Below are positions 1 to 64,000 of a stretch of 64,000 bases of DNA, piece after piece. A program made the position numbers and the translations under genes. This stretch comes from Hyphomicrobium sp. GTDB taxonomy: Bacteria > Pseudomonadota > Alphaproteobacteria > Rhizobiales > Hyphomicrobiaceae. Below the pieces are notes generated by a model that saw only the letters and a list, made by a program, of their open reading frames with translations, did not search any database and was not told where the DNA came from. Location of the stretch: contig PERL01000015.1 in assembly GCA_002928735.1 (NCBI GenBank), positions 1 to 64,000 on the forward strand, written 5' to 3'. Each line of letters starts with the position of its first letter. The first letter of the stretch is position 1.

Positions 1-31
1 CGAATAGTTCAACGCGACGAGCGCGGCCCGT

Positions 32-676
32 TCAGTCCTTCTTGGGCAATTCCGTCAGCGCCGCCTCAACGCGGTTGCGGGCGCGCAACTTTTGAAGAAC
101 GCTCGTCATGTAATGTTTGACGGTCTTTTCGCTGAGCGCGAGCTTGCGGGCAATTTCCTTGTTCGTCGCGCCGAGCTTCAATTCGACCAGGATTTGCTCC
201 TCGCGTGCTGTGAGTTGAACGGCGGGTTCACGCGATGCACTTTTGGCCGAGGGGCTGCGGTTTTTCGAGAGCAACCGGGCGGCCAAATTTGGTGTGATGT
301 AGGTTTCCCCGATGCTGACCGCCTTTAACGTGGCCACCAGATCTGCTCCGGATATCCCCTTCAACACATAGCCAGCTACGCCGGTCGACATAGCGGCAAT
401 CACGTCGTCCTCGCGCTCGGAGACCGTGAGGATGATGACCTTGATCGCAGGCTGAGATGTGCAAATCCGATTTGCGGCGTCCAATCCGCCGCCCGGCATG
501 GAGAGATCGACCAGCATCATCTGTGGTTGATGGACTTGCGCAATACGAACGGCATCATCGGCGCAGCCGCCGGTGGCAACAACGTCGAAATCGGAACAGT
601 TGGTCAGAGTCGCGACCACGCCATCCCGCATTAAGGGGTGATCGTCAATCACAGCAATTGAGATCTTCTGGGCCAT
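32..676 (-). CDS. NarL/FixJ-family response regulator
   Basis: This is a DNA-binding response regulator of 214 residues, the output half of a two-component system. Residues 1-120 form a receiver domain with the acidic pair at D11-D12, the phosphoacceptor at D57 (in MLVDLSMP) and the conserved lysine in YVLKG near residue 105. Residues about 150-208 are a LuxR-type helix-turn-helix (LTAREEQILVELKLGATNKE, then a recognition helix around SEKTVKHY). The start codon lies two bases after the stop of the histidine kinase, so the pair is one operon and the two proteins are presumably cognate. The regulon cannot be read from the sequence. The type II secretion genes begin next door, but nothing ties them to this system. 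Confidence 0.93.
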   Translation of the reverse strand: MAQKISIAVIDDHPLMRDGVVATLTNCSDFDVVATGGCADDAVRIAQVHQPQMMLVDLSMPGGGLDAANRICTSQPAIKVIILTVSEREDDVIAAMSTGVAGYVLKGISGADLVATLKAVSIGETYITPNLAARLLSKNRSPSAKSASREPAVQLTAREEQILVELKLGATNKEIARKLALSEKTVKHYMTSVLQKLRARNRVEAALTELPKKD

Positions 677-678
677 GT

Positions 679-2178
679 TTAGAGATGTAACGCTTTGGCG
701 GGAATGACCAGCCTAATCGTCGTTCCTTCGCCAGGTTTGCTGATGATTTCGAACTGACCGCCCAACACCTCGATCCGGTGACGCAAGCCGACCAGTCCCA
801 GACGTGCTTTGCTGCAACCTTCGCGGGGATCGAAACCTGGGCCGCGGTCGCAGATCTCAACAACGAGTTGGCCATCGCATCGGCTCGAGCGAACTTCGAG
901 ACCGAGCCCGTTGGCGTGCCGCAGTCCGTTGCTCAAGCCTTCCTGTACGAAGCGGAATAGGCAGACTGTCCACGGCATCGGGAGGGTGTCGGGTAGGCCG
1001 GCGAGGTTGCACACCACATCGGTTTGCGTTGCTGCTACGAATGAATTGACGGCGGCCCCAATTGCATCGGCGGGAGCGTGATCCTGTAGTTCCGGCAGGG
1101 CCAAACCCGTCGAAATGCTGCGGATTTCCTGCAAGGCACTTGCCGTGGCCGACCGTACGGTATCGAGTGCTTTCAGGCTGCGCATTGTGCCAGGCGAGGG
1201 TGATGCGGGACCCGCCGTAGCGGGGGCGATGTCGTCAACCCGCAGAAGAGCCAGAGCGAGGAACTGTGCTGGGCCGTCATGCAAATCGGCGCTGATGCGG
1301 CGAAGGAAATCTTCGTTGATCTCGATCCCTTTTTGATGCGCATCGTGCAGCTGATTTTGCAGGAGCGTGTTTTGCGCGTTCAATCCTACTTGGGCATCGT
1401 AGCGGTCACGCAGATCCTTGTTCTGCGCCTTGATCATTTCGCTGGCGTGATGAATGAGGTTGAACGTCAGGCTGAATATGAGCAGCGTGAAGATGACCAC
1501 GACCACCCAGGTATCCCGGCGGCCTTTCGATAACAGGTTGTCGAGCTCGTGCGGAGGTTCAACGTAGCCGGCGACAGCGATGACATCGTTAGTGCCCAAT
1601 TGATGCATGGGCGAATAAATTTTGTAGGCGCCTTGTGCATTGGCCGGGTGGCTGTCCAAGTGGGGAGAGCTTGTCCTGATCTGTTCGATTTCGACTTTGC
1701 CATCGAGCGCGGATTCTAGTTCTCGCGTGACCGGTTGAGCGGTGCCGATCTGGTCCCGGTCTCGCGCATATGCGACCACGCCGTCCCGGCGCCAAATTAC
1801 AATTCCGCTCAGTTTTTTGCTGATGGCTTTGTGTGTCAGCAGACTGTCGATGGCTTCGACTGACTTGGGTGACAGTTGGGGCTGTGTCGCGAGTTCCTGC
1901 ACCAGTGGCTCGATGGCGCTGTCCATGAACATGGCCGCTGAATGGGCAGAATGCTGCAGGATCGCGTCGGTGCTGCGCTGCGTGACCCACGTTCCAAACA
2001 GCGCCATGCCGATCAGCAGAACGAGCGCGGCGGAAACAACAAACGACGTGACGACATTGCCGAATTCGAATGGCTTCGGCTGAATGTCTGTGCGCGACGC
2101 ATCGCGCGACATGGTTGGACCATCGCTTTGGCGAAGTCCATCGATTTGGGCAGATAACGCCATACCCACTACGCCCAT
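679..2178 (-). CDS. NarL-type sensor histidine kinase (HisKA_3)
   Basis: This is a membrane sensor kinase of about 499 residues that should phosphorylate the adjacent response regulator. A first membrane helix lies near residues 41-63. An extracytoplasmic sensing segment of about 160 residues follows, then a second helix near 223-243 (VVVVIFTLLIFSLTF), a short coiled segment, the dimerisation box DLHDGPAQF with the phosphoacceptor histidine, and an ATPase domain with N box (EGLSNGLRHA), DRGPGFDP and a glycine-rich lid near GLVGLRHR. This is the architecture of the NarX/DegS/LiaS group. The start is uncertain: methionines at 2178, 2163 and 2112 are all possible and none has a clear ribosome site. 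The ligand is unknown, and the periplasmic part resembles no domain I can name. Confidence 0.9.
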   Translation of the reverse strand: MGVVGMALSAQIDGLRQSDGPTMSRDASRTDIQPKPFEFGNVVTSFVVSAALVLLIGMALFGTWVTQRSTDAILQHSAHSAAMFMDSAIEPLVQELATQPQLSPKSVEAIDSLLTHKAISKKLSGIVIWRRDGVVAYARDRDQIGTAQPVTRELESALDGKVEIEQIRTSSPHLDSHPANAQGAYKIYSPMHQLGTNDVIAVAGYVEPPHELDNLLSKGRRDTWVVVVIFTLLIFSLTFNLIHHASEMIKAQNKDLRDRYDAQVGLNAQNTLLQNQLHDAHQKGIEINEDFLRRISADLHDGPAQFLALALLRVDDIAPATAGPASPSPGTMRSLKALDTVRSATASALQEIRSISTGLALPELQDHAPADAIGAAVNSFVAATQTDVVCNLAGLPDTLPMPWTVCLFRFVQEGLSNGLRHANGLGLEVRSSRCDGQLVVEICDRGPGFDPREGCSKARLGLVGLRHRIEVLGGQFEIISKPGEGTTIRLVIPAKALHL

Positions 2179-2253
2179 GTCTGCATAATTAACTGATGTT
2201 TATCAAAATTTGTAGAAAAGAGTATTGCACGCAGAGGTGATATGTTCAATGCG

Positions 2254-2271
2254 GTTCAGTGCGATCTGAAC
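2254..2271. repeat. Small inverted repeat upstream of the kinase
   Basis: GTTCAG and CTGAAC flank a 6-base spacer, in the AT-rich 185-base gap between gspJ and the sensor kinase. It is not followed by a T-run on the minus strand, so it looks more like a possible operator than a terminator. Support is weak. Confidence 0.3.
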
Positions 2272-2363
2272 TTTAAATAAGGTGATACGTGAAGTTTGCG
2301 TTACGCAGCCCGCAATGACCGTCCGAAGTTTTTTCAGCGGAATTTTTAGGCACGCGGCGTGGG

Positions 2364-3005
2364 TCATCGTGCCATGCGCAATGCAATCAAATGTGACTGC
2401 CGGACGGGGCCATGACTCGCCGTTGATTGACCGGACTTTGGATGGTTAGCCGTTGAGATACTGAGCTCGACCAAGTCCGGCAGGCGCGCCGCTTTCGTCC
2501 ACTCCGATTGCCATTCGGATCGGCCCGTTTGAGATTTTTGCCCGAAATACCGCAATGACAGCATCTGCGTTGGCAGCAAGTCAATGACATGAGGCGTATA
2601 CGCATCGGCTGCGCCGCCGGCATAAGGGGTGAGAGAGATCACCAACTGGGACGCCGACGGATTGAGACCGAGATCGACAGTGTAGAGTCCTCCGCCGGCT
2701 GGCCCATCAGCGAATTCGGCGACGAAGCGGAGGCGATCTGGATATCCAGAAAAGGTCAACTCGGCCAGTCCGCTAGCGGGGGTATTAAAGATTGGTTGTG
2801 CCGACGCGAGGCGGTCTCTCACTGACGCGAGTGCGCGCTGTGCCGACGCGCGTTGTTCCAGATCAGCGGCAACTGAAAGAGATGTTCGGCCGAGGTTGAT
2901 CGCAAGTGGTGCCAAGGCAAATGTGACAGCGGCGATCGTGAGAACGACAAGCGCCTCTATCAAGGTGAAACCGCTCTCCGCGCCGGTGCCTTTCAAGTTC
3001 GTCAT
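2364..3005 (-). CDS. gspJ: Type II secretion minor pseudopilin GspJ-like
   Basis: This is a 213-residue minor pseudopilin of the type II secretion system, expected in the GspI-J-K tip complex of the periplasmic pseudopilus. The N-terminus has the prepilin signature: a short charged leader, then G|FTLIEALVVLTIAAV, with cleavage after the glycine and the conserved glutamate at mature position 5, running into a hydrophobic helix. The rest is a globular periplasmic domain. The start overlaps the gspI stop by four bases, so the two are translationally coupled. It is the last gene of the E-F-H-I-J run. Assignment as J rather than I or H rests on length (I and H homologues are nearer 130-145 residues) and order. 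Confidence 0.8.
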   Translation of the reverse strand: MTNLKGTGAESGFTLIEALVVLTIAAVTFALAPLAINLGRTSLSVAADLEQRASAQRALASVRDRLASAQPIFNTPASGLAELTFSGYPDRLRFVAEFADGPAGGGLYTVDLGLNPSASQLVISLTPYAGGAADAYTPHVIDLLPTQMLSLRYFGQKSQTGRSEWQSEWTKAARLPDLVELSISTANHPKSGQSTASHGPVRQSHLIALRMAR

Positions 3006-3391
3006 GGCGGTCTCACGGTTATCAGCGTCGTCAATGTGAGATCACGCTCGCGGCGAGCTGGCCCGTCGCGCCAAGTCACGCGCACGTCCATCCGCGCTAG
3101 TCCGACCGGGGCGGAATCCGTGCGGGTTGGATCGAGGCCGGAGACTGTCGTCGACCAGGCGTATCCATCGGGTGTTTGACCTGCCGGGGCGAGGTTTGCC
3201 TGCGGGCCCAACGCGATCGCTTCATCAAGGCGGCTTTGGGCGAGCGCCAGGGCTGCCGTCTCGCGGTCTGCCAGCCGGGCACCTTGTGTTCCCGTTTCCA
3301 GGGCCCGGTAAAACGTGCCGGCGGCCAACGCGAGGATCACCAGCGCAGCCAGTGTTTCAATGAGCGTGAAACCATCATCATGGCCGGGCAT
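3002..3391 (-). CDS. gspI: Type II secretion minor pseudopilin GspI-like
   Basis: This 129-residue minor pseudopilin has a prepilin leader (MPGHDDG|FTLIETLAALVIL) with the conserved glutamate at position 5 after cleavage, followed by a compact domain rich in short strands. GspI normally nucleates the pseudopilus tip with GspJ and GspK. The length and the position between gspH and gspJ fit GspI. It begins five bases after the gspH stop and overlaps gspJ by four bases, as expected within a tightly coupled operon. The prepilin peptidase encoded at 16.6 kb should process it. Confidence 0.82.
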   Translation of the reverse strand: MPGHDDGFTLIETLAALVILALAAGTFYRALETGTQGARLADRETAALALAQSRLDEAIALGPQANLAPAGQTPDGYAWSTTVSGLDPTRTDSAPVGLARMDVRVTWRDGPARRERDLTLTTLITVRPP

Positions 3392-3396
3392 GGCGG

Positions 3397-3831
3397 CTAT
3401 CTTTCGAAGGCGACGGAGGCGCGGCCTGTGAGCCAGTCGATGCCGAGACGCGCTTTGACGCGGCCGTGCTGCAGTCCGAAGTCGGCCGGCGTGGCGGTTC
3501 CATCGGGGCGAAATACAATGTGTTGCGGACCGCTTGCCGTCGAGAAGGTCATGCCCACCGGGAGGGCGACGATGTCGCCATCATCGGCGCGATAGCCCCG
3601 TGAATCGGGGTCGATGGAAAAACTTGCCGGCCGTCCGGATGTCATGGCGCGGCTCCGGGTTTGATCGATTTTGGCGATGATGGCCGATGTTGTGGTCTTG
3701 ATGGCGCGGTCGCTTCTCGAGCCCGTCAGCGCCGGGATCGCGACGACAAGTGCGACGGCGGCAATGACGAGGCTCGCGAGCAGCTCCAAAAGCGTGAAGC
3801 CGGCATCCGGTGTCGAGCGGGACAGCTTCAT
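3397..3831 (-). CDS. gspH: Type II secretion pseudopilin GspH-like
   Basis: This 144-residue pseudopilin has a type IV prepilin leader ending in DAG|FTLLELLASLVIA. The methylation and cleavage site is intact and the hydrophobic N-helix runs to about residue 30. The C-terminal part (DPDSRGYRADDGD, then IVFRPDGTATP) resembles the GspH/FimT fold of strand pairs. GspH is a minor pseudopilin linking tip and shaft. The gene overlaps gspF by four bases (ATGA) and is followed after five bases by gspI. Confidence 0.82.
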   Translation of the reverse strand: MKLSRSTPDAGFTLLELLASLVIAAVALVVAIPALTGSRSDRAIKTTTSAIIAKIDQTRSRAMTSGRPASFSIDPDSRGYRADDGDIVALPVGMTFSTASGPQHIVFRPDGTATPADFGLQHGRVKARLGIDWLTGRASVAFER

Positions 3832-5054
3832 TGTAGGACCAGGGTGTTGGCAGACAGGATCGCATTCATGACGGAAATGACGAGGAACCCGACGAAACCG
3901 CCGATGACGACAGTAAGAACCGGCGTCAGCAACGTCATGAATTTTTCCAGCCGGGTCTCGCAGGAGCGTTCATAGGCTTCGGCAACCTTGACCAGCATGT
4001 TTTCGAGCTGGCCGGTCTCCTCGCCGACGCGGGTGAGGCGTGGAAAGAGATCGGGGAATTCGCCGGACCGTTGCAGTTCCGTCGAGAGCGTGCGGCCTTG
4101 CTCGATGTCGCGCACGATGTTTGAGACGATCGCGGAGAGGAATCTGTTAGAGAGAACGCCGGATGAAATGCGCAGCGCTTCGGTGAGCGGGACCCCGTTG
4201 CGGATCAAAGCCGCGAGCGTGCGGGATAGCCGAGCCGTTTCAGACTGCTGGATGATCGCGCCAAAGAACGGAAGGCTGAGAATCTGCTGGTCAAAGGCCA
4301 TCCGGCCCGATGGGCTGAGCCACAAAAGGACGGCGGCGATGCCGCAGAACAGAATGCCGGCTGTGATCGGCACGCCGTACGTCGCGAGTGTTTCCGTGAT
4401 CCAGGAGAGTGCGCTGATCAATGGCGGAGGCGCGCTCCCTGCATCTTCGAACAGCGGCTTTAGGGCAGGCACCAGAACCGTTGCGATCACGGTGAGGGCG
4501 ATGATCGCGGCGGCAATGAGAACGGCAGGGTAGAGGAGTTGAGCGGCGAGTTTTGATGCTCGTGCGTTCGCCTGTTCGTAGTAGCGAGACAGGTCGGCGA
4601 GGATGCCGTCGAGATTGCCGGAGATTTCGCCGGCATGAATGAGACGGGTGACAAAGGGTGGGAAGGCGCCTTGATGGGCCGACATGGCCTCGGACAATGC
4701 TGCGCCCGATGTGACCCGGTCGAGAAGATCCGCTACCAATTTGCGCAGCGATGGCTTGATGGCTGGCTGCACAGCCATAATCCGGAGTGCTTCGTCGATT
4801 GGAAGATTGGCCGCGATGAGACCCGATAACTCGCGGAGAAAATCAGTCAGCGCGCTGGATGACAGCTTGCTGCCACCGCCGATTTCGCGCTGCCACCAGG
4901 GCAAAGCACCAGCGTCAGGCGCTTCCTCCAGTTCGATGGCGACTTCCGATTTTCGCGCGAGGGCTTGCAGCGCGTCCTGACGGCTTTCTACCCGCAACTC
5001 ACCTGCGCGCAGGGTGCCGGATCCGTCGTAGGCTCTATAGCGGTAGCGCGGCAT
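3828..5054 (-). CDS. gspF: Type II secretion inner-membrane platform protein GspF
   Basis: This is the polytopic inner-membrane platform protein of the T2SS that couples the GspE ATPase to pseudopilus assembly. The 408-residue length is standard. The N-terminus (MPRYRYRAYDGSGTLRAGEL) is typical of GspF. Two homologous T2SSF domains follow, at about residues 70-190 and 275-395, with membrane segments near 170-195 (AVLIAAAIIALTVIATVLV), 220-245 and the C-terminus (VLTVVIGGFVGFLVISVM). The glycine/glutamate motifs HAGEISGNLDG and RVGEETGQLENM mark the two repeats. The first codons overlap the end of gspE by 20 bases. Confidence 0.95.
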   Translation of the reverse strand: MPRYRYRAYDGSGTLRAGELRVESRQDALQALARKSEVAIELEEAPDAGALPWWQREIGGGSKLSSSALTDFLRELSGLIAANLPIDEALRIMAVQPAIKPSLRKLVADLLDRVTSGAALSEAMSAHQGAFPPFVTRLIHAGEISGNLDGILADLSRYYEQANARASKLAAQLLYPAVLIAAAIIALTVIATVLVPALKPLFEDAGSAPPPLISALSWITETLATYGVPITAGILFCGIAAVLLWLSPSGRMAFDQQILSLPFFGAIIQQSETARLSRTLAALIRNGVPLTEALRISSGVLSNRFLSAIVSNIVRDIEQGRTLSTELQRSGEFPDLFPRLTRVGEETGQLENMLVKVAEAYERSCETRLEKFMTLLTPVLTVVIGGFVGFLVISVMNAILSANTLVLQ

Positions 5055-6807
5055 CCGCAGCCCTCGTCACTCGCAAGACCTCTTGTAGGGTCGTTTCGCC
5101 ACTCATGACCTTGGCCATGCCATTTTGCAGCAAGGTTGTCATACCGCTCGCGACAGCGGCTGCTTCGATGCGGCTTTCGGGTGCGCCGGACGCCATCGTA
5201 TCGCGGACGCTGGAATTGACCGTCAGCAATTCGTAGATGGCTGTTCGTCCGCGGTATCCTGTGCCCTGGCAGTTTTCACAGCCGCGTGCGCTGCGGAGGT
5301 TGACTGGCGCTGCCGCATTCACGTCGCCAGCGAGACGTCGAATCCGTTCCGTCTCGACGGCTGAAGGCTGATCGTCTGTGGCACACGACGAACACAACGT
5401 GCGAACCAGTCGCTGGGCCAGCACACCCTTCAAGCTGGATGCGAGGAGATAATCTTCGACGCCCATGTCGAGGAGGCGTGTGATGGTGGCGGCGGCGCTG
5501 TTGGTGTGGATGGTGGAGAGAACGAGGTGTCCGGTCAGCGACGCGCGGATGGCGATTTCTGCCGTTTCAAGGTCGCGAATTTCGCCGACCATGATGATAT
5601 CGGGGTCTTGGCGCAGGATGGAGCGCAGGGTGGACGCGAAGGTGAGGCCGATTTTTGGATTAACGGCGATTTGGTTGACACCAGCGAGGCGGTATTCGAT
5701 CGGGTCCTCGACGGTGAAGAGCTTCCGATCGGCGCGGTTAAGCGATTTCAGGGCGGTGTAGAGCGTCGTCGATTTGCCGCTTCCCGTTGGACCGGTCACC
5801 AGAATGATGCCGTTGGGTTCGGCCAGCAAACGTTCAAATCCCTCCCGTTCCGCGCCGGTGAAACCCAGTTGCTGGAACTCAAGCGGAATGCTTTCGCGAT
5901 CGAAGATGCGTAGCACAATGCTTTCGCCGGTCATGGTCGGCATGGTCGAGACGCGCAGATCGATTTCGCGGCCGCGCGCGGTGAAGCGGATGCGCCCATC
6001 TTGGGGGAGGCGGCGCTCGGCAATGTTGATCCGGGCCATGATCTTGATGCGGGAGGTGAGTGCGGCGCGCAAGTTGACGGGTAGGGTCTCGGTCGTCTGC
6101 AAGGCGCCGTCGATGCGGTAGCGGACGGCGACACAGTCATCGCGGGGCTCAACGTGGATGTCGGAGGCGCGGCTCTCGACGGCGCGCTGTATGATGTCGT
6201 GGACAAGACGGATGACGGGTGCTTCGCTGGCGAGGTCCTCCAGACGGCGAACATCTTCTGTTCCAGCGTCATCGGACGGTTCTGCGCCTGGTTCCGAGGC
6301 TTGCTGGGGTGACGCGTTGCGGCCGTGGAGCCGCTCCAGGCAGCGTTCGATAGCGCCGGGCGGCGCCATATACAGCGTCAGGGGTTTTTCGACCTGGAAA
6401 GACAGAGCGTCGAGTGCGTCCGTTCGAAATGGATCGGCGACGGCGACTTCCAGCCGGCCTTCCTTTTCGGCAAGGAGAACGATGTGGTTCGCGGCAAGAA
6501 ATGTATGCGGAATGATATCCGAAGACAGGGCGATGACCGGCCATGCGCCGTCGGCGACGCGGGGAATTTTAAGGATTCCGGAGATCGTCTCGCACAGAAC
6601 TGTTTCGCTGACGAGGCCCAGGCGCGACAGGACGATATCAAGCCGTTCATTGGACTGTTCGGAGGCGCGTTCGGCGCGGCGGGCGGCCAACTCGTCCAAG
6701 CGGCCGGCTGCAACGAGACGCCGGCGCAATTCCGAGGTGAAATCCTCGCTGCGCGGGTTCGGCAACCGGTGTGGCTGTTGGTCGATGTCGGGTGGCATCG
6801 TTTTCAT
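5035..6807 (-). CDS. gspE: Type II secretion ATPase GspE
   Basis: This is the cytoplasmic hexameric ATPase that powers pseudopilus assembly. Of 590 residues, about 1-150 are the N1E/N2E region that docks to GspL. The catalytic core carries Walker A GPTGSGKST, an Asp box, a Walker B region near QDPDIIMVGEIRD and the His box TGHLVLSTIHTN. A four-cysteine zinc module near the C-terminus (LCSSC, then CENC) is typical of GspE and absent from many PilT-type ATPases. The start at 6807 faces gspL across a 177-base divergent gap, which presumably holds promoters for both halves of the system. A start three codons later is equally possible. Confidence 0.95.
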   Translation of the reverse strand: MKTMPPDIDQQPHRLPNPRSEDFTSELRRRLVAAGRLDELAARRAERASEQSNERLDIVLSRLGLVSETVLCETISGILKIPRVADGAWPVIALSSDIIPHTFLAANHIVLLAEKEGRLEVAVADPFRTDALDALSFQVEKPLTLYMAPPGAIERCLERLHGRNASPQQASEPGAEPSDDAGTEDVRRLEDLASEAPVIRLVHDIIQRAVESRASDIHVEPRDDCVAVRYRIDGALQTTETLPVNLRAALTSRIKIMARINIAERRLPQDGRIRFTARGREIDLRVSTMPTMTGESIVLRIFDRESIPLEFQQLGFTGAEREGFERLLAEPNGIILVTGPTGSGKSTTLYTALKSLNRADRKLFTVEDPIEYRLAGVNQIAVNPKIGLTFASTLRSILRQDPDIIMVGEIRDLETAEIAIRASLTGHLVLSTIHTNSAAATITRLLDMGVEDYLLASSLKGVLAQRLVRTLCSSCATDDQPSAVETERIRRLAGDVNAAAPVNLRSARGCENCQGTGYRGRTAIYELLTVNSSVRDTMASGAPESRIEAAAVASGMTTLLQNGMAKVMSGETTLQEVLRVTRAADAALPL

Positions 6808-6984
6808 TTCCGGGTCGCGAAAGCGACACTTGCTCAGCTAAACTGGGTGCCGCGCTCAATCTTACCATAGCGTGCTTTCCTGCGTGCGGCGCGTCTTCCG
6901 TTGGATTAACTTAAAGGTGAAGATGAGCGCGCAACAAGCCCCTCCCGGGCGATAGTCGGCAAGCGGTCAGGGACATCCGGCAGA

Positions 6985-8085
6985 ATGGTGATGCGTACTC
7001 CAAGCGCCGATATTTCAGCGTCTATCGCACGCGGCTTTGCGTGGTGGAGCGGCGAACTCAAATCGTTGCTGCCGCCGGGGTTGCGATCGGGCGACAGCCA
7101 GCCGAAGACCGATCTGGTGGTCATCGCTCAAAACGGCGAACTGACCGGGACGGTGCCCGCTTTGTCCGGCCTCGCTGATACGCAGAGTATCCTTGATGAC
7201 ATCGAACGGCGGTCGCGGCGGAGGCCATTGCGGGTACGGATCAGATTGCCACTCGCGGAGTGTCTCGTGCGGCCCATCACGGTCCCGCGCGCGGCGCTGG
7301 CCGATATCGTCCGCATTGCGGCGCTCGATCTGGAGCGCACGACGCCATTGCGCCGGCCGGACATTCATTCTGCCATTCTGGCTGGTGATGGCGGCCGTGG
7401 CCGTGGCCCGGTTACGGCGGAACACATCGTGGTCAAGCGCTCGAAAGTCGCCGCGCTGCAAGCTCAAATCACAGGTGTGGGCGCGGAGATTTCGGGGGCC
7501 GACTGCTTTCGGGCGGACCCCGCCGCCCCGCTTCCGGTCGATTTCCTGAATGACCGCGAGGGGCTATCCGATGGCGGCCCTGCGCCTGCTCTGTTCTCCG
7601 GCGGCCGGCTGGCCATGGCGGCGGCGGCGCTGGCTTTTGCGTCGCTTGCGATAGCAACACTCCGGCATGAAAGTGCGCTGCTCGGCTTGCAGGAGGAGAC
7701 AGCCGCGGTGCGCAGCCGTGTTCTCGCCGCGCGATCGCAGAGTGCGGATGGGGATAAGGCCGCATGGCCGGCATTCGCGCAGCTGAAATCGACCTATCCG
7801 CCTGTCGTCGAGATTCTGGAGGATCTCGCGCGCCGGTTGCCTGATACGGCCTATGTCACGCAGCTTCGCCTGGCGGATGGAACGGTGGAGTTGGGTGGCT
7901 TTGGACGTCCGGTGCGCTCACTGGCTCCCGAACTCGAGCAATCGCCCTTCATTGAGAGCGCTACCATCACGGCTCCAATTGTCACCGATGAAAAGCTGCA
8001 GAAGGAGCGGTTCGATCTGCGCTTGCGGCTCGCCCAAAAGACCCTCGAGTCGTCTGGATCGGCACCGGGGGAGCGCGCGCCATGA
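6985..8085 (+). CDS. gspL: Type II secretion protein GspL-like (PilN domain)
   Basis: This is a bitopic inner-membrane protein of about 366 residues that should recruit GspE and pair with GspM. The first 190 residues look like a cytoplasmic actin-like domain. One hydrophobic helix near residues 207-227 (LAMAAAALAFASLAIATL) crosses the membrane. The periplasmic part resembles the PilN/GspL ferredoxin-like fold (ILEDLARRLPDTAYVTQLRL). Sequence conservation in GspL is low, so the call leans on topology and the position before gspM. The start may be ATG 6985 or ATG 6991. The gene overlaps gspM by four bases. Confidence 0.75.
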   Translation: MVMRTPSADISASIARGFAWWSGELKSLLPPGLRSGDSQPKTDLVVIAQNGELTGTVPALSGLADTQSILDDIERRSRRRPLRVRIRLPLAECLVRPITVPRAALADIVRIAALDLERTTPLRRPDIHSAILAGDGGRGRGPVTAEHIVVKRSKVAALQAQITGVGAEISGADCFRADPAAPLPVDFLNDREGLSDGGPAPALFSGGRLAMAAAALAFASLAIATLRHESALLGLQEETAAVRSRVLAARSQSADGDKAAWPAFAQLKSTYPPVVEILEDLARRLPDTAYVTQLRLADGTVELGGFGRPVRSLAPELEQSPFIESATITAPIVTDEKLQKERFDLRLRLAQKTLESSGSAPGERAP

Positions 8086-8651
8086 CGTTTGATGGACCCG
8101 CCGGACGGATCCTCAGCAAGGCCGCTGCCGTGAGCCTTCTTCTCGGCGGCGTTTGGCTGGGCGCGGCTTTGTTTGTACTGCCATTGGTGACCCGGCTCAG
8201 TGATGCGTGCGAACAGATCGGACAGGAGCGGGTTTTACTTGGCCGCTTGTTGGAGGAAGCGCGCAGGCTCACGTCGCGAACGTCGGCGCAAACGGAAGAC
8301 GGAGATACGTCGGTTTTCTTGCCGGCGGGCAGCGATGCGGAAAAGATTTCAGCACTGCAAGCGCGGATCGAGCAGGTGGCAGCCGATACACAGGTGCAGC
8401 TGAAAAGCTTGCAACCTACCGGTGAGCAGACGCAAGGCTCGCTTCAAATCGTGGGACTTCGCGCGGTTGCGGGTGGTTCGATCGAGTCCCTGCAAGCGTT
8501 CCTGCATGCGATGGAGGCAGGGCGTCCTGGCCTGATCGTCACCACACTGGATATGGCGCCGCCTGCGCAAGAGCGCGAGACCAACGGCGAATTGGATATG
8601 CGCTTTTCTGTTTCCGGCGCAGTGCCTCTGCCGGATAGAGGTCAGCCATGA
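8082..8651 (+). CDS. gspM: Type II secretion protein GspM-like
   Basis: This 189-residue protein has a single N-terminal membrane helix at about residues 12-34 (AAAVSLLLGGVWLGAALFV), a coiled segment and a small periplasmic domain. That is the layout of GspM, the partner of GspL in the inner-membrane assembly platform. It overlaps both neighbours by four bases (ATGA), so gspL, gspM and the next gene are coupled. GspM is poorly conserved, so identification depends on topology and gene order. Confidence 0.68.
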   Translation: MTFDGPAGRILSKAAAVSLLLGGVWLGAALFVLPLVTRLSDACEQIGQERVLLGRLLEEARRLTSRTSAQTEDGDTSVFLPAGSDAEKISALQARIEQVAADTQVQLKSLQPTGEQTQGSLQIVGLRAVAGGSIESLQAFLHAMEAGRPGLIVTTLDMAPPAQERETNGELDMRFSVSGAVPLPDRGQP

Positions 8652-9133
8652 TCCGCGCCGCGGTGCGATTGGCGATGGGTGTTTTGGTGGTGGCAACAGC
8701 TGTTCTCGCCGTACGATCAGCCGTCGATGTCATCGATGTGTCCGTTATAGGCGGCAAAGAGGAACCCGGGGCAGGCGCCAGTACGACCAGCGTGATGATC
8801 GCGGGTGTGGCACCCATTGAGTCGCTGAGCGACACGCGGGAACGGCCGCTGTTTTCACCCAGCCGGAGACCTGAGTTGTCTAGCGTGCCGGCGCAGGACC
8901 AGGAGCCGGCGCCGGGGCTCACGTTGATCGGTCTCATGCGGCCAACGGGCAAGGATGCGCGGGCGCTTATCCGTATCGATGGTGATGGCAAAGCAGCGTG
9001 GGTCCGCGCCGGCGATGCCGTTGGTGGCGCTACCGTGCGCGACATTCAGCCCGGACTTGTCTTGCTGGACCGCGACGGGAGGTCAATCGAACTTCGGCTA
9101 CGGCCGACGCGCACCGCAGCTGAGACGCCTTAG
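8648..9133 (+). CDS. GspC/GspN-like periplasmic connector (HR domain)
   Basis: This 161-residue protein has one N-terminal membrane helix (residues 8-24) and a periplasmic domain that resembles the homology region of GspC: TRERPLFSPSRRP near residue 60, then an IG-x-ALI-x-DG-x-WVRAGDAV pattern and a closing LLDRDGRSIELRL. In other systems this domain touches the secretin periplasmic domains and links the inner platform to GspD. There is no PDZ domain, as in short GspC or GspN forms from alphaproteobacteria, so I cannot choose between the two names. The stop codon overlaps by four bases the stop of the convergent SCO1 fusion gene. Confidence 0.62.
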   Translation: MIRAAVRLAMGVLVVATAVLAVRSAVDVIDVSVIGGKEEPGAGASTTSVMIAGVAPIESLSDTRERPLFSPSRRPELSSVPAQDQEPAPGLTLIGLMRPTGKDARALIRIDGDGKAAWVRAGDAVGGATVRDIQPGLVLLDRDGRSIELRLRPTRTAAETP

Positions 9134-10161
9134 TGTGCGTGTGACGTCGCGTTTGGCGGGACGGCTTCAATTTTGGCGCCGCCGCTGGCGGATGTTTCCT
9201 TGGCTCCCTGCGATGACAGATACGCGAAGAGATCGTCCACGTCTGAATTGGAGAGATTCAGATTGGGCATCTTGGCGCCGGGATATTTTTCATCGAGTTC
9301 GACCGTCAGGGGATCTTTTTCGGCCCGCATGCGATCGGGCTCGCGGAGAAAGCGGCGCAGCCACTCATGGTCGCGCCGGTCTAGAACGCCGGCGAGGTCC
9401 GGGCCCACGATGTCGCCGTGACCGATGCTATGGCAGCCGCCGCATGCCTTTGTAAAAAGAAAGCTGCCGGGCTTGTCGTGCAGCGAATAGTTCACGGGTA
9501 AGGCCGAAGTCTCGATGCGTTCGGGAATCGGCTTTATCCACGCCGGATCGAATTCTTGAATTGTTTCCGCAAGCACTTCGATGTTGGAAAAGGCGCTGTC
9601 GCGGCCCCAGCGGCCGATGCGGTCGTTGCCAATCATGATGTCATTGCGGTGTTCGGCTTTCACACTGCTGCGCTCGCCAAGCTTTGCGCGAATGACATCC
9701 ATGTGCTCGGGGTCGCCCGTGATGAAGGTCCAACCTGGGCCGGCGCGGTAGGTCTCGGCGTATTTTTTCAAGACGCCGGGGCTGTCGTTGAGCGGGTCGA
9801 TGGAAATCGAGAGAAAGAAGATGTCGCGGCCGACGCGCTCGCCGAGCATATCCTTCACCAAGGCGAGGCGTGACGTGACGAGCGGGCAGATATTGGAGCA
9901 GCTGGTATAGATGAAATTGACGACGACGATCTTGTTGCGAACGAGATCATCGTAGAAGCGCAGCGTGCGGCCGTCGTGGGTTTGGACGGGCACATTGGGG
10001 AAGAACGTTTCATCCCACGGGGTGCCGCCTGCAACAGGGGCGGTGGGAGTTGACAGCGCCGCGCGGTCGAGGAGGCCGAGTGGTGTTGTTCCCGTCGCGA
10101 TCGCGCCGGCGGATAGACCCGCCAGAGCCGCAGCTAGGAACACTCCGACAAACTTCAACAC
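9130..10161 (-). CDS. SCO1/SenC copper protein fused to cytochrome c
   Basis: This is a two-domain periplasmic protein of 343 residues. A signal peptide or anchor covers about residues 1-23. The SCO1/SenC thioredoxin-like domain follows, with the copper-binding CxxxC in TSCSNICP and a histidine in AEHRND that may be the third ligand. After residue 230 comes a class I cytochrome c domain with heme motif CGGCH and a likely axial methionine in KMPNLNLS. SCO proteins deliver copper to cytochrome oxidase or act as thiol reductases. The fused heme suggests electron exchange. The gene starts 15 bases downstream of the multicopper oxidase, so both are probably co-transcribed and serve copper handling together. 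The fused architecture is visible directly; the substrate is inferred. Confidence 0.88.
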   Translation of the reverse strand: MLKFVGVFLAAALAGLSAGAIATGTTPLGLLDRAALSTPTAPVAGGTPWDETFFPNVPVQTHDGRTLRFYDDLVRNKIVVVNFIYTSCSNICPLVTSRLALVKDMLGERVGRDIFFLSISIDPLNDSPGVLKKYAETYRAGPGWTFITGDPEHMDVIRAKLGERSSVKAEHRNDIMIGNDRIGRWGRDSAFSNIEVLAETIQEFDPAWIKPIPERIETSALPVNYSLHDKPGSFLFTKACGGCHSIGHGDIVGPDLAGVLDRRDHEWLRRFLREPDRMRAEKDPLTVELDEKYPGAKMPNLNLSNSDVDDLFAYLSSQGAKETSASGGAKIEAVPPNATSHAH

Positions 10162-10176
10162 GCGCCCTGCTCCCGG

Positions 10177-12471
10177 CTAGGTACTGCTCTTCTTGGGCCA
10201 GGCTTCAGGAAGTACATCCTGCTTCATGATGTAGGTGACGCCATCCGGGCCGGGGATCGGCGTGGGTATGATGCGGTACTGCGGGCTGTTGGGGTCGTCG
10301 GATAGCACCTGATAGCGCATGAGCATCGCGAAATCCTCGTGCACCGTGTTGTGGCAGTGGTTCACGTACGACCCGCCGAACTCGCCGAATGTGACCTGGA
10401 ATTTGACGGTGCCACCGGGTCGGAGACGCCATACATCCTTACGGACAAATTTTTCGGTTGCGGGAATAGCGTCGCCTCCGCGGTTGATCGTGATCCCTTC
10501 CTCGAAGTGGAGATGGATGGGATGATCCCAGCCGCCCCCTGTTGAGACGACCCAATGTTCGGTTTCGCCGGGTTTGGGGATGAGCAAGGAGATGCGATTG
10601 GCATTGAGCGAGTGGGTTGACTCGCCATCGACGCGGATGACCCAGGGCAGGAAATCCTTGTCCTCGCAGCTGGGAAGGCAATCCTTCGCGGCGTTGAGAG
10701 AGTCGTGCTTGAACTCGATCTCGCGCACTCGGGTCGGCGTAATCACCGGGATCTGCTCAGTCAGGACGGGGGGGACTTTGCTCCAATCCTTTTCTGACGC
10801 GAGGATCGTTGTGCCTGGTGCATCGACGCTTTGGACCGAACTCGAAACAACGAACTCCATGATGGCGCCGACGGCGGGATCATCCTTGTCGCCCTGGAGC
10901 GCTTCGTTGATGGAGAGCCGCTTGTCGGGCTTTTTGCCGTTTTTGTGCTTGAGCAGATTGACCAACCGGATCTTTGATCCGACGGGGAAGGCCGAGAAGT
11001 CGACGACGATGTCGTAACGCTCGCCTGTTCCTTGCTCGTCGAGCATGCTCAGAGTGATCGGGTTGACGACGAAGTTGCCGTCGTTGGCGATGAATTGGAA
11101 GGGGACGGCCTTCTTGGCGGAGGTGACGAGGGCCAACTGCACAAACCGCGACATACAGGCGTTATTCAAACGGAACCGATACTTGCGCGGCAGCACTTTC
11201 ATGAACGGCGCGTAGGCCATGTTCACGCACATGACGTCGCCGAGGAAGCCGTCCATATTGAAGATGTCGAAGAAGAGCTGGCCGTTTTGACGGTAGGCCA
11301 TGTCGTGGACAAACAGATAGACGTCGAAGTCGAGATTGCCGTAGTCGTGGACCCAGCCGCTGGGCAGGCAGTGGTTCACGCCATCCTGCAAGCGCTCGTT
11401 GCCGCGATCTGGGCCGCTGTAGACATTTACCGCGCCGAAGTGGCCTTTGTAGACATTCTCGGCGGTGTAGAAGAAGCGGTGGTCGTGGAACCAGAGAGTG
11501 CCCTGTAATTCGCGGAAGTCGCCGTCGACCGGGATCAGGCCCCCGTTTCCATCGGGACCGGACGCCTTGAGAAGGGCGGCGCCGCTGCGGTTGACGACCT
11601 TATGTTCGGGTTTGTCGGAGCGGGCGAGGGTCAGGCCCCAACGATAATCGTAGAATGTTCCTGGGTAGTGGTAGGCATTGCAGGCGCCGTCGCTCTCCGC
11701 GCCGTTGTGGGCGTTGTGGAAATGAGTCGACGCTTGGTTGATGCCAAAGCCGTTGTTTTCGCTCTTACTCGTCGGCAGGTTGTTATAGACGCGCATCGTG
11801 ACGGGTTCGCCGTAGCGAACCTTCAGCAACGGCGGGAGACCGCCGCGCGTGCCCTTGCCTGCGCCGAAGCTCCAGACGCTGTTGGCGTCTTGGGCTTCGA
11901 AATTGGGATGGAATTTTGTTCCGGGCGCGCACTGGCTGAGTGAGAGGATGTACCCCTTTTTGGGGAGATATTTGTCCCACTTTTGATGGGCGAAGTATTC
12001 TCCCGGGGGACGGCCTTCTATGGGGCCGACGCCCGTCATGGGATTGATCAAATCCGCCGGGATCTGCAATCCTGCTTCTTTGTGCATGGTGAAATCTGTG
12101 TGGTAGGAGAGCCGGCGCGCTGCGGGTTCGCCGAGATGAGTTGGCCACGGGACATTATTGAATTGGTCTGGCTTCAGAAGACTGTAGGGCTCGACGACGG
12201 GAAGCCGCGGCAGTTCCTGGGTGAATTTCTTGGCGCCAAAGAGCGGGCTGCGTGGAACCCCGGTGGGAACTTGCGCGTAGGCGCTTTTAACGAACGGGTT
12301 GAGGCCGTTTTTGGCTGCGAGAAAACCGCTTGATGTGAAAATGCCCCAGCGGATGAGTTCGCGGCGCGTGACGTCGCCGACCGATAGCGCCCTGACAATT
12401 TCGGCGCGGTTGTCTCGCGCCTTTTCTGCTTCCCAATGACGCCGCTTTGATTCTTTCTCGTCGATATACAT
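10177..12471 (-). CDS. Tat-exported multicopper oxidase
   Basis: This multicopper oxidase of about 764 residues is probably periplasmic. I chose the methionine at 12471 because a purine-rich GGGAG lies about ten bases upstream and it places the twin-arginine motif (TRRELIRWG, residues 35-43) in a normal export signal ending near SAYA|Q. Four copper-binding boxes are visible: HFHNAH, WFHDH, HPIHLH and the type 1/type 3 box HCH-x3-H-x4-M (HCHNTVHEDFAM). The protein is longer than laccase or CueO (about 500 residues) because of long inserts between the cupredoxin domains. Substrate could be a metal ion, a phenolic compound or another reductant. The SCO1-cytochrome c gene follows directly and may load copper or carry electrons. 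Confidence 0.9.
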   Translation of the reverse strand: MYIDEKESKRRHWEAEKARDNRAEIVRALSVGDVTRRELIRWGIFTSSGFLAAKNGLNPFVKSAYAQVPTGVPRSPLFGAKKFTQELPRLPVVEPYSLLKPDQFNNVPWPTHLGEPAARRLSYHTDFTMHKEAGLQIPADLINPMTGVGPIEGRPPGEYFAHQKWDKYLPKKGYILSLSQCAPGTKFHPNFEAQDANSVWSFGAGKGTRGGLPPLLKVRYGEPVTMRVYNNLPTSKSENNGFGINQASTHFHNAHNGAESDGACNAYHYPGTFYDYRWGLTLARSDKPEHKVVNRSGAALLKASGPDGNGGLIPVDGDFRELQGTLWFHDHRFFYTAENVYKGHFGAVNVYSGPDRGNERLQDGVNHCLPSGWVHDYGNLDFDVYLFVHDMAYRQNGQLFFDIFNMDGFLGDVMCVNMAYAPFMKVLPRKYRFRLNNACMSRFVQLALVTSAKKAVPFQFIANDGNFVVNPITLSMLDEQGTGERYDIVVDFSAFPVGSKIRLVNLLKHKNGKKPDKRLSINEALQGDKDDPAVGAIMEFVVSSSVQSVDAPGTTILASEKDWSKVPPVLTEQIPVITPTRVREIEFKHDSLNAAKDCLPSCEDKDFLPWVIRVDGESTHSLNANRISLLIPKPGETEHWVVSTGGGWDHPIHLHFEEGITINRGGDAIPATEKFVRKDVWRLRPGGTVKFQVTFGEFGGSYVNHCHNTVHEDFAMLMRYQVLSDDPNSPQYRIIPTPIPGPDGVTYIMKQDVLPEAWPKKSST

Positions 12472-12831
12472 CTTAGGCCGCTCCCGCCGAAGCCGGTGGA
12501 GAGGGGACGCGACGCTTCGAACGCCCGTTCGCAGCGTGTCGAAACGACGACCTGCGGTGACGGTGCGCAACGGCGCGATACCTCTTTCCCGTGGCTAAGA
12601 GAATTAACCGGACGTTAAAGATGAACTACGGACCAAGGTCCGATGTCCGTTAGGGACCTAAGGTCAAAAATCTGTGCAGGGTCAACATTGAGGGCCTGCG
12701 TTCGAACGACCGGTTGGTGTGCACAACCCCCCTTCTGATGCCGACGGGTCACGCCGCTTTCTCGACTCTGGTGCCCGAATCGATGCCGAGTTATCCGCGA
12801 AAGACCTTTGCGTACAGCTTGGTAAATATAG
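12472..12831. promoter_or_regulatory. Divergent intergenic region between oxidase and gspD
   Basis: This 360-base gap separates the divergent multicopper oxidase and gspD genes and must hold promoters for both. Two inverted repeats lie close together: CGGACC-AA-GGTCCG at 12629-12642 and GACCT-A-AGGTC at 12655-12665. They share a GACC/GGTC core and are spaced about two helical turns centre to centre, as for a dimeric repressor or activator pair. No gene was recognised here. Confidence 0.45.
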
Positions 12832-15264
12832 ATGCCTTCGCGGGTTCTGAGAGACGTTGTCTGTGTGCTGACGCGGCCGGTGCGGGCTGCGCAATCTTTG
12901 TTGCTTGGTGGCCTTGCGCTCGTTTTGGCGAGCTGCAGTCTGCCGATGGAGCAATTGAGCTTGCCGCAGCCGATTGGCGGCGGGCAGCCCACCGGATCGA
13001 TTGGGCGTCCGAACGGCACGCCATTGGGTCCGGCTGGGTCAGCGTCTGCCGGGCAGCCGCAGGTTTATCCCGGGCAGGCGAACTATGTGCGGCCGGGCGA
13101 GACGGCTGATCCTGGCAATGGTGTTGGTGGTGGCGGGGCTCAATTGGCGCCGGGGACGGGCCGGGACAATGCGGCTCCGTCGGCGAATGGCAGCCGGAGT
13201 GTCGGTGTCGAAACAGGCGATGGGGTCAGTCTTGATCTTGCCGGAGCGACGATCCCGGAAGCGGCTGCTACGGTTTTCAATGACCTCATGCGCGTGCCGT
13301 ACACCGTCAGCGATCGCGTTAAAGGCACGGTGACGCTGCAAACGGTGAAGCCTGTCAGCCGCGATGCGCTGCTGGAATTGTTCGAGACGGTACTGACGAC
13401 CAACGACGCGGCGCTCATCGTCGATAACGGCGTCTACCGGATTGTGACGCGCGATGAGGCGTTGGCTGCCGGTCAACCGGCAAAGCCGCGGATTGCCGGG
13501 CAGTTGCGGGGGCCGGGGGTCGGCACGGAAGTTGTTCCCCTGAAGTATGTTTCGGCCGCTGAGATGGAGCGGATTCTCAAGTCCGTGGCACCCAAGAGCA
13601 TGGTCGCGCGGGCTGACACCTCGCGCAATCTGCTCATTCTGACGGGCACGCGCTCGGAGCTGGAATCCATGACGGAGACGGTGCGCGTCTTCGACGTGGA
13701 TTGGATGCGCGGAATGTCGTTCGGTATCTTTCCCATCGAGACGTCCGATGTCGAGGCGATCGCGAAGGAACTCGACACGATCTTTGCCAATGACAGCGAC
13801 AGCCCGTCGAAGGGCATGGCGCGCTTTGTGCCCAATAAGCGGCTGAAGGCCATATTGGTGATCACGTCGCGGCCAGAATATCTGAAGAAGGCCGAGATTT
13901 GGTTGCAACGGATCGATCTGGCGGCTGAGGCGACGCAGCGGCGCGCGTACGTCTATCAGGTGCAATACCGGCCCGTGCAGGAGCTCGTGACGATCTTGCA
14001 GCGTCTTTATCCGGCGCCGGGGCCGCGCCGTGAGAGCGCGCCTGCTGCCGGTGTCGCTTCGACCGTTGCGAACCCGGGCAACGCGGCCAATCCGTCGACG
14101 CCGACGGGATCGATTACGTTGCCTGTGCGGTCTGGTGGCGGCGTGGCCCCACCGCTCGATGCGCCGGCCGAAGTGGTGACGCTGGGGACGCCGCCCGCAG
14201 CCGCTCCCGTCGCCAACGAACCGGCGCTAGCCGCAACCGCCGATGCTGCCGTCGATCCGCTTGCGGCAGGAGCGTCGAACGGGATAACGACGGGCAGCGT
14301 TTCGCAGAGTGTCCCCGACGATCGCGACAGCGGAATTTCTTTCGTGGCCGATGATGGCAACAACGCCATTGTTGTCTCGGCGACGCCGGGGGAATGGCGG
14401 CGTATCCGGCAGGTTCTGTCGGAAGTAGATCTCATGCCGCCCCAGGTGTTGATCGAGGCAACGATTGCCGAGGTTACGCTGACGGATGATCTGAAGTTCG
14501 GACTGCGCTGGTTTTTCGAGAAGGGTGGCAGCGAGTTCCGGCTGACGGACACTCTGGGTGGTGCGGCGCTGGGAGCGATTGCTCCGCAGTTCCCCGGTTT
14601 TGCCTACTTTCTCAATACGACGAACGCCAAGGTCGCACTCAACGCCCTGGCTGACATAACGAACGTGAACGTAGTGTCGTCGCCTTCGTTGATGGTGCTG
14701 AACAACAAGAAAGCCGTTTTGCAGATTGGCGATCAGGTGCCGATCGCGACGCAGCAGGCGGTGGCGTCCGACGAGGTGCTGGCACCGATCGTGAATGCCA
14801 TCTCGTTCCGCGAGACGGGCGTTTTGCTCACGATCATTCCGCGCGTTGCCGATGACGGGCGCATTCTGCTCGACATCGAGCAGGAGGTCAGCGACGCCAA
14901 GGCGACGACCACATCAGATATCGACAGTCCGACGATTGCGCAGCGGCGCATTAAGACCACCGTGACCGTTTCGAACGGCGGCAGTGTCGTTCTCGCGGGA
15001 CTTATGCAGGACCGGGCCACGCGTCAGCGTCAGCAAGTCCCGCTCGCCGGTGACATTCCGCTTCTCGGTAACCTTTTCAAGAACAAGGATGATGAGATCG
15101 CGCGGACTGAGCTGATGATTGCCATCACGCCGCATATCGTTAACGATGAGCGGCAGACGGGCGCGATCGCAGCGGAATTCCGCGACCGGCTCAACTTCAA
15201 CACGCGCCCGCAGCGGGAGACGCTTCCCGAGCATCGGGAGCAATTCGACAGGCTGGCACGATAG
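12832..15264 (+). CDS. gspD: Type II secretion secretin GspD
   Basis: This is the outer-membrane secretin of the T2SS, an 810-residue protein that oligomerises into the exit channel. The N-terminal signal ends in the lipobox LASC (Cys35), so it is probably a lipoprotein. A Gly/Pro-rich linker of about 90 residues is followed by an N0-like domain (VSLDLAGATIPEAA), N1-N2 domains (VPLKYVSAAEMERILK; FPIETSDVEAIAKEL) and an N3 domain interrupted by a 120-residue Ala/Pro-rich insert. The secretin core runs from about residue 530 (PQVLIEATIAEVTL) to VPLAGDIPLLGNLFK near 745. Stop and next start (gspK) are 25 bases apart. An alternative upstream start cannot be excluded, but this one gives the export signal directly. 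Confidence 0.94.
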   Translation: MPSRVLRDVVCVLTRPVRAAQSLLLGGLALVLASCSLPMEQLSLPQPIGGGQPTGSIGRPNGTPLGPAGSASAGQPQVYPGQANYVRPGETADPGNGVGGGGAQLAPGTGRDNAAPSANGSRSVGVETGDGVSLDLAGATIPEAAATVFNDLMRVPYTVSDRVKGTVTLQTVKPVSRDALLELFETVLTTNDAALIVDNGVYRIVTRDEALAAGQPAKPRIAGQLRGPGVGTEVVPLKYVSAAEMERILKSVAPKSMVARADTSRNLLILTGTRSELESMTETVRVFDVDWMRGMSFGIFPIETSDVEAIAKELDTIFANDSDSPSKGMARFVPNKRLKAILVITSRPEYLKKAEIWLQRIDLAAEATQRRAYVYQVQYRPVQELVTILQRLYPAPGPRRESAPAAGVASTVANPGNAANPSTPTGSITLPVRSGGGVAPPLDAPAEVVTLGTPPAAAPVANEPALAATADAAVDPLAAGASNGITTGSVSQSVPDDRDSGISFVADDGNNAIVVSATPGEWRRIRQVLSEVDLMPPQVLIEATIAEVTLTDDLKFGLRWFFEKGGSEFRLTDTLGGAALGAIAPQFPGFAYFLNTTNAKVALNALADITNVNVVSSPSLMVLNNKKAVLQIGDQVPIATQQAVASDEVLAPIVNAISFRETGVLLTIIPRVADDGRILLDIEQEVSDAKATTTSDIDSPTIAQRRIKTTVTVSNGGSVVLAGLMQDRATRQRQQVPLAGDIPLLGNLFKNKDDEIARTELMIAITPHIVNDERQTGAIAAEFRDRLNFNTRPQRETLPEHREQFDRLAR

Positions 15265-15289
15265 CCGGCCACTATTCGGGTCGCAGGTT

Positions 15290-16186
15290 ATGCGTTTGAT
15301 GCCGTCGAATGCGCGTGACGCCGACAATGGGTTCATCCTCATCTTTGCGATCGCCGTGTGTCTCTTGCTGGCGGTGATTGGTTTGATTGCCGGGCGGTCT
15401 GTGCAGTCGGCTTTGCGCGAAACACGTACCGCCGTCGATATTGCTCAGGCCCGCGCGCTCGCTGACGGAGGCGTCGCGCTGGGTGTGGCGCGGGTGCAGT
15501 CGGATGGCGATCTGGAGCCGGTGGTTTGTGGGCTCCCGAGGGCGGGTTTGGTTGCGGTTTCGATCACCGACGAGGCCGGCAAGGTGCCGCTAAACACCCA
15601 AAATCGCGCGCTTTTATTGGCCTTCTTTTCCGGTCTAGGAGCGTCGCGCGATGACGCGCAGACCGTGGTGGCGCGGATTTTCGACTATCGGGATGCCGAC
15701 GATGTGGCGCTATCCGGGGGCGCCGAGCGCGAGGCTTATGCGGCGGCGGGGCTCGCGTTTGGTCCCAAGAATGGAGACTTTGAGAGTGTTGCGGAGTTGG
15801 ATCGCGTATTGGGTCTTGCTCCAGCCATCCGAGATCGCGCGAAGCCCCATTTGACGACGGCCGTTGCGGCGGGTGGCGTGGATGCGGCGGCGGCCTCGGA
15901 TGTGCTTTTGCAGATTGTGGCAGCCGGCGCGGGGGCGGGCGGATTTACGGCTTCATTTGGTGATCGTCCGGATCTGCCGGCAGCTTTCTCGGCGAGGTCA
16001 ACGCGCACGTTTTATCGGATCCGAAGCATCGGCGTGGCTGAGAGTGCGCGATATGTGCGCGAGACCGTTATTGCGCGCCCGCGGCGGCCTGGCGAGACGT
16101 TGCGCTATATCAGCTGGATGCAGGGCGAATTGGATGCGAACGATGAGGCGCTTTTGGCACGCGGCGGTTCGGCACCGCCGTGCTGA
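15290..16186 (+). CDS. gspK: Type II secretion minor pseudopilin GspK
   Basis: This is the largest minor pseudopilin, which caps the pseudopilus tip with GspI and GspJ. The chosen ATG lies 25 bases after gspD and yields 298 residues with a prepilin-type leader (DADNG|FILIFAIAVCLLLAVIG). GspK typically lacks the glutamate at position 5, and here that position is isoleucine. The domain shows the GspK pattern DEAGKVPLNTQNRALLLAFF and ARIFDYRDADDVALSGGAE, matching the helical insert of the family. The hydrophobic helix spans residues about 15-36. Confidence 0.88.
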   Translation: MRLMPSNARDADNGFILIFAIAVCLLLAVIGLIAGRSVQSALRETRTAVDIAQARALADGGVALGVARVQSDGDLEPVVCGLPRAGLVAVSITDEAGKVPLNTQNRALLLAFFSGLGASRDDAQTVVARIFDYRDADDVALSGGAEREAYAAAGLAFGPKNGDFESVAELDRVLGLAPAIRDRAKPHLTTAVAAGGVDAAAASDVLLQIVAAGAGAGGFTASFGDRPDLPAAFSARSTRTFYRIRSIGVAESARYVRETVIARPRRPGETLRYISWMQGELDANDEALLARGGSAPPC

Positions 16187-16192
16187 GGTGAC

Positions 16193-16513
16193 CTACTTCA
16201 TCACTGGTATATCGCCGTAGTCTTCGACGATTGGGGCCTGGGAATGAGCATCGCGCTCGCGGCGCTGGCAGTAACGCTTGCCGTTGACTTCCCAATAGCA
16301 GTAGGCGCCACAATAGCGGCGGCCGCGATGGTAGTAGCAACCTCTGGCTTCCGGTGGCGGCAGTTCGACAGCGTAGGGCGGCGGCCGGCGATACTGGACT
16401 TCGGCAACTTGGGCATATGCCGCCGGGGTCAGCGCCACGGTAGCGGCCGTCGCCGCGAGAGCGAAGATCGCTACCCGGTCGGGCCTTCTCATGTGACGGA
16501 TGTTCACCGGCAT
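16193..16513 (-). CDS. Small secreted cysteine-rich protein of unknown function
   Basis: This is a 106-residue protein with a probable signal peptide (hydrophobic stretch IFALAATAATVALTPAAYA, cleavage after AYA). The mature part is rich in tyrosine, arginine and cysteine, with CYYHRGRRYCGAYCYW followed by RYCQRR. The clustered C and Y/H pattern resembles small exported proteins common in Hyphomicrobiales that carry no assigned function. It is convergent with gspK (six bases between stops) and lies inside the secretion locus on the opposite strand, so it could be a substrate or an unrelated insertion. The methionine at 16492 is an alternative start. Confidence 0.6.
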   Translation of the reverse strand: MPVNIRHMRRPDRVAIFALAATAATVALTPAAYAQVAEVQYRRPPPYAVELPPPEARGCYYHRGRRYCGAYCYWEVNGKRYCQRRERDAHSQAPIVEDYGDIPVMK

Positions 16514-16626
16514 GGCAGATTGTCCTGGGCCTTGCGCACGCGTTGCTGCAAAAGCCTTAGCGTGATTCGTATCGGTTCCGGTGCCGCGCCAGGGGTGCGG
16601 TCGTTGAGTTGGATGGTGTTTTCACC

Positions 16627-17205
16627 ATGTCCGTTCAGGGCTCATCACTGAATTTGGCTGTGCCGGCGGGTATGACCGCGGCGGTGTTGATCGCTGCGTA
16701 TGCAGGCATCGCCGTTCCGGCTTTTGCGTGGGGTGCGGCGCGGCCTGCCACGGAGATCGTGGCCGGCGCGGTTTTAGCGGCGGGGCTCATTGCCGGCAGC
16801 GTGATCGATCTGCGGACGTTGCGATTGCCCGATTGGGTTACCCTGCCATTGGCAGCGGCCGGGATCATTATTGCGCACGTGCTCGCTTGGGTCGACGGGC
16901 TGGAGCGTCTTCTGGCTGCGGTAACCGGGTTTGTCATCTTGGCGCTGGTGCGCGACGTGTATTTCCGATGGCGGCAGCGGCACGGCCTGGGCCTCGGCGA
17001 TGCGAAACTCCTGGCTGCCGCGGGGGCGTGGACGGGTTTGGCGGCGCTTCCCGCCGTGGTGTTGTGGGCTTGTGCGTTGGCTTTGGCGGCGGTGGCCGCG
17101 TGGGCATCCTCAGGTCAACGAGTGACTTCGGCGACGGCTATTCCGTTTGGGCCGTTTCTGGCGGCTGGAACATGGATTGTCTGGCTGTATGGGCCGCCGC
17201 TGTGA
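16627..17205 (+). CDS. Type IV prepilin peptidase, short form (GspO-like)
   Basis: This 192-residue integral membrane aspartic peptidase of the A24 family should cleave the leaders of GspG, H, I, J and K. Both catalytic aspartates are present: one in AGSVIDLRTLRLPDWV and one in the GLGLGDAKL motif. It lacks the N-terminal zinc and methyltransferase domain of classical GspO/PilD, so it resembles the short archaeal-like or CpaA-like peptidases. About six membrane helices can be read. The ATG at 16627 is preferred over an upstream in-frame TTG. It is followed by gspG after 89 bases. Confidence 0.85.
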   Translation: MSVQGSSLNLAVPAGMTAAVLIAAYAGIAVPAFAWGAARPATEIVAGAVLAAGLIAGSVIDLRTLRLPDWVTLPLAAAGIIIAHVLAWVDGLERLLAAVTGFVILALVRDVYFRWRQRHGLGLGDAKLLAAAGAWTGLAALPAVVLWACALALAAVAAWASSGQRVTSATAIPFGPFLAAGTWIVWLYGPPL

Positions 17206-17294
17206 AAGCATGCCGCCGGGTTCGGCTTGTTGCGGCGGCGGCGGAACGATAGGTATGAATGATCGACGCACGATCATGTCTTCGAGTGCCCTCA

Positions 17295-17759
17295 ATGTTT
17301 AAAGCCACTTCCTGGCCGATCCCACTCTTTCGTAAGCCGTTCGCGCGCCGGGGCCGGCGCGATGACGGTTTCACGCTCCTCGAATTGCTGGTGGTGCTGG
17401 GCATCATCGTCTTGATCGCGACCATCGCCGCGCCGCAGGTTCTGCGCTATCTCGGTGGCGCGCGCACGGAGACGGCGCGGGTGCAGATTAGTGCGCTTTA
17501 TACGGCGCTCGAACTCTATGCGCTCGACAATGGATCGTTTCCGCCGGACGAGGTGGGGCTGAAGGCGCTTGTGTCGGCTCCCGATGGTCAGGCGCGCTGG
17601 AAGGGGCCGTACATCAAGCGGGCGACGGGCATCGTCGATCCCTGGGGGCAGCCGTATCGCTACCGGCGTGTGGGACGGGGCGGACAGCCGGACGTCTATT
17701 CGCTGGGTCGCGACAATGCTCCGGGCGGGTCCGGCGAAGATCAGGATGTGTTGAACTGA
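17295..17759 (+). CDS. gspG: Type II secretion major pseudopilin GspG
   Basis: This is the main pseudopilus subunit, 154 residues from the ATG at 17295. The leader RDDG|FTLLELLVVLGIIVLIATIAAP has the processing site and Glu5. The periplasmic domain has the GspG pattern: ALYTALELYALDNGSFP, the GLKALV segment, GPYIKR, then DPWGQPYRY and the calcium-site loop near DVYSLGRDN. The leader is unusually long (about 25 residues). It is the last plus-strand gene of the secretion locus and converges with the ABC-F gene. Confidence 0.95.
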   Translation: MFKATSWPIPLFRKPFARRGRRDDGFTLLELLVVLGIIVLIATIAAPQVLRYLGGARTETARVQISALYTALELYALDNGSFPPDEVGLKALVSAPDGQARWKGPYIKRATGIVDPWGQPYRYRRVGRGGQPDVYSLGRDNAPGGSGEDQDVLN

Positions 17760-17783
17760 TGCTTGCGGCGCCGATGTTCGGCG

Positions 17784-19595
17784 TCAGCCTTCGATCTCTT
17801 GGCGCAGCATTTCCAGTTCAAGCCACTGCTCTTCGGCGGCGGTGAGTTTCGCTTCCGACTTGGCCAGTGCGGCAGTGGTTTCGGCGAAGGCCTTGGGGTC
17901 CTTCGTGTAGAGCGTGCCGTCGGCGAGTTTGGATTGCAGGGTGGCGATCTCGGTGGTGAGCGCGTCGATGCGGGCGGGGAGCGTTTCCAGCGCGTGTTTT
18001 TCCTTAAAGGAAAGTTTGCGCTTTTGTTTCGTCTCGGTGGCGGGCTGCACGTCTGAGGCTGCGGGCCTGTTGAACTCGGCGGCGGCGTTGCGCCGGTCGA
18101 GGTCGGCGCCCTTGCGTTGGGCCAGCATGTCGGAATAGCCGCCGGGGTATTCGCTCCATTGGCCGTCGCCTTCGGCCGCGATCACGCTGGTGACGACGCG
18201 GTCGAGGAAGTCGCGGTCATGGCTGACGAGGATGACGGTGCCAGGGTAATCGGCCAACATTTCTTGCAGGAGGTCGAGGGTTTCGAGGTCGAGGTCGTTG
18301 GTCGGCTCGTCGAGGACGAGGACGTTGGAGGGTTTGGCGAGCGCGCGGGCGAGCATGAGACGACCGCGTTCGCCGCCGGAGAGCACCTTCATGGGCGAGC
18401 GGACCTGTTCGGAGGTGAACAGGAAGTCTTTCATGTAGCTGACGACGTGGCGCACCTTGCCGTTGACGCTGACCTGGTCGCCGCGGCCGTTGGTGAGGGC
18501 TTCGCCCAGCGTCCACTCTGGCTTTAGTTCATCGCGCTTTTGGTCAAGGGTGACGAGTTCGATGGATTGGCCGAGGCGGATGGTGCCGCTGTCGGGTGCG
18601 AGTTCGCCAGTGAGCATGCGGAGCAGGGTCGTCTTGCCGGCTCCGTTGGGGCCGACGAGGCCGACACGGTCGCCACGCAGGATGGTGGTTGAGAAATCGC
18701 GGACGATGACGGTGTCGCCGTAGCTCTTGTTGATGCCGAGCGCTTCGACGATCAGGCGCGAGGAAGTGCCGCCGTCGGTGGCAGCGAGGCGGACGTTCCC
18801 TTGCACGTGGCGCTGTTCGCGGACTTCCTGGCGCATGGCTTTCAATTCGCGCACGCGGCGGACGTTGCGCTTGCGCCGCCCGGTGACGCCGCCGTGCATC
18901 CATTGATTTTCGCGCACGATCTTGCGGTCGAGTTTGTGGCGTTCGGCTTCTTCCTCGTCGAGGACTTTGTCGCGCCAGGCTTCGAAGTGGGCGAAGCCTT
19001 GCGGGAGTTCGCGCGTTACGCCGCGGTCGATCCAGAGTGTTTTTTTCGAGAGCGTTTCGAGGAAGCGGCGGTCGTGGCTGATGAGGACGATGGCGGCGCG
19101 CAGGCCTTGGATCGTTTTTTCCAGCCATTCGATGGCGGGGAGATCGAGGTGGTTGGTGGGCTCATCAAGAAGGAGAACGTCGGGGTTGGCGACAAGCGCG
19201 CGGGCGAGGGCGGCGCGGCGGGCTTCGCCGCCGGAGAGATGGGCGGGGTCTTCGTCGCCGGTCATGGCGAAGTCGTCGAGGAGCTTGCGGGCGCGGTAGG
19301 GATCGTCCGTGGGACCGAGGCCGCCTTCGACGTAGGCCAGGACCGTTTCCGCGTCGCCGAAGTCGGGCTCCTGGGGCAGGTATCGGACGGAGGCGTTGGG
19401 GTGCACGAAGCGTTCGCCGCTGTCGGGCTCGACGAGGCCGGCGGCGATTTTCATGAGTGTTGACTTGCCCGAGCCATTGCGGCCGACGAGGCACAGGCGG
19501 TCGCCCGGCTCGACGTTGAGGTCCGCGCCCTCGAGGAGGGGCGTGCCGCCGAAGGTCAGGTGAATGTCGCGGAGGGTGAGAAGCGCTGCTGCCAT
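17784..19595 (-). CDS. ABC-F family ATPase (Uup-like)
   Basis: This is a soluble tandem ATPase of the ABC-F family, which act on ribosomes or nucleic acid rather than in transport. It has 603 residues. The first nucleotide-binding domain has Walker A GRNGSGKS (residues 38-45), signature LSGGEARR and Walker [13 protein letters not shown]. The linker (about 230-285) is rich in Arg/Lys ([19 protein letters not shown]). The second domain has [16 protein letters not shown] and [14 protein letters not shown]-terminal charged helical segment (residues 525-603) resembles the DNA-binding coiled coil of Uup. Uup acts in replication and recombination tolerance in E. coli; ribosomal roles are also possible. 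No membrane segments are present. Confidence 0.9.
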
Positions 19596-19680
19596 GCGCT
19601 GCTGGCTACTCGATGCAGCGGCTGGCGTCTAGGTCGTTGGCGTCGCTATCGAGGCGTTGGGGAAGTAAATCGCGCGGTGT

Positions 19681-20430
19681 TCAAATACAGCGGCCGCCGT
19701 CGACTTCGATGGCGGTGCCGGTGATGAAGGCCGACGCCGGATCGGCGAAAAAGAGGGCGGCGTTGGCGATGTCGGAGGGCTTGGAAAAGCGGCCCAGCGG
19801 AATGCCGGCGGTGAATTTGGCGCGGTTCTCGGGCGTGTCGGGCATTCCCATGAATTGCTCGATCATGCCGGTTTCGCCAATGACGGGATTGATGGCGTTG
19901 ACGCGGATGTTCTTGGTGGCGAGTTCGGCGGCCATGGATTTAGTGAGTGTCAGGGCGGCGCCCTTGGAGCCGTTGTACCAGGTAAGGCCGGGGCGCGGGC
20001 GGACGCCGGCGGTGGACGCGGTGATGATGATAGAGCCGCCGCCGCGCTTTTCCAGCTCGGGGACGGCGGCGAGCGTTGTGAGAAAAATCGACTTCACGTT
20101 GACGGCGTAGATGCGGTCGAAGTCCTCTTCGGTGACGGTGAGGAGCGACTGGTTCTTGTGGGTGACGCCGGCGTTGTTGACCAGAATATCGAGGCCGCCG
20201 AAGGTTTGAACGCAGGCGGCGACCATCGCGTCGACATCGGCTTTCAGCGCGACATCGCAGGTGAAGGGGACGGCCGATTTGCCGATGCCGGCGGCGACGG
20301 CCGCTGCGCCCTTCGTGTCGCGGTCGGCGATCATGACGCTTGCGCCTTCGCGCGCGAAGGCTTCGGCGATGCCGCGGCCGAAGCCCGACGCGGCGCCAGT
20401 GACGATCGCGATCTTGCCGGCAAGCCTCAT
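19681..20430 (-). CDS. Short-chain dehydrogenase/reductase
   Basis: This classical SDR of 249 residues should be a soluble NAD(P)-dependent oxidoreductase. The cofactor motif TGAASGFG is at residues 11-18. NNAG follows near residue 90, and the catalytic Ser and YNGSK tetrad lie near 140-160. The C-terminus (GTAIEVDGGRCI) is typical of 3-oxoacyl reductase and glucose-dehydrogenase-like members. An acidic residue after the second strand (ADRD) suggests NAD rather than NADP. The start overlaps the pheA stop by four bases, so it is coupled to pheA, but a link to phenylalanine synthesis is not evident. The substrate is unknown. Confidence 0.85.
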   Translation of the reverse strand: MRLAGKIAIVTGAASGFGRGIAEAFAREGASVMIADRDTKGAAAVAAGIGKSAVPFTCDVALKADVDAMVAACVQTFGGLDILVNNAGVTHKNQSLLTVTEEDFDRIYAVNVKSIFLTTLAAVPELEKRGGGSIIITASTAGVRPRPGLTWYNGSKGAALTLTKSMAAELATKNIRVNAINPVIGETGMIEQFMGMPDTPENRAKFTAGIPLGRFSKPSDIANAALFFADPASAFITGTAIEVDGGRCI

Positions 20431-21326
20431 CGGATCTTCGTCGGGTCGGGCTGGGCGCGGGCTGCGGCCTCGGCGCGGTAGGGGCTCGCGAGGTAGGTGC
20501 CGAGCAGCTTCAATTCGGTGGAGAAGAAGGAGAGTTCTTCCAGCGCCAGTTGCACTTTGCGGTCCACGGGGTGGCCTTCGATGTCGGCGAAGAACATCGT
20601 GGCGTTGAAGGTGCCTTCGGTCTGATAGCTCTCAAGCTTCGTCATGTTGACGCCGTTCGTGGCGAAGCCGCCGAGCGCCTTGTAAAGCGCGGCCGGAACG
20701 TTGCGAACGCGGAAGAAGAACGTCGTCATGACGGGGCCGTCTTCGGGTTCGGCGTCGTCGGGTTCGCAGGCGAGGATGACGAAGCGGGTGGTGTTGTGGG
20801 CTTCGTCTTCGACGTCGGACATGAGGATGTTGAGGCCGTAGATGCCGGCGGCGAGGCGGGAGGCCAGTGCGCCGACGCTCAGGTCATTGGATTCGGAAAC
20901 CATGCGGGCGGAGCCGGCGGTGTCGGCTTCGGGGACGGCTTTGATGCCGAGTTTACGCAGCGTGTTGCGGCACTGGCCAAGCGCTTGAGTATGGCTCATG
21001 ACGCGCTTGACCGAGTCGAGTGTTGCGCCGGGCTTGGCCATCAATTGGTGATGGACGCGCAGGAAGTGTTCGCCGGTGATGTAGAGGCCGGCGTTGGGCA
21101 ATAGATGGTGGATGTCGGCGACGCGGCCGGCGACGGAGTTTTCGATCGGGATCATGGCGCAGCCGACATCGCCGGATTTGACGGCGGCGAGTGCGTCTTC
21201 GAACGTCGGATAGGGGACGGGCTCGAAGTCGGGGAAAGCCTCGGTACAAGCGAGGTGGGAGTTGGCGCCGGGTTCACCCTGGTAGGCGATGCGCTTCAGC
21301 GCGGGGGCGTGTTTCGATGTCGGCAT
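20427..21326 (-). CDS. pheA: Prephenate dehydratase
   Basis: This is monofunctional prephenate dehydratase, converting prephenate to phenylpyruvate in phenylalanine synthesis. From the ATG at 21326 it has 299 residues. The PDT domain begins RIAYQGEPGANSHLAC and holds the catalytic Thr in NTTRFVILA; FPDFEPVPYPTFEDAL and MIPIENSVAGRV are family hallmarks. A C-terminal ACT domain (TTFFFRVRNVPAALYKAL, LESYQ) should bind phenylalanine for feedback control. No chorismate mutase domain is fused. The gene lies 31 bases after kdsB, an arrangement common in Hyphomicrobiales. Confidence 0.95.
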   Translation of the reverse strand: MPTSKHAPALKRIAYQGEPGANSHLACTEAFPDFEPVPYPTFEDALAAVKSGDVGCAMIPIENSVAGRVADIHHLLPNAGLYITGEHFLRVHHQLMAKPGATLDSVKRVMSHTQALGQCRNTLRKLGIKAVPEADTAGSARMVSESNDLSVGALASRLAAGIYGLNILMSDVEDEAHNTTRFVILACEPDDAEPEDGPVMTTFFFRVRNVPAALYKALGGFATNGVNMTKLESYQTEGTFNATMFFADIEGHPVDRKVQLALEELSFFSTELKLLGTYLASPYRAEAAARAQPDPTKIR

Positions 21327-21357
21327 CGCGGTCGGGCTCGGGTTCTGGTTTTTGAGT

Positions 21358-22098
21358 TCAGGAGTGTGGCTGGATGAGCTGCCGGGCCCGGTCGAGGTCG
21401 GCGGGAGTATCGACACCGAGGGGAACAGTGTCAACGATCGACACGTCGATGCGCATGCCGTCTTCCAGCGCGCGCAACTGTTCGAGTTTTTCGCGCAGCT
21501 CAAGCGGGGAAGGCTTCAATGCGACGAAGCGTTCGAGTGCGGCGCGGCGGTAGGCGTAGATGCCGATGTGGTGGTAGAGCGGGCCGTCGCCGTGGGGGGC
21601 AGTGGCGCGGGTGAAATAGAGGGCGCGCAGGCGGCCGGGGGTGGACAGAGCGGAGCCGACGACCTTTACGACGTTGGGGTTGTGGCGCTCTTCCTCGTTG
21701 GTGATTTCGGCGGCGAGCGTCGCGATGTCGGGACCGCGGTCGCGCAGGGGGGCGATGCAGGCGCGGACGAGGGCAGGGTCGAGGGTCGGCAAGTCACCCT
21801 GCAGGTTGACGACGATTTCGGCTTCGCCCTCGGGGTCGATACGGTTCAAGGCTTCGTAGATGCGGTCGGAGCCGGATGCGTGATCTGGCCGTGTCATGAC
21901 GGCTTCGCCTCCGGCTGATCGGATAGCCGTGAGAATCGGTTCGCTGTCGGTGGCAACAACAACCCGGCCGCTTTCGGCGGCCATGGCGCGGCGCCAGACG
22001 TGGACGATCATGGCTTGCCCATGGATATCGGCCAGGGGCTTGTCGGGCAGGCGGGTCGCCTTGAGGCGGGCGGGTATCAGGATGATGCTTCGGGTCAT
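21358..22098 (-). CDS. kdsB: 3-deoxy-manno-octulosonate cytidylyltransferase
   Basis: KdsB activates Kdo to CMP-Kdo for lipopolysaccharide core synthesis in the cytoplasm. The 246-residue length is normal with the ATG at 22098. Motifs seen: [21 protein letters not shown] at the N-terminus (nucleotide-binding RLPxKPL), [26 protein letters not shown] and VNLQGDLP, then the [12 protein letters not shown] segment. It heads the kdsB-pheA-SDR run and diverges from the cytochrome c gene across about 220 bases. Confidence 0.96.
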
Positions 22099-22318
22099 CG
22101 GGTGGCATCCGTAGGGACGGGCGGCGGCGGACAAGCTGTCGTACGGGGTCCGGGACAATACGTCTCGCGGTGGGGGTCTAGAACACGGCGGCTGCCACGT
22201 TGCAAGCGGGCCGCGGCTCCCTATACATGCAGCAGACGAATTTTGGCGAAGCGAAACATGCAACGCCGGGCATGCGGCCGCAAAAGCGGGGCGCAGCCTT
22301 CAGCCTTGAGGGTGAGAC

Positions 22319-23011
22319 ATGGATTCCTTTGAAATGAGCAAGATGGCGGGTGCCGTTCTGGCCGCGTTGCTCTTGATCGTTGCCACGAACGTGATTGTCA
22401 CCGCGAAGACCGCCAGCAGCCCAAATCAGCCGGTTGCCGGGTACAAGTTGCCGACCGATACGGCAACCGCCGAGGCCCCGGCGGGTGAGGCAAAGCCAGC
22501 GGAGACGGCTGAAGCGCCTGCCGCGGCTGCCAAGGATGGTGCTGCCGCACCGGCCAATGATGGTGCTGCCGCACCGGCCAAGGATGTTGCTGCCGCACCC
22601 GCTAAGGATGCTGCTGCCCCGGCTCCGGCCGCCGGTGGTTTCGACGCCAAGGCTGTTGTTGCGATGTTGGCCTCGGCGAAAGCCGAAGACGGGGCTGCAA
22701 AGTTCAAGGCGTGCGCGGCGTGCCATCAGGTGAAGAAAGATGCACCGAGCGCGGTTGCGCCCAATTTGTGGGGGATCGTCAACCGGCCGAAGGCGGCGCA
22801 GGCGGATTTCGCGGCCAAGTACTCGGAGGCGATGAAGGCCAAGGGCGGCGAGTGGACCTACGAGAACCTCGCGCTCTTCCTGCATAAGCCGAAGGATTAC
22901 GTGCCCGGCACCAAGATGGTCTATAATGGCATCAAGGACCCGGCTGAAATTGCAAGCGTCGTCGCCTACCTGCGGACGTTGGCTGATGCACCGGCGCCGC
23001 TGCCGAACTGA
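22319..23011 (+). CDS. Membrane-anchored cytochrome c (CycM-like)
   Basis: This 230-residue class I cytochrome c is held in the membrane by one uncleaved N-terminal helix (residues 9-29). A long Ala/Pro/Lys linker holds four approximate 8-residue repeats of the type KDGAAAPA (about residues 72-103). The heme domain has CAACH at 132-136 and a likely axial Met in GTKMVYNGIKD. CycM-type proteins carry electrons from the bc1 complex to the aa3 oxidase, and their location beside kdsB-pheA is typical of this order. The repetitive linker probably sets the reach of the heme domain. An intrinsic terminator follows the stop. Confidence 0.9.
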   Translation: MDSFEMSKMAGAVLAALLLIVATNVIVTAKTASSPNQPVAGYKLPTDTATAEAPAGEAKPAETAEAPAAAAKDGAAAPANDGAAAPAKDVAAAPAKDAAAPAPAAGGFDAKAVVAMLASAKAEDGAAKFKACAACHQVKKDAPSAVAPNLWGIVNRPKAAQADFAAKYSEAMKAKGGEWTYENLALFLHKPKDYVPGTKMVYNGIKDPAEIASVVAYLRTLADAPAPLPN

Positions 23012-23036
23012 CGCTCGTAGAAATACTGAATTCGAT

Positions 23037-23066
23037 AGCCCCGCCAATGATTTGGCGGGGCTTTTC
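23037..23066 (+). terminator. Intrinsic terminator after cytochrome c
   Basis: A perfect 10-base-pair stem (AGCCCCGCCA and TGGCGGGGCT) with a 6-base loop is followed by TTTC, 26 bases after the cytochrome c stop codon. Confidence 0.88.
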
Positions 23067-23200
23067 GTTGGCCGGGGACATTAAGAAAGTTTAAGCGCCA
23101 CGGCAGCCTTTCCAAGGCTACACGCGTGATATGCAATGGAGTGATCGTCCGTATTACGGCGAGATTCCCGGATGCACTCTCTGATGAGGACTTTGCGCTG

Positions 23201-25057
23201 ATGAACCGCCTAACGCTTGCCGCCGGTCTCGTAGCTGGACTTGTTCTTGCCGCCATCGTGCCGGCAATCGCTGGCGGGGCCGCGCCGCAGAAGCGGCATG
23301 CGGTGTCGCTTCTGGGCGAGCCGAAGCTGCCGGCGGATTTCAAGCACTTTGAATGGGTGAACCCCGATGCGCCGAAGGGTGGGGTCCTGAAGCTGTCGGC
23401 GGTCGGCGGGTTCGACAGTCTCAATCCCTTTACGGTGAAGGGCCAAGCGGCAGCCGGCATCGGCAATGTGTTCGATACGCTGCTGTTTAGTTCGCCCGAC
23501 GAGCCGTCAGCCGAATATGGGCTGATCGCGGAGTGGATTTCGTATCCGGATGACTATTCGTCGGTGACGTTCGGGCTAAGGCCTGAGGCGAAATTTCATG
23601 ACGGCAAGCCGGTCACGCCCGACGATGTCGTCTTCAGTCTGACGGAGTTGAAGAAAAGCGATCCGCGCGTCGGGTTCTACTATCAGAACGTCGTGAAGGC
23701 GGAGAAGACCGGCGAGCGTGAAGTCACCTTCACGTTCGACAAACCGGGCAACCGCGAATTGCCGCTGATCGTGGGGCAGCTCAACATCGTGCCAAAGCAC
23801 TTCTATGAGGGCACGAATGAGAAGGGCGAAAAACGCGATCTGTCGAAGTCGAGCCTGGAGCCGCCGATGGGTTCGGGGCCTTATAAGGTCAAATCCGTCG
23901 ATCCGGGCCGCCGCATCGTGTTCGAGCGCGTGAAGGATTATTGGGCGAAGGACCTACCGGTCGCAAAGGGTCAGTATAACTTCGACGAGATTTCCTACAT
24001 CTACTTCAAGGATCGCACGCCAGCCTTTGAAGCGTTCAAGTCGGGCGATGTCGATTATTGGACCGAGACGTCGGCCGGCGCATGGGCGACGCAGTACAAC
24101 TTCGATGCGGTTGGCAAGGGTCTGGTGAAGAAGGAGGCGTTGCCGCACAAGCGCGTGGCATCCATGCAGGCGTTTGCATTCAATGCACGCCGCAAGCCCT
24201 ATGATGATATGCGCGTGCGCCGTGCAGTAGCGATGGCCTTCAATTTCGAGGCGTTGAACAAGTCAATTTTCTACGGCCAGTATGTGCGGTCGCAGAGTTT
24301 CTTTGGAAACTCGGAGCTGCAAGCGACCGGGTTGCCAGAAGGGCGTGAGTTGGAGCTGCTCAACGCCGTGAAAGCCGATATTCCGGCGGATGTCTTCACG
24401 ACGCCGTGGAAGAGCCCGGCGAACGAGAAGGATACCGATTTCCGTACCAACATGCTGGCGGCGACAAAGCTGCTGGACGAAGCGGGTTGGAAAGTTTCGG
24501 GGGGACAGCGCAAGAACGCGGCGGGCGAGGTTTTGAAGGCTGAAATCCTGCTCGTGCAACCCGATTTCGAGCGCATCGTTTTGCCGTTTATCGAGAATTT
24601 AAAGAAGCTCGGGATCGCGGCGAGTGTGCGGATCGTCGACAGTTCGCAGTATGAGCAGCGGGAGAAGACACGCGATTTCGATATCATCGTCGATAGCTTC
24701 GGCCAGTCGCATTCGCCGGGCAATGAGCAGCGCGATTATTGGGGTTCGGCGTCGGCGGATCGCGAGGGCAGCCGGAACACCATTGGTGTGAAGAGCGCGG
24801 CGATCGACAAGCTGGTGGACAACATCGTTTTTGCGAAGGATAGGGCCGATCTCGTCGCGGCGACCAAGGCGCTGGATCGGGTTCTGCTGTGGAGCTTCTA
24901 CGTGGTGCCGCAGTGGTATTACCCGTTCGACCGCATCGCGACATGGGATGTCTACGGCCGGGCGGCGACTCTGCCGTCGCAGAGCCCGGTCTACGTGAAT
25001 GCGTGGTGGATCGATCCCGCCAAGGCGGAGGCGGTGAAGGCCGCGCGCGGCAAGTGA
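23201..25057 (+). CDS. Peptide ABC transporter binding protein, YejA-like (copy 1)
   Basis: This is a periplasmic solute-binding protein (family 5) of a Yej-type oligopeptide importer, 618 residues from the ATG at 23201. That start gives a clear signal peptide (MNRLTLAAGLVAGLVLAAIV, cleavage near IAGGA). Family marks include WVNPDAPKGG near the mature N-terminus, FGLRPEAKFHDGKPVTPDDV and PMGSGPYKVKSVDPGRRI. YejA proteins bind peptides and, in E. coli, the microcin C class. The stop codon overlaps the second binding-protein start. Having two adjacent YejA paralogues is seen in related rhizobial operons. Confidence 0.9.
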   Translation: MNRLTLAAGLVAGLVLAAIVPAIAGGAAPQKRHAVSLLGEPKLPADFKHFEWVNPDAPKGGVLKLSAVGGFDSLNPFTVKGQAAAGIGNVFDTLLFSSPDEPSAEYGLIAEWISYPDDYSSVTFGLRPEAKFHDGKPVTPDDVVFSLTELKKSDPRVGFYYQNVVKAEKTGEREVTFTFDKPGNRELPLIVGQLNIVPKHFYEGTNEKGEKRDLSKSSLEPPMGSGPYKVKSVDPGRRIVFERVKDYWAKDLPVAKGQYNFDEISYIYFKDRTPAFEAFKSGDVDYWTETSAGAWATQYNFDAVGKGLVKKEALPHKRVASMQAFAFNARRKPYDDMRVRRAVAMAFNFEALNKSIFYGQYVRSQSFFGNSELQATGLPEGRELELLNAVKADIPADVFTTPWKSPANEKDTDFRTNMLAATKLLDEAGWKVSGGQRKNAAGEVLKAEILLVQPDFERIVLPFIENLKKLGIAASVRIVDSSQYEQREKTRDFDIIVDSFGQSHSPGNEQRDYWGSASADREGSRNTIGVKSAAIDKLVDNIVFAKDRADLVAATKALDRVLLWSFYVVPQWYYPFDRIATWDVYGRAATLPSQSPVYVNAWWIDPAKAEAVKAARGK

Positions 25058-26889
25058 GGGGCGCATTCTTGATCCGCACCGGGCTGGTTGCGGCGGCGAT
25101 GCTTCTTGCGGCTGTGCCGCCGGCGATGGCCGAAGAAAAGCATGGATTGTCTATTTTCGGCGACCTCAAGTATGGGCCGGATTTCAAGCATTTCGAGTAT
25201 GTGAATCCGGATGCGCCGAAAGGCGGGAAGGTTTCGCAAGTCGGACCCGGCGGCACGTTGACGTTCGACAGCTTTAACAACTTCATCCTGAAGGGCGACC
25301 GGGCGCAGGGGCTCGATCTCCTCTACGACACGCTCATGACTCGGGCGTTTGATGAGCCGGATGCGGTTTACGGGCTCGTTGCGAAGTCGGCGGATGTGGC
25401 GGCTGACGGGATGTCGGTGACGTTCAAGCTGCGGCCGGAGGCTAAGTTTTCGGACGGCTCGCCGGTGACGGCCGAGGATGCGGTGTTTTCATTCGAGGCG
25501 CTGAAAACCAAGGGGCATCCGAGCTACCGCATTGTGCTGCGCGATGTGGAAAAAGCGGAGGCGATTGACGCGCACACCGTGAAATATTCGTTCAAGGGCG
25601 AGCTTGTGAAGCCGCTGCCGCTCGAGGTGGCTCAATTGCCGGTGTTGCCGAAGGCCTATTACGACAAGCGGCCGTTCGAGGAGACATCGCTGGAAAGGCC
25701 GATTGGCTCGGGACCTTACAAGATTGGTCAATTCAGCCAAGGGCGCTACGTGTCATATGAGCGGCGCGACGACTATTGGGCGAAGGATCTGCCCGTGAAC
25801 CGGGGCAAATTTAACCTCGACGAGGTGCGGTATGACTATTTCCGCGACCGGACGCTCGAGCTCGAAGCGCTGTTCGCCAAGACTATCGATTTTCGCGAGG
25901 AGTTCACGTCCAAGGATTGGGCGACGGCCTATGACAAGCCGATGGTGAAGGACGGGCGGGTGCAAAAAATGTCGTTGCCGGATCAGACGCCGTCCGGGGC
26001 GCAGGGGTTCTTCCTCAATACGCGGCGGCCGCTGTTTCAAGATATTCGCGTGCGGCAAGCGCTCGATCTGGCGTTTGATTTCGAATGGTCGAACCGGAAT
26101 TTGTTTTTTGGGCTCTACCAGCGCACGGCGAGCTTTTTTGAAAACTCGGACATGAAGGCTGTGGGGACGCCCTCACCGGAAGAACTGGCGCTGCTCGAAC
26201 CGTTCAAGGATCAGCTGCCGGCGGCGGTTTTTGGCGAGGTTTATGTGCCTCCTGTTACGGATGGCTCGGGGCTGCCGCGCGAGAATTTACGCAAGGCGCA
26301 GGGTCTCTTGAAAGAGGCGGGCTGGGTCGTTGATGGGAAAGACCGGACGCTGAAGAACGCAAAGGGCGAACCGTTTGTGTTCGAGATCCTGCTGGATGCG
26401 GCGGCGTTCGAGCGGATCGCGGGGCCGTATGTGAAGAACCTCAAGGCGATCGGGATAACGGCCAATATGCGCCGTGTTGACCCGGCGCAGTTCGAATTGC
26501 GGATGAAGACCTTCGATTTCGACATGACGATCGAAAGGTATAGTCTGCGGCTCACGCCCGGGATCGAATTGAAGAACTTCTGGGGGTCGGAGGCTGCCAA
26601 GACGGACGGCAGTTTCAATCTGGCTGGCATTTCAAGTCCAGCCATTGATGCCTTGGCGGACCGGATCGTGAAGGCTCAGACGCGGGCGGACCTCGTCGTG
26701 GCGGCGCGGGCGCTCGATCGTGTGTTGCGGTCTGGGCACTATTGGGTGCCGCATTGGTATAAAGCGGCCCATCATCTGGCATTCTGGAATACGTTTTCGT
26801 GGCCGGACGTGAAGCCCAAGTACGATCGCGGGGCGCTTGCGACGTGGTGGTACGATCCGGCAAAAGCTGCGAAGTTGACGGCACAGTGA
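25054..26889 (+). CDS. Peptide ABC transporter binding protein, YejA-like (copy 2)
   Basis: This is a second family-5 binding protein, about 611 residues, in the same layout as copy 1 (YVNPDAPKGGKV; FKLRPEAKFSDGSPVTAEDA; PIGSGPYKIGQFSQGRYV). I place the start at GTG 25054, which overlaps the previous stop as GTGA and gives a signal peptide (LIRTGLVAAAMLLAAVPPAMA). An in-frame TTG at 25069 is the alternative. No ATG exists at a suitable position, so a non-ATG start is required. The two copies are clearly homologous but diverged throughout, so they may differ in ligand and share one permease. Confidence 0.87.
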   Translation: MRGAFLIRTGLVAAAMLLAAVPPAMAEEKHGLSIFGDLKYGPDFKHFEYVNPDAPKGGKVSQVGPGGTLTFDSFNNFILKGDRAQGLDLLYDTLMTRAFDEPDAVYGLVAKSADVAADGMSVTFKLRPEAKFSDGSPVTAEDAVFSFEALKTKGHPSYRIVLRDVEKAEAIDAHTVKYSFKGELVKPLPLEVAQLPVLPKAYYDKRPFEETSLERPIGSGPYKIGQFSQGRYVSYERRDDYWAKDLPVNRGKFNLDEVRYDYFRDRTLELEALFAKTIDFREEFTSKDWATAYDKPMVKDGRVQKMSLPDQTPSGAQGFFLNTRRPLFQDIRVRQALDLAFDFEWSNRNLFFGLYQRTASFFENSDMKAVGTPSPEELALLEPFKDQLPAAVFGEVYVPPVTDGSGLPRENLRKAQGLLKEAGWVVDGKDRTLKNAKGEPFVFEILLDAAAFERIAGPYVKNLKAIGITANMRRVDPAQFELRMKTFDFDMTIERYSLRLTPGIELKNFWGSEAAKTDGSFNLAGISSPAIDALADRIVKAQTRADLVVAARALDRVLRSGHYWVPHWYKAAHHLAFWNTFSWPDVKPKYDRGALATWWYDPAKAAKLTAQ

Positions 26890-26908
26890 CAGGGACGCGC
26901 GAAACGCT

Positions 26909-28030
26909 ATGGGTGCCTATCTTCTGAAGCGAACGCTTTTGATCTTTCCAACGCTCATCGGCATCATGCTGATCAGTTTCGTCATCATTCAGTTTGCGCC
27001 GGGTGGACCGGTGGAACGCGTGATTGCGCAACTGTCGGGTACGGGTGTCGGCGCGACGGAGCGGTTCGGCGGCGGTGGCGGCGGGGAGCTATCGGGCGGC
27101 GGGGCGTCGTCGCAGATGGGGCAAGGCGGGGCGGATGCGGCCAACTCGAAATATCGCGGCGCGCAGGGGCTCGATCCGGAATTCATCAAGAGCCTGGAGA
27201 AGCAGTTCGGCTTCGACAAGCCGGCGCATGAGCGCTTTCTTTTGATGATGAAGAACTACTTCACGTTCAATTTCGGCGAGAGCTACTTCCGCGATATCGC
27301 GGTGATCGATCTCATCAAAGAGAAGCTGCCGGTTTCGATCTCGCTTGGGCTATGGATGACGCTGGTGACGTATCTGGTGTCCATCCCGCTCGGCATCCGC
27401 AAGGCAGTGCGGGACGGGGAGCGGTTCGATACGTGGACGAGTACGGTGCTGGTGATCGGTTATGCGGTGCCGGGGTTTCTGGTGGCGGTGCTATTGCTCG
27501 TGGTGTTTGCCGGCTCGTCGTTCTTTCAGTGGTTTCCTTCGCGGGGGCTCGTGTCGGATAACTTCGACGAGCTTTCCATGTTTGGAAAGATCGTCGACTA
27601 CTTCTGGCATCTGGCGTTGCCGCTGACGGCGCTGGCGCTCGGCACTTTCACCACAATGACGTTCCTGACCAAGAACTCGTTCCTGGATGAGATCCGCAAG
27701 CAGTATGTGGTGACGGCGCGGGCGAAGGGGCTGACGGAGCGTGAGGTGCTCTACGGGCACGTGTTCCGGAATGCGATGCTGCTCATTATCGCTGGGTTTC
27801 CGTCGGCGTTCATCGGGGCGTTCTTCTCCGGCTCGTTGCTGATCGAGACGATCTTTTCGCTCGATGGACTGGGGCTGCTCGGTTTCGAATCGGTGATCAA
27901 CCGCGACTACGCGGTGGTGTTCGCGACGCTCTATATCTTCTCGCTGGTGGGGCTTGTTGCCAACCTCTTGTCGGACTTCATCTATACGCTGGTCGATCCG
28001 CGGATCGACTTCGAAAGGCGGGAGGTCTGA
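26909..28030 (+). CDS. yejB: Peptide ABC transporter permease YejB
   Basis: This is an inner-membrane permease of the DppB/OppB family, 373 residues. The N-terminal helix (LLIFPTLIGIMLISFVII) and the FAPGGPVER motif are typical of YejB. A Gly-rich loop (residues about 45-75) sits in the periplasm. The binding-protein-dependent transport domain covers about 140-360, with the EAA-type cytoplasmic loop in YVVTARAKGLTEREVLYGHVFRNAM. It begins 20 bases after the second binding protein and pairs with yejE. Confidence 0.93.
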   Translation: MGAYLLKRTLLIFPTLIGIMLISFVIIQFAPGGPVERVIAQLSGTGVGATERFGGGGGGELSGGGASSQMGQGGADAANSKYRGAQGLDPEFIKSLEKQFGFDKPAHERFLLMMKNYFTFNFGESYFRDIAVIDLIKEKLPVSISLGLWMTLVTYLVSIPLGIRKAVRDGERFDTWTSTVLVIGYAVPGFLVAVLLLVVFAGSSFFQWFPSRGLVSDNFDELSMFGKIVDYFWHLALPLTALALGTFTTMTFLTKNSFLDEIRKQYVVTARAKGLTEREVLYGHVFRNAMLLIIAGFPSAFIGAFFSGSLLIETIFSLDGLGLLGFESVINRDYAVVFATLYIFSLVGLVANLLSDFIYTLVDPRIDFERREV

Positions 28031-28033
28031 CGC

Positions 28034-29263
28034 ATGACGTCCGTCACGACGCCCGCCGCTTCCAAGACTGTCGAGCCTTCATTGCTGCGCCGTCTGCAAT
28101 TCTGGCGCGGGGTGGAGCTGTCGCCGATCAACCGGCGGCGGTGGGACAATTTCAAGGCGAACCGGCGCGGGTATTGGAGCCTGTGGATCTTCGGGGTTCT
28201 GTTCATCCTGTCGCTGTTTGCGGAGTTCATCGCCAACGACCGGCCGATCGTGATGAGCTACAAGGGCGAAATTCTCGCACCCGTGTTCGTCGATTATCCG
28301 GAAGAAAAGTTTGGCGGGTTTCTGGCTGTCACCGATTATCGCGATCCAGTGATCTTGAAAGAGATCGAGGAGAACGGTTGGGCGATCTGGCCGCCGATTG
28401 CCTACTCTTACGACACGATCAACAAGGATTATCCGACGCGCGCGCGGGCCAACGGTTCATGCACCGAGACCAAAGACGGCATCGAGATGCCGAGCGGAAT
28501 CGGGTTTCCCGCGCCGCCGCAGTGGGCGTCGAACGTGAAGCTGTGCGATGCTGATCCGGAGCAGCTGGCGCGGTACCACGCCATCGGCAATATGAACTGG
28601 CTCGGGCTCGACGATCAGGGCCGCGATGTGATGGCGCGGATCATCTACGGTTTCCGCGTGTCGGTGATCTTCGGGCTGTTGCTGACGATCCTATCGTCGA
28701 TCATCGGTGTGGCGGCGGGCGCCGTGCAGGGGTATTTCGGTGGGCGCGTCGATCTCGTGTTCCAGCGGTTTTTGGAGATCTGGTCGTCGATTCCCGAACT
28801 CTACGTCCTGCTCATCATCTCGTCGGTGCTGATCCCGGGGTTCTGGACGCTTTTGATCGTGCTCTTGGCTTTCCAGTGGACGGGTCTCGTCGGCATCGTG
28901 CGGGCGGAGTTTTTGCGCGGGCGGAATTTCGAGTACATCCGCGCGGCGCGGGCGCTGGGGCTGTCGGATACGACCATCATGTGGAAGCATCTGTTGCCGA
29001 ACGCGATGGTGGCGACGCTGACGTTCCTGCCGTTCAAGCTGTCGGGCTCGGTTGCGCTGTTGACGGCGCTCGACTTCCTCGGCCTCGGCTTGCCGCCGGG
29101 GTCACCATCGCTGGGCGAATTGCTGCTGCAGGGTAAAAAATACCTCGACGCGCCGTGGCTGGGGCTTTCGGGCTTCATTCTGATTGCGACGCTTCTGTCG
29201 CTGTTGATCTTTGTCGGCGAGGCCGTGCGCGATGCCCTCGACCCGAAGAAGACGTTCCGCTGA
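28034..29263 (+). CDS. yejE: Peptide ABC transporter permease YejE
   Basis: This is the second permease subunit, 409 residues, DppC/OppC family with the extra periplasmic insert of YejE. The N-terminal helix (LWIFGVLFILSLFAEFI) is followed by the insert (about 60-190, containing two cysteines) and the transport domain with DQGRDVMARIIYGFRVS and the EAA loop YIRAARALGLSDTTIMWKH. It starts three bases after yejB and ends just before yejF. Confidence 0.94.
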   Translation: MTSVTTPAASKTVEPSLLRRLQFWRGVELSPINRRRWDNFKANRRGYWSLWIFGVLFILSLFAEFIANDRPIVMSYKGEILAPVFVDYPEEKFGGFLAVTDYRDPVILKEIEENGWAIWPPIAYSYDTINKDYPTRARANGSCTETKDGIEMPSGIGFPAPPQWASNVKLCDADPEQLARYHAIGNMNWLGLDDQGRDVMARIIYGFRVSVIFGLLLTILSSIIGVAAGAVQGYFGGRVDLVFQRFLEIWSSIPELYVLLIISSVLIPGFWTLLIVLLAFQWTGLVGIVRAEFLRGRNFEYIRAARALGLSDTTIMWKHLLPNAMVATLTFLPFKLSGSVALLTALDFLGLGLPPGSPSLGELLLQGKKYLDAPWLGLSGFILIATLLSLLIFVGEAVRDALDPKKTFR

Positions 29264-29273
29264 GGAGATGGTG

Positions 29274-30953
29274 ATGACCAAAGCGGACACAACGGAACTC
29301 GCTCAATCCCCTGCGCGCAATGGTGCACGGGAGACTCTCATCGACGTGCGCGGGTTGAAGGTGGCGTTCCGGTCGGGGACGACGGATTCGCTGGCGGTGA
29401 AGGGCGCGAGTTTTCACATCGGCAAGGGCGAGACGGTGGCGCTTGTTGGCGAATCCGGCTCGGGAAAAAGTGTGTCGGCGCTCTCGATCATGCGGCTCTT
29501 GCCCTACCCGGCGGCGTCGCATCCGGGCGGTGAAATTCTGTTTGAAGGACGGGATTTGCTGAAGGCCGACGAGCGGGAGATGCAGAAGGTGCGCGGCAAC
29601 CGCATCTCGATCATCTTCCAGGAGCCGATGACGTCGCTCAATCCGCTGCACTCTATCGAGAAGCAGGTGGGCGAAGTTCTGCGCGTGCATCGTGGCCTTG
29701 ACGACGGCGCGGTGCGGACGCGGGTTGTGGAACTCTTGCGCAAGGTGGGTATCCGCGATCCCGAGACGCGGCTTGGTGATTATCCGCATCAGTTGTCGGG
29801 CGGACAGCGGCAGCGTGTGATGATCGCGATGGCGCTGGCGAACGAACCGGACCTGCTGATCGCGGACGAACCGACGACGGCGCTGGACGTGACCATTCAG
29901 GCGCAAATTCTCGAACTTCTGGCCGATCTTAAAAAGGAGTTCGGGTTATCGATGCTGCTGATCACGCACGATCTGGGGATCGTGCGGCGAATGTCGGATC
30001 GCGTTTATGTCATGCGGCATGGCGAGATCGTGGAGGAGGGCGCGACGGAGGCCGTTTTTGTTGAGCCAAAGCACCCCTATACGAAGCACCTGATCGAGAG
30101 TGAGCCCAAGGGGCGGGCATCGCCGGCGCCGAAGATTTCGCCGGTGCTCGTTGAGACGGATAATCTGAAGGTGTGGTTTCCGATCAAGCGCGGGCTCCTG
30201 CGCAAGACAGTCGATCACATCAAGGCGGTGGACGGCGTGTCGCTGAAGCTGCGCGAGGGCGATACGCTTGGCGTGGTTGGTGAATCCGGTTCGGGTAAGA
30301 CGACGCTTGGGTTGGCGCTTCTGCGTTTGATCTCGTCGGAGGGGCCGATCGTTTATTGCGGGCGGCGGATCGACGGTCTCGGCTCGAAGGAGATGCGGCC
30401 GCTGCGCAAAGAGATGCAGATCGTGTTTCAGGACCCGTATGGGTCGCTGTCGCCGCGGTTGTCGGTGTCGCAGATCATCGAGGAAGGGCTGCAAATCCTG
30501 AGCCCCGAATTGACCTATGAGCAGCGGCGCGAGCGGGTGCGGCAGTCGCTGAAAGAAGTGGGGCTCGATCCGGAGTCGCTGGACCGGTATCCGCATGAGT
30601 TTTCCGGCGGGCAGCGGCAGCGTATCGCGATTGCGCGCGCGACGGTTCTGGAGCCGAAGTTCATCATGCTCGATGAACCGACGAGCGCGTTGGACCAGAG
30701 CGTGCAGGCGCAGATTGTCGATCTGTTGCGCGAGCTGCAAAAGAAGCGGGGGCTCGGTTACCTCTTCATCAGCCACGATCTGAAGGTCGTGCGCGCGCTG
30801 TGCAACGAGGTGATCGTCATGCGCAACGGCAAGGTGGTCGAGACCGGGACGGCGGAGGAGATCTTTGCTGCGCCCAAGGAGGATTATACGAAGGCGCTGC
30901 TCGCGGCGGCCTTTGACCTCAAGGTCGTCAACCGGGGCGCGACGGCGGTTTAA
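29274..30953 (+). CDS. yejF: Peptide ABC transporter ATPase YejF (two ATPase domains)
   Basis: This single polypeptide carries both ATPase domains of the Yej importer, about 559 residues. Domain 1 has Walker A GESGSGKS, signature LSGGQRQR and Walker [13 protein letters not shown]. Domain 2 has [16 protein letters not shown] and [12 protein letters not shown]. An oligopeptide C-terminal segment ([12 protein letters not shown]) follows domain 1. AGGAG ends six bases before the ATG at 29274, which decides this start over the ATG at 29268. It closes the operon of two binding proteins, yejB, yejE and yejF. Confidence 0.95.
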
Positions 30954-31096
30954 TCATCCAGTATCAGCTGCAACCGGCGTGACATTTCTAACCGGTTAAG
31001 GCGGCTTTGCTTGACCTTAAGGTCCGGCACGGCAATGTGCGGGGCGCGGCGCGCTGTGTGCCGTGAACCCATTCCTTTCGAGCGGTCCTCTCCCCC

Positions 31097-32698
31097 ATGG
31101 CTGGAGCCATTCTCAACACGCTGCGACTTGCCAAGGCCGGCGTTGTGCTGGCCAGCCACAGCGTGCGCTTTGTGCCGAAAGACGGGCCGGAGCCGCTGCC
31201 GTTCAAGCTGGCGCGGATCGCGACGCTGCCGGTGCGCGCGCTCGCGGCGCCGTTCCAGTGGGGCAAGCCGCGCGACAAACGGATTTCGGCGGCACTCGCC
31301 GCGCTCGGGCCATCGTACATCAAGCTCGGGCAATTTCTGGCGACGCGCGGTGACATCATCGGGCCGGAGCTGCAGGGCGATCTGGCGCAACTGCAAGACC
31401 GGATGCCGCCGTTCGGGATGGAAGAAGCGCGGAGGGCGATCGAGTCTTCGCTCGGCGGTAAACTCGAAGATCATTTCGTGGAATTCGGGCCGCCGGTGGC
31501 GGCGGCATCGATCGCGCAGGTGCACAAGGCGGTCGTGATCGACAACGGCGAGCGCCGCACGGTGGCCGTGAAGATCCTGCGGCCGGGGATCGAGAAGCGG
31601 TTCAAGCGCGATCTGGATAGCTACTTCTTCGCGGCGCGGCTTGTTGAGCGCTGGCATGAACCGTCGCGGCGGCTGCGGCCGGTGGCGATCGTTGAGAACC
31701 TTGCTCGTACGACCGAACTCGAGATGGATTTACGGCTCGAAGCGGCTGCCATGTCGGAGATGGCGGAAAACCTGTCGCCGGATGACGGGTTCAGGGTGCC
31801 GCGCGTGGATTGGCGGCGGACGTCGAAGCGCGTGCTGGTCACCGAGTGGATCGACGGCATTCCCATCGGCGACAAGGCGGCGCTGAAAGCGGCCGGCTAC
31901 GACGTCGATCAGCTCGGGATGACGGTCATCCGTTCGTTCCTGACGCATGCGATGCGCGATGGTTTCTTCCATGCGGATATGCACCAGGGGAACCTGTTCG
32001 TCGACAAGACGGGCACGGTGGTGGCGGTCGACTTTGGCATTATGGGCCGGCTCGGCATGCGCGAGCGGCGTTTCTTGGCAGAGATTCTGCACGGGCTTAT
32101 CACGCGCGACTACAAGCGGGCCGCTGAGGTGCATTTCTGGGCCGGGTATGTCCCGCCGCATCATCCCGTCGAGGTCTTTGCGCAGGCTCTGCGGGCTATC
32201 GGTGAGCCGATCCATGGCAAGACGGCATCGGAAATCTCGATGGCGGACCTGCTCGGGCAGTTGTTCGCCTACACCGACGTGTTCGATATGGAGACGCGGC
32301 CGGAACTGATCCTTTTGCAAAAGAGCATGGTGATCGTGGAAGGCGTGGCGCGGGGGCTCAATCCGTCGCTCAATATGTGGGTGGCGGCGGAGCCAATCGC
32401 GAAGGAGTGGATCGAGAAGAATTTAAGCGTCATGGGCCGTCTGCGGGATGCGGGCGACGGCGCAACGATGTTGGCGAAACTCGCTGGCGACCTGCCGGTG
32501 GTTCTGGCGAGCGCGGAGCGGGCGTTTGGCGCGCTGGGCGCAATGGCCGAACGCGGTGTGCGTCTCGATGATGCGACGATCGAGCGGCTGGCCGAAAAGC
32601 AGAGCCGCCATGGGCGTTGGCGCACGGCGGCGCTGTGGGTCGCGGCGATTGCGCTTGCTGTCCTGGCATTGGGGCAAGCGGGCGTGATTACGCCTTAA
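31097..32698 (+). CDS. ubiB: UbiB/ABC1-type kinase-like protein for ubiquinone synthesis
   Basis: This is a 533-residue atypical kinase of the ABC1/ADCK/UbiB family, needed in ubiquinone biosynthesis and probably acting as an ATPase that handles lipid intermediates. The KxGQ motif (YIKLGQFLATRGD, residues 76-79), the Ala-rich nucleotide loop (AAASIAQVHKA), VAVKILRPG, the catalytic loop FFHADMHQGNLFV and the metal-binding DFG (AVDFGIMG) are all present. A C-terminal hydrophobic helix (WVAAIALAVLALGQAGVI) anchors it. In many alphaproteobacteria ubiB sits after ubiE; here it stands alone after the yej operon. Confidence 0.93.
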   Translation: MAGAILNTLRLAKAGVVLASHSVRFVPKDGPEPLPFKLARIATLPVRALAAPFQWGKPRDKRISAALAALGPSYIKLGQFLATRGDIIGPELQGDLAQLQDRMPPFGMEEARRAIESSLGGKLEDHFVEFGPPVAAASIAQVHKAVVIDNGERRTVAVKILRPGIEKRFKRDLDSYFFAARLVERWHEPSRRLRPVAIVENLARTTELEMDLRLEAAAMSEMAENLSPDDGFRVPRVDWRRTSKRVLVTEWIDGIPIGDKAALKAAGYDVDQLGMTVIRSFLTHAMRDGFFHADMHQGNLFVDKTGTVVAVDFGIMGRLGMRERRFLAEILHGLITRDYKRAAEVHFWAGYVPPHHPVEVFAQALRAIGEPIHGKTASEISMADLLGQLFAYTDVFDMETRPELILLQKSMVIVEGVARGLNPSLNMWVAAEPIAKEWIEKNLSVMGRLRDAGDGATMLAKLAGDLPVVLASAERAFGALGAMAERGVRLDDATIERLAEKQSRHGRWRTAALWVAAIALAVLALGQAGVITP

Positions 32699-32715
32699 GA
32701 ATTGAGCGCGCCATT

Positions 32716-32744
32716 GCGCCCCCTTCCCCAAGGGAAGAGGGCGC
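32716..32744. terminator. Stem-loop between convergent ubiB and DUF2147 genes
   Basis: A 13-bp stem with one mismatch (arms 32716-32728 and 32732-32744, loop CAA) lies in the 52-base gap between the two convergent stops. It lacks a clear T-run on either strand, so efficiency as a terminator is uncertain. Confidence 0.5.
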
Positions 32745-32750
32745 TTGGTG

Positions 32751-33680
32751 TCAGTCGCGGCAGGGGAAGTTGACGGTCGCGTAGGGCACCTTGAGGCGGC
32801 AGTTGCCGTTGCCGGACTTCTTCAGGCCGTAGCCGGTTTCGCGTTCGAGTTCGGCGAGGCGTTTGGCGATTTTGCCCATGTCGATGCCGGGTTCGTCTGC
32901 TTCTTCTTCATCGGCGGCGACGACGGGGGCGTCTTTCTCATCTTCAACGCCGGGGAGCGCGTGAACCTGCGGGGCCTCTTCGGTCGCTGGTGCAGGTGTG
33001 GTTTCAGACTTGGGTTCTGACTTTGCGGCAGGCGGCGGCACCGGCTCGGCGCGCGCGACTTCGACGGGAGCTGCAGCCTCCGAGTCAGTAGGTTTCTTGG
33101 CCGGACGCTCGGCGGGCTTGGGGGCTGGCGGGACGATCTTGGTTTCGGGTTTCGCCGCAGCCACGTCCTTCTTGGCAGCGGTCTTCGCCTCGGACTTGGC
33201 CGCGGACTCCGGCCTTGCCTTCGGTTCAGCTTTGGCCTTTGGGTCAACCTTCGCGACGGTCTGTTCCGAACCGCAGCGGACCAGATTGGCCGGCGCGCGT
33301 TTCCAGATCATCGTTTTGGAGAAGAACTTGGAGCCGGCATAGCCGGTGACCTGAAGCGTGCCGTTGGAGAGCGGCTTCAGTTCGACGTCGTACTTTTTCT
33401 TCTTGTCGGGGTTATAGATCCAGCCGTTGTCCCAGACATTGGCGCCGACCTTGGCGGCGTTGCCGATGATCTGCCGGCCGCAGCCTTTGGTGTCAGTCGT
33501 ATCTTTGACCCAGACGACGTGGCCGCAGAGGCCGCCGCCGCAGTTCTTGATTTCGATGGCGCCGCGGCCGGTGTCGTTCATCCAAACGCCAGTTGGATCG
33601 GCGGCCTGTGCGGCGGTGGAGGAAAAGAGCACGATGCCGGTGATGGCGGACACGGTGAGAATGGAACGATGCGCAGGCAT
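32751..33680 (-). CDS. Exported DUF2147 protein with long Ala/Pro/Lys tail
   Basis: This is a secreted protein of about 309 residues from the ATG at 33680, whose signal peptide ends in TAAQA|ADP. Residues about 28-140 form a DUF2147 domain, recognisable by GVWMNDTGRGAIEI, the CGGGLCGHVVW motif with a conserved cysteine pair, WDNGWIYNPDKKKKYDVEL and TGYAGSKFFSKTMIW. The remaining 160 residues are low-complexity, rich in Ala, Pro, Lys and Glu, with a final short segment holding two cysteines (NGNCRLKV, VNFPCRD). DUF2147 proteins are periplasmic and of unknown role. The tail looks like an extended linker between two small domains. Confidence 0.82.
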   Translation of the reverse strand: MPAHRSILTVSAITGIVLFSSTAAQAADPTGVWMNDTGRGAIEIKNCGGGLCGHVVWVKDTTDTKGCGRQIIGNAAKVGANVWDNGWIYNPDKKKKYDVELKPLSNGTLQVTGYAGSKFFSKTMIWKRAPANLVRCGSEQTVAKVDPKAKAEPKARPESAAKSEAKTAAKKDVAAAKPETKIVPPAPKPAERPAKKPTDSEAAAPVEVARAEPVPPPAAKSEPKSETTPAPATEEAPQVHALPGVEDEKDAPVVAADEEEADEPGIDMGKIAKRLAELERETGYGLKKSGNGNCRLKVPYATVNFPCRD

Positions 33681-33889
33681 GGCAAACCTCACGTTTCGAG
33701 AAAACGCCGCCTGCACAGTGCCGGGCGCGCGCATTTCACGTCGGCCCCCATCCGCTCGTGAACTATTCCATAACTAGACGTGGTGGGAAACCCGCGCTGT
33801 TCCCATAGTTACAGCCGTTGAATGGTTAACAAACCTTTATGAGCATATCGGACGGCCGATAACTTCATTGAAAACGGTGAATGGGGCAC
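33681..33889. other. Intergenic sequence before the gcrA terminator
   Basis: This is the upstream region of the DUF2147 gene (minus strand). It should carry that gene's promoter. No open frame, repeat or clear sigma-70 boxes were recognised. The whole gap to gcrA is 301 bases, including the terminator listed next. Confidence 0.4.
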
Positions 33890-33936
33890 AAAAAAGAGAA
33901 GACCGGAGCGCGCCCCCCGGCGCTTCCGGTCTTCTC
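33890..33936 (-). terminator. Intrinsic terminator of gcrA
   Basis: Arms at 33896-33911 and 33920-33936 form a long G/C-rich stem (core GAAGACCGG with CCGGTCTTC). Read on the minus strand, the hairpin is followed by TCTTTTTT, placing it about 45 bases after the gcrA stop. Confidence 0.88.
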
Positions 33937-33981
33937 CCCCCTCTGCCGGCGCTAGGCTCCGGCAATTCAAATGTCGTGTGA

Positions 33982-34551
33982 TCAGCCGTCGACGGTTTCC
34001 TTGCCGGCGGCCGGCATGGTGGCAATCGCCGGGATCATCGGCTCGGAGACGTCGCGGTCGCGGCGGCGGGCCTGCGGCGGCTGGAAGGCGCGGCGGGCGT
34101 GGAATTCGCAATAGGGCAGACCGGCTGCCTTCTGCTTGCCGCAGAAGTGGAAGTCGGCCATCTGAGGGTCGCCGATCGGCCAGCGGCAGTGGCACTCCTG
34201 CAGGGTCTGGATGGTCTTGCGCTCGGCGAGCGGGATGTCGAGTTCTTCGGCCGAGGGCATGAACGGTTCGGCCTGATAGATCATCTGCAGCGGCGAGTTG
34301 GGTGCTGCGGGGAAGCGGTTGCCCTTGGGCATCATGCGCTTGTTGCCGGGCAGGTTGGCGGCAGGACGCGGGCGCGGACGATGCGATTTCATGCGCGAGG
34401 TGGTGGCGCGGCCCGAAAGTCCGAGGCGATGCACCTTGCCGATCACCGCGTTGCGGGTGACGCCGCCGAGACGGCTGGCGATCTGGCTGGCGCTCAGCCC
34501 TTCCGACCATAGCTTCTTCAGCTGTTCGACGCGATCATCGTTCCAGCCCAT
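33982..34551 (-). CDS. gcrA: Cell-cycle regulator GcrA
   Basis: GcrA is a sigma-70-associated transcription factor of Alphaproteobacteria that activates promoters carrying methylated GANTC sites. The N-terminal helix-turn-helix (WNDDRVEQLKKLWSEGLSAS, then IASRLGGVTRNAVIGKVHRL) is nearly identical to the Caulobacter family pattern. The C-terminal sigma-binding region includes the Cys/His cluster CHCRWPIGDP and FHFCGKQKAAGLPYCEFH. From ATG 34551 it has 189 residues; an in-frame ATG at 34566 also has a GGAG upstream, so both starts are possible. Regulation may involve the GANTC cluster in the upstream gap. Confidence 0.95.
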   Translation of the reverse strand: MGWNDDRVEQLKKLWSEGLSASQIASRLGGVTRNAVIGKVHRLGLSGRATTSRMKSHRPRPRPAANLPGNKRMMPKGNRFPAAPNSPLQMIYQAEPFMPSAEELDIPLAERKTIQTLQECHCRWPIGDPQMADFHFCGKQKAAGLPYCEFHARRAFQPPQARRRDRDVSEPMIPAIATMPAAGKETVDG

Positions 34552-34566
34552 AGCTTGAAGCTCCAT

Positions 34567-35066
34567 AGTATCATACTCCCTGGCCGCGCCGCGGCCCTTA
34601 AGGGCGCGCGCCGGCAATGACGGGTCTGACCTGAACGGGAGCCGCAACCGAGACGCACGGATGTGCGCAACGGGGGACGCCGACGACAGGCGATGACCGC
34701 GAAAGAACGCTTGACGGAAAGACGCTTGAACTGGTGACGCGAACAAAAAAGGAGGCGTTTACAACTCTGCCTCGTTTACGCGTGACGGGCACGAAACTGA
34801 CAAAAGGTGTCGCATTACGCGCGACATGTCGTGGCCGGACAGGAGGAAGGTACTACGAGTAGAATCCCGCCTACAAGGTGAGGCCGTTCGCAAGACGGGC
34901 GTTGACTTAGACAAGTGGCGTGGGGGCAACACACCGATTCGTGGAACGGCCGAATCCCGGGCTTTGCATGTTGCCATCCCCGGAAAACACATATGAAAAA
35001 GTCGAATCACTCACGGGTGTGGCGCGTTGACAGCCGGGGCCCGCCCGCGTACGAATTTTGTCTCTC
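34567..35066. promoter_or_regulatory. Long divergent region between gcrA and argD with GANTC cluster
   Basis: About 550 bases separate gcrA and argD with no convincing gene. Four GANTC sites lie at 34862, 34936, 34952 and 35004, the last three within about 70 bases. A direct repeat TTACGCGYGAC occurs at 34776-34786 and 34815-34825, and CGTTTAC appears twice near 34756 and 34773. CcrM methylates GANTC and GcrA reads it, so the cluster may serve cell-cycle control of gcrA or of the rightward transcript. Promoter boxes are not clear enough to place. Confidence 0.55.
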
Positions 35067-35098
35067 GGCCGCCGGTACAGGCGGCCTTTTTGATTTTT
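35067..35098 (+). terminator. Intrinsic terminator just upstream of argD
   Basis: GGCCGCC (35067-35073), a 6-base loop GGTACA and GGCGGCC (35080-35086) form a perfect stem followed by TTTTTGATTTTTT. It ends about 20 bases before the argD start codon. A rightward transcript beginning in the upstream gap would stop here unless read-through occurs. It may therefore close a small RNA or act as an attenuator in the argD leader. Confidence 0.8.
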
Positions 35099-35117
35099 TG
35101 GGTGAAGGGGAACCGCG

Positions 35118-36353
35118 ATGGCCGAGCCGCGCGTGGCTCCAATGCCGGTCCGGGCGGAAACGGGCGGAGGGGGTCCCTCCGCGGCCGTGATGGGGACGTA
35201 TGCCCGGCAGAACCTCGTTTTCGCGCGCGGTGAAGGGTCCTGGCTCTATACAGAGGCAGGCGAGGCATATCTCGACTTCGCATCGGGCGTTGCGGTCAAT
35301 GCGCTGGGACATGCGCACCCCAAGCTGGTCGCGGCGTTGACCGAGCAGGCGGGCCGGCTTTGGCACACGTCGAACCTGTACCGGGTTGCTGGCCAGGAGA
35401 AGCTCGCGGAACGGCTCGTCGAGGTGACGTTCGCGGACAAGGTGTTCTTCTGCAATTCGGGCGCGGAAGCGTGCGAAGGCGCGATCAAGACCGCGCGGCG
35501 GTATCATTTCGTCAACGGCCAGCCGGATCGGTGGCGCATCATCACGTTCGAGGGCGCGTTCCACGGGCGGACGCTGGCGACGATCGCGGCGGGCGGCAAT
35601 CCGAAATACTTGGAAGGGTTCGGCGAGCCGGCGGGCGGGTTCGATCAGGTGCCGTTCGGCGATCTCGATGCCGTGCAGGATATGATCTCCGACGATACGG
35701 CGGCGATCATGGTCGAGCCGGTGCAGGGCGAGGGCGGTGTCAGGACGGCGCCGGATGGCTTTCTGCAAGCGTTGCGGGCGCTGTGCGACGAGCACGGCCT
35801 TTTGCTCATTATGGATGAAGTGCAGAGCGGCGTTGGGCGCACGGGCAAGCTGTTTGCGCACGAGTGGTCCGGCATCACGCCGGACATTATGGCGATCGCA
35901 AAGGGGATTGGCGGCGGGTTTCCGGTCGGCGCGTTTCTGTCGACGGCGGAGGCGGCCAAGGGCATGACTCCCGGCACGCACGGGTCGACGTTCGGCGGCA
36001 ATCCGCTGGCGACGGCAGTGGGTGCTGCGGTTTTGGATGCTGTGCTCGAGCCTGGATTTCTCGATACGGTGATCGCGCGGGCCAACCGGCTGGCGCAGGG
36101 TCTCGCGCAATTGAAGGACGAGTTTCCCGGCATTGTTCTTGAGGTGCGCGGCAAGGGTCTCTTGGCGGGCGTGAAGCTTGCGCCGCCTGTCGCCGATGTC
36201 GTGAAGGCCGTCATCGGCGAGAAACTACTGGCAGTGGGTGCGGGCGAAAACGTTCTGCGCATTCTGCCGCCGCTCAACGTGTCCGATGCCGATATCGCCG
36301 AGGGGCTTGCCCGTCTGCGCCGCGCGTTCGCGCATCTTTCCGCCAAATCCTGA
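35118..36353 (+). CDS. argD: Acetylornithine aminotransferase
   Basis: This PLP-dependent class III aminotransferase makes N-acetylornithine in arginine synthesis. Its length of 411 residues fits the family. The glycine-serine cofactor loop is [14 protein letters not shown], the [11 protein letters not shown] motif carries the PLP aspartate, and the Schiff-base lysine is K262 in [15 protein letters not shown]. The last 40 residues contain the substrate-side motif [12 protein letters not shown]. It is followed 31 bases later by argF, the usual argD-argF pair. The start has AAGGGGA about nine bases upstream and lies immediately after a strong terminator. Confidence 0.95.
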
Positions 36354-36384
36354 CATCCTTTCCAACCGATAAGGCCCATCGACA

Positions 36385-37320
36385 ATGGCCAAGGCCAACG
36401 CCGTTAGACATTTTCTCGATATTGACCGGCTCGATTCCAAGACGCTGCGGCGCATGATCGACAATGCGCACGACATGAAAAAGGCCGGGCGCAAGGTGCC
36501 GGCGAAGATGCGGCCGAAGGGGATCGAAGAGAAAGTCCTGATCCTCATTTTCGAGAAGCCGTCGACGCGCACTCGCGTGTCGTTCGATATCGCCATGCGG
36601 CAACTCGGCGGAACGACGCTGGCACTCAATCATACGGATCTGCAGCTAGGACGCGGGGAGAGCATCGCGGATACGGCGCGCGTGCTGTCGCGCTACGGCG
36701 ATGCGATCATGATCCGCGCCAACAGTCATGACACTGTTCTCGAACTGGCCGAGCACGCGACCATTCCGGTGATCAACGGTCTCACCGACAAGACGCATCC
36801 GTGCCAGATCATGGCCGATATCATGACGTTCGAGGAGCACCTGGGGCCGATCAAGGGACGGACGGTGGCGTGGGTCGGCGACGGCAACAACGTGGCGGTG
36901 TCGTGGATGCACGCGGCGGCGCGCTTCGGGTTCAACCTGCGGCTCGCTTGCCCCGAGGAACTCATGCCGTCAAAGACGTACCTCGACTGGGCGAAGAAGG
37001 AAAAGGCCGACATCTCCGTCGGTATCGATCCGGTGAAAGCGGTGAAGGGGGCGGATTGCGTCGTCACCGACACCTGGGTGTCGATGGGCGACAAGGACGC
37101 GACTCGGCGCAAACAGATCCTGCGGCCCTATGCTGTCACCGACGCCTTGATGGCGAAGGCGGCGAAGGATGCGATCTTCATGCACTGCCTGCCGGCCTAT
37201 CGCGGGCACGAGGTGAGCGAGAGCGTTCTGGAAGGTCCGCAGTCGGTGATCTTCGACGAGGCCGAAAACCGGCTGCACGCGCAGAAGGGTGTGCTCGCCT
37301 GGTGTTTCGGCGTGGATTGA
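36385..37320 (+). CDS. argF: Ornithine carbamoyltransferase
   Basis: This enzyme makes citrulline from ornithine and carbamoyl phosphate in the cytoplasm. Its 311 residues carry the carbamoyl-phosphate loop STRTR (residues 60-64), [19 protein letters not shown] and the ornithine-binding [12 protein letters not shown]. All catalytic elements are intact. It lies between argD and hslO on the same strand with short gaps, so the three may share transcripts. Confidence 0.97.
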
Positions 37321-37332
37321 GTTTCGAGCGAT

Positions 37333-38265
37333 ATGGCAGGTTCCGAGACGCGCAGCGGTAAGACTCCCGGACTTCAGGTCCAGGGGGCGGACGATCTCGT
37401 GCTGCCGTTCTCGACCGACAAGTCGGGTATTCGCGGGCGCGTCGTGCGCATGGGCGGCGTGGTCGATACGATCCTGTCGCGGCACGACTATCCGGAAGCC
37501 GTCAGCGAGGCGCTGGGTCAGGCTTTGGCGCTGACGGCGATGCTCGGGCAGCCGCTGAAGCCCGGCGGGCGGCTCGGCTTTCAAACGCGCACCGATGGGC
37601 CGATCCGGTTTCTGCTGGCCGACTACGAGGCGCCCGGGCGGTTGCGCGGATACGCCAGTTTCGACGCGGAGGCCATTGCGGCGAAGGGCCCGCGGCCGAA
37701 GCAAGGCGATCTGATCGGCAGCGGGCACATGGCGATGACGCTGGAACGCGTCGGCGAGGACGATCGCTATCAGGGCATCGTCGCGCTCGACGGCCAGAGT
37801 CTAGGGGCGGCGGCGCTCACCTATTTCCGCCAGTCGGAGCAGTTGCCGAGTTACGTGCGGCTCGCCGTGGCGCGGCACCGCGTGCAGGGCGGCGACGGAT
37901 GGCACTGGCGCGCGGGCGGGCTTTTGATCCAGCATCCGACCGCCGACGTGGAGGACAACGACAGTCCTACCGCGCCGCCGGAGCAGGAGAACTGGCAGCG
38001 GGCGCGCATCTTAGCTGCGAGCGTGGAAGATCACGAGTTGATCGATCCGACGCTGTCGGCGGAGCGGCTGCTGTTCCGGTTGTTCAACGAAGAAGACGTG
38101 CGCGTGTTCAAGGGGCAGCCGCTCGATGCCACCTGCCGCTGTTCGCGCGAGCGCGTGCAGATGTTTCTGACGCGGTTTCCGGACGAAGATCTGGACGGCT
38201 TGCGCGAGCCCGACGGCAGCATCTCGGTGACATGCGAGTTCTGCAATACGAAGTACTCATTTTGA
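37333..38265 (+). CDS. hslO: Redox-regulated chaperone Hsp33
   Basis: Hsp33 is a cytoplasmic holdase activated by oxidation of a zinc centre. The 310-residue protein has the N-terminal domain (VRMGGVVDTILSRHDYPEAV; LTAMLGQPLKPGGRLGFQT), the GYASFDAE segment and the C-terminal redox switch CRCSRERV followed 40 residues later by CEFC, i.e. CxC plus CxxC. It starts 12 bases after argF, an arrangement common in Hyphomicrobiales. The stop is followed at once by a palindromic hairpin array. Confidence 0.95.
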   Translation: MAGSETRSGKTPGLQVQGADDLVLPFSTDKSGIRGRVVRMGGVVDTILSRHDYPEAVSEALGQALALTAMLGQPLKPGGRLGFQTRTDGPIRFLLADYEAPGRLRGYASFDAEAIAAKGPRPKQGDLIGSGHMAMTLERVGEDDRYQGIVALDGQSLGAAALTYFRQSEQLPSYVRLAVARHRVQGGDGWHWRAGGLLIQHPTADVEDNDSPTAPPEQENWQRARILAASVEDHELIDPTLSAERLLFRLFNEEDVRVFKGQPLDATCRCSRERVQMFLTRFPDEDLDGLREPDGSISVTCEFCNTKYSF

Positions 38266-38267
38266 TT

Positions 38268-38378
38268 CCGCCTTCCGACACGCACATTGTTGGCCAACAC
38301 TCGGCAAGCCGGTGTTGGGCACGTTTTGGCCAACACTCGGCAAGCCGGTGTTGGGCTGGGCGCGCCGGCCGGAAGGCG
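38268..38378. repeat. Hairpin array with inverted ends, two units
   Basis: Two copies of a 25-base bulged hairpin lie at 38294-38318 and 38330-38354 (36-base period). The arms are CCAACAC and GTGTTGG, with an inner CGGC-AA-GCCG stem and one bulged T. The pair is framed by CCGCCTTCCG (38268-38277) and CGGAAGGCGC (38370-38379), inverted with one mismatch. The array lies between the convergent hslO and XRE-regulator genes. A four-unit array with the same ends occurs at 62756-62939. Confidence 0.85.
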
Positions 38379-38388
38379 CGGTGCCGCC

Positions 38389-39177
38389 TCACTCCTCGCG
38401 TTCGCGGGCGTAGGAGATGATGGAGAGGAAGCGGATGGGAAGCTTGATCAGTTCTTCGGGGCCGTGGGGTGCGTCGGCGTCGAAGAACAGGCTGTCGCCG
38501 GGAAGCATGGTGTAGAGCTTGTCGCCGTGGCGGTACACGACCTCGCCTTCGAGCATGTAGAGAAATTCCAGCCCTGAGTGCTGGAAGAGCGGGAAGACGT
38601 CGGACTTCTCGGTGAGCGTGATCATGTAGGGCTCGACGACGAGGCCGGAGGCGTTGCCGCCGGAGAAACCCAAAAGCTGATACTGGTGTCCGGCGCGGGT
38701 GCCGCGGCGTTCGATGACGAGGCCCTGTCCGGCGCGAACGAAGACGGCGTCGCGCTTCTCCTCGAAGCGGCGGAAGAGGGCGGTGACGGGGACGCCGAGC
38801 GCGCGTGAGAGACGCTGAAGCGTCGTCAGCGAGGCAGAGGTGACGCCGTTCTCGATTTTGGAGAGCATGCCGAGCGAGAGGCCCGTGGCGCGGGCGAGAT
38901 CGGACACAGTGATGCCGAGCTTCTTGCGGAAGGCGCGGACTTCGCGGCCGATGGCGACTTCAAGGACATTGTCGCGGGCGCCGGAGAGTGCGTGGGGGTC
39001 TTGGCTGTCCAGGGCGACGGGAAGGTCGGGGTCTTCGCCGTCGTCGCCTTCTTGCAGATGTCCAATTGTTTCGAGGTCGGTATCAACCGGCTGCGGGCTT
39101 TGGCGTGTGCGCGGAGAGGGTGGGGCGAGTGCATCATCCCGGTTGAGTTTACGAACCGTCTCCGAAACTTTTTTCAT
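38389..39177 (-). CDS. XRE-cupin transcriptional regulator of the mgd operon
   Basis: This is a DNA-binding regulator of about 262 residues. An N-terminal extension of some 70 acidic and polar residues precedes an XRE-type helix-turn-helix (residues about 76-131: EVRAFRKKLGITVSDLARAT, then SLGMLSKIENG). A cupin domain near 190-255 (LEFLYMLEGEVVYRHGD, LPGDSLFFDADAPHG) should bind a small effector. Proteins of this layout often control amine or amino-acid catabolism. I place the start at ATG 39177, which overlaps the mgdD stop as ATGA with a GGAAAG upstream, so it is translationally coupled to the N-methylglutamate dehydrogenase genes. It is a good candidate for sensing an NMG pathway intermediate. 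Confidence 0.88.
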   Translation of the reverse strand: MKKVSETVRKLNRDDALAPPSPRTRQSPQPVDTDLETIGHLQEGDDGEDPDLPVALDSQDPHALSGARDNVLEVAIGREVRAFRKKLGITVSDLARATGLSLGMLSKIENGVTSASLTTLQRLSRALGVPVTALFRRFEEKRDAVFVRAGQGLVIERRGTRAGHQYQLLGFSGGNASGLVVEPYMITLTEKSDVFPLFQHSGLEFLYMLEGEVVYRHGDKLYTMLPGDSLFFDADAPHGPEELIKLPIRFLSIISYAREREE

Positions 39178-39869
39178 CCGCTTTCCAGATCTCTCAAAAT
39201 CGACCGGCATGCGAGGGCGTTGCCAAATTCTTGGGCAGCATCAATTAAGCAGTCAAAGAAATACAGGGCCGACGCGCTATCGGCAAGAATATGGAACGCG
39301 GGCGTGCTGCCGATGTCCGCCCGGGTCACTATGGCCGAGATCTTGGCGACCGAGGTCTGGGCGATCGTGAGGTCTGGAAACTTGTTCAGGCGGAAGTCAA
39401 TGCCGCATATTTTTGCGAACATTTCCGGTGACTTAGCGCCTGTCACGACGAACCAAGCCTGGCTGTCCCGGCGCAGCATCGGGTAGGTGCGTTCGGCATC
39501 ATCGAGGCGCCAATCGTCGTGGAGCTTTTGCAGCTTTCCGTCATCGCCGCAGAGCGGCGAAAGGAGAATCACCTCGCTGGCTGCGAGGACGAGGCAGAGG
39601 CCGCCGTCGGGCTGGCGGAAGGCGCGGTTGGCGGTTCCCTCCAGAACGATGCCGCGTTTTTTCATGGCGGGGATGGTCTCGCGGCCTTTGAAGCCGAGGC
39701 GGGGCAGGGGCGAGAGGTCGGTTATCGCGAGATGGCGGGCCGCATCGATGCTGCCGAGGCCGTCCGAGATGGCGGCGTCGCCTGCCGGGGTCGCGGTCCA
39801 TTTTGCGCCGGTCTTGGTCAGGGCGGAACGGAGCGGCGTGCGGCGCAGGTGTTGTTCGGGCGTGGTCAT
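39174..39869 (-). CDS. mgdD: N-methylglutamate dehydrogenase subunit D (SoxG-like gamma)
   Basis: This is the small gamma-type subunit of a heterotetrameric sarcosine-oxidase-family enzyme, 231 residues from ATG 39869, two bases after the mgdC stop. It shows the SoxG pattern: an N-terminal RRTPLRSAL segment, AITDLSPLPRLGFKG, DEAW-like QAWFVVTGAKSPEMFAKICGIDF and a C-terminal HILADSASALYFFDCLIDAAQEFG. SoxG-type subunits resemble the folate-binding GcvT fold. Assignment to N-methylglutamate rather than sarcosine rests on the neighbouring mgsABC-gmaS genes. The end overlaps the regulator start. Confidence 0.83.
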   Translation of the reverse strand: MTTPEQHLRRTPLRSALTKTGAKWTATPAGDAAISDGLGSIDAARHLAITDLSPLPRLGFKGRETIPAMKKRGIVLEGTANRAFRQPDGGLCLVLAASEVILLSPLCGDDGKLQKLHDDWRLDDAERTYPMLRRDSQAWFVVTGAKSPEMFAKICGIDFRLNKFPDLTIAQTSVAKISAIVTRADIGSTPAFHILADSASALYFFDCLIDAAQEFGNALACRSILRDLESG

Positions 39870-39871
39870 CT

Positions 39872-42781
39872 TCAGATTTCCTGGCGCGCGTTGTCGGGAT
39901 CGTAGAAGGGCGTGGGGACGACTTCTGCGGAGACCATCGTGCCGCCGTCGACGCGGATTTCGAAGCGGTGGCCGGTCTCGGTCATGTCGAGCGGCAGGTA
40001 GGCGAGGCCGACGACTTTGCCCAGTGTCGGCGATTTGACCACCGACGTGATGCGGCCGACGATGGCGCCGTTGCGGATGATGAGGTGGCAATCTTTGGGC
40101 GTCGGTGCGGCGCTATCTGTGACCGTGAAGCCGACGAGCTTGCGCGTGATGCCTTTGGCGGCCTGCATGTCGATGGAGCGCTTGCCGACGTAGAAGGGTT
40201 TCTTCTTGGCGAGTGCCCACTCCATGCCGGCTTCGATGGGGTTGGTGAGGCCGTCGGTATCCTGGCCGACAATGATGTGGCCCTTTTCCAGACGCAGGAT
40301 GCGCTGGGCTTCGACGCCAAAGGGTTTGAGGCCGTGCGGCTTGCCGGCGGTCATGAGGATATCCCACAGCGCTTCGCCGAAGCTCGCGGGGCAATGGATT
40401 TCATAGCCTGCTTCTCCGACGAAGCCGACGCGCAAGACGCGGACGGGGATGCCAGCGAGCGTGCCCGTGCGCACGCCCATGTAGGGGAAGGCGTCTTTGG
40501 AGAAATCGATGTCGCTTGAGAGGGATTGCACGATGTCGCGCGCTTTGGGACCGGCGAGGTTCACCGCGGAATAGGCGGCCGTCACGTTGGCGACGTCGAC
40601 GTCCGTCTTCCATTGCACGTTGAACCACGTCATCGCGCGATAGACCTGGTCGACGGCGCTTGTTGTCGCCGTGACGTAGTAGTGGTTGGGCGCGAGGCGG
40701 CAGGCGACGCCATCGTCGATGACGACGCCGGCGATGTCGGTCATGAGCGTGTAGCGGGCACGGCCGACGGGCTGCTTTTCATACGCCCAGGTGTACATCC
40801 GGTCGATGAAAGCGGCCGCATCCGGGCCGCGAATGTCGAGGCCGCCGAGTGTCGATACGTCGATCAGGCCGGCATTGTTGCGGACGGCGCGGACTTCATC
40901 TTCGATGGCGCGGGCGGCGTTGTCCTTGGCGCCATAGTAGGCGGGGCGGAGCCACAGGCCGGCGGTCATGAACTGCGCGCCCAGTTCTTCGTGGCGGCGG
41001 TGCATGGAGGTGAGGCGTGTTGGTTCGAAGGCGCGGCCGGCCATGTGCGCGAACTTCTCCGGCACGAGCGGCGGGCGGAACGTTGTGGTGCCGATGACTT
41101 CCGGCGGTTTGCCGGTGACGGCGCTGACGACGCGGATGGTATTGAGGTTGGCGTGGCGGCCCTGGCTCGGGCCGAGGCCTGCGGTGGAGTAGCGTTTGAC
41201 GAGTTGGATGTCGTCGTAGCCGTCCTTGACTGAGTTGATGATGTCCTTCACCGACAGGTCTTCGTCGAAGTCGATGAATTCCTTGCCCTTGGCGCTTTTG
41301 AAGATCGGATAGGGGTGCGTGATCGACGCGGCGCCGGGATCGGTGGCGTCTGGTTGTGATCCGGCGGGGCTGCCGGCGGCGAGGCGGGCGGCGATGGCGC
41401 CGGTTTCCTTTGCGTGTGTTGAAACGCGATCCGGCGACCAGAGTCCGGCGGCGCTGCCGGCGAGCGAAACGCCTTCGGGTGCGTTCACCGCGCGGTGCAT
41501 TTGAATGGCGGGATCGAAGACGACTTTCGCGCCGGCGTGGCTGGCGAGATTGAGGGCCGGCGAGCAGCCGACCGAGATCAGCACGCAGTCGCAGGTGATC
41601 CAGTCGGTGACGGACGAGGTTTTGCCCTGGGCGGTGATGGAGGCGATGCCGACGCTTTCGACGCGCAGATATCCCTTGGCATCGACGGGCGTGGCGTTGG
41701 TGACGATGCGAATGCCGCGAGCGCGGGCCGCTTCGACGGCGGGGCCTGTGGTGGTGCCGAGATCGACGATGGCGGCGACTTCGCTGCCCGCATCGAGGAG
41801 ATCGAGGGCTGTTTCGTAGCCGAACGTATTGGACGTCGCGATGACGGCGCGGTTGCCCGGGCGGACGCCGTAAAGGCGCATCAATCGCTGGGCGGCGGTG
41901 GCGAAGAGAATGCCGGGGCGGTCATTGTTGCGGAAGACGATGGGCTGATCGAAGCTGCCGGCGGCGACGATGGTCTGGCGCGTGCGGATCTTCAAGAGGC
42001 GGTTGCCGGAGATCGCTGCCGCCCAGCCGTCGGTGAAAAGACCGGAGACGACGGTGCTGGTTAGGATGGTGAGATTTTTGATGCCGCGCGCGCGTGTGAT
42101 CAGGTCGCGGCGGAGCGTGTCGGCGGCGTCGCGGCTGTCGCCCACGCGGCCGTAAAGGAGTGAGCCGCCCAGTTCCGAATTTTCTTCGATGAGCAGCGTT
42201 TCGGCGCCGCCTTCGGCAGCCGCAATGGCGGCCTCAAGTCCGGCCTGTCCGCCGCCGACGACGAGCACGTCGGTGAAGAGATAGGCCTTATCGTAGTATT
42301 TGTGTTCGGCGCGCGGATCCAGAGTGCCGAGGCCGGCCATGATGCGGATTGGGCGTTCAAAGTATTTCCAGACGCCGGCGGGGCGGAAGAACGTCTTGTA
42401 GTAGAAGCCGACGGGCAAGAAGCGGCCGAAATAGTCCATGATCGAGAAGGCGTCGCGTTCGAGCGAGCCGAGGCGATTGATGGACACAACGGCGAGGCCG
42501 GGTGTGACCGCGTGAAGATCGGCGCGGACGTTTGGTTCGTCGGCGACCTGCACGAGCGTGTTCGCGTCGAGGCCGTTCATGGTGAGTGCGCCGCGCGGGC
42601 GGTGATATTTGAACGAGCGGGAGAGCAGCACCTGGCCGGCGCCATAGAGGGCGGAGGCGATGGTGTCGCCTTGATAGCCGTTGAACAGGCGGCCGTCGAA
42701 GGTGAACGACAGCGGCTTTGTGCGGTCGATCAGCAGGCCAAAGCCGGGTTTGTCAATGCGGGCGGGGGAGGACGTGCTCAT
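39872..42781 (-). CDS. mgdC: N-methylglutamate dehydrogenase large subunit (SoxA-like alpha)
   Basis: This is the 969-residue alpha-type subunit. The N-terminal segment (about 14-100) is a ferredoxin-like domain without cluster cysteines, as in SoxA. A dinucleotide-binding domain follows with GGGQAG at 176-181 and ATSNTFGYETALDLL near 315. The C-terminal 400 residues are a GcvT/aminomethyltransferase domain (YTWAYEKQPVGRARYTLMTD; VGFVGEAGYEIHCPASFGE) that should hold tetrahydrofolate and capture the one-carbon unit as methylene-THF. The ATG overlaps the mgdB stop by four bases. Sarcosine oxidase alpha is the alternative; context favours Mgd. Confidence 0.88.
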   Translation of the reverse strand: MSTSSPARIDKPGFGLLIDRTKPLSFTFDGRLFNGYQGDTIASALYGAGQVLLSRSFKYHRPRGALTMNGLDANTLVQVADEPNVRADLHAVTPGLAVVSINRLGSLERDAFSIMDYFGRFLPVGFYYKTFFRPAGVWKYFERPIRIMAGLGTLDPRAEHKYYDKAYLFTDVLVVGGGQAGLEAAIAAAEGGAETLLIEENSELGGSLLYGRVGDSRDAADTLRRDLITRARGIKNLTILTSTVVSGLFTDGWAAAISGNRLLKIRTRQTIVAAGSFDQPIVFRNNDRPGILFATAAQRLMRLYGVRPGNRAVIATSNTFGYETALDLLDAGSEVAAIVDLGTTTGPAVEAARARGIRIVTNATPVDAKGYLRVESVGIASITAQGKTSSVTDWITCDCVLISVGCSPALNLASHAGAKVVFDPAIQMHRAVNAPEGVSLAGSAAGLWSPDRVSTHAKETGAIAARLAAGSPAGSQPDATDPGAASITHPYPIFKSAKGKEFIDFDEDLSVKDIINSVKDGYDDIQLVKRYSTAGLGPSQGRHANLNTIRVVSAVTGKPPEVIGTTTFRPPLVPEKFAHMAGRAFEPTRLTSMHRRHEELGAQFMTAGLWLRPAYYGAKDNAARAIEDEVRAVRNNAGLIDVSTLGGLDIRGPDAAAFIDRMYTWAYEKQPVGRARYTLMTDIAGVVIDDGVACRLAPNHYYVTATTSAVDQVYRAMTWFNVQWKTDVDVANVTAAYSAVNLAGPKARDIVQSLSSDIDFSKDAFPYMGVRTGTLAGIPVRVLRVGFVGEAGYEIHCPASFGEALWDILMTAGKPHGLKPFGVEAQRILRLEKGHIIVGQDTDGLTNPIEAGMEWALAKKKPFYVGKRSIDMQAAKGITRKLVGFTVTDSAAPTPKDCHLIIRNGAIVGRITSVVKSPTLGKVVGLAYLPLDMTETGHRFEIRVDGGTMVSAEVVPTPFYDPDNARQEI

Positions 42782-43122
42782 GCCGACGTTGCTCCCGTCT
42801 CCGTGCCGCCGGTGGCGGGCTTGGCGGCCGGTTCGGCTTCGCCGGACGCGTTGGCTTGCTGACGGGCGAGGAAAGCGTCGTACGTCATGGTTTCGAGGAT
42901 CTCATCGGTGATCGTGTTGCGGCGGGCGATGAACCAGTAGTTGGTGGGGGCGTGTAGCCACCACTCGGTTATCTCGCCGGCGGTGTTGTCTTCCAGGAAG
43001 AGATATTCGGTCCATTGCGCATCCGTGGCGGTGGCGGGATCGGGCATAGCCTTCATCTCGCCGCCCCAGACGAATTCGGAGATGTTGCGCGGGCCGTTGA
43101 GCGGGCAGTTCAGGATTTTCAT
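42778..43122 (-). CDS. mgdB: N-methylglutamate dehydrogenase subunit B (SoxD-like delta)
   Basis: This 114-residue delta-type subunit is expected to bind one zinc. The N-terminus MKILNCPLNGPRNISEFVWGGE carries the conserved cysteine and RNxxEF motif of SoxD proteins; EWWLHAPTNYWFIARRNTITDEI includes the zinc-ligand histidine region and R-N-T motif. The C-terminus is an Ala/Pro-rich tail of 25 residues. It lies 11 bases after mgdA and overlaps mgdC. Confidence 0.87.
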   Translation of the reverse strand: MKILNCPLNGPRNISEFVWGGEMKAMPDPATATDAQWTEYLFLEDNTAGEITEWWLHAPTNYWFIARRNTITDEILETMTYDAFLARQQANASGEAEPAAKPATGGTETGATSA

Positions 43123-43133
43123 TTTGCCGCTCC

Positions 43134-44375
43134 CTAGTGGCCGACCGATGCCGCGCCTTTTTCACCGACGAGATCGAAGGTGTTGAAGCGCGAGAGGGCG
43201 AAGGGTTTCAAGAGATCGGGCTGGCGGCCGGTGGCGACGCATTCGGCCATGCGCTTGCCGCAGACGGGGGTGGCCTTGAAGCCCCAGGTGCCCCAGCCGG
43301 CGTCGATGTAATAGTTTTCGACGGGCGTGAGGCCCATGACGGGGGAAAAGTCCGGTGTCATGTCGGCCATGCCGGCCCATTGGCGCAGAATGCGGAGTTC
43401 GCCCATGAAGGGAAAGAGCTCCAACATGTGGCCCATCAGGCTTTCCTTGAAGTCGAGGGTGGAGCGGGAGGAGTAGAGCCCGTAGGCATCGGTGGCGCCG
43501 CCCATGACCATTTCACCGCGGGCCGACTGCGAAATGTAGACGTGAAGCGAGCCCGAGACGACGATCTGATCGAGGATGGGCTTGACGGGTTCGGACACGC
43601 AGGCTTGCAGCGGGATCGTCTTGATCGGCAGCTTGAGGCCGGCCATGCGCGCGACATGCGAGGATGATCCTGCGACGGCCTGCATGACCTTGGCGGCGTG
43701 TATGACTCCGCGGTTGGTTTCGACGCCGATGGCGCGGCCGTTTTCGATCAGGATCTTTTTGACTTCGGTCTGCGTGTGGACTTCGACGCCGCGCTTCATC
43801 GCTTCTTTGGCATAACCCCAGGCCACAGCGTCGTGGCGGGCGATGGCGCCGGGCGGGTGGTAGAGCGCGCCGAGCACGGGATAGCGGGCCTCGTCCGTCA
43901 CGTTCATCGTCGGGCAGATGCGCTTGACTTCGGCGGCGTCGATGACTTCGGAGTTGACGCCCATGTGCTTGTTGACTTCCGCGCGCCAGCGGGCGGTGCG
44001 CATGGCGGCATCGGTGTGTGCGAGCGTGAAGTGGCCGCGCTCGGAGTACATGACGTTGATGTCGAGTTCGTTGGAGAGGGTGCGGAAGAGTTCGACCGAC
44101 TCCTTATAGAATGCGACGCCTTCGGGGGTGAGATAATTGGCGCGCACGATCGTCGTGTTGCGGGCGGTATTGCCGCCGGCGAGCCAGCCCTTTTCGAGGA
44201 CGGCGATGTTGGTGATGCCGTGATCCTTGGCGAGGTGATAGGCAGCTGCGAGACCATGGCCGCCAGCGCCGATGATGATCACGTCGTAGGTTTTCTTGAG
44301 GTCCGGCTTCCAACGGAAGTGCGGGTCGTCGGGGTGCTCCCGCGACAAGGCGTATTTCAAGAGTGCGAACGGCAT
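43134..44375 (-). CDS. mgdA: N-methylglutamate dehydrogenase subunit A (SoxB-like beta)
   Basis: This is the FAD-dependent catalytic subunit that oxidises the N-methyl group of N-methylglutamate. From ATG 44375 it has 413 residues; GGAG seven bases upstream supports this start over one 15 codons earlier. The DAO-type dinucleotide motif IIIGAGGHG is near residues 33-41, with GWLAGGNTARNTTIVRANY (FAD/FMN contacts) and a C-terminal MADMTPDFSPVMG and DAGWGTWGFKATP block typical of SoxB. It heads the mgdA-B-C-D-regulator operon and diverges from the transporter operon. Confidence 0.88.
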   Translation of the reverse strand: MPFALLKYALSREHPDDPHFRWKPDLKKTYDVIIIGAGGHGLAAAYHLAKDHGITNIAVLEKGWLAGGNTARNTTIVRANYLTPEGVAFYKESVELFRTLSNELDINVMYSERGHFTLAHTDAAMRTARWRAEVNKHMGVNSEVIDAAEVKRICPTMNVTDEARYPVLGALYHPPGAIARHDAVAWGYAKEAMKRGVEVHTQTEVKKILIENGRAIGVETNRGVIHAAKVMQAVAGSSSHVARMAGLKLPIKTIPLQACVSEPVKPILDQIVVSGSLHVYISQSARGEMVMGGATDAYGLYSSRSTLDFKESLMGHMLELFPFMGELRILRQWAGMADMTPDFSPVMGLTPVENYYIDAGWGTWGFKATPVCGKRMAECVATGRQPDLLKPFALSRFNTFDLVGEKGAASVGH

Positions 44376-44693
44376 TTCAATGCTCCGGCCATGGCCTCCG
44401 GCTTTATAAGCCGGATTCAAGGGCAGCTTTCACCCTGTAACCATGCCCCCGATTGTTCCCAAAGTGCAAGAAATTTTCCGGTTGTTCAAGTCTCGGGTCA
44501 TCTCAACTTTGGTGATTTGCCTGTATTTGTTGCGGTGCACTGCATAATTTCCGCGTTTTCTGTTGCAAATGCAGGCAGTTCGTCTTGACATCTCGCGGCA
44601 CCATGACGCAGACTTTCCGCTCAATAAAAATAGATTGCCTGACAGGCAACATTTTTGCGCCGGACTTAACCGGCCAATCTGGGGGAGGTCGCT
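44376..44693. promoter_or_regulatory. Divergent control region of mgd and transporter operons
   Basis: This 318-base gap separates mgdA (minus) from the small membrane protein genes (plus). It is AT-richer than the flanks and must hold both promoters. It contains the perfect palindrome at 44635-44649 plus half-site-like copies TTGCCTG at 44517-44523 and CAGGCAG at 44572-44578. A TTGACA occurs at 44585-44590 without a convincing partner at 17 bases. No gene was recognised. Confidence 0.6.
44635..44649. promoter_or_regulatory. 15-bp perfect palindrome, candidate operator
   Basis: TTGCCTG-A-CAGGCAA is a perfect inverted repeat with a one-base centre, 45 bases before the TTG start of the first transporter gene. 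Position and symmetry fit a dimeric regulator such as the XRE-cupin protein encoded at the end of the mgd operon. Which protein binds is inference. Confidence 0.55.
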
Positions 44694-44987
44694 TTGCAAC
44701 AGAAAGCTATGGATCCGCGCGTCGAGAAGATGTTCGGACAGGACCGGATGTGGGCGATCCTCGCCCTCGTCGTGGTTTGGGCACTCTACACATTCGTCTT
44801 TTACATGCTGCTGCCGCATCTCAACGACGACGGCGTGCTCGGCGCGCTGCTCATCAGCGGCGGGCTCGTGATGCTTTTCAACGCCGCGGCGATCTGGGCG
44901 ATGATCAAGCATTACAGCGAGGACAAGGCCCACATCTATGGCCTTGATCTCCACTACCTCGATCTCATGAACCAACGCAAAGATTGA
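44694..44987 (+). CDS. Small two-helix membrane protein, transporter operon gene 1
   Basis: This is a 97-residue membrane protein of unknown family. The start appears to be TTG at 44694: GGGGGAGG lies five bases before it, while the next ATG (44709) is 20 bases from that site. Two hydrophobic helices, residues 19-39 (MWAILALVVVWALYTFVFYM) and 49-70 (GALLISGGLVMLFNAAAIWA), are joined by a short polar loop; the charged tail (YSEDKAHIYGLDLHYLDLMN) is likely cytoplasmic. It is the first gene of a tight run ending with an APC permease, so it probably serves that transporter as an accessory subunit. Confidence 0.8.
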   Translation: MQQKAMDPRVEKMFGQDRMWAILALVVVWALYTFVFYMLLPHLNDDGVLGALLISGGLVMLFNAAAIWAMIKHYSEDKAHIYGLDLHYLDLMNQRKD

Positions 44988-44997
44988 GGAGCACACC

Positions 44998-45390
44998 ATG
45001 AGCAACGGTGATTACATCCCGCCGCGCCAATCCGCGCTCGGGCAGTTTTTCGACAGCGTGTTCCTTCTGGCTCTGGTGTTCGCTGCACTGTTTGCGCCGA
45101 TCTACCTCGGCCTGGCCGGCGGCGGCAAAACGGAACTCGCCATCGCCGATAAGACAACCTGGACCGGCCTTGGGCAGAACCCCGTTATGCAAGCGGCCTG
45201 GGAGAAACTTGGCTACACGCCAGAGACTGCGGCGCCGCTCATCGTGTCGCGCTTCGACTATTCGTTCGACCTCATCGCGCTCGGCGTCACCGCGCTTGTC
45301 GTGATCGGATATTTTCTTCTCGTGGTCGCGTTCTCCAAGAGCGAATACCGCGAAGTCATCGCCGAACGCTTCGGCCGCAAGACGGATTGA
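44998..45390 (+). CDS. Small two-helix membrane protein, transporter operon gene 2
   Basis: This 130-residue protein has membrane helices at about residues 20-40 (SVFLLALVFAALFAPIYLGL) and 91-112 (DLIALGVTALVVIGYFLLVV). They are separated by a 50-residue loop that is probably periplasmic (KTTWTGLGQNPVMQAAWEKL). No family was recognised. It follows gene 1 by 10 bases and precedes gene 3 by 10 bases; the operon order suggests a stable part of the permease complex. The loop size would allow contact with substrate or with the permease from outside. Confidence 0.8.
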   Translation: MSNGDYIPPRQSALGQFFDSVFLLALVFAALFAPIYLGLAGGGKTELAIADKTTWTGLGQNPVMQAAWEKLGYTPETAAPLIVSRFDYSFDLIALGVTALVVIGYFLLVVAFSKSEYREVIAERFGRKTD

Positions 45391-45400
45391 GGGGAACGCC

Positions 45401-45604
45401 ATGCCTGATATCAGCACGCTCAATAACTATCAGCTTCTCGAGTACGGCGCCTGGGGCCTCTCGTTTGTGTTTGGTCTCTGGATGCTGTTGGACATGATGA
45501 AGACCAACATCACCTACTCCGAAGACCTTCTCATTTCGTCGCGTGAAGGCGAAATCGAAGACGCTCTCGTGATCGATCCGCCCCATCAGGGAGGTCACCT
45601 GTGA
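45401..45604 (+). CDS. Single-helix membrane protein, transporter operon gene 3
   Basis: This 67-residue protein has one hydrophobic helix at residues 15-33 (YGAWGLSFVFGLWMLLDMM) and an acidic soluble tail (SSREGEIEDALVIDPPHQGG). Such size and topology recall the small helper subunits of ActP-type and TRAP-type transporters, but there is no sequence match that I can name. The stop overlaps the GTG start of the permease (GTGA), so the two are translationally coupled. Confidence 0.78.
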   Translation: MPDISTLNNYQLLEYGAWGLSFVFGLWMLLDMMKTNITYSEDLLISSREGEIEDALVIDPPHQGGHL

Positions 45605-47010
45605 GCCAGACAACAACAATCCACGGCGAGAAAATCTCGCTTTTGCGCGTTCTCGGTCCCGGTCACGTGTGGGCGCTCGGCGTCGGCATCGTGCTCGTCG
45701 GCGAGTACATGGGCTGGAATTTTTCGGTGGGCAAGGGCGGTGCAATCGCGGCGCTGATCGCCTGCTGGGTGGCCGGGCTTCTCTACACCTGCGTGGCCAT
45801 GATCGACTCGGAGGTGACTTCGACGGTGGCGGCCGCGGGCGGTCAGTATGCGCAGGCCAAGCACATCGTCGGGCCGCTGATGGCGTTCAACGTCGGCCTA
45901 TTCCTCGTGTTCGCCTACACCATGTTGGAGGCCGCGAATGCGATTACGCTCGGCTACCTCGTCCAAACCGTGGGAGGGATGGCCGGGATGACGGATGCGG
46001 CGGGCGAGGCCTTGGTGCTGCACGACAAGCCATTCATCGTGCTCACCATCATGTTCCTCGCCTGGCTCAACTATCGCGGCGTCTATGCGACGCTGACGTT
46101 CAACCTCGTCATCACGGCCATCGCCTTCATTGCCATCATCATCCTCTTCTTTGCAGTGAAGCCTTGGACGGGCGAGGTGTTGAAGCATAACGAACTGCTG
46201 ACGGGCCTGCCTTACGACTGGATCGGCGTCATCGCGGCGCTGCACTTCGGTCTCTGGTATTACCTCGGCATCGAAGGGACGTGTCAGGCGGCGGAAGAAG
46301 TGCGGTCGCCGGCGCGGTCTCTGCCGCTCGGCACGATGACCGGCATCATGACGCTGCTGATCGCGGCGACCATGACCTGGTACATTTGCGCCGGTCTCAT
46401 GCCGTGGGAATATCTCGGGCAGGCAGTTACACCGCTGTTCGACGCGGCGCGGTTCATGGATTCCATGCCGCTGATGGTGTTGCTCTTCATCGGCACGATC
46501 TTCTCGACGCTGGCGTCGGCCAACGGCTGCATCAACGACGCGTCGCGGGCGTGGTTCTCCATGGCGCGCGACCGGTATCTGCCGCAGTGGTTCGGGGCGG
46601 TGCATCCCAAGTACCGCACGCCGTACCGGGCGATTGTGTTCCTGGTGCCGGTAGCGGTTCTCTTCGCCTACTACGCGCCGCTCGATCAGGTGATCACGTT
46701 CTCGATCCTGTCGGGTCTTCTCGGATACACGTTCATGACGTTCAACGTGATCATGTTCCGGCGCAAGTGGCCGCTCGGCACGATCCAGCGCGGGTACGTG
46801 CATCCCATGCATCCGCTGCCGGCTCTTGTGCTTCTGGTGCTTTGCGGCGCCACCTATTTCGCGGTGTTCCTGGGATATGGCACACAGCTGATGGCGATGA
46901 TGCTGTTCTTCTTCATCGCGTCGCTGTGGTTCCACTTCCATCGCTATCGCTACGTGCGCCGTGGCGATCAGTTCTCGATGCCCTGGCCGCGTCCGCAAGG
47001 CGACTACTAA
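45601..47010 (+). CDS. APC-family permease, ethanolamine-permease-like
   Basis: This is a 469-residue polytopic permease of the amino acid-polyamine-organocation superfamily with about 12 helices. The first helix region (HVWALGVGIVLVGEYMGWNF) resembles ethanolamine permeases (EAT group), and EGTCQAAEEVRSPARSLPLG is the conserved cytoplasmic loop of that group. The start is GTG at 45601 with GGGAGG eight bases upstream. Context between mgd and mgs genes suggests methylamine, gamma-glutamylmethylamide, N-methylglutamate or a related amine as substrate. The upstream three small membrane proteins are unusual for an APC transporter, which normally acts alone. Confidence 0.88.
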   Translation: MSQTTTIHGEKISLLRVLGPGHVWALGVGIVLVGEYMGWNFSVGKGGAIAALIACWVAGLLYTCVAMIDSEVTSTVAAAGGQYAQAKHIVGPLMAFNVGLFLVFAYTMLEAANAITLGYLVQTVGGMAGMTDAAGEALVLHDKPFIVLTIMFLAWLNYRGVYATLTFNLVITAIAFIAIIILFFAVKPWTGEVLKHNELLTGLPYDWIGVIAALHFGLWYYLGIEGTCQAAEEVRSPARSLPLGTMTGIMTLLIAATMTWYICAGLMPWEYLGQAVTPLFDAARFMDSMPLMVLLFIGTIFSTLASANGCINDASRAWFSMARDRYLPQWFGAVHPKYRTPYRAIVFLVPVAVLFAYYAPLDQVITFSILSGLLGYTFMTFNVIMFRRKWPLGTIQRGYVHPMHPLPALVLLVLCGATYFAVFLGYGTQLMAMMLFFFIASLWFHFHRYRYVRRGDQFSMPWPRPQGDY

Positions 47011-47085
47011 TCCGTGTCACGACATCGGCCGCGGCGACGCAAGACGCGCCGCGGCCAACCCTTCAATCATGCGTAGAAGAGACCC

Positions 47086-47763
47086 ATGACGGCGGCATTT
47101 CTCTTCGGGCTCATCGCCTTTTTGGCGGTGGTAGCCAACATCGCGATCCGCGATCATCGCCGGGCGGTGGCCGCGCGGCGGGCGCTGCTCGACGATTGCC
47201 GCGGCGTGCTCGACGAGGAGCGCTGGACCGCAGGCGCGGACGGGTTTCCGGCGCTCGAAGGCCGCGCGTTCGGGCATCCGGTGACTGTGGCACTTATCCC
47301 GGACACGATGGTTGTGCGGCGGCTGCCACAGCTCTGGCTATCGGTGACGGTGCTCGATGCAATGCCACGGGCGCCGTCGCTCTCGTTGCTGGCGCGGCCG
47401 TCGGGAAATGAGTTTTATGCGGGAACGTATCAGTTGCCCAACCGGGTGGAACCGCCGGCCGGGCTGCCGCTGGATGTTATGATCCGTGGCGACGGGGTCC
47501 GTGCCCATGCTCTCTGCCAACGGCTCTGTGGATTTCTCGCGTCGTTCCTCGCTGAGCCCAGCGTCAAAGAGATCACGCTTACGGCGCGAGGCGTTCGGAT
47601 CGTGCGGCAGGTGGCCGAGGGCCGGCGGGGTGAACATCTTTTGCTGCGGCAGGCCGTGTTCGATTTATCCCAAGTTGAGCGTTCGGTGTTCGTGCAGACG
47701 TTGCGTGATGCGGCGGCGCTGGCGGCACAGCGGACCGCGGCCGTCGAGGAGCGCGCCGCGTGA
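47086..47763 (+). CDS. Unknown protein with N-terminal membrane helix
   Basis: This 225-residue protein has a hydrophobic N-terminus (residues 3-20, AAFLFGLIAFLAVVANIA) that could anchor the rest in the cytoplasm. The soluble part is a mixed alpha/beta domain (VTVALIPDTMVVRRLPQLWL; SLLARPSGNEFY; EITLTARGVRIVRQVAEG) with a C-terminal helix. No family was recognised. It follows the permease by 75 bases and overlaps the next small membrane protein. I infer a role linked to amine uptake or to the NMG enzymes from position only. Confidence 0.7.
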   Translation: MTAAFLFGLIAFLAVVANIAIRDHRRAVAARRALLDDCRGVLDEERWTAGADGFPALEGRAFGHPVTVALIPDTMVVRRLPQLWLSVTVLDAMPRAPSLSLLARPSGNEFYAGTYQLPNRVEPPAGLPLDVMIRGDGVRAHALCQRLCGFLASFLAEPSVKEITLTARGVRIVRQVAEGRRGEHLLLRQAVFDLSQVERSVFVQTLRDAAALAAQRTAAVEERAA

Positions 47764-48035
47764 AGGGTTCTCCGCCTCCGCACCCCTATCTTGTGCTGCT
47801 GCTCGCCATTCTGATGCCGGGCGGGGGGCACGTGCTCGCCGGACAACCACAGCGCGGGTTCGGCTTTGCTCTGTTCACGCTCATTCTAGCGGCGATCAGC
47901 TGGCACACCACGACGCCGGAACACTCCTTCATAGGCCGGGCGGCGCTGGGCTTGTTCGTCTGGGCGATTTCCATTCCGGACGCCTACCGGCTGGCGCGCA
48001 CCCAGTATGAATTCTGGCAGCGCGGACAGGCCTAG
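47760..48035 (+). CDS. Small polytopic membrane protein of unknown function
   Basis: This 91-residue protein starts at GTG 47760, overlapping the previous stop by four bases (GTGA). Three hydrophobic segments can be read: about 9-25 (PYLVLLLAILMPGGGHVLAG), 33-48 and 58-78 (IGRAALGLFVWAISIPDAYR). The glycine-rich PGGGH turn in the first segment and the final DAYRLA recall TM2-like small membrane proteins, but this is not a firm match. It pairs with the preceding gene and is followed by the mgs operon after 106 bases. Confidence 0.7.
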   Translation: MKGSPPPHPYLVLLLAILMPGGGHVLAGQPQRGFGFALFTLILAAISWHTTTPEHSFIGRAALGLFVWAISIPDAYRLARTQYEFWQRGQA

Positions 48036-48141
48036 GGCCGTTTGGATCTCTACTCCCAGGAAAAAAGTATTCTTGGTAGTTGAGGTTTGAAGGGGAAGTT
48101 GATAGCTTTCCATCATAGACGCTGACAGGGAGGCGCGCCCG

Positions 48142-49038
48142 ATGTGTGGGATCGTAGGATTATTCATCAAGGACAAAGCCTTGGAGCCGCGGCTCGGAGA
48201 GTTGACGGCACAAATGCTGGCAACGATGTGCGAGCGCGGGCCGGACTCGGCCGGGTTCGCGGTTTACGGGGCGCCTGAAGATGGCAAGGCGAAGCTGACC
48301 GTGCAGTCAGCCGATGCGGACCATGATTTCGCCGGTCTGGAGGCAGCGCTCTCGAAAACGCTCGGCGTGCCGGTTGAGTTTGAACGCAAGTCGACGCACG
48401 CGGTGTTGACGGTGCCGGCGGACAAGGCCGAGGCAGCGCGCGCGGCGATCAAGGCCGGTCACCCCGGCGTGCGCATCATGAGTGCGGGCGAGACGATCGA
48501 AATCTACAAGGAAGTGGGCTGGCCGACGGACGTGTCGGAACAGTTTCATCTCAAAGAGATGTCGGGCTCGCATGCCATCGGGCACACGCGCATGGCAACG
48601 GAGAGCGCAGTGACGACGATGGGCGCGCATCCGTTTTCGACGGGGTCCGATCAGTGTCTCGTGCACAATGGCTCGCTGTCGAACCACAACAGCCTGAAAC
48701 GCAAGCTGAAGCATGACGGAATGACGTTCGAGACGGAGAACGACAGCGAAGTAGCCGCTGCCTATCTCACGTGGCGCATGAATCAGGGCATGAACCTTGG
48801 GCAGGCGCTGGAGAAGAGCCTTGATGATCTCGACGGCTTCTTCACGTTCGTCGTCGGCACCAAGAACGGCTTCGGCGTGATCCGCGATCCAATCGCCTGC
48901 AAGCCGGCGGTGATGGCGGAGACGGATCAGTATGTGGCGTTCGGTTCGGAATACCGGGCGCTTGCCGGACTGCCCGGCATCGACAAGGCGAAGATCTGGG
49001 AGCCCGAGCCGGCGACCGTTTATTTCTGGGAGCGGTGA
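48142..49038 (+). CDS. mgsA: N-methylglutamate synthase subunit A (glutamine amidotransferase)
   Basis: This class II glutamine amidotransferase domain protein, 298 residues, begins MCGIVGLF so that Cys2 becomes the nucleophile after methionine removal. It matches GlxB of rhizobia. The NTN-hydrolase marks CERGPDSAGFAVYG, GHTRMATES and LVHNGSLSNHN are intact. In the NMG pathway it should hydrolyse gamma-glutamylmethylamide and pass methylamine on to the synthase site. GGGAGG lies ten bases upstream. mgsB follows after three bases. Confidence 0.92.
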   Translation: MCGIVGLFIKDKALEPRLGELTAQMLATMCERGPDSAGFAVYGAPEDGKAKLTVQSADADHDFAGLEAALSKTLGVPVEFERKSTHAVLTVPADKAEAARAAIKAGHPGVRIMSAGETIEIYKEVGWPTDVSEQFHLKEMSGSHAIGHTRMATESAVTTMGAHPFSTGSDQCLVHNGSLSNHNSLKRKLKHDGMTFETENDSEVAAAYLTWRMNQGMNLGQALEKSLDDLDGFFTFVVGTKNGFGVIRDPIACKPAVMAETDQYVAFGSEYRALAGLPGIDKAKIWEPEPATVYFWER

Positions 49039-49041
49039 AGC

Positions 49042-49728
49042 ATGCGCACGATCGATTTGGCTGTCACACCGTTGCGGGAGCTCAATTCCGAGCTTCACCG
49101 GCAGTCGGATGGGACCAACGAAGCCGAGTGGGAAATTCTCAATCCGCGCGGGCAGCATGCAGTGGCGGTGGGCGTGGATGCGCCGATCAAGGTCGCCGTG
49201 CGCGGACCCGTCGGATACTACGGCGGCGGCATGAACAAGAAGGCCACGATCACGATCCACGGATCGGCGGGGCCGGGTGTTGCCGAGAACATGATGTCGG
49301 GCAGCGTCGTCGTGAAGGGCGACGCCAGCCAGTATGCTGGCGCGACCGGACGCGGGGGATTGCTCGTCATCGAAGGGAACGCGGCCTCGCGTTGCGGGAT
49401 CTCGATGAAGGGGATCGACATCGTGGTGCGCGGGAATATCGGGCACATGTCGGCCTTCATGGCGCAGAGCGGGCATCTGGTCGTGCTCGGCGATGCCGGC
49501 GATGCGCTGGGCGATTCCATCTACGAAGCGAAGCTGTTCGTGCGGGGGAGCGTGAAGAGCCTCGGCGCGGATTGCATCGAGAAGGAAATGCGGCCTGAGC
49601 ATCACACGCAGCTGGCGACGTTGCTCGACAAGGCTGGCATCAAGGACGTGAAGACGAGTGAGTTCAAGCGCTACGGTTCGGCGCGCAAACTCTATAACTT
49701 CAACATCGATAATGCGGACGCATACTGA
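49042..49728 (+). CDS. mgsB: N-methylglutamate synthase subunit B (GXGXG domain)
   Basis: This 228-residue protein equals the C-terminal beta-helix (GXGXG) domain of glutamate synthase, here as a separate subunit like GlxC. Repeated turns of the type GPVGYYGGGMNKKATITIHG, GSVVVKGDASQYAG, LLVIEGNAASRCGI and HLVVLGDAGDALGD form the helix. It is structural and bridges MgsA to MgsC. The last base of its stop is the first base of the mgsC start (TGATG). Confidence 0.92.
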   Translation: MRTIDLAVTPLRELNSELHRQSDGTNEAEWEILNPRGQHAVAVGVDAPIKVAVRGPVGYYGGGMNKKATITIHGSAGPGVAENMMSGSVVVKGDASQYAGATGRGGLLVIEGNAASRCGISMKGIDIVVRGNIGHMSAFMAQSGHLVVLGDAGDALGDSIYEAKLFVRGSVKSLGADCIEKEMRPEHHTQLATLLDKAGIKDVKTSEFKRYGSARKLYNFNIDNADAY

Positions 49729-51062
49729 TGACCTATCACAACCCGCCGACCACGCCGCGTAAGTCAGCCACGCTCGATGACTACACGATGTCGGAAATCC
49801 GCCGTGCCGCTGCGACGGGGATTTACGATATTCGCGGTGGCGGGGCGAAGCGGAAGGTTCCGCATTTCGACGACCTGCTTTTCCTCGGCGCATCGATGTC
49901 GCGTTATCCGCTGGAAGGCTATCGCGAGAAGTGCGGAACAAGCGTGGTGCTCGGCACGCGATTTGCCAAAAAGCCGATCGAACTGAAGACGCCGATCACG
50001 ATCGCTGGCATGAGCTTCGGGTCGCTGTCGGCGCAGGCGAAAGAAGCGCTAGGTCGCGGGGCGACTATTGCCGGCACGTCGACGACGACGGGCGACGGCG
50101 GCATGACGCCGGAAGAGCGCGGGCAGTCGAAGACGCTCGTTTATCAGTATCTGCCGTCGCGCTACGGCATGAATCCCGACGATCTGCGCAAGGCGGACTG
50201 CATCGAAGTCGTCGTCGGCCAGGGTGCGAAGCCCGGCGGCGGGGGCATGCTGCTTGGTCAGAAGATTTCCGATCGCGTGGCTGAGATGCGCACGCTGCCG
50301 AAGGGTATCGATCAGCGTTCGGCGTGCCGGCATCCGGACTGGACGGGGCCTGACGATCTGGAAATCAAGATCCTTGAGTTGCGCGAGATCACGGACTGGG
50401 AGAAGCCGATCTACATCAAGATCGGCGGCGCGCGGCCTTACTACGACGTGGCGCTTTCGGTAAAGGCGGGCGCGGACGTGATCGTGCTCGACGGCATGCA
50501 GGGCGGCACGGCTGCGACGCAGGAAGTGTTTATCGAGCATGTCGGGCAGCCGACGCTGGCGTGCATTCGTCCGGCGGTGCAGGCGCTGCAGGATCTGGGC
50601 ATGCATCGTAAGGTGCAGCTGATCGTGTCGGGCGGCATTCGTAACGGTGCCGATGTCGCGAAGGCGTTGGCGTTGGGTGCGGACGCGGTGGCCATTGGTT
50701 CGGCGGCGCTGGTGGCGCTGGGCGACAACGATCCGGCGCTGGAAGAGGAATACAACAAGCTCGGCACGACGGCTGGCGCCTACGACGATTGGCACGAGGG
50801 GCGTTGCCCGGCCGGGATTACGACGCAGGATCCGGAATTGGCGATGCGTCTGGATCCCGTTCGCGCGGGACGGCGTCTGGCGAATTATCTGAAGGTCATG
50901 ACGCTGGAAGTTCAGACCATCGCGCGCGCGTGCGGTCATAACCACGTGCACAACCTCGAACCTGAGGATCTGTGCGCACTGACCATCGAAGCGGCTGCCA
51001 TGGCGCGCGTGCCGCTGGCCGGAACGAACTGGATTCCTGGATTTGGAGGGGGCGGTTTCTAA
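49728..51062 (+). CDS. mgsC: N-methylglutamate synthase subunit C (FMN glutamate-synthase-like)
   Basis: This FMN-binding catalytic subunit, 444 residues, corresponds to the central glutamate synthase domain and to GlxD. Visible marks are ITIAGMSFGSLSAQAKEALG (substrate and FMN site), GQGAKPGGGGMLLGQKIS, VLDGMQGGTAATQEVF, SGGIRNGADVAKALALGADA (phosphate-binding loop) and three C-terminal cysteine sites (RCPAGITTQDPEL, ACGHNHVHNL, EDLCAL). It should form N-methylglutamate from methylamine supplied by MgsA. The stop codon lies inside the loop of the following terminator. Confidence 0.93.
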   Translation: MTYHNPPTTPRKSATLDDYTMSEIRRAAATGIYDIRGGGAKRKVPHFDDLLFLGASMSRYPLEGYREKCGTSVVLGTRFAKKPIELKTPITIAGMSFGSLSAQAKEALGRGATIAGTSTTTGDGGMTPEERGQSKTLVYQYLPSRYGMNPDDLRKADCIEVVVGQGAKPGGGGMLLGQKISDRVAEMRTLPKGIDQRSACRHPDWTGPDDLEIKILELREITDWEKPIYIKIGGARPYYDVALSVKAGADVIVLDGMQGGTAATQEVFIEHVGQPTLACIRPAVQALQDLGMHRKVQLIVSGGIRNGADVAKALALGADAVAIGSAALVALGDNDPALEEEYNKLGTTAGAYDDWHEGRCPAGITTQDPELAMRLDPVRAGRRLANYLKVMTLEVQTIARACGHNHVHNLEPEDLCALTIEAAAMARVPLAGTNWIPGFGGGGF

Positions 51063-51078
51063 CCGCCCTTTCTTTTTG
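51050..51078 (+). terminator. Intrinsic terminator containing the mgsC stop
   Basis: GGGCGGTT (51050-51057) and AACCGCCC (51061-51068) form a perfect 8-bp stem with loop TCT and are followed by TTTCTTTTTG. The left arm is the last coding sequence of mgsC and the stop codon (TAA) straddles loop and right arm, so a terminating ribosome would cover the stem. It separates mgsABC from gmaS. Confidence 0.82.
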
Positions 51079-51125
51079 CCTCACACAATCAAAAAAATAC
51101 GCAATCCTACCCGTCGACCGCAGAA

Positions 51126-52448
51126 GTGAAGGAAACGTCCATGACACAAGACCTCTCATCCTTGGCGAAAGACAAGGGCATTCGCTACTTCATGATTTCC
51201 TTCACCGATCTGTTCGGTATGCAGCGCGCCAAACTCGTTCCGGCGCAAGCGATTGCCGAGATGGAGCGCGATGGGGCAGGCTTTGCCGGATTTGCGACTT
51301 GGCTCGATATGACGCCGGCGCATCCGGATATGTTTGCCATGCCGGATGCGTCCGCCGTAATCCAGCTGCCGTGGAAGAAGGAAGTGGCGTGGGTGGCGGC
51401 TGACTGCGTGATGGACGATCAGCACGTGGCTCAAGCTCCGCGGGTCGTCTTGAAAAAGCTGCAGAAGCGGGCCGCCGACAAGGGCCTCTATAAGCGGACC
51501 GGCGTGGAGTGCGAGTACTTCCTCATCAATGCCGACGGGACGGGGATTTCGGACGGGCGGGATGTCGCGTCGAAGCCCTGTTACGATCAGCAGGCGCTGA
51601 TGCGCCGCTACGACGTGATTTCCGAGATCTGCGACTACATGCTGGAACTTGGCTGGGGCGCCTACCAGAACGACCACGAGGACGCGAACGGCCAGTTCGA
51701 GATGAACTGGAATTTCGATGACGCGCTCATCACGGCGGACCGGCATTCGTTCTTCAAGTTCATGACCAAGTCGATCGCGGAGAAGCATGGGCTGCGCGCG
51801 ACGTTCATGCCGAAGCCGTTCATGAATCTGACGGGTAACGGCTGCCACGTGCATTTGTCGGTCTGGGACAAGAACGGCACGACGAACATGTTCCTCGATA
51901 AGACGGACGAGATGGGGCTGTCGTCGCAGGGCTATAACTTCCTCGGCGGGATCATGAAGCATGCCGAGGGCATGGCCGCTATCACCAACCCGACGGTGAA
52001 CTCATACAAGCGCATCAATGCGCCGCGCACGATCTCTGGCGCGACGTGGTCGCCGAACACGGTCACGTGGACAGGCAACAACCGCACGCACATGGTGCGC
52101 GTACCCGGCAAGGGGCGATTCGAACTTCGTCTGCCGGATGGCGCGGTGAACCCGTATCTGTTGCAGGCGGTGGTTCTGGCGGCCGGTCTCGACGGCATCG
52201 ACACGAACGCGCATCCAGGGCCGCGCTACGACATCGACATGTACCAGCTGGGTCATACCGTGAAGGATGCACCGCGGCTGCCGCTCAACATGCTCGATGC
52301 GATCCGCGGCTTCGACAAGGATACGGGGCTCAAGGCCGCGCTCGGCGAGGAATTCTCGGCGGCGTATATCAAGATGAAGCAGCAGGAATGGAACCACTAT
52401 GCCGCGCATCTGACGGACTGGGAGCGGGAGCAGACGCTCGACGTGTGA
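51126..52448 (+). CDS. gmaS: Gamma-glutamylmethylamide synthetase
   Basis: This ATP-dependent ligase of the glutamine synthetase superfamily should join methylamine to glutamate, the first step of the NMG pathway. Its 440 residues match GmaS rather than GlnA (about 470). Active-site motifs are present: GVECEYFLI, QNDHEDANGQFEMNW, MPKPFMNLTGNGCHVHLS, NSYKRINAPRTISGATWSPN and NRTHMVRVPGKGRFELR. The family is often annotated as type III glutamate-ammonia ligase. It lies 63 bases downstream of mgsC behind a terminator, so an own promoter or read-through is expected. GAAGGAAAC precedes the start. Confidence 0.92.
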   Translation: MKETSMTQDLSSLAKDKGIRYFMISFTDLFGMQRAKLVPAQAIAEMERDGAGFAGFATWLDMTPAHPDMFAMPDASAVIQLPWKKEVAWVAADCVMDDQHVAQAPRVVLKKLQKRAADKGLYKRTGVECEYFLINADGTGISDGRDVASKPCYDQQALMRRYDVISEICDYMLELGWGAYQNDHEDANGQFEMNWNFDDALITADRHSFFKFMTKSIAEKHGLRATFMPKPFMNLTGNGCHVHLSVWDKNGTTNMFLDKTDEMGLSSQGYNFLGGIMKHAEGMAAITNPTVNSYKRINAPRTISGATWSPNTVTWTGNNRTHMVRVPGKGRFELRLPDGAVNPYLLQAVVLAAGLDGIDTNAHPGPRYDIDMYQLGHTVKDAPRLPLNMLDAIRGFDKDTGLKAALGEEFSAAYIKMKQQEWNHYAAHLTDWEREQTLDV

Positions 52449-52476
52449 GGCGGGTTAGAAGGGTGGAATGCGGGCG

Positions 52477-52508
52477 GCCCAGCAGCGATGCTGGGCTGTT
52501 TGCGTTTG
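52477..52508 (+). terminator. Intrinsic terminator after gmaS
   Basis: GCCCAGCA and TGCTGGGC enclose a GCGA tetraloop (52477-52496) and are followed by TGTTTGCGTTTG. It lies about 28 bases after the gmaS stop. Confidence 0.78.
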
Positions 52509-52662
52509 GGACCCGGCGCAAACGTGGCGGCCTGTTTCACGAGTTTTTATAGTATACCGTGTGGGAGATCGCGGTCCGCCAGACCAACCGTTCGAAGCGT
52601 TTTGTTGAGAAGGTCTGCCAGATCGGCTTCGTCATCCCCCTTATCCGTGGAGCGCGGACGCT

Positions 52663-53913
52663 ATGTTTCCCCTGTCGGCTGTTCTGACCCGCATGATTCG
52701 CACCGGTGAGCTCATTGTCACCGATGCCACAGGCGGGGTGCACCGCTTTGGAGGCAAAATCCCCGGCCCCGCGGTCACGATGAAATTGTCCGATGCGGGC
52801 CTCTATCGATCCCTCGTGTTCAATCCTGAACTTGCAGCCGGCGAAGCCTACATGGCCGGCACGCTCACATTTCCCGGCTCCAGTTTGCGGGCGTTTCTGG
52901 AGCTCATGTCGATCAATCGAAATGATCGCCCGCCGACGCCGGTGCAACGCGCCGTCGGCACCACCGCCAAAATGTTCAAGCGCTTTCAACAGTCCAACCC
53001 GATCGGCCGGGCGCAGCAGAATATCGCCCACCACTACGATATCGGCAACGCGCTCTATCGGTTGTTCCTCGATGAGGAGCTTTTTTACTCATGCGCGTAT
53101 TTCGAGACCGACGATGACACCCTTGAGGCGGCTCAACGGGCGAAGTGCCGCCTGATCGCGGCCAAGCTCGGCCTTAAGCCCGGCCAGAAGATTCTCGACA
53201 TCGGCAGCGGATGGGGCGGCTTGGCGATCTATCTGGCGCAAATGGAGGACGTTGATGTCCTCGGGGTGACGCTCTCCAAAGAGCAGCACGCACTGGCGCA
53301 GGAGCGCGCGCAGAAGGCCGGCGTTGCAGACCGCGTGAGATTTGAGCTGAGGGACTACCGCGAGCTCGATCAGAAATTCGACCGACTCGTGTCGGTCGGC
53401 ATGTTCGAACATGTCGGGGTGCCGCGCTATGACGAGTTCTTTGCGCATGTGAACAAACTGATGCCTGACGACGGCGTGATGCTTCTTCATTCGATCGGCC
53501 ACATGAGCCCGCCCTCCACCGCCAGCCCCTGGCTGCGCAAGTACATCTTCCCCGGCGCGTACTCACCTGCTCTCTCGGAAGTTTTTCCCGCAGTCGAACG
53601 CAATCGGCTTTGGGTGACCGACTGCGAGTTTCTTCGGCTGCACTACGCCATGACGCTAAAGCACTGGTACACGCGCTTTGAAAAGCATCGTGCCGAAGTC
53701 CAGGCCATGTACGACGAACGCTTCTGCCGCATGTGGGAATTCTATTTGATCAGCGCCGAAATGATGTTTCGTACCGGCGCCCAGGAAGTCTTCCATCTGC
53801 AGCTTTCGCGCACGCGCGACGCCTCTCCCATCCGCCGCGATTACATGATCGACATTCAACGCGAGCTGAAGCGCCGCGAAGCTGACCGCCTTCCTCAATT
53901 GGCGGGGACGTAG
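52663..53913 (+). CDS. Cyclopropane-fatty-acid synthase-like methyltransferase
   Basis: This 416-residue SAM-dependent enzyme of the CFA synthase family should add a methylene bridge or methyl group to unsaturated acyl chains in membrane phospholipids. The N-terminal domain ends in HHYDIGNALYRLFLDEELFY, a family hallmark. The SAM-binding segment is KILDIGSGWGGLAIYL, followed by GVTLSKEQHALAQERA and SVGMFEHVGVPRYDEFF. The C-terminus (YALTLKHWYTRFEKHR-like, here YAMTLKHWYTRF) is also conserved. It converges with the GMC gene, four bases between stops. Third codon positions favour C more than in the flanking plus-strand genes, which favour G. Confidence 0.9.
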   Translation: MFPLSAVLTRMIRTGELIVTDATGGVHRFGGKIPGPAVTMKLSDAGLYRSLVFNPELAAGEAYMAGTLTFPGSSLRAFLELMSINRNDRPPTPVQRAVGTTAKMFKRFQQSNPIGRAQQNIAHHYDIGNALYRLFLDEELFYSCAYFETDDDTLEAAQRAKCRLIAAKLGLKPGQKILDIGSGWGGLAIYLAQMEDVDVLGVTLSKEQHALAQERAQKAGVADRVRFELRDYRELDQKFDRLVSVGMFEHVGVPRYDEFFAHVNKLMPDDGVMLLHSIGHMSPPSTASPWLRKYIFPGAYSPALSEVFPAVERNRLWVTDCEFLRLHYAMTLKHWYTRFEKHRAEVQAMYDERFCRMWEFYLISAEMMFRTGAQEVFHLQLSRTRDASPIRRDYMIDIQRELKRREADRLPQLAGT

Positions 53914-53917
53914 CCTC

Positions 53918-55609
53918 TCACTCCGCTGCGATGACGGCGGCGGGCGTTGCGGCTGAAATGGGCTGGGCCGGGCGTGGGCGGGCGTTGGAGGGGAGTCGGC
54001 GATCGGCGAGCATGTGGGACAGCGCGCGTTCAGAGAGCGCTGTGATCGTGAACAGCGGGTTGACGCCGAGGGAGCGGGGGATGATCGAGCCGTCGATGAC
54101 GTAGAGGCCGTCGTGGACGGACGTGGAGCCGCGTCCGGCGCTCGTGTCGAAGACTTCGGACTTGTGATTGACGACGCCTTCGTTTGCTTCGCGGCCCATG
54201 GCGCAGCCGCCGAGCGGGTGGGCGGTAGCTGGTTGGTGGCCCATGACGGTGCCGGCGAGCGGGTTCTTCACGTAGTCGCCGCCTGCACTTTCGACGACGG
54301 CGCGGAGTGCTGCGTCGAGGCGTTCGTAGCAGGGCTCCTTGGCGGCGTCTTTCCAGGCGAGTGCGAGCTTATCACCGTCGAGGCGGAAGACGCCGGACGC
54401 GCTATCGTGCGAGACGGCGAAGTACGTTTGCAGGCTGGCGAACGGGCCTTTGTACACGCCGCTGACGAGGCTTTGCAGCGCGCCGAGCAGGCGGCCGTTG
54501 GGCAGGAACATGACGGGCAGCGAGGGCGCGACGGCGGAGGGGACGGCGCCTTCTTGCACAGTCAGTTCATTGTCGAGATTGTCGGCGTCGCGGAATTCGA
54601 GCTGGCCGGTGACGGAGGCGCCGATTTCCATGCCGTCGATGCGCGGCGGATAGCCGACGCCGACGGAGTTGACGATGGTCTTGGCGCCGTAGCCGAAAGC
54701 GATGATGTCTCCGTTGGCAGAGAAGCGTTGGCCGAGGCGATCGGAGACGGAGAGGCCCTGGTCGCGCGAGCGGAGCAGGATTTCTGTGGAGCCGAGCGTG
54801 CCGGCGGCGAGGACGACGATGGCGGCTTCGAGGACGATCTCCGCGCCTTTGCCGTTCGTCGGAGCGGCGTGGACGCGCCACGTTCCGTCTGGAGCTTTGG
54901 CGATATGGCGGACGGTGATTTCGGTGAACATCTCCGCGCCGTGGCGGGCGGCGTCGGGCAGGTAGGTGAGGGCGACGGTATTCTTGGCGCCGACGTTGCA
55001 GCCGGCGCAGCAGTCGCCGCAGCGGGTGCAGGCGGGTTGCACGATGCCGGCGGGGTTGACGTTGTCCTCAAAGCTCACGGCGACGCGCGGTGTGACGAGA
55101 TGGGGCTTGCCCAGTTTCCGGCCGGCGTCGGCGAGCACGATGTATTTGGTCATCTCGGCGGCGCGCGGGTCGCTCGCGGGGCGCAGCCATTCCTCGGCGC
55201 GGGCATAGCCGCGATCGAGCCCGCCGTCCTGGCGGATCTGGCCGGGCCAAATTTCATCTTCGAAGACGCGGCGGTCAGGTCGCAGCGTGACGCCAGCGTT
55301 GACGAGCGAGCCGCCGCCAAGACCGCGGCCGACAAGGACGTGCATGTCGTCGCCGAGGCGGATGTCGAACAGCGCCGTGTCGGAGCCGGTCTTGAAGGAT
55401 TTGCCCTGGACCTGGAAATCGTTCTTGAGGTCGGGGAATTTGGCGGGGAAGCCGCCGGTTAGGACTTCGCGGCCGCGCTCAAGTACGGCGACCGATTTTC
55501 CTGCGCGCGCGAGGTGGGACGCCGCGACGCCGCCGCCGTAGCCGGAACCAATTACGATGACGTCGTATTTCGCTTTCAGCGCATCCAGCGGACGCGACAG
55601 CCGGGCCAT
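53918..55609 (-). CDS. GMC-family oxidoreductase with cysteine cluster
   Basis: This FAD-dependent oxidoreductase has 563 residues from ATG 55609, supported by a GGGGGGAGA ribosome site eight bases upstream. The dinucleotide motif VIGSGYGGGVAASHLARAG lies at residues 19-37. A cysteine cluster at C194, C197, C200, C201 and C204 (CTRCGDCCAGCNVGAKNT) matches the cholesterol-oxidase-like GMC group, in which a small iron-sulfur site or zinc is possible. The C-terminal GMC motif with HPLGGCAMG and GLYVIDGSIIPRSLGVNP carries the catalytic histidine. Substrate is likely an alcohol or sterol-like compound. No signal peptide is evident. Confidence 0.88.
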   Translation of the reverse strand: MARLSRPLDALKAKYDVIVIGSGYGGGVAASHLARAGKSVAVLERGREVLTGGFPAKFPDLKNDFQVQGKSFKTGSDTALFDIRLGDDMHVLVGRGLGGGSLVNAGVTLRPDRRVFEDEIWPGQIRQDGGLDRGYARAEEWLRPASDPRAAEMTKYIVLADAGRKLGKPHLVTPRVAVSFEDNVNPAGIVQPACTRCGDCCAGCNVGAKNTVALTYLPDAARHGAEMFTEITVRHIAKAPDGTWRVHAAPTNGKGAEIVLEAAIVVLAAGTLGSTEILLRSRDQGLSVSDRLGQRFSANGDIIAFGYGAKTIVNSVGVGYPPRIDGMEIGASVTGQLEFRDADNLDNELTVQEGAVPSAVAPSLPVMFLPNGRLLGALQSLVSGVYKGPFASLQTYFAVSHDSASGVFRLDGDKLALAWKDAAKEPCYERLDAALRAVVESAGGDYVKNPLAGTVMGHQPATAHPLGGCAMGREANEGVVNHKSEVFDTSAGRGSTSVHDGLYVIDGSIIPRSLGVNPLFTITALSERALSHMLADRRLPSNARPRPAQPISAATPAAVIAAE

Positions 55610-55821
55610 GGTTAATGTCTCCCCCCTGACGTTCGCATTAGGAGTAGCCGCTTCGGATGGGATTGGCACCTGTTCCTGTTGGCTTCCTTTGGGCAGCGTT
55701 ACCGTCCCGCAACGGCGGTGTTTCAGTTCTGCACTTTTGATTTTCGAAGCGTACTCTCCATTTGACAGCATCCGGCCGATCCTTGAACAAGGCGGCATAA
55801 AAATCCGAGGAGAACTCCCCC

Positions 55822-56256
55822 ATGCATGTGACGATCGACGACGCCCAGAAAATCATCCTGGCTGCGCGCAAGGCTGCGGAAAAGACGAAGACAAAAATGT
55901 GCATCGCCATCGTCGACTCGGGCGCCAACCTGAAGGCGTTCCACCGCATGGATGATGCGTGGGTCGGCTCGATCGACATCGCGATCAAGAAGGCGAAGAC
56001 GGCGGTGTTTTTCGGGATGCCAACGGGGCAGATTGGGAAGTTGTCGCAGCCGGGTGGGCCGCTTTTTGGTATCGAGCATTCGAACGACGGTCTGATTACG
56101 TTTCCGGGCGGATTGCCGATCGTTGACCACGAAGGCGTGCTGATCGGGGCGATCGGCGTGTCGGGATCGTCGGTCGAGAACGATCACATCGTGGCGGAAG
56201 CCGGCGTGAAAGTGTGCGGAGTTTCCGATTTGCCGGCGCATCCCTGGCGGACGTAA
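55822..56256 (+). CDS. GlcG/HbpS-family heme- or cofactor-binding protein
   Basis: This 144-residue single-domain protein of the GlcG/HbpS (DUF336) family has the motifs [56 protein letters not shown] and the final AEAG. Some members bind heme or corrinoids; others accompany glycolate or diol oxidation. It diverges from the GMC oxidoreductase across 212 bases, and a shared pathway is possible but not shown. GAGGAGA lies nine bases before the ATG. Confidence 0.88.
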
Positions 56257-56281
56257 CGCGCGAACGTCTTGCGTGACGATC

Positions 56282-56319
56282 GAGGCCCTGTCTCACGCGC
56301 GTGGGACAGGGCCTCTTTT
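56282..56319. terminator. Bidirectional terminator between GlcG and dctM
   Basis: GAGGCCCTGTC (56282-56292) and GACAGGGCCTC (56305-56315) form a perfect 11-bp stem, extended inward by CACGC/GCGTG, followed by TTTTC. The convergent dctM stop is a few bases on, so it may serve both strands. Confidence 0.88.
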
Positions 56320-56325
56320 CTTGTG

Positions 56326-58233
56326 TCAATCGAAGCGGGGTAGGTCACGCATGTCGAGGGTGGGGGCGCCGGGGCCGGTGTAGTCGTTCGCCGGCGCGCC
56401 CTCTATGACGGGCGGGGTGGGCGGCAGGGCGAAGCGGCCGTCGGAGGATGTGGGTGCGCCGGGCGCGGGATTAAGCGGGCGCTCGATGGCGGCGGGGTCT
56501 TTGGCTGGCGGCGCCTTTTTGACCAGCGCGTGCATCGCGATCCACGGCAGGGCCATGACGATGGCGACCATTAAAAGCTGGATGCCGACGTAGGGCACGG
56601 CTCCCCAATAAATCTGCGACGTGAGCACGGGTTCGGTGGTCTTGCCGGTGACCTTGTCGGTGTAGGGCTCTTTGGGCGCGACGGAGCGCAGGTAGAAGAG
56701 CGCGAAGCCGAAGGGCGGGTGCATGAAGCTCGTTTGCATGTTGACGGCGAGCAGGATGCCGAACCACACCATGAAAGGCGAGACGTCGGCGACGGTTTCG
56801 ACGATGGCGCCGTCGGCGCCCGTGGTGGCGATGACGGTGAAGCCCATGGCCTTGGCGATTTCGACGGCTTCCGGTGCCGTGCGGAAAATCGATTCCGCGG
56901 CGGGCTTCAGGAGCGGCACAAGGATGAAAGCCAGTTCGAAGAAGTCGAGGAAGAAGGCCAGCAGGAAGACGAGGATCATGACGGCGATGAGGAAGCCGTA
57001 CATGCCGCCGGGGAGCGAGGTGAGCAGGTGCTCGACCCAGATGTGGCCGTTCACGCCGTAGAAGGTGAGCGAGAAGATGCGGGCGCCGATGAGGATAAAC
57101 ATCACGAAGGCGGAGAGCTTGGCGGTGGCTTCGGTGGCTTGCCGCACGATCGGCCAGTTGAGGCGCTGGGGTTCGCTGTTGAGATAGCGGTTGATGCCAG
57201 CGAGCAGGAGGGCCCCGACCGCGCCCATTGCGCCGCCTTCGGTGGGCGTTGCGAGGCCGACGAGAATGGTGCCGAGGACAAGGAAGATCAGCATCAGCGG
57301 CGGCACCATCACGAAGGTGACGCGCTCGGCAAGCGGTGAGAGGAAGCCGCGTCCGGTGGAGCGGATAGTGGCCTTGTTGACGAGGGCGACGGCGAGGGCA
57401 ACGAGGATGGAGACGGCCAGCGCGAGAATGAAGAATTCCATCGCCGTGTAGCCGGAGTTCCAGAGCGCGGCGGTGCCGATGGCGCCGGAGATCAGTGTGA
57501 GGATGCCGAGCGAGGGGAGGCCGCGCGTGCCATCGGGCTTGCGGTGGCCGATTTCTTCCGGCGGAAGGCCGGGGCCGGCGGCGGGATTGATGCGGCAGAC
57601 GACAAAGACGTAGAGCGCGTAGAGGCCGGCGAGCATGATGCCGGGAAGCAGCGCGCCCTTGTACATCTGGTCGACGGAGCGGCCGAGCTGGTCGGCGAGC
57701 ACGATCAAGACAAGCGAGGGCGGGATGATCTGGGCGAGTGTTCCGGAAGCGGCGATGGTGCCGGCGGCGAGGCGGCGGTCATAGCCGTAGCGGAGCATGA
57801 TCGGCAGTGAGATGAGGCCCATGGAAATGACGGACGCGGCCACAACGCCGGTAGTGGCGGCGAGCATGGCGCCGACGAAAATCACCGCATAGGCGAGGCC
57901 GCCACGGATGGTGCCGAACAATTGTCCGATGGTTTCAAGCAAGTCTTCGGCCATGCCAGAGCGTTCAAGGATCAGCCCCATGAAGGTGAAAAACGGGATG
58001 GCGAGGAGCGTGTCGTTGCGCATCACCTCATAGATGCGGCCGGGCATCGAGTTGAGCAGCGGCCAGGAGAGCGTGATGACGCCGTCGGAGTAGGGGGCGA
58101 GTTCGACGCCGATGACAAAGAAGATGAGGCCGACGGCACCGAGTGAGAAGGCGACGGGGTAGCCCAGCAGCAGGAATGCCACGAGGGCTGCGAACATGAT
58201 CGGCGCGAGGTTTTGCGCGAGGAAGACGGACAT
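56326..58233 (-). CDS. dctM: TRAP transporter large permease (DctM), long form
   Basis: This is the large membrane subunit of a tripartite ATP-independent periplasmic transporter, expected to have 12 or more helices. At 635 residues it is far longer than the usual 425-residue DctM, because of a cytoplasmic insert (about 210-310) and an Ala/Pro-rich tail. Family marks are FLLLGYPVAFSLGAVGLIFF, FFTFMGLILERSGMAEDLL and GAMLAATTGVVAASVISMGL. It follows dctQ by 21 bases. The binding protein (DctP) is not in the window, so the substrate cannot be guessed; long DctM forms are known for several organic-acid systems. Confidence 0.9.
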   Translation of the reverse strand: MSVFLAQNLAPIMFAALVAFLLLGYPVAFSLGAVGLIFFVIGVELAPYSDGVITLSWPLLNSMPGRIYEVMRNDTLLAIPFFTFMGLILERSGMAEDLLETIGQLFGTIRGGLAYAVIFVGAMLAATTGVVAASVISMGLISLPIMLRYGYDRRLAAGTIAASGTLAQIIPPSLVLIVLADQLGRSVDQMYKGALLPGIMLAGLYALYVFVVCRINPAAGPGLPPEEIGHRKPDGTRGLPSLGILTLISGAIGTAALWNSGYTAMEFFILALAVSILVALAVALVNKATIRSTGRGFLSPLAERVTFVMVPPLMLIFLVLGTILVGLATPTEGGAMGAVGALLLAGINRYLNSEPQRLNWPIVRQATEATAKLSAFVMFILIGARIFSLTFYGVNGHIWVEHLLTSLPGGMYGFLIAVMILVFLLAFFLDFFELAFILVPLLKPAAESIFRTAPEAVEIAKAMGFTVIATTGADGAIVETVADVSPFMVWFGILLAVNMQTSFMHPPFGFALFYLRSVAPKEPYTDKVTGKTTEPVLTSQIYWGAVPYVGIQLLMVAIVMALPWIAMHALVKKAPPAKDPAAIERPLNPAPGAPTSSDGRFALPPTPPVIEGAPANDYTGPGAPTLDMRDLPRFD

Positions 58234-58254
58234 GGGGTTTGATCTCCGCTCCCG

Positions 58255-58827
58255 CTAAGGCTTTGCCGGTTCGGCGGCGCTGGTGACCGCTTCGTGGTAG
58301 CCGCCTTTCGGTTTCGGCTCCTCCATGTCGCCGCGCATGATGGCGATGCGCTTGATGAGTTCGGAGAGGCCTTGCGCGAAGAGGAGCGCGAAGGCCAGCG
58401 GGATGAGCCATTTGATCGGCCATTGCGGGAGGCCGCCGGCGTCCTTGGACTGCTCGTTCTGCATCCAGGAAATCGCTGCGTAGTTCCAGGACGTGTAGAT
58501 GATGAGCGCGGCCGTCGGCAGCAGGAAGAAGACGTGGCCGATCAGTTCGATGATGTTGCGGGTGCGCTTTGAAAGGCGGGCGCTCACGATGTCGATGCGG
58601 ATGTGTTCATTGTCTTTGAGGGTCCACGGTGCGGCGAGGAGAAAGGCGATCGCGAACATCCACCACTGCAACTCGAGCCAGGCGTTGGACGAGGTATCGA
58701 ACAGTTTGCGAATGATGGCATTGCCGGCGCTGATGACGGCCGCTGCCACAATAAGCCACGCGACCGTGCGGCCGATCCACGTATTCAGCGCATCGATTGC
58801 GCGGCTCAGCGAGAGTAGCGCCTGCAT
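58255..58827 (-). CDS. dctQ: TRAP transporter small permease (DctQ)
   Basis: This is the four-helix small permease subunit that pairs with DctM, 190 residues from ATG 58827 with GGAG just upstream. Helices lie at about 20-42 (AWLIVAAAVISAGNAIIR), 48-66 (LELQWWMFAIAFLLAAPWTL), 92-112 and 140-160 (LIPLAFALLFAQGLSELI). The LQWW motif and DNEHIRIDI are typical of DctQ. It heads the dctQ-dctM operon. A binding-protein gene must lie elsewhere, possibly upstream of this locus outside the window or at a distant site. Confidence 0.88.
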   Translation of the reverse strand: MQALLSLSRAIDALNTWIGRTVAWLIVAAAVISAGNAIIRKLFDTSSNAWLELQWWMFAIAFLLAAPWTLKDNEHIRIDIVSARLSKRTRNIIELIGHVFFLLPTAALIIYTSWNYAAISWMQNEQSKDAGGLPQWPIKWLIPLAFALLFAQGLSELIKRIAIMRGDMEEPKPKGGYHEAVTSAAEPAKP

Positions 58828-58868
58828 CCCCACTCCGTCCCCGTCCCGTTCCGGTCGTTTCCGGCTCG

Positions 58869-58890
58869 TGCAGCCCTTGTGCAACCCTTG
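58869..58890. repeat. Tandem 11-bp direct repeat between dctQ and the Mrp gene
   Basis: TGCAGCCCTTG is followed at once by TGCAACCCTTG (10 of 11 identical), spaced one DNA turn apart, about 40 bases upstream of dctQ and 156 bases upstream of the Mrp gene. Such phasing fits a regulator contacting one face of the helix. Binding is inference. Confidence 0.45.
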
Positions 58891-59045
58891 TACTGGGCTT
58901 TGGCCGTGACTTCGTATACCCGTGGGGCCGGGTGACTTCCAGCGCGGCCTCTCCTAGTATCCGGCCTCTTCTTTAAAAGGGGCCACTGGCGCACGCCGTC
59001 TGACTGTGCGCGGCCCTCGATTCACGGCACTCCCAGGAGCATCAC

Positions 59046-60590
59046 ATGGCAGTTGATAAAGCGAAGGTCCTCGACGCGCTGCGCCGCGTTAAGGGGCCCG
59101 ATCTGACGAGCAATCTCGTCGACCTGGGGCTCGTGTCTGAAGTTCTGGTCAAAGACGACAAGGTCTATTTTTCGATCACGGTGCCGGCGCACCGGGCGCA
59201 GGAATTGGAGGCGTTACGGCAGGCGGCCGAAAAGATGGTGTCGGGTATCGAGGGCGTAGCCGGGGCGACCGTGGTGCTGACGGCCGAGCGCGGGGCCGAG
59301 CCGCAGCGGGCGCCAGCGCCGCCGCCGATGCGGCCGGCGCCGCCGCTTGTGAAAGAGCATGACCGGGTGCGCGATGCGCGGGCGAAGGGTGCGGCGGGCG
59401 ATGGGGGAACCGCTCGGGCTGCTCCGAGCGGTCCGGCACCGTCGCTGTCGCCCAGCGGGGCGAAGCAGCCGCTTGGGATTCCAGGGATCAAGCATTTGAT
59501 CGCGGTGGCGTCGGGTAAGGGCGGCGTTGGCAAATCGACGACGGCTGTGAACCTCGCGCTCGGTTTGCAGGCCATTGGGCTCAAGGCTGGCATCATGGAT
59601 GCGGATATTTACGGGCCGTCGCAGCCGCGGTTGTTGGGCTTGTCGGGGCGGCCGGAGGTTCTCGCCGGCAACAAGCTGAAGCCGATGGAAGCGTATGGCC
59701 TCAAAGCCATGTCGATGGGCTTCATGGTGGACGAGGGTACGCCGGTCGTCTGGCGCGGACCCATGGTTGTTCAAGCTCTCAATCAAATGCTGCGCGAAGT
59801 GGCGTGGGGCGAGCTCGACGCCTTGATCATCGACATGCCGCCGGGGACGGGCGACGTGCAATTGACGATGGCGCAGCAGGTGCCGCTGTCGGGCGCGGTG
59901 ATCGTGTCGACGCCGCAGGACCTCGCCTTGATCGACGCGCGCAAGGGGCTCGCCATGTTCCAGAAGGTGAACGTGCCGGTGCTCGGTCTCATCGAGAACA
60001 TGAGCTACTTCCTGTGTCCGAGTTGCGGGACGCGGAGTGATATCTTCGGGCACGGTGGGGCGGAAGAGGAAGCGCGCAAGCTCAAATTGCCGTTCCTCGG
60101 CGGGGTGCCGCTGCATATGGAGATCCGCGAGCGGTCGGACAGCGGCAAGCCCATTGTTGCCACCATGCCCGAGGGTCCGCAGGCGCAGATCTATCGCGAG
60201 ATCGCGGCGGCGGTTTGGGGCGAAGTGCAGAAGTCGGCTGGCGTGACGCCGCCGGAGTTGAACGTGACGCCGGGCGGCGACGTGCTGCGCATTGCGTTTG
60301 CGGATGGCGACCGCTTCGATCTCACGGCGGAAATGCTGCGCGTGATGAGCCCATCAGCGGAAGTGCAGGGCCATTCGCCCGATCAGCGCGTGACGGTGGG
60401 GAACAAGAAGAATGTTCGCATCGCGGAGTTGAAGCCGATTGGCACCTACGCGGTGCGCATCGTGTTCGACGACCGGCACGATACGGGCCTGTTCACGTGG
60501 GATTACCTGCGCACGCTCGGCCGCGAGAAGGAGAGCCGCTGGGCGGGGTATCTGGCGGAGTTGAAGGCGAAGGGGTTGGGGCGGGGGTGA
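59046..60590 (+). CDS. Mrp/ApbC Fe-S carrier with C-terminal DUF971 (HCF101-like layout)
   Basis: This P-loop Fe-S cluster carrier of 514 residues has three recognisable parts. Residues about 5-80 are a MIP18/DUF59 domain (RRVKGPDLTSNLVDLGLV). A Pro/Ala-rich linker leads to an Mrp ATPase with the deviant Walker A GKGGVGKS at 157-164, MDADIYGPSQPRL and the cluster-binding CxxC in CPSCG near 320. Residues about 405-495 resemble DUF971 (LRIAFADGDRFDLTAEMLRV; YAVRIVFDDRHDTGLFTWDY). Mrp proteins transfer [4Fe-4S] clusters in the cytoplasm. The DUF971 extension is the layout of chloroplast HCF101. Confidence 0.87.
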   Translation: MAVDKAKVLDALRRVKGPDLTSNLVDLGLVSEVLVKDDKVYFSITVPAHRAQELEALRQAAEKMVSGIEGVAGATVVLTAERGAEPQRAPAPPPMRPAPPLVKEHDRVRDARAKGAAGDGGTARAAPSGPAPSLSPSGAKQPLGIPGIKHLIAVASGKGGVGKSTTAVNLALGLQAIGLKAGIMDADIYGPSQPRLLGLSGRPEVLAGNKLKPMEAYGLKAMSMGFMVDEGTPVVWRGPMVVQALNQMLREVAWGELDALIIDMPPGTGDVQLTMAQQVPLSGAVIVSTPQDLALIDARKGLAMFQKVNVPVLGLIENMSYFLCPSCGTRSDIFGHGGAEEEARKLKLPFLGGVPLHMEIRERSDSGKPIVATMPEGPQAQIYREIAAAVWGEVQKSAGVTPPELNVTPGGDVLRIAFADGDRFDLTAEMLRVMSPSAEVQGHSPDQRVTVGNKKNVRIAELKPIGTYAVRIVFDDRHDTGLFTWDYLRTLGREKESRWAGYLAELKAKGLGRG

Positions 60591-60605
60591 TGGGGGCATC
60601 GCCGT

Positions 60606-60923
60606 TTATAGCGGCGTGCGCTCAACCATCCGGACCATTTCCTTCTTGCCGCGAGTCGCTAGGGTGGCACCACCAAGCAGTATCAATCCCACAGTCCAAA
60701 TCGCGAACCACTCAAACAGCACATTCAGACCCGCCACACCCACGATGGCCTGTCCCAATCCGCTTCCTTGCAATGAACGCCGTGCATCGCCGATGCGTGA
60801 CAACACAAAGATAATCTCGGCTGCTATCCAGAGATTGAACCCTACGAATGTCCATTTTACCAGCCGTCCGAAGAGCGATCTCGGCTGCCGCCGCTCGCGC
60901 CAGATTTCGGTCGCGGTCTGCAT
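60606..60923 (-). CDS. Small membrane protein of unknown function
   Basis: This 105-residue protein has two hydrophobic segments, about 22-42 (LVKWTFVGFNLWIAAEIIFV) and 68-90 (LFEWFAIWTVGLILLGGATL), with a positively charged N-terminus and end. It begins two bases after the stop of the upstream lipoprotein gene, so the two form one transcript. Codon use is less biased to G-ending codons than in the neighbouring Mrp gene. No function can be assigned. Confidence 0.7.
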   Translation of the reverse strand: MQTATEIWRERRQPRSLFGRLVKWTFVGFNLWIAAEIIFVLSRIGDARRSLQGSGLGQAIVGVAGLNVLFEWFAIWTVGLILLGGATLATRGKKEMVRMVERTPL

Positions 60924-60925
60924 AA

Positions 60926-61291
60926 TTATCCCCGCGCTGACCCACCGTCGCAGCGGTATTTAAATTCCCACTGCGGTTTCAGAACCTCGTAGCCGTCCAC
61001 GATCACACACGACGCGCGCCCCGTGTTGGCCAGATACTGCTCGGCTGCACGCTGATACCCGGGTTTCGCTGAACCAGCGAGTCCGAACGTCGCGCCGTGC
61101 GCTGCGGCGACTCCAATAGATGGATTGACCATCATTGTGCCTTTGTCGGGCCGGTCGAAGACCTGAAACGTATCTTCCGGCGTCTGGACCGGCACGCTCG
61201 AAATGGATCCGTAAGTCTCGACAACGTGACTAACGCCGCCGCACCCCGCCAGTGCACAACCGGACAAAACGGCTAGCAGGCGAATATTCAT
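60926..61291 (-). CDS. Small lipoprotein of unknown function
   Basis: From ATG 61291 this is a 121-residue lipoprotein with lipobox LAGC (MNIRLLAVLSGCALAGC), the acylated cysteine at 17. The mature part has a short strand-rich domain (SVPVQTPEDTFQVFDRPD), an Ala/Gly stretch and two later cysteines (RASCVIVDGYEV and YRCDGG) that may form a disulfide. It is the first gene of a two-gene unit with the small membrane protein. No family was recognised. Confidence 0.75.
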   Translation of the reverse strand: MNIRLLAVLSGCALAGCGGVSHVVETYGSISSVPVQTPEDTFQVFDRPDKGTMMVNPSIGVAAAHGATFGLAGSAKPGYQRAAEQYLANTGRASCVIVDGYEVLKPQWEFKYRCDGGSARG

Positions 61292-61388
61292 CGCAATTTT
61301 CTCCTCGGCAATCTGTTCCACGATTACGCCTTTTTGCCAAATCTGGCCACGGTTCGCCGGGTGTCCCACTGTGCAAAACCCTCTCCCA

Positions 61389-61825
61389 CGTCATCCCGGC
61401 GAAGGCCGGGACCTAGTCAACGTGCAGCAGGATGAACAGCGCGGCTGCGTCCAGAGCGTTGGCCAATGCTGTGAAAACGTTCGTGTTGAAGTTTGTCTGG
61501 GTCCCGGCCGGCTTCGCTGCGCTCGCGCGCCGGGATGACGGTGAAAGAGCGAAGTGTTGATCTCGCGCGGCGTTGTGCGCCGCGCGCGCATCCCCAAGGT
61601 CGTCATCCCGGCGAAGGCCGGGATCCGCGCAAGCTTCTGGTGATGCGATTTGTCAGAGGCTTGGATGGGCCCCCGCCTTGATTGCCTTGCGATGCTCCGC
61701 ATCGACGCGGCGGTGACGGTGTGGTGATAGCGGTGAGCTGTAGCTGTCACCAACCTTGTGGCGCGATGGGTCCTCGGGACCCCGGCCTTCGCCGGGGCAG
61801 GCAACCCGAGGATGACACCTGTGGG
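61389..61825. repeat. Dispersed GC-rich palindromic repeats, four copies
   Basis: The core CATCCCGGCGAAGGCCGGG occurs at 61389-61411 and 61601-61623; inverted or degenerate relatives lie near 61500-61541 and at 61780-61825, where GGGACCCCGGCCTTCGCCGG is followed by an arm ending in GAGGATGAC. This is the palindromic repeat type common between genes in Alphaproteobacteria. The gap from 61292 to 61962 (671 bases) holds these repeats, the terminator and a bulged hairpin, and I see no gene in it. Confidence 0.75.
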
Positions 61826-61853
61826 GTGGTGCGTGAGAGAATCTACCGCCGAC

Positions 61854-61888
61854 AAAACAAAGGCCGCATCGCTTTCGCGATGCGGCCT
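61854..61888 (-). terminator. Intrinsic terminator of the AdoMetDC-like gene
   Basis: AGGCCGCATCGC (61861-61872) and GCGATGCGGCCT (61877-61888) form a perfect 12-bp stem with a 4-base loop. On the minus strand it is followed by TTTGTTTTG. It lies about 75 bases after the stop of the gene at 61963-62481. Confidence 0.85.
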
Positions 61889-61929
61889 CGTCTGTCTTGA
61901 TCGCTGGTTCGTTCGGGACCTTCGCTTGG

Positions 61930-61954
61930 CCCACACTCCGCAGGCGGGTGTGGG
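61930..61954. repeat. Single bulged hairpin of the array family
   Basis: CCCACAC pairs with GTGTGGG, one T is bulged, and an inner CCGC-AG-GCGG stem closes the loop. This is the same architecture as the two arrays, with both arms changed in a compensating way. No inverted end motifs flank this copy. Confidence 0.7.
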
Positions 61955-61962
61955 GCGGAGGA

Positions 61963-62481
61963 CTATGCGGCCTTGCGGGCGGCTGGTCCGCGGACGGTCG
62001 CGAGCGGCTTCTTGAAGCGGGCGCCATCGGAGGGAAGGCGCATCTTCTTCAGCACCGCTTCGCGCGCGGCGAAGCTGTCGGCGAACGCAGTCATCGCCAT
62101 CTCGGGGCGGAGAACGCCCTGGATGTCGAGCGAGACGTAGCCCGTCGCGGGCCAAGCCTCGATGGCGATGCGGCCGCCGGTGAAGGACACGGTGCCGGTG
62201 ACGGCGCCGGTCTTCGGCTGACGCTTCAGATCCGAAGCCGTGACAGAGAGGCGCGAGAACGCAAGGGCGCGTCCCACGGCCCGCTGCACAGCGCGGACAG
62301 TGCCGATTTCACCGGCGCCAGTCAGATCGATGGCGACGGTCTTCAGCGATACAGTTTCGGAAACATCGTTCCCGCAATCCACGCGCTCATCGCGCGTTAC
62401 CACAGCAGATTCTTCCTCTTGGGCGGGGCTTGAACGAGTCAAGTCCATCCCCAATTGGAAGAGGGCGTCATTAAAGGCCAT
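61963..62481 (-). CDS. AdoMet-decarboxylase-like protein lacking catalytic residues
   Basis: This is a 172-residue soluble protein. Residues about 50-155 align by eye with the prokaryotic S-adenosylmethionine decarboxylase (SpeH) fold: a helix at GEIGTVRAVQRAVGRALAFS, two strands, then GGRIAIEAWPATGYVSLDIQ and a helix with MTAFADSFAAREAVLKKM. In active SpeH the motif is ESHxxIHTWPExGYxxxDxxxCG. Here the pyruvoyl-forming Ser is Gly, the His of IHT is Glu, and the Cys is absent, so it should not self-cleave or decarboxylate. It may be a regulatory or structural paralogue. The first 45 residues are an acidic extension. It has its own terminator. Confidence 0.62.
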   Translation of the reverse strand: MAFNDALFQLGMDLTRSSPAQEEESAVVTRDERVDCGNDVSETVSLKTVAIDLTGAGEIGTVRAVQRAVGRALAFSRLSVTASDLKRQPKTGAVTGTVSFTGGRIAIEAWPATGYVSLDIQGVLRPEMAMTAFADSFAAREAVLKKMRLPSDGARFKKPLATVRGPAARKAA

Positions 62482-62755
62482 GTGACCCTCCCCAACCAGC
62501 AGACAGATTCAACCCGTCCGCTCCTTACCTTAGGGGTGTGGGGATTGCTCCTTGACCTTAGGGGCAGGTGGACGAACGGAGAGGGGGGCTTATGAGGCCA
62601 GTGCCCCCCCTACGCAAGAAAAAAATGACCCCTGGGGCAAAAAATATTGCAGGTGCGTTTCACGTGCCCTTAACGCGGTTCTGCAAGGGGTTAGCTGTGT
62701 ATTGCAGTGCAGACTTCGGTGTCTGCGGTGCAGAATTTTTTGCTCATTTTTAATG
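62482..62755. other. Upstream region of the AdoMetDC-like gene
   Basis: This gap and the adjacent array separate the AdoMetDC-like gene from the AsmA-type gene (460 bases in total). It should contain the promoter of the former. CCTTAGGGG occurs twice (62528 and 62558 regions) in direct orientation. No gene is convincing here. Confidence 0.35.
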
Positions 62756-62939
62756 GCGCCTTCCGACGCCCTTGTGACCAACACTTGGCAAGCCAGTGTT
62801 GGGTCATATTTTGTGCCGAACACTCGCCAAGCCGGTGTTCGGTCATATTTGATGCCGAACACTCGGCAAGCCGGTGTTCGGTCATATTTGATGCCGAACA
62901 CTCGGCAAGCCGGTGTTCGGTGAACCGGCCGGAAGGCGC
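62756..62939. repeat. Hairpin array with perfect inverted ends, four units
   Basis: Four hairpins lie at 62778-62802, 62816-62842, 62855-62881 and 62894-62920, the last three at a 39-base period with linker TCATATTTGATG or a close form. The set is framed by GCGCCTTCCG (62756-62765) and CGGAAGGCGC (62930-62939), perfect inverted ends. Unit 1 has CCAACAC/GTGTTGG arms; units 2-4 have CCGAACAC/GTGTTCGG arms. The inner stem changes from C-G to T-A in unit 1. A two-unit relative is at 38268-38378. It lies just behind the AsmA-type gene. Confidence 0.88.
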
Positions 62940-62941
62940 GG

Positions 62942-64000
62942 CTATTGTGCCCCGCCGCCGCCGAAGAGGCCGCGAAGGACTTCCTTGGCGTCCTTGCCCT
63001 TGAACTGCTTGCCGATCTCCTTGATCGCTTCGACCGCTTTGTCGGGGTCCTTCAAGATGCCACCGAGATCGGGCGCGAATTTCGGCTTCTCCCACGGGCC
63101 TTGGACCTTGAGCGGGACTTCGAGGCCGCCGATGTCGATGGCGCCGCCTTGGCCGCGCGCGTCGGCGACGATCTTGGGTTTCAGCGTGTAGTCGATCGTG
63201 CGTTCGCCGAGTTTGACCGCGCCGGCGCCGGTGACGCGAATCAATGGACCGACCAGCTTGAGATCGGAATTGCGGGCGACGCCGTTGTTGATCGCCCAGC
63301 TCGAGGACATTTCGCTGAAGTCGGTCTTCTCCGTCGGTGAACTTGAGAGGCCGCCGAGTTTGCCTTGGCCGACGTTGCGCAGGAGGCCCGGAATATTGAT
63401 GCCGACGATCGCGCCGTCGGCGATTGCGATATCCGCGCTACCGCCCAGCGAGTTCATAATGGCCGCTTGGTTCTTGCCCTGGCCGGTGACGCCGGCGGTG
63501 ATCTTGGCTTTGCCAGAGAGCCAGTCGAGGTCGGCGGCATCTTTCAGGAGCGGCAGGCCTTGGACGCCGTCGAGGGCGATGTTGGTGGTGATGCGCGGGT
63601 TGGCGAGGTCGGAGGCGTCAATGGCGACGAGACCTTTGCCGCGGCCGCCATAGAGCTGCACGTCGGTGAATTCGGCTTTCAGCACGCCTGCCTTCAGGCT
63701 GGCCGCGATGAGCGACTGGCCGATCTTGATTTCTTTGTAGAGCAGGCGGCCGACACTAACGCGGGCGTCGGCATCGATGAGGTTAAGGGCGGTGAAGTTA
63801 TATGGCTCCTGGCTCCAGCCGGACCTTTGGGCGAAGCCGCGCACCTGCGTGCCAGGGGTGGGCGGGTTTTCTTTGAGAAGGTCTTCGATCGACTGTGGTG
63901 TTTCCGGGGTGGCCGGCTTTGCAGCGGGCGCGGGGGCGGTCGCTGGGATGGATTGGCCGGTGGGCGTCAGGCCGAGGATGGCATTGAGGTCGAGTTCGGC
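62942..64000 (-). CDS. AsmA-family envelope protein, C-terminal part (runs off window)
   Basis: The open frame enters from the right window edge and ends at TAG 62942, so only the last 352 or so residues are seen. The early part is a Pro/Ala-rich linker (ATAPAPAAKPATPETPQSIE). Then comes the AsmA C-terminal domain: VSVGRLLYKEIKIGQS, LKAEFTDVQLYGGRGKG, ITAGVTGQGKNQAAIMNSLG, ADGAIVGINIPGLLRN and a closing LGERTIDYTLKPK, VPLKVQGPWEKPKFAPD. AsmA-type proteins are anchored in the inner membrane and help outer-membrane lipid or protein assembly. The missing N-terminus should hold the membrane anchor. Confidence 0.85.
   Translation of the reverse strand, partial: AELDLNAILGLTPTGQSIPATAPAPAAKPATPETPQSIEDLLKENPPTPGTQVRGFAQRSGWSQEPYNFTALNLIDADARVSVGRLLYKEIKIGQSLIAASLKAGVLKAEFTDVQLYGGRGKGLVAIDASDLANPRITTNIALDGVQGLPLLKDAADLDWLSGKAKITAGVTGQGKNQAAIMNSLGGSADIAIADGAIVGINIPGLLRNVGQGKLGGLSSSPTEKTDFSEMSSSWAINNGVARNSDLKLVGPLIRVTGAGAVKLGERTIDYTLKPKIVADARGQGGAIDIGGLEVPLKVQGPWEKPKFAPDLGGILKDPDKAVEAIKEIGKQFKGKDAKEVLRGLFGGGGAQ

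Follow-up and report, generated by a model that had tools for sequence, protein, structure and literature searches.

Six co-directional genes, S1-S2-S3-permease-P225-P91, occupy positions 44694-48035 of the 64,000-nucleotide stretch of DNA that was analysed (the window), and are followed by mgsABC-gmaS. The features are listed below, where the name mgsA is presumed from the pathway.

39872..42781, minus strand: mgdC-type gene (soxA family), by family match
42778..43122, minus strand: mgdB-type gene (soxD family), by family match
43134..44420, minus strand: mgdA-type gene (soxB family), by family match; divergent from the cassette
44635..44649: palindrome TTGCCTGACAGGCAA, a possible operator for the cassette, or else a leader hairpin
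44694..44987, plus strand: S1, 97 aa, TTG start after GGGGGAGG; orphan family
44998..45390, plus strand: S2, 130 aa; orphan family
45401..45604, plus strand: S3, 67 aa; orphan family
45601..47010, plus strand: PERM, 469 aa, GTG start; APC-family permease (Pfam AA_permease_2 and orthologues)
47086..47763, plus strand: P225, 225 aa; N-terminal helix and soluble domain, predicted TtfA-like fold
47760..48035, plus strand: P91, 91-aa small membrane protein with the motif PGxGHVxxGxPxRG
48142..49038, plus strand: mgsA, N-methylglutamate synthase amidotransferase-like subunit, by family match and synteny
49042..49728, plus strand: mgsB, by family match and synteny
49728..51062, plus strand: mgsC, by family match and synteny; its presence across genomes was surveyed
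51126..52448, plus strand: gmaS, type III glutamine synthetase family (TIGR03105, 673.6 bits)

A first-pass annotation had described S1, S2, S3 and the permease, and their sizes and spacings were recovered exactly as claimed: gaps of 10 bases separate S1 from S2 and S2 from S3, S3 and PERM overlap by 4 bases, and all four lie on the plus strand. This four-gene observation is confirmed as real and beyond chance, all of the genes being conserved far outside the genus. Its proposal of a single unit stands as to the operon but not as to the count, since six genes are conserved, with P225 and P91 added before mgsA. The divergence from mgd-type genes (soxB, soxD and soxA families on the minus strand) and the position upstream of mgsABC-gmaS were borne out. 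The exact palindrome TTGCCT-N3-AGGCAA occurs once in the genome's own 3.34 Mb, 5' of the cassette, and was found in 20 of 119 distinct S1 upstream regions (shuffle mean 0). A sigma-70 scan gave no promoter match, and no Rfam match was found within 38000-54000.

Pfam and NCBIfam searches of the window proteins S1, S2, S3, P225 and P91 gave no match reaching cut-off, in agreement with the earlier statement that the first three resemble no nameable family. The best sub-cut-off Pfam match of S1 is DUF1761 (E 0.0016), and P91 falls short of cut-off against DUF6677 (E 0.015). No recurring Pfam family was found among the alignment members: the commonest occurs in 6 of 34 for S1 (best E 1.8e-4), in no more than 2 of 44 for S2 (lowest E of any one match 2.5e-4) and in no more than 1 of 46 for P225; the S3 and P91 family scans cover the window copies only. 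The five helices claimed for the three small proteins are compatible with the S2 model, which has two, and with charge pattern for the others. S2 was modelled with helices at 13-36 and 92-125 and a small ectodomain between them (pTM 0.41); no useful fold relative was found in the PDB (best Z 3.2; Foldseek E 8.7), and the S2 profile matched no PDB sequence. Judging from charge pattern, S1 probably has two helices with both ends cytoplasmic, and S3 likely has one helix; the conserved tail of S3 reads YSEDLLxSSREGEIE. Mean pairwise identity, in sets of differing size, is 0.44 for S1, 0.54 for S2, 0.62 for S3, 0.32 for P225, 0.51 for P91 and 0.73 for PERM.

The DUF4212 and DUF485 small subunits of SSS transporters are two-helix proteins encoded beside the transporter gene. 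S1 is likewise a small protein, probably of two helices, beside a transporter gene, but it has no profile similarity to them. A weak Pfam hint (E 0.061) that S1 is such a subunit was dropped after profile comparison: DUF4212 scored 14.2 bits in Pfam (cut-off 30) and an hhalign probability of 1.3 with a 9-row profile, and DUF485 (YjcH-like) gave a probability of 0.5 with a 6-row profile.

P225 was modelled at pLDDT 94.3, and its soluble domain is predicted to adopt a TtfA-like fold. The model aligns with TtfA at VIA Z 12.9 over 156 residues (rmsd 4.0), with 9% sequence identity over those 156 residues. Translocon chains follow at Z 12.3, 10.5 and 9.9, subsequent rows being at 7.7 or below; the best of these chains, which we take to be CCDC47 of the multipass translocon, aligns over 200 residues (rmsd 3.6). 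YbjN and secretion-chaperone-like folds are also resembled, at Z 5.2 to 7.7. No PDB match of P225 passed E 0.001 in Foldseek, the top one having E 3.2e-3 (probability 1.00). TtfA is a membrane-anchored partner of MmpL3 (PMC6593404). P225 shares with it both the predicted fold and the layout of an N-terminal helix followed by a cytoplasmic domain; MmpL3, however, is an RND transporter.

PERM exceeds the cut-off of Pfam AA_permease_2 (96.7 bits against 27), which places it in the APC amino acid permease family, and a Pfam scan of PERM to E 1 returned AA_permease_2 and AA_permease only, with no PF00909 (Amt/Mep). It had been called ethanolamine-permease-like. This holds for distant kinship, as both are APC members sharing a TM6 Glu and a similar TM1 signature (GExxGWN in PERM, with Asp or His replacing Glu in ethanolamine permeases), but not for membership, the score against TIGR00908 being 172 bits with a cut-off of 381.75. 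The same genome encodes a TIGR00908 member elsewhere at 571 bits, over cut-off; unlike PERM, the nine ethanolamine-permease loci compared (seven over cut-off) have none of S1-S3, P225 or P91 within 1.5 kb.

Among solved structures, GkApcT (PDB 5oqt, E 1.5e-23) is closest to PERM in sequence. When the two are aligned, Ala replaces the proton-coupling Glu115 of GkApcT in PERM, and the TM5 segment that holds Lys191 in GkApcT contains no Lys in PERM. Three acidic positions are conserved, E35 (Glu in 115 of 118 rows), E110 (116 of 118) and E225 (118 of 118), in a set that keeps one row with Gly at 35 and Ile at 110, maybe an unrelated APC permease. On sequence grounds, these positions would lie near the expected substrate pocket. 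In the mau-linked permease of genome G031, position 35 is Asp and position 110 is Ala.

Animal SLC7/SLC3 pairs join an APC-family permease to a membrane partner. The cassette resembles them in its constant genomic partner, S2, found in 43 of 43 PERM genomes, and differs in that its partners are bacterial, small and several, with no extracellular domain family recognised. Such pairs are exceptions to the first-pass statement that APC permeases normally act alone, as is GkApcT, which was crystallised with the single-helix small protein MgtS against TM5; that paper also names SLC3 (PMC5803215). MgtS there comes from the E. coli expression host, whereas PERM has five genomic partners.

Gene-neighbourhood comparison was employed to follow the cassette across genomes. 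All six genes, in the same order and strand, were found in 37 of 40 stretches of the host order and in 74 of 80 named loci, the latter being the best 80 of 303 confirmed loci, with lower-identity relatives outside the set. Missing genes in these two sets fall at contig ends in all but two cases. The six were complete in 9 of 9 plasmid loci examined and in 6 of 7 class/phylum loci; the four sets share species, and PERM of locus L099, split across two frames, was scored as present. The order stretches represent 40 of 46 S2 places: G069, G105, G209 and G280 were left out, G000 is the window, and G211 was viewed separately and dropped as an S2 genome, its match (E 7.5e-4) having no cassette at the locus. 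G302 (E 3e-4) was left out of the locus comparison.

PERM orthologues of 66-100% identity were present in 43 of 297 genomes, S2 occurring in every one (at most five candidates scored per genome). MgsC was found in 43 of 44 S2 genomes versus 55 of 253 without S2 (Fisher 3e-23, kinship uncorrected), and at genus level the association was 11 of 11 (p 2e-5, kinship likewise uncorrected). Within the host order, the cassette is thus near-restricted to MgsC-bearing genomes. Conversely, S2 is missing from 55 of 98 genomes with MgsC, so the N-methylglutamate (NMG) pathway is able to run without the cassette. The earlier annotation would have been contradicted by small proteins common without the permease; with S2 as the query, no such pattern was found among the loci compared. 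The sole S2 without an adjoining permease on an intact contig lies 3' of the mau cluster of G031, which has S1 and PERM on its 5' side; S3, P225 and P91 were not found there.

Cassettes occur in relatives of Hyphomicrobium, Labrys, Methylobacterium, Aminobacter, Sinorhizobium, Paracoccus and Roseovarius, and on plasmids, where S1-S3, P225 and P91, if annotated, are 'hypothetical proteins'. In Paracoccus aminophilus JCM 7686 the cassette comprises JCM7686_RS21935, RS21940, RS24840, RS21950, RS21955 and RS21960. We infer horizontal spread from the plasmid copies rather than from a tree. No PERM relatives were found in viral contigs, and no paper on the six-gene set appeared among the matches listed in the open-licence PMC literature.

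Of the 80 named loci, 44 have one or more NMG genes within the stretch (mgsA, mgsB and mgsC together in 36 of these) and 36 have none. In Hyphomicrobium sulfonivorans strain S1 and Hyphomicrobium sp. D-2, a mau cluster lies directly 5' of the cassette, with mauA identified by Pfam and the other mau names presumed. Because a few cassette copies flank mau genes, methylamine is the likeliest shared compound, and the tie to methylamine metabolism proposed earlier is supported. Methylamine dehydrogenase is periplasmic (PMC5023228), which leaves no obvious need for an importer linked to mau genes; a mauA mutant is described in PMC4543880. In S. meliloti Ak57, the cassette lies between purU and gmaS-mgs, with dmm-type genes, by our reading of the annotation, on the purU side.

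These data partly support the first interpretation of the locus as a multi-subunit amine transporter. We favour, at a probability of roughly 0.55, a module of six components that would transport methylamine (methylammonium), its complex formation, uptake direction, substrate and partner roles being inferred. The best reading would be a heteromeric APC-type methylamine importer, maybe an exchanger. PERM, with its APC fold, would carry the substrate, S1, S2 and S3 would adjoin it in the membrane, their conserved tails on the cytoplasmic side, and P91 would be an additional membrane partner. P225 may act from the cytoplasm, anchored to the membrane, in assembling or gating PERM, as TtfA does for MmpL3, and the module would supply cytoplasmic GmaS and MgsABC. 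A stricter form, in which methylammonium enters and ammonium leaves and the five partners are obligatory assembly and gating subunits, is quite unlikely. One ammonium is released per methylamine oxidised, and this, together with the absent Glu115 and TM5 Lys and the three acidic positions, would suit a 1:1 exchange of carbon in for nitrogen out. Such an exchanger would discharge surplus nitrogen and import carbon at no ion cost.

That the module serves another substrate (dimethylamine, ethylamine, ethanolamine, gamma-glutamylmethylamide or N-methylglutamate) is doubtful, though worth serious thought. The GExxGWN signature is near that of ethanolamine permeases, a Pararhizobium copy adjoins another glutamine-synthetase-like gene, and the Ak57 copy has its dmm-type neighbours. 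Linkage to mau as well as NMG genes argues against it, NMG and GMA not being mau intermediates, as does the over-cut-off ethanolamine permease already encoded elsewhere in the genome. It is unlikely that PERM carries methylamine alone while the small proteins form a separate co-inherited device, such as a sensor, a stress factor or an anchor for NMG enzymes. The partners are indeed more variable than PERM (0.32-0.62 versus 0.73), the split G031 copy yielded S1, PERM and S2 only, and the case for contact between S1-S3 and PERM is one of gene linkage. However, S2 accompanies PERM in all 43 genomes even where NMG genes are distant, S3 and PERM overlap by 4 bases, and in one natural case, S. meliloti Ak57, stop loss joins them in frame.

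We consider least credible a transceptor, with PERM binding methylamine and P225 signalling to the cytoplasm. The YbjN and secretion-chaperone likeness of P225 and the adjoining catabolic operons would fit it, but neither a kinase nor a DNA-binding family turned up in the six genes or in the alignment members of S1, S2 and P225, and a conserved palindrome 5' of the cassette itself agrees better with a unit under control than with one exerting it.

The route by which methylamine enters the cytoplasm for the NMG pathway of methylotrophs is poorly assigned, and the cassette is a direct candidate. If the methylamine module is real, a bacterial APC permease would have genomic subunits of its own, forming a multi-part machine for methylamine uptake of a type so far undescribed, and five protein families would receive their first functional context. 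The TtfA-like fold would also stand next to a second class of transporter, unrelated to the first, making a general role in building multi-pass transporters testable.

Other transporters were sought at NMG loci. No recurring replacement transporter was found in 40 cassette-free mgsC loci. Amt as a stand-in proved unconvincing, lying near mgsC in 3 of 40 such loci versus 0 of 54 cassette loci (p 0.07). In Pseudomonas sp. C5pp, Amt is called a methylamine transporter within gmas-mgsABC-amt (PMC8292978); it resembles PERM as a transporter gene inside an NMG operon, but is a single protein of a family unrelated by name. In Methyloversatilis, ammonium transporter and amino-acid permease homologues are reported to respond to methylamine, and the other literature found on methylamine supply to the NMG pathway names no transporter. 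An Amt gene also lies near two cassette loci, L163 and L085.

The first-pass annotation had described three small membrane proteins (S1, S2 and S3) preceding an ethanolamine-permease-like APC protein (PERM) at 44694-47010, and the lengths, spacings and strands of these four genes were all found as described. This set was right as far as it was given and nonetheless understated, as the conserved cassette has six genes. The two further members lie downstream of the permease gene.

47086-47763, + strand: P225, short gene 3' of PERM
47760-48035, + strand: P91, short gene overlapping P225 by four bases

The mgsA gene starts 106 bases past the end of P91, and a consensus scan found no terminator-like site between the two. 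The longest terminator-like hairpin of the region, with 13 pairs, is located between mgsC and gmaS (51045-51073); the total of eight terminator-like sites is a small excess over shuffled sequence (5.7, SD 2.3). Directly 3' of gmaS, a cyclopropane fatty acid synthase-like gene occupies 52663-53913 (NCBIfam 533 bits, cut-off 600). PERM itself belongs to the APC permeases (96.7 bits to Pfam AA_permease_2), and its likeness to ethanolamine permeases is distant. S1, S2 and S3 of the window, which had been said to resemble no nameable family, indeed fall below every Pfam and NCBIfam cut-off, and neither P225 nor P91 of the window reaches one.

A conserved six-gene transporter cassette is well supported by the genome surveys, as is its tie to methylamine use. 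Of 297 genomes from the order, 45 had an S2 match, or 44 after the hit in G211 was dropped as a chance match. Of 46 S2 places in the order, 40 were fetched, mostly as 19 kb stretches, and 37 of these carry all six genes in the same order; this figure counts L035 and L036 as complete, the automatic count of 35 having been disturbed there by a further APC permease with a weak match on the opposite strand. The incomplete stretches are two at contig ends (L062, L065) and L068, a lone S2 in genome G031. S2 relatives in named GTDB genomes numbered 303, and among the 80 kept for locus comparison all six genes stand in order in 74 (automatic counts 72, with L079 and L136 disturbed by a second APC permease, and 71 under a stricter rule). 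Five of the other six end at contig ends (L077, L078, L084, L093, L137), and in L146 P91 was not found; at L099 PERM lies in two frames. The cassette is also complete in all nine fetched plasmid loci and in six of seven loci from the class and phylum surveys, the seventh being a contig end. Because the locus sets overlap in species, these counts are not independent. S2 is rare in the wider samples: the class survey matched it in 6 of 289 genomes and the phylum survey in 14 of 398, where each count includes the window's own genome and one weak match (G302) is also counted. A genome of another class (G836, GC 45% at the locus) has a complete cassette adjoining genes of mgd and gmaS type. At three loci of one genus (L162, L163, L164), S2 was matched as two pieces within one open frame, which would point to an insertion in the ectodomain.

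PERM homologues occur in 43 of the 297 genomes at 66-100% identity, all 43 being S2 genomes, with no more than five candidates scored in each genome; the same search returned nothing weaker than this set above its 1e-70 limit. None of S1-S3, P225 and P91 was found within 1.5 kb at nine ethanolamine-permease-family loci, seven of them over the family cut-off. In S. meliloti Ak57 (L154, 8806-10395), S3 and PERM share one open frame, with Trp at the S3 stop position, which is weak evidence because PERM keeps its own start inside that frame.

The role suggested was uptake of methylamine or a compound of the N-methylglutamate (NMG) pathway, and a tie to methylamine metabolism has gained support. 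Of the 297 genomes, 98 encode MgsC (E < 1e-150), and all but one of the 44 with S2 are among these, 43 in number (Fisher p 3e-23, kinship not fully corrected); the exception, G004, has its S2 at a contig end. At genus level, 49 of 122 genera have MgsC, and these take in all 11 that have PERM (p 2e-5, again with kinship not fully corrected). The reverse link fails, as 55 MgsC genomes have no S2. At least one NMG gene lies in the fetched stretch at 44 of the 80 named loci, by a loose rule and with some stretches shortened by contig ends, and 36 of these 44 have mgsA, mgsB and mgsC together. At L237, an Amt gene separates two mgsABC-gmaS copies that face one another.

Other copies are linked to the methylamine dehydrogenase (mau) cluster. 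The cassette lies 3' of mau on the same strand in Hyphomicrobium sulfonivorans strain S1 (L095) and Hyphomicrobium sp. D-2 (L092), and the L050 stretch of G124 has the layout of the former; these mau-linked cassettes, from two Hyphomicrobium species, contain a tandem second PERM. G031 has a second copy divided by the mau cluster: S1 and a PERM of 66% identity precede mauF, and S2 follows mauG; S3, P225 and P91 were not found in it.

L160 9400-11200 and L068 9929-10336: split copy of G031, with S1, PERM and S2

At the mau-linked loci mauA was identified by Pfam, and the remaining mau genes are presumably those of the usual gene order. Over the 297 genomes, mauA exceeds its cut-off in 21, five of them with S2. 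Neither pathway adjoins the cassette within the stretch shown in Aminobacter plasmids, Pseudohalocynthiibacter and Paracoccus sp. MA. Methylamine is the substrate common to the NMG and mau routes, according to passages of two reports (PMC8292978, PMC5023228), and we therefore infer that it is the cassette's link. The likeliest reading is that the cassette products form a putative physical heteromer with methylamine as its putative substrate. The methylamine response of Methyloversatilis includes amino-acid permeases and co-clustered conserved proteins, and section 11 and further passages of that report name no cassette gene (PMC5023235). The mgs and mgd genes of P. aminophilus have been described, and section 13 of that report does not mention the adjacent permease (PMC4543880).

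A palindrome precedes the cassette.

44635-44649: TTGCCTGACAGGCAA, candidate operator

It is the only exact TTGCCT-N3-AGGCAA in its own genome. Among 50 relatives, 12 have the exact palindrome and 10 have the reversed pattern used as a control. For seven of the 12 genomes (G000, G001, G090, G913, G914, G915, G924), the palindrome is a single copy between mgdA and S1; three loci from the other five (L242, L249, L250) have no cassette gene, and cassette genomes G919 and G004 of the same set lack the exact form. Of 119 distinct 150-base S1 upstreams, 20 carry it exactly (shuffle mean 0), 23 within one mismatch and 44 within two (shuffle mean 0.78); relative to the aligned S1 start, 22 of the 23 fall between -55 and -74 and the last is at -122. 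It is kept across genera at a near-fixed distance, and mau-linked copies retain TTGCC-N5-GGCAA. The palindrome may serve as a DNA operator or as an RNA hairpin. L085, a locus from a Hyphomicrobium MAG which carries the cassette too, has the exact palindrome at 7651-7665, close to the 5' end of the reading frame for an Amt protein.

In sequence alignment, the proton-coupling Glu115 of GkApcT corresponds to Ala105 of PERM and Asp237 to Glu225, and the TM5 stretch that holds Lys191 is free of Lys in PERM; passages of the structural report assign coupling to Glu115 and not to Lys191 itself (PMC5803215). Across 118 rows, Glu is present at PERM position 35 in 115, at 110 in 116 and at 225 in 118; in the mau-linked permease of G031, position 35 is Asp and position 110 is Ala. 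E35 falls in the broken TM1 region, at a site occupied by Asp or His in ethanolamine permeases, and an acid there would suit a carboxylate-free amine. An APC carrier was crystallised with the single-helix MgtS, a protein of the expression host, as the same report describes (PMC5803215).

The P225 model (46 aligned sequences; pLDDT 94.3, pTM 0.89) matches TtfA across 156 residues with an rmsd of 4.0 and a Z of 12.9. Three ribosome-translocon entries, with multipass, SND3 and TMCO1 in their titles, follow with chains at Z 12.3, 10.5 and 9.9; we take the matching chain to be CCDC47 or a homologue. DR_1245 (Z 7.7) and secretion-chaperone-like folds come next, and Foldseek with this model gave no match at E <= 0.001. 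TtfA has an N-terminal helix anchor and a cytoplasmic C-terminus and binds MmpL3 (PMC6593404). P225 is arranged likewise, and basic residues follow its helix; a predicted fold in common is not proof of a common role. The S2 model, with a pLDDT of 81.3 and a pTM of only 0.41, shows two helices plus a small ectodomain of two further helices, and charge counts suggest that both ends of S1 and S2, and the C-terminus of S3, are inside.
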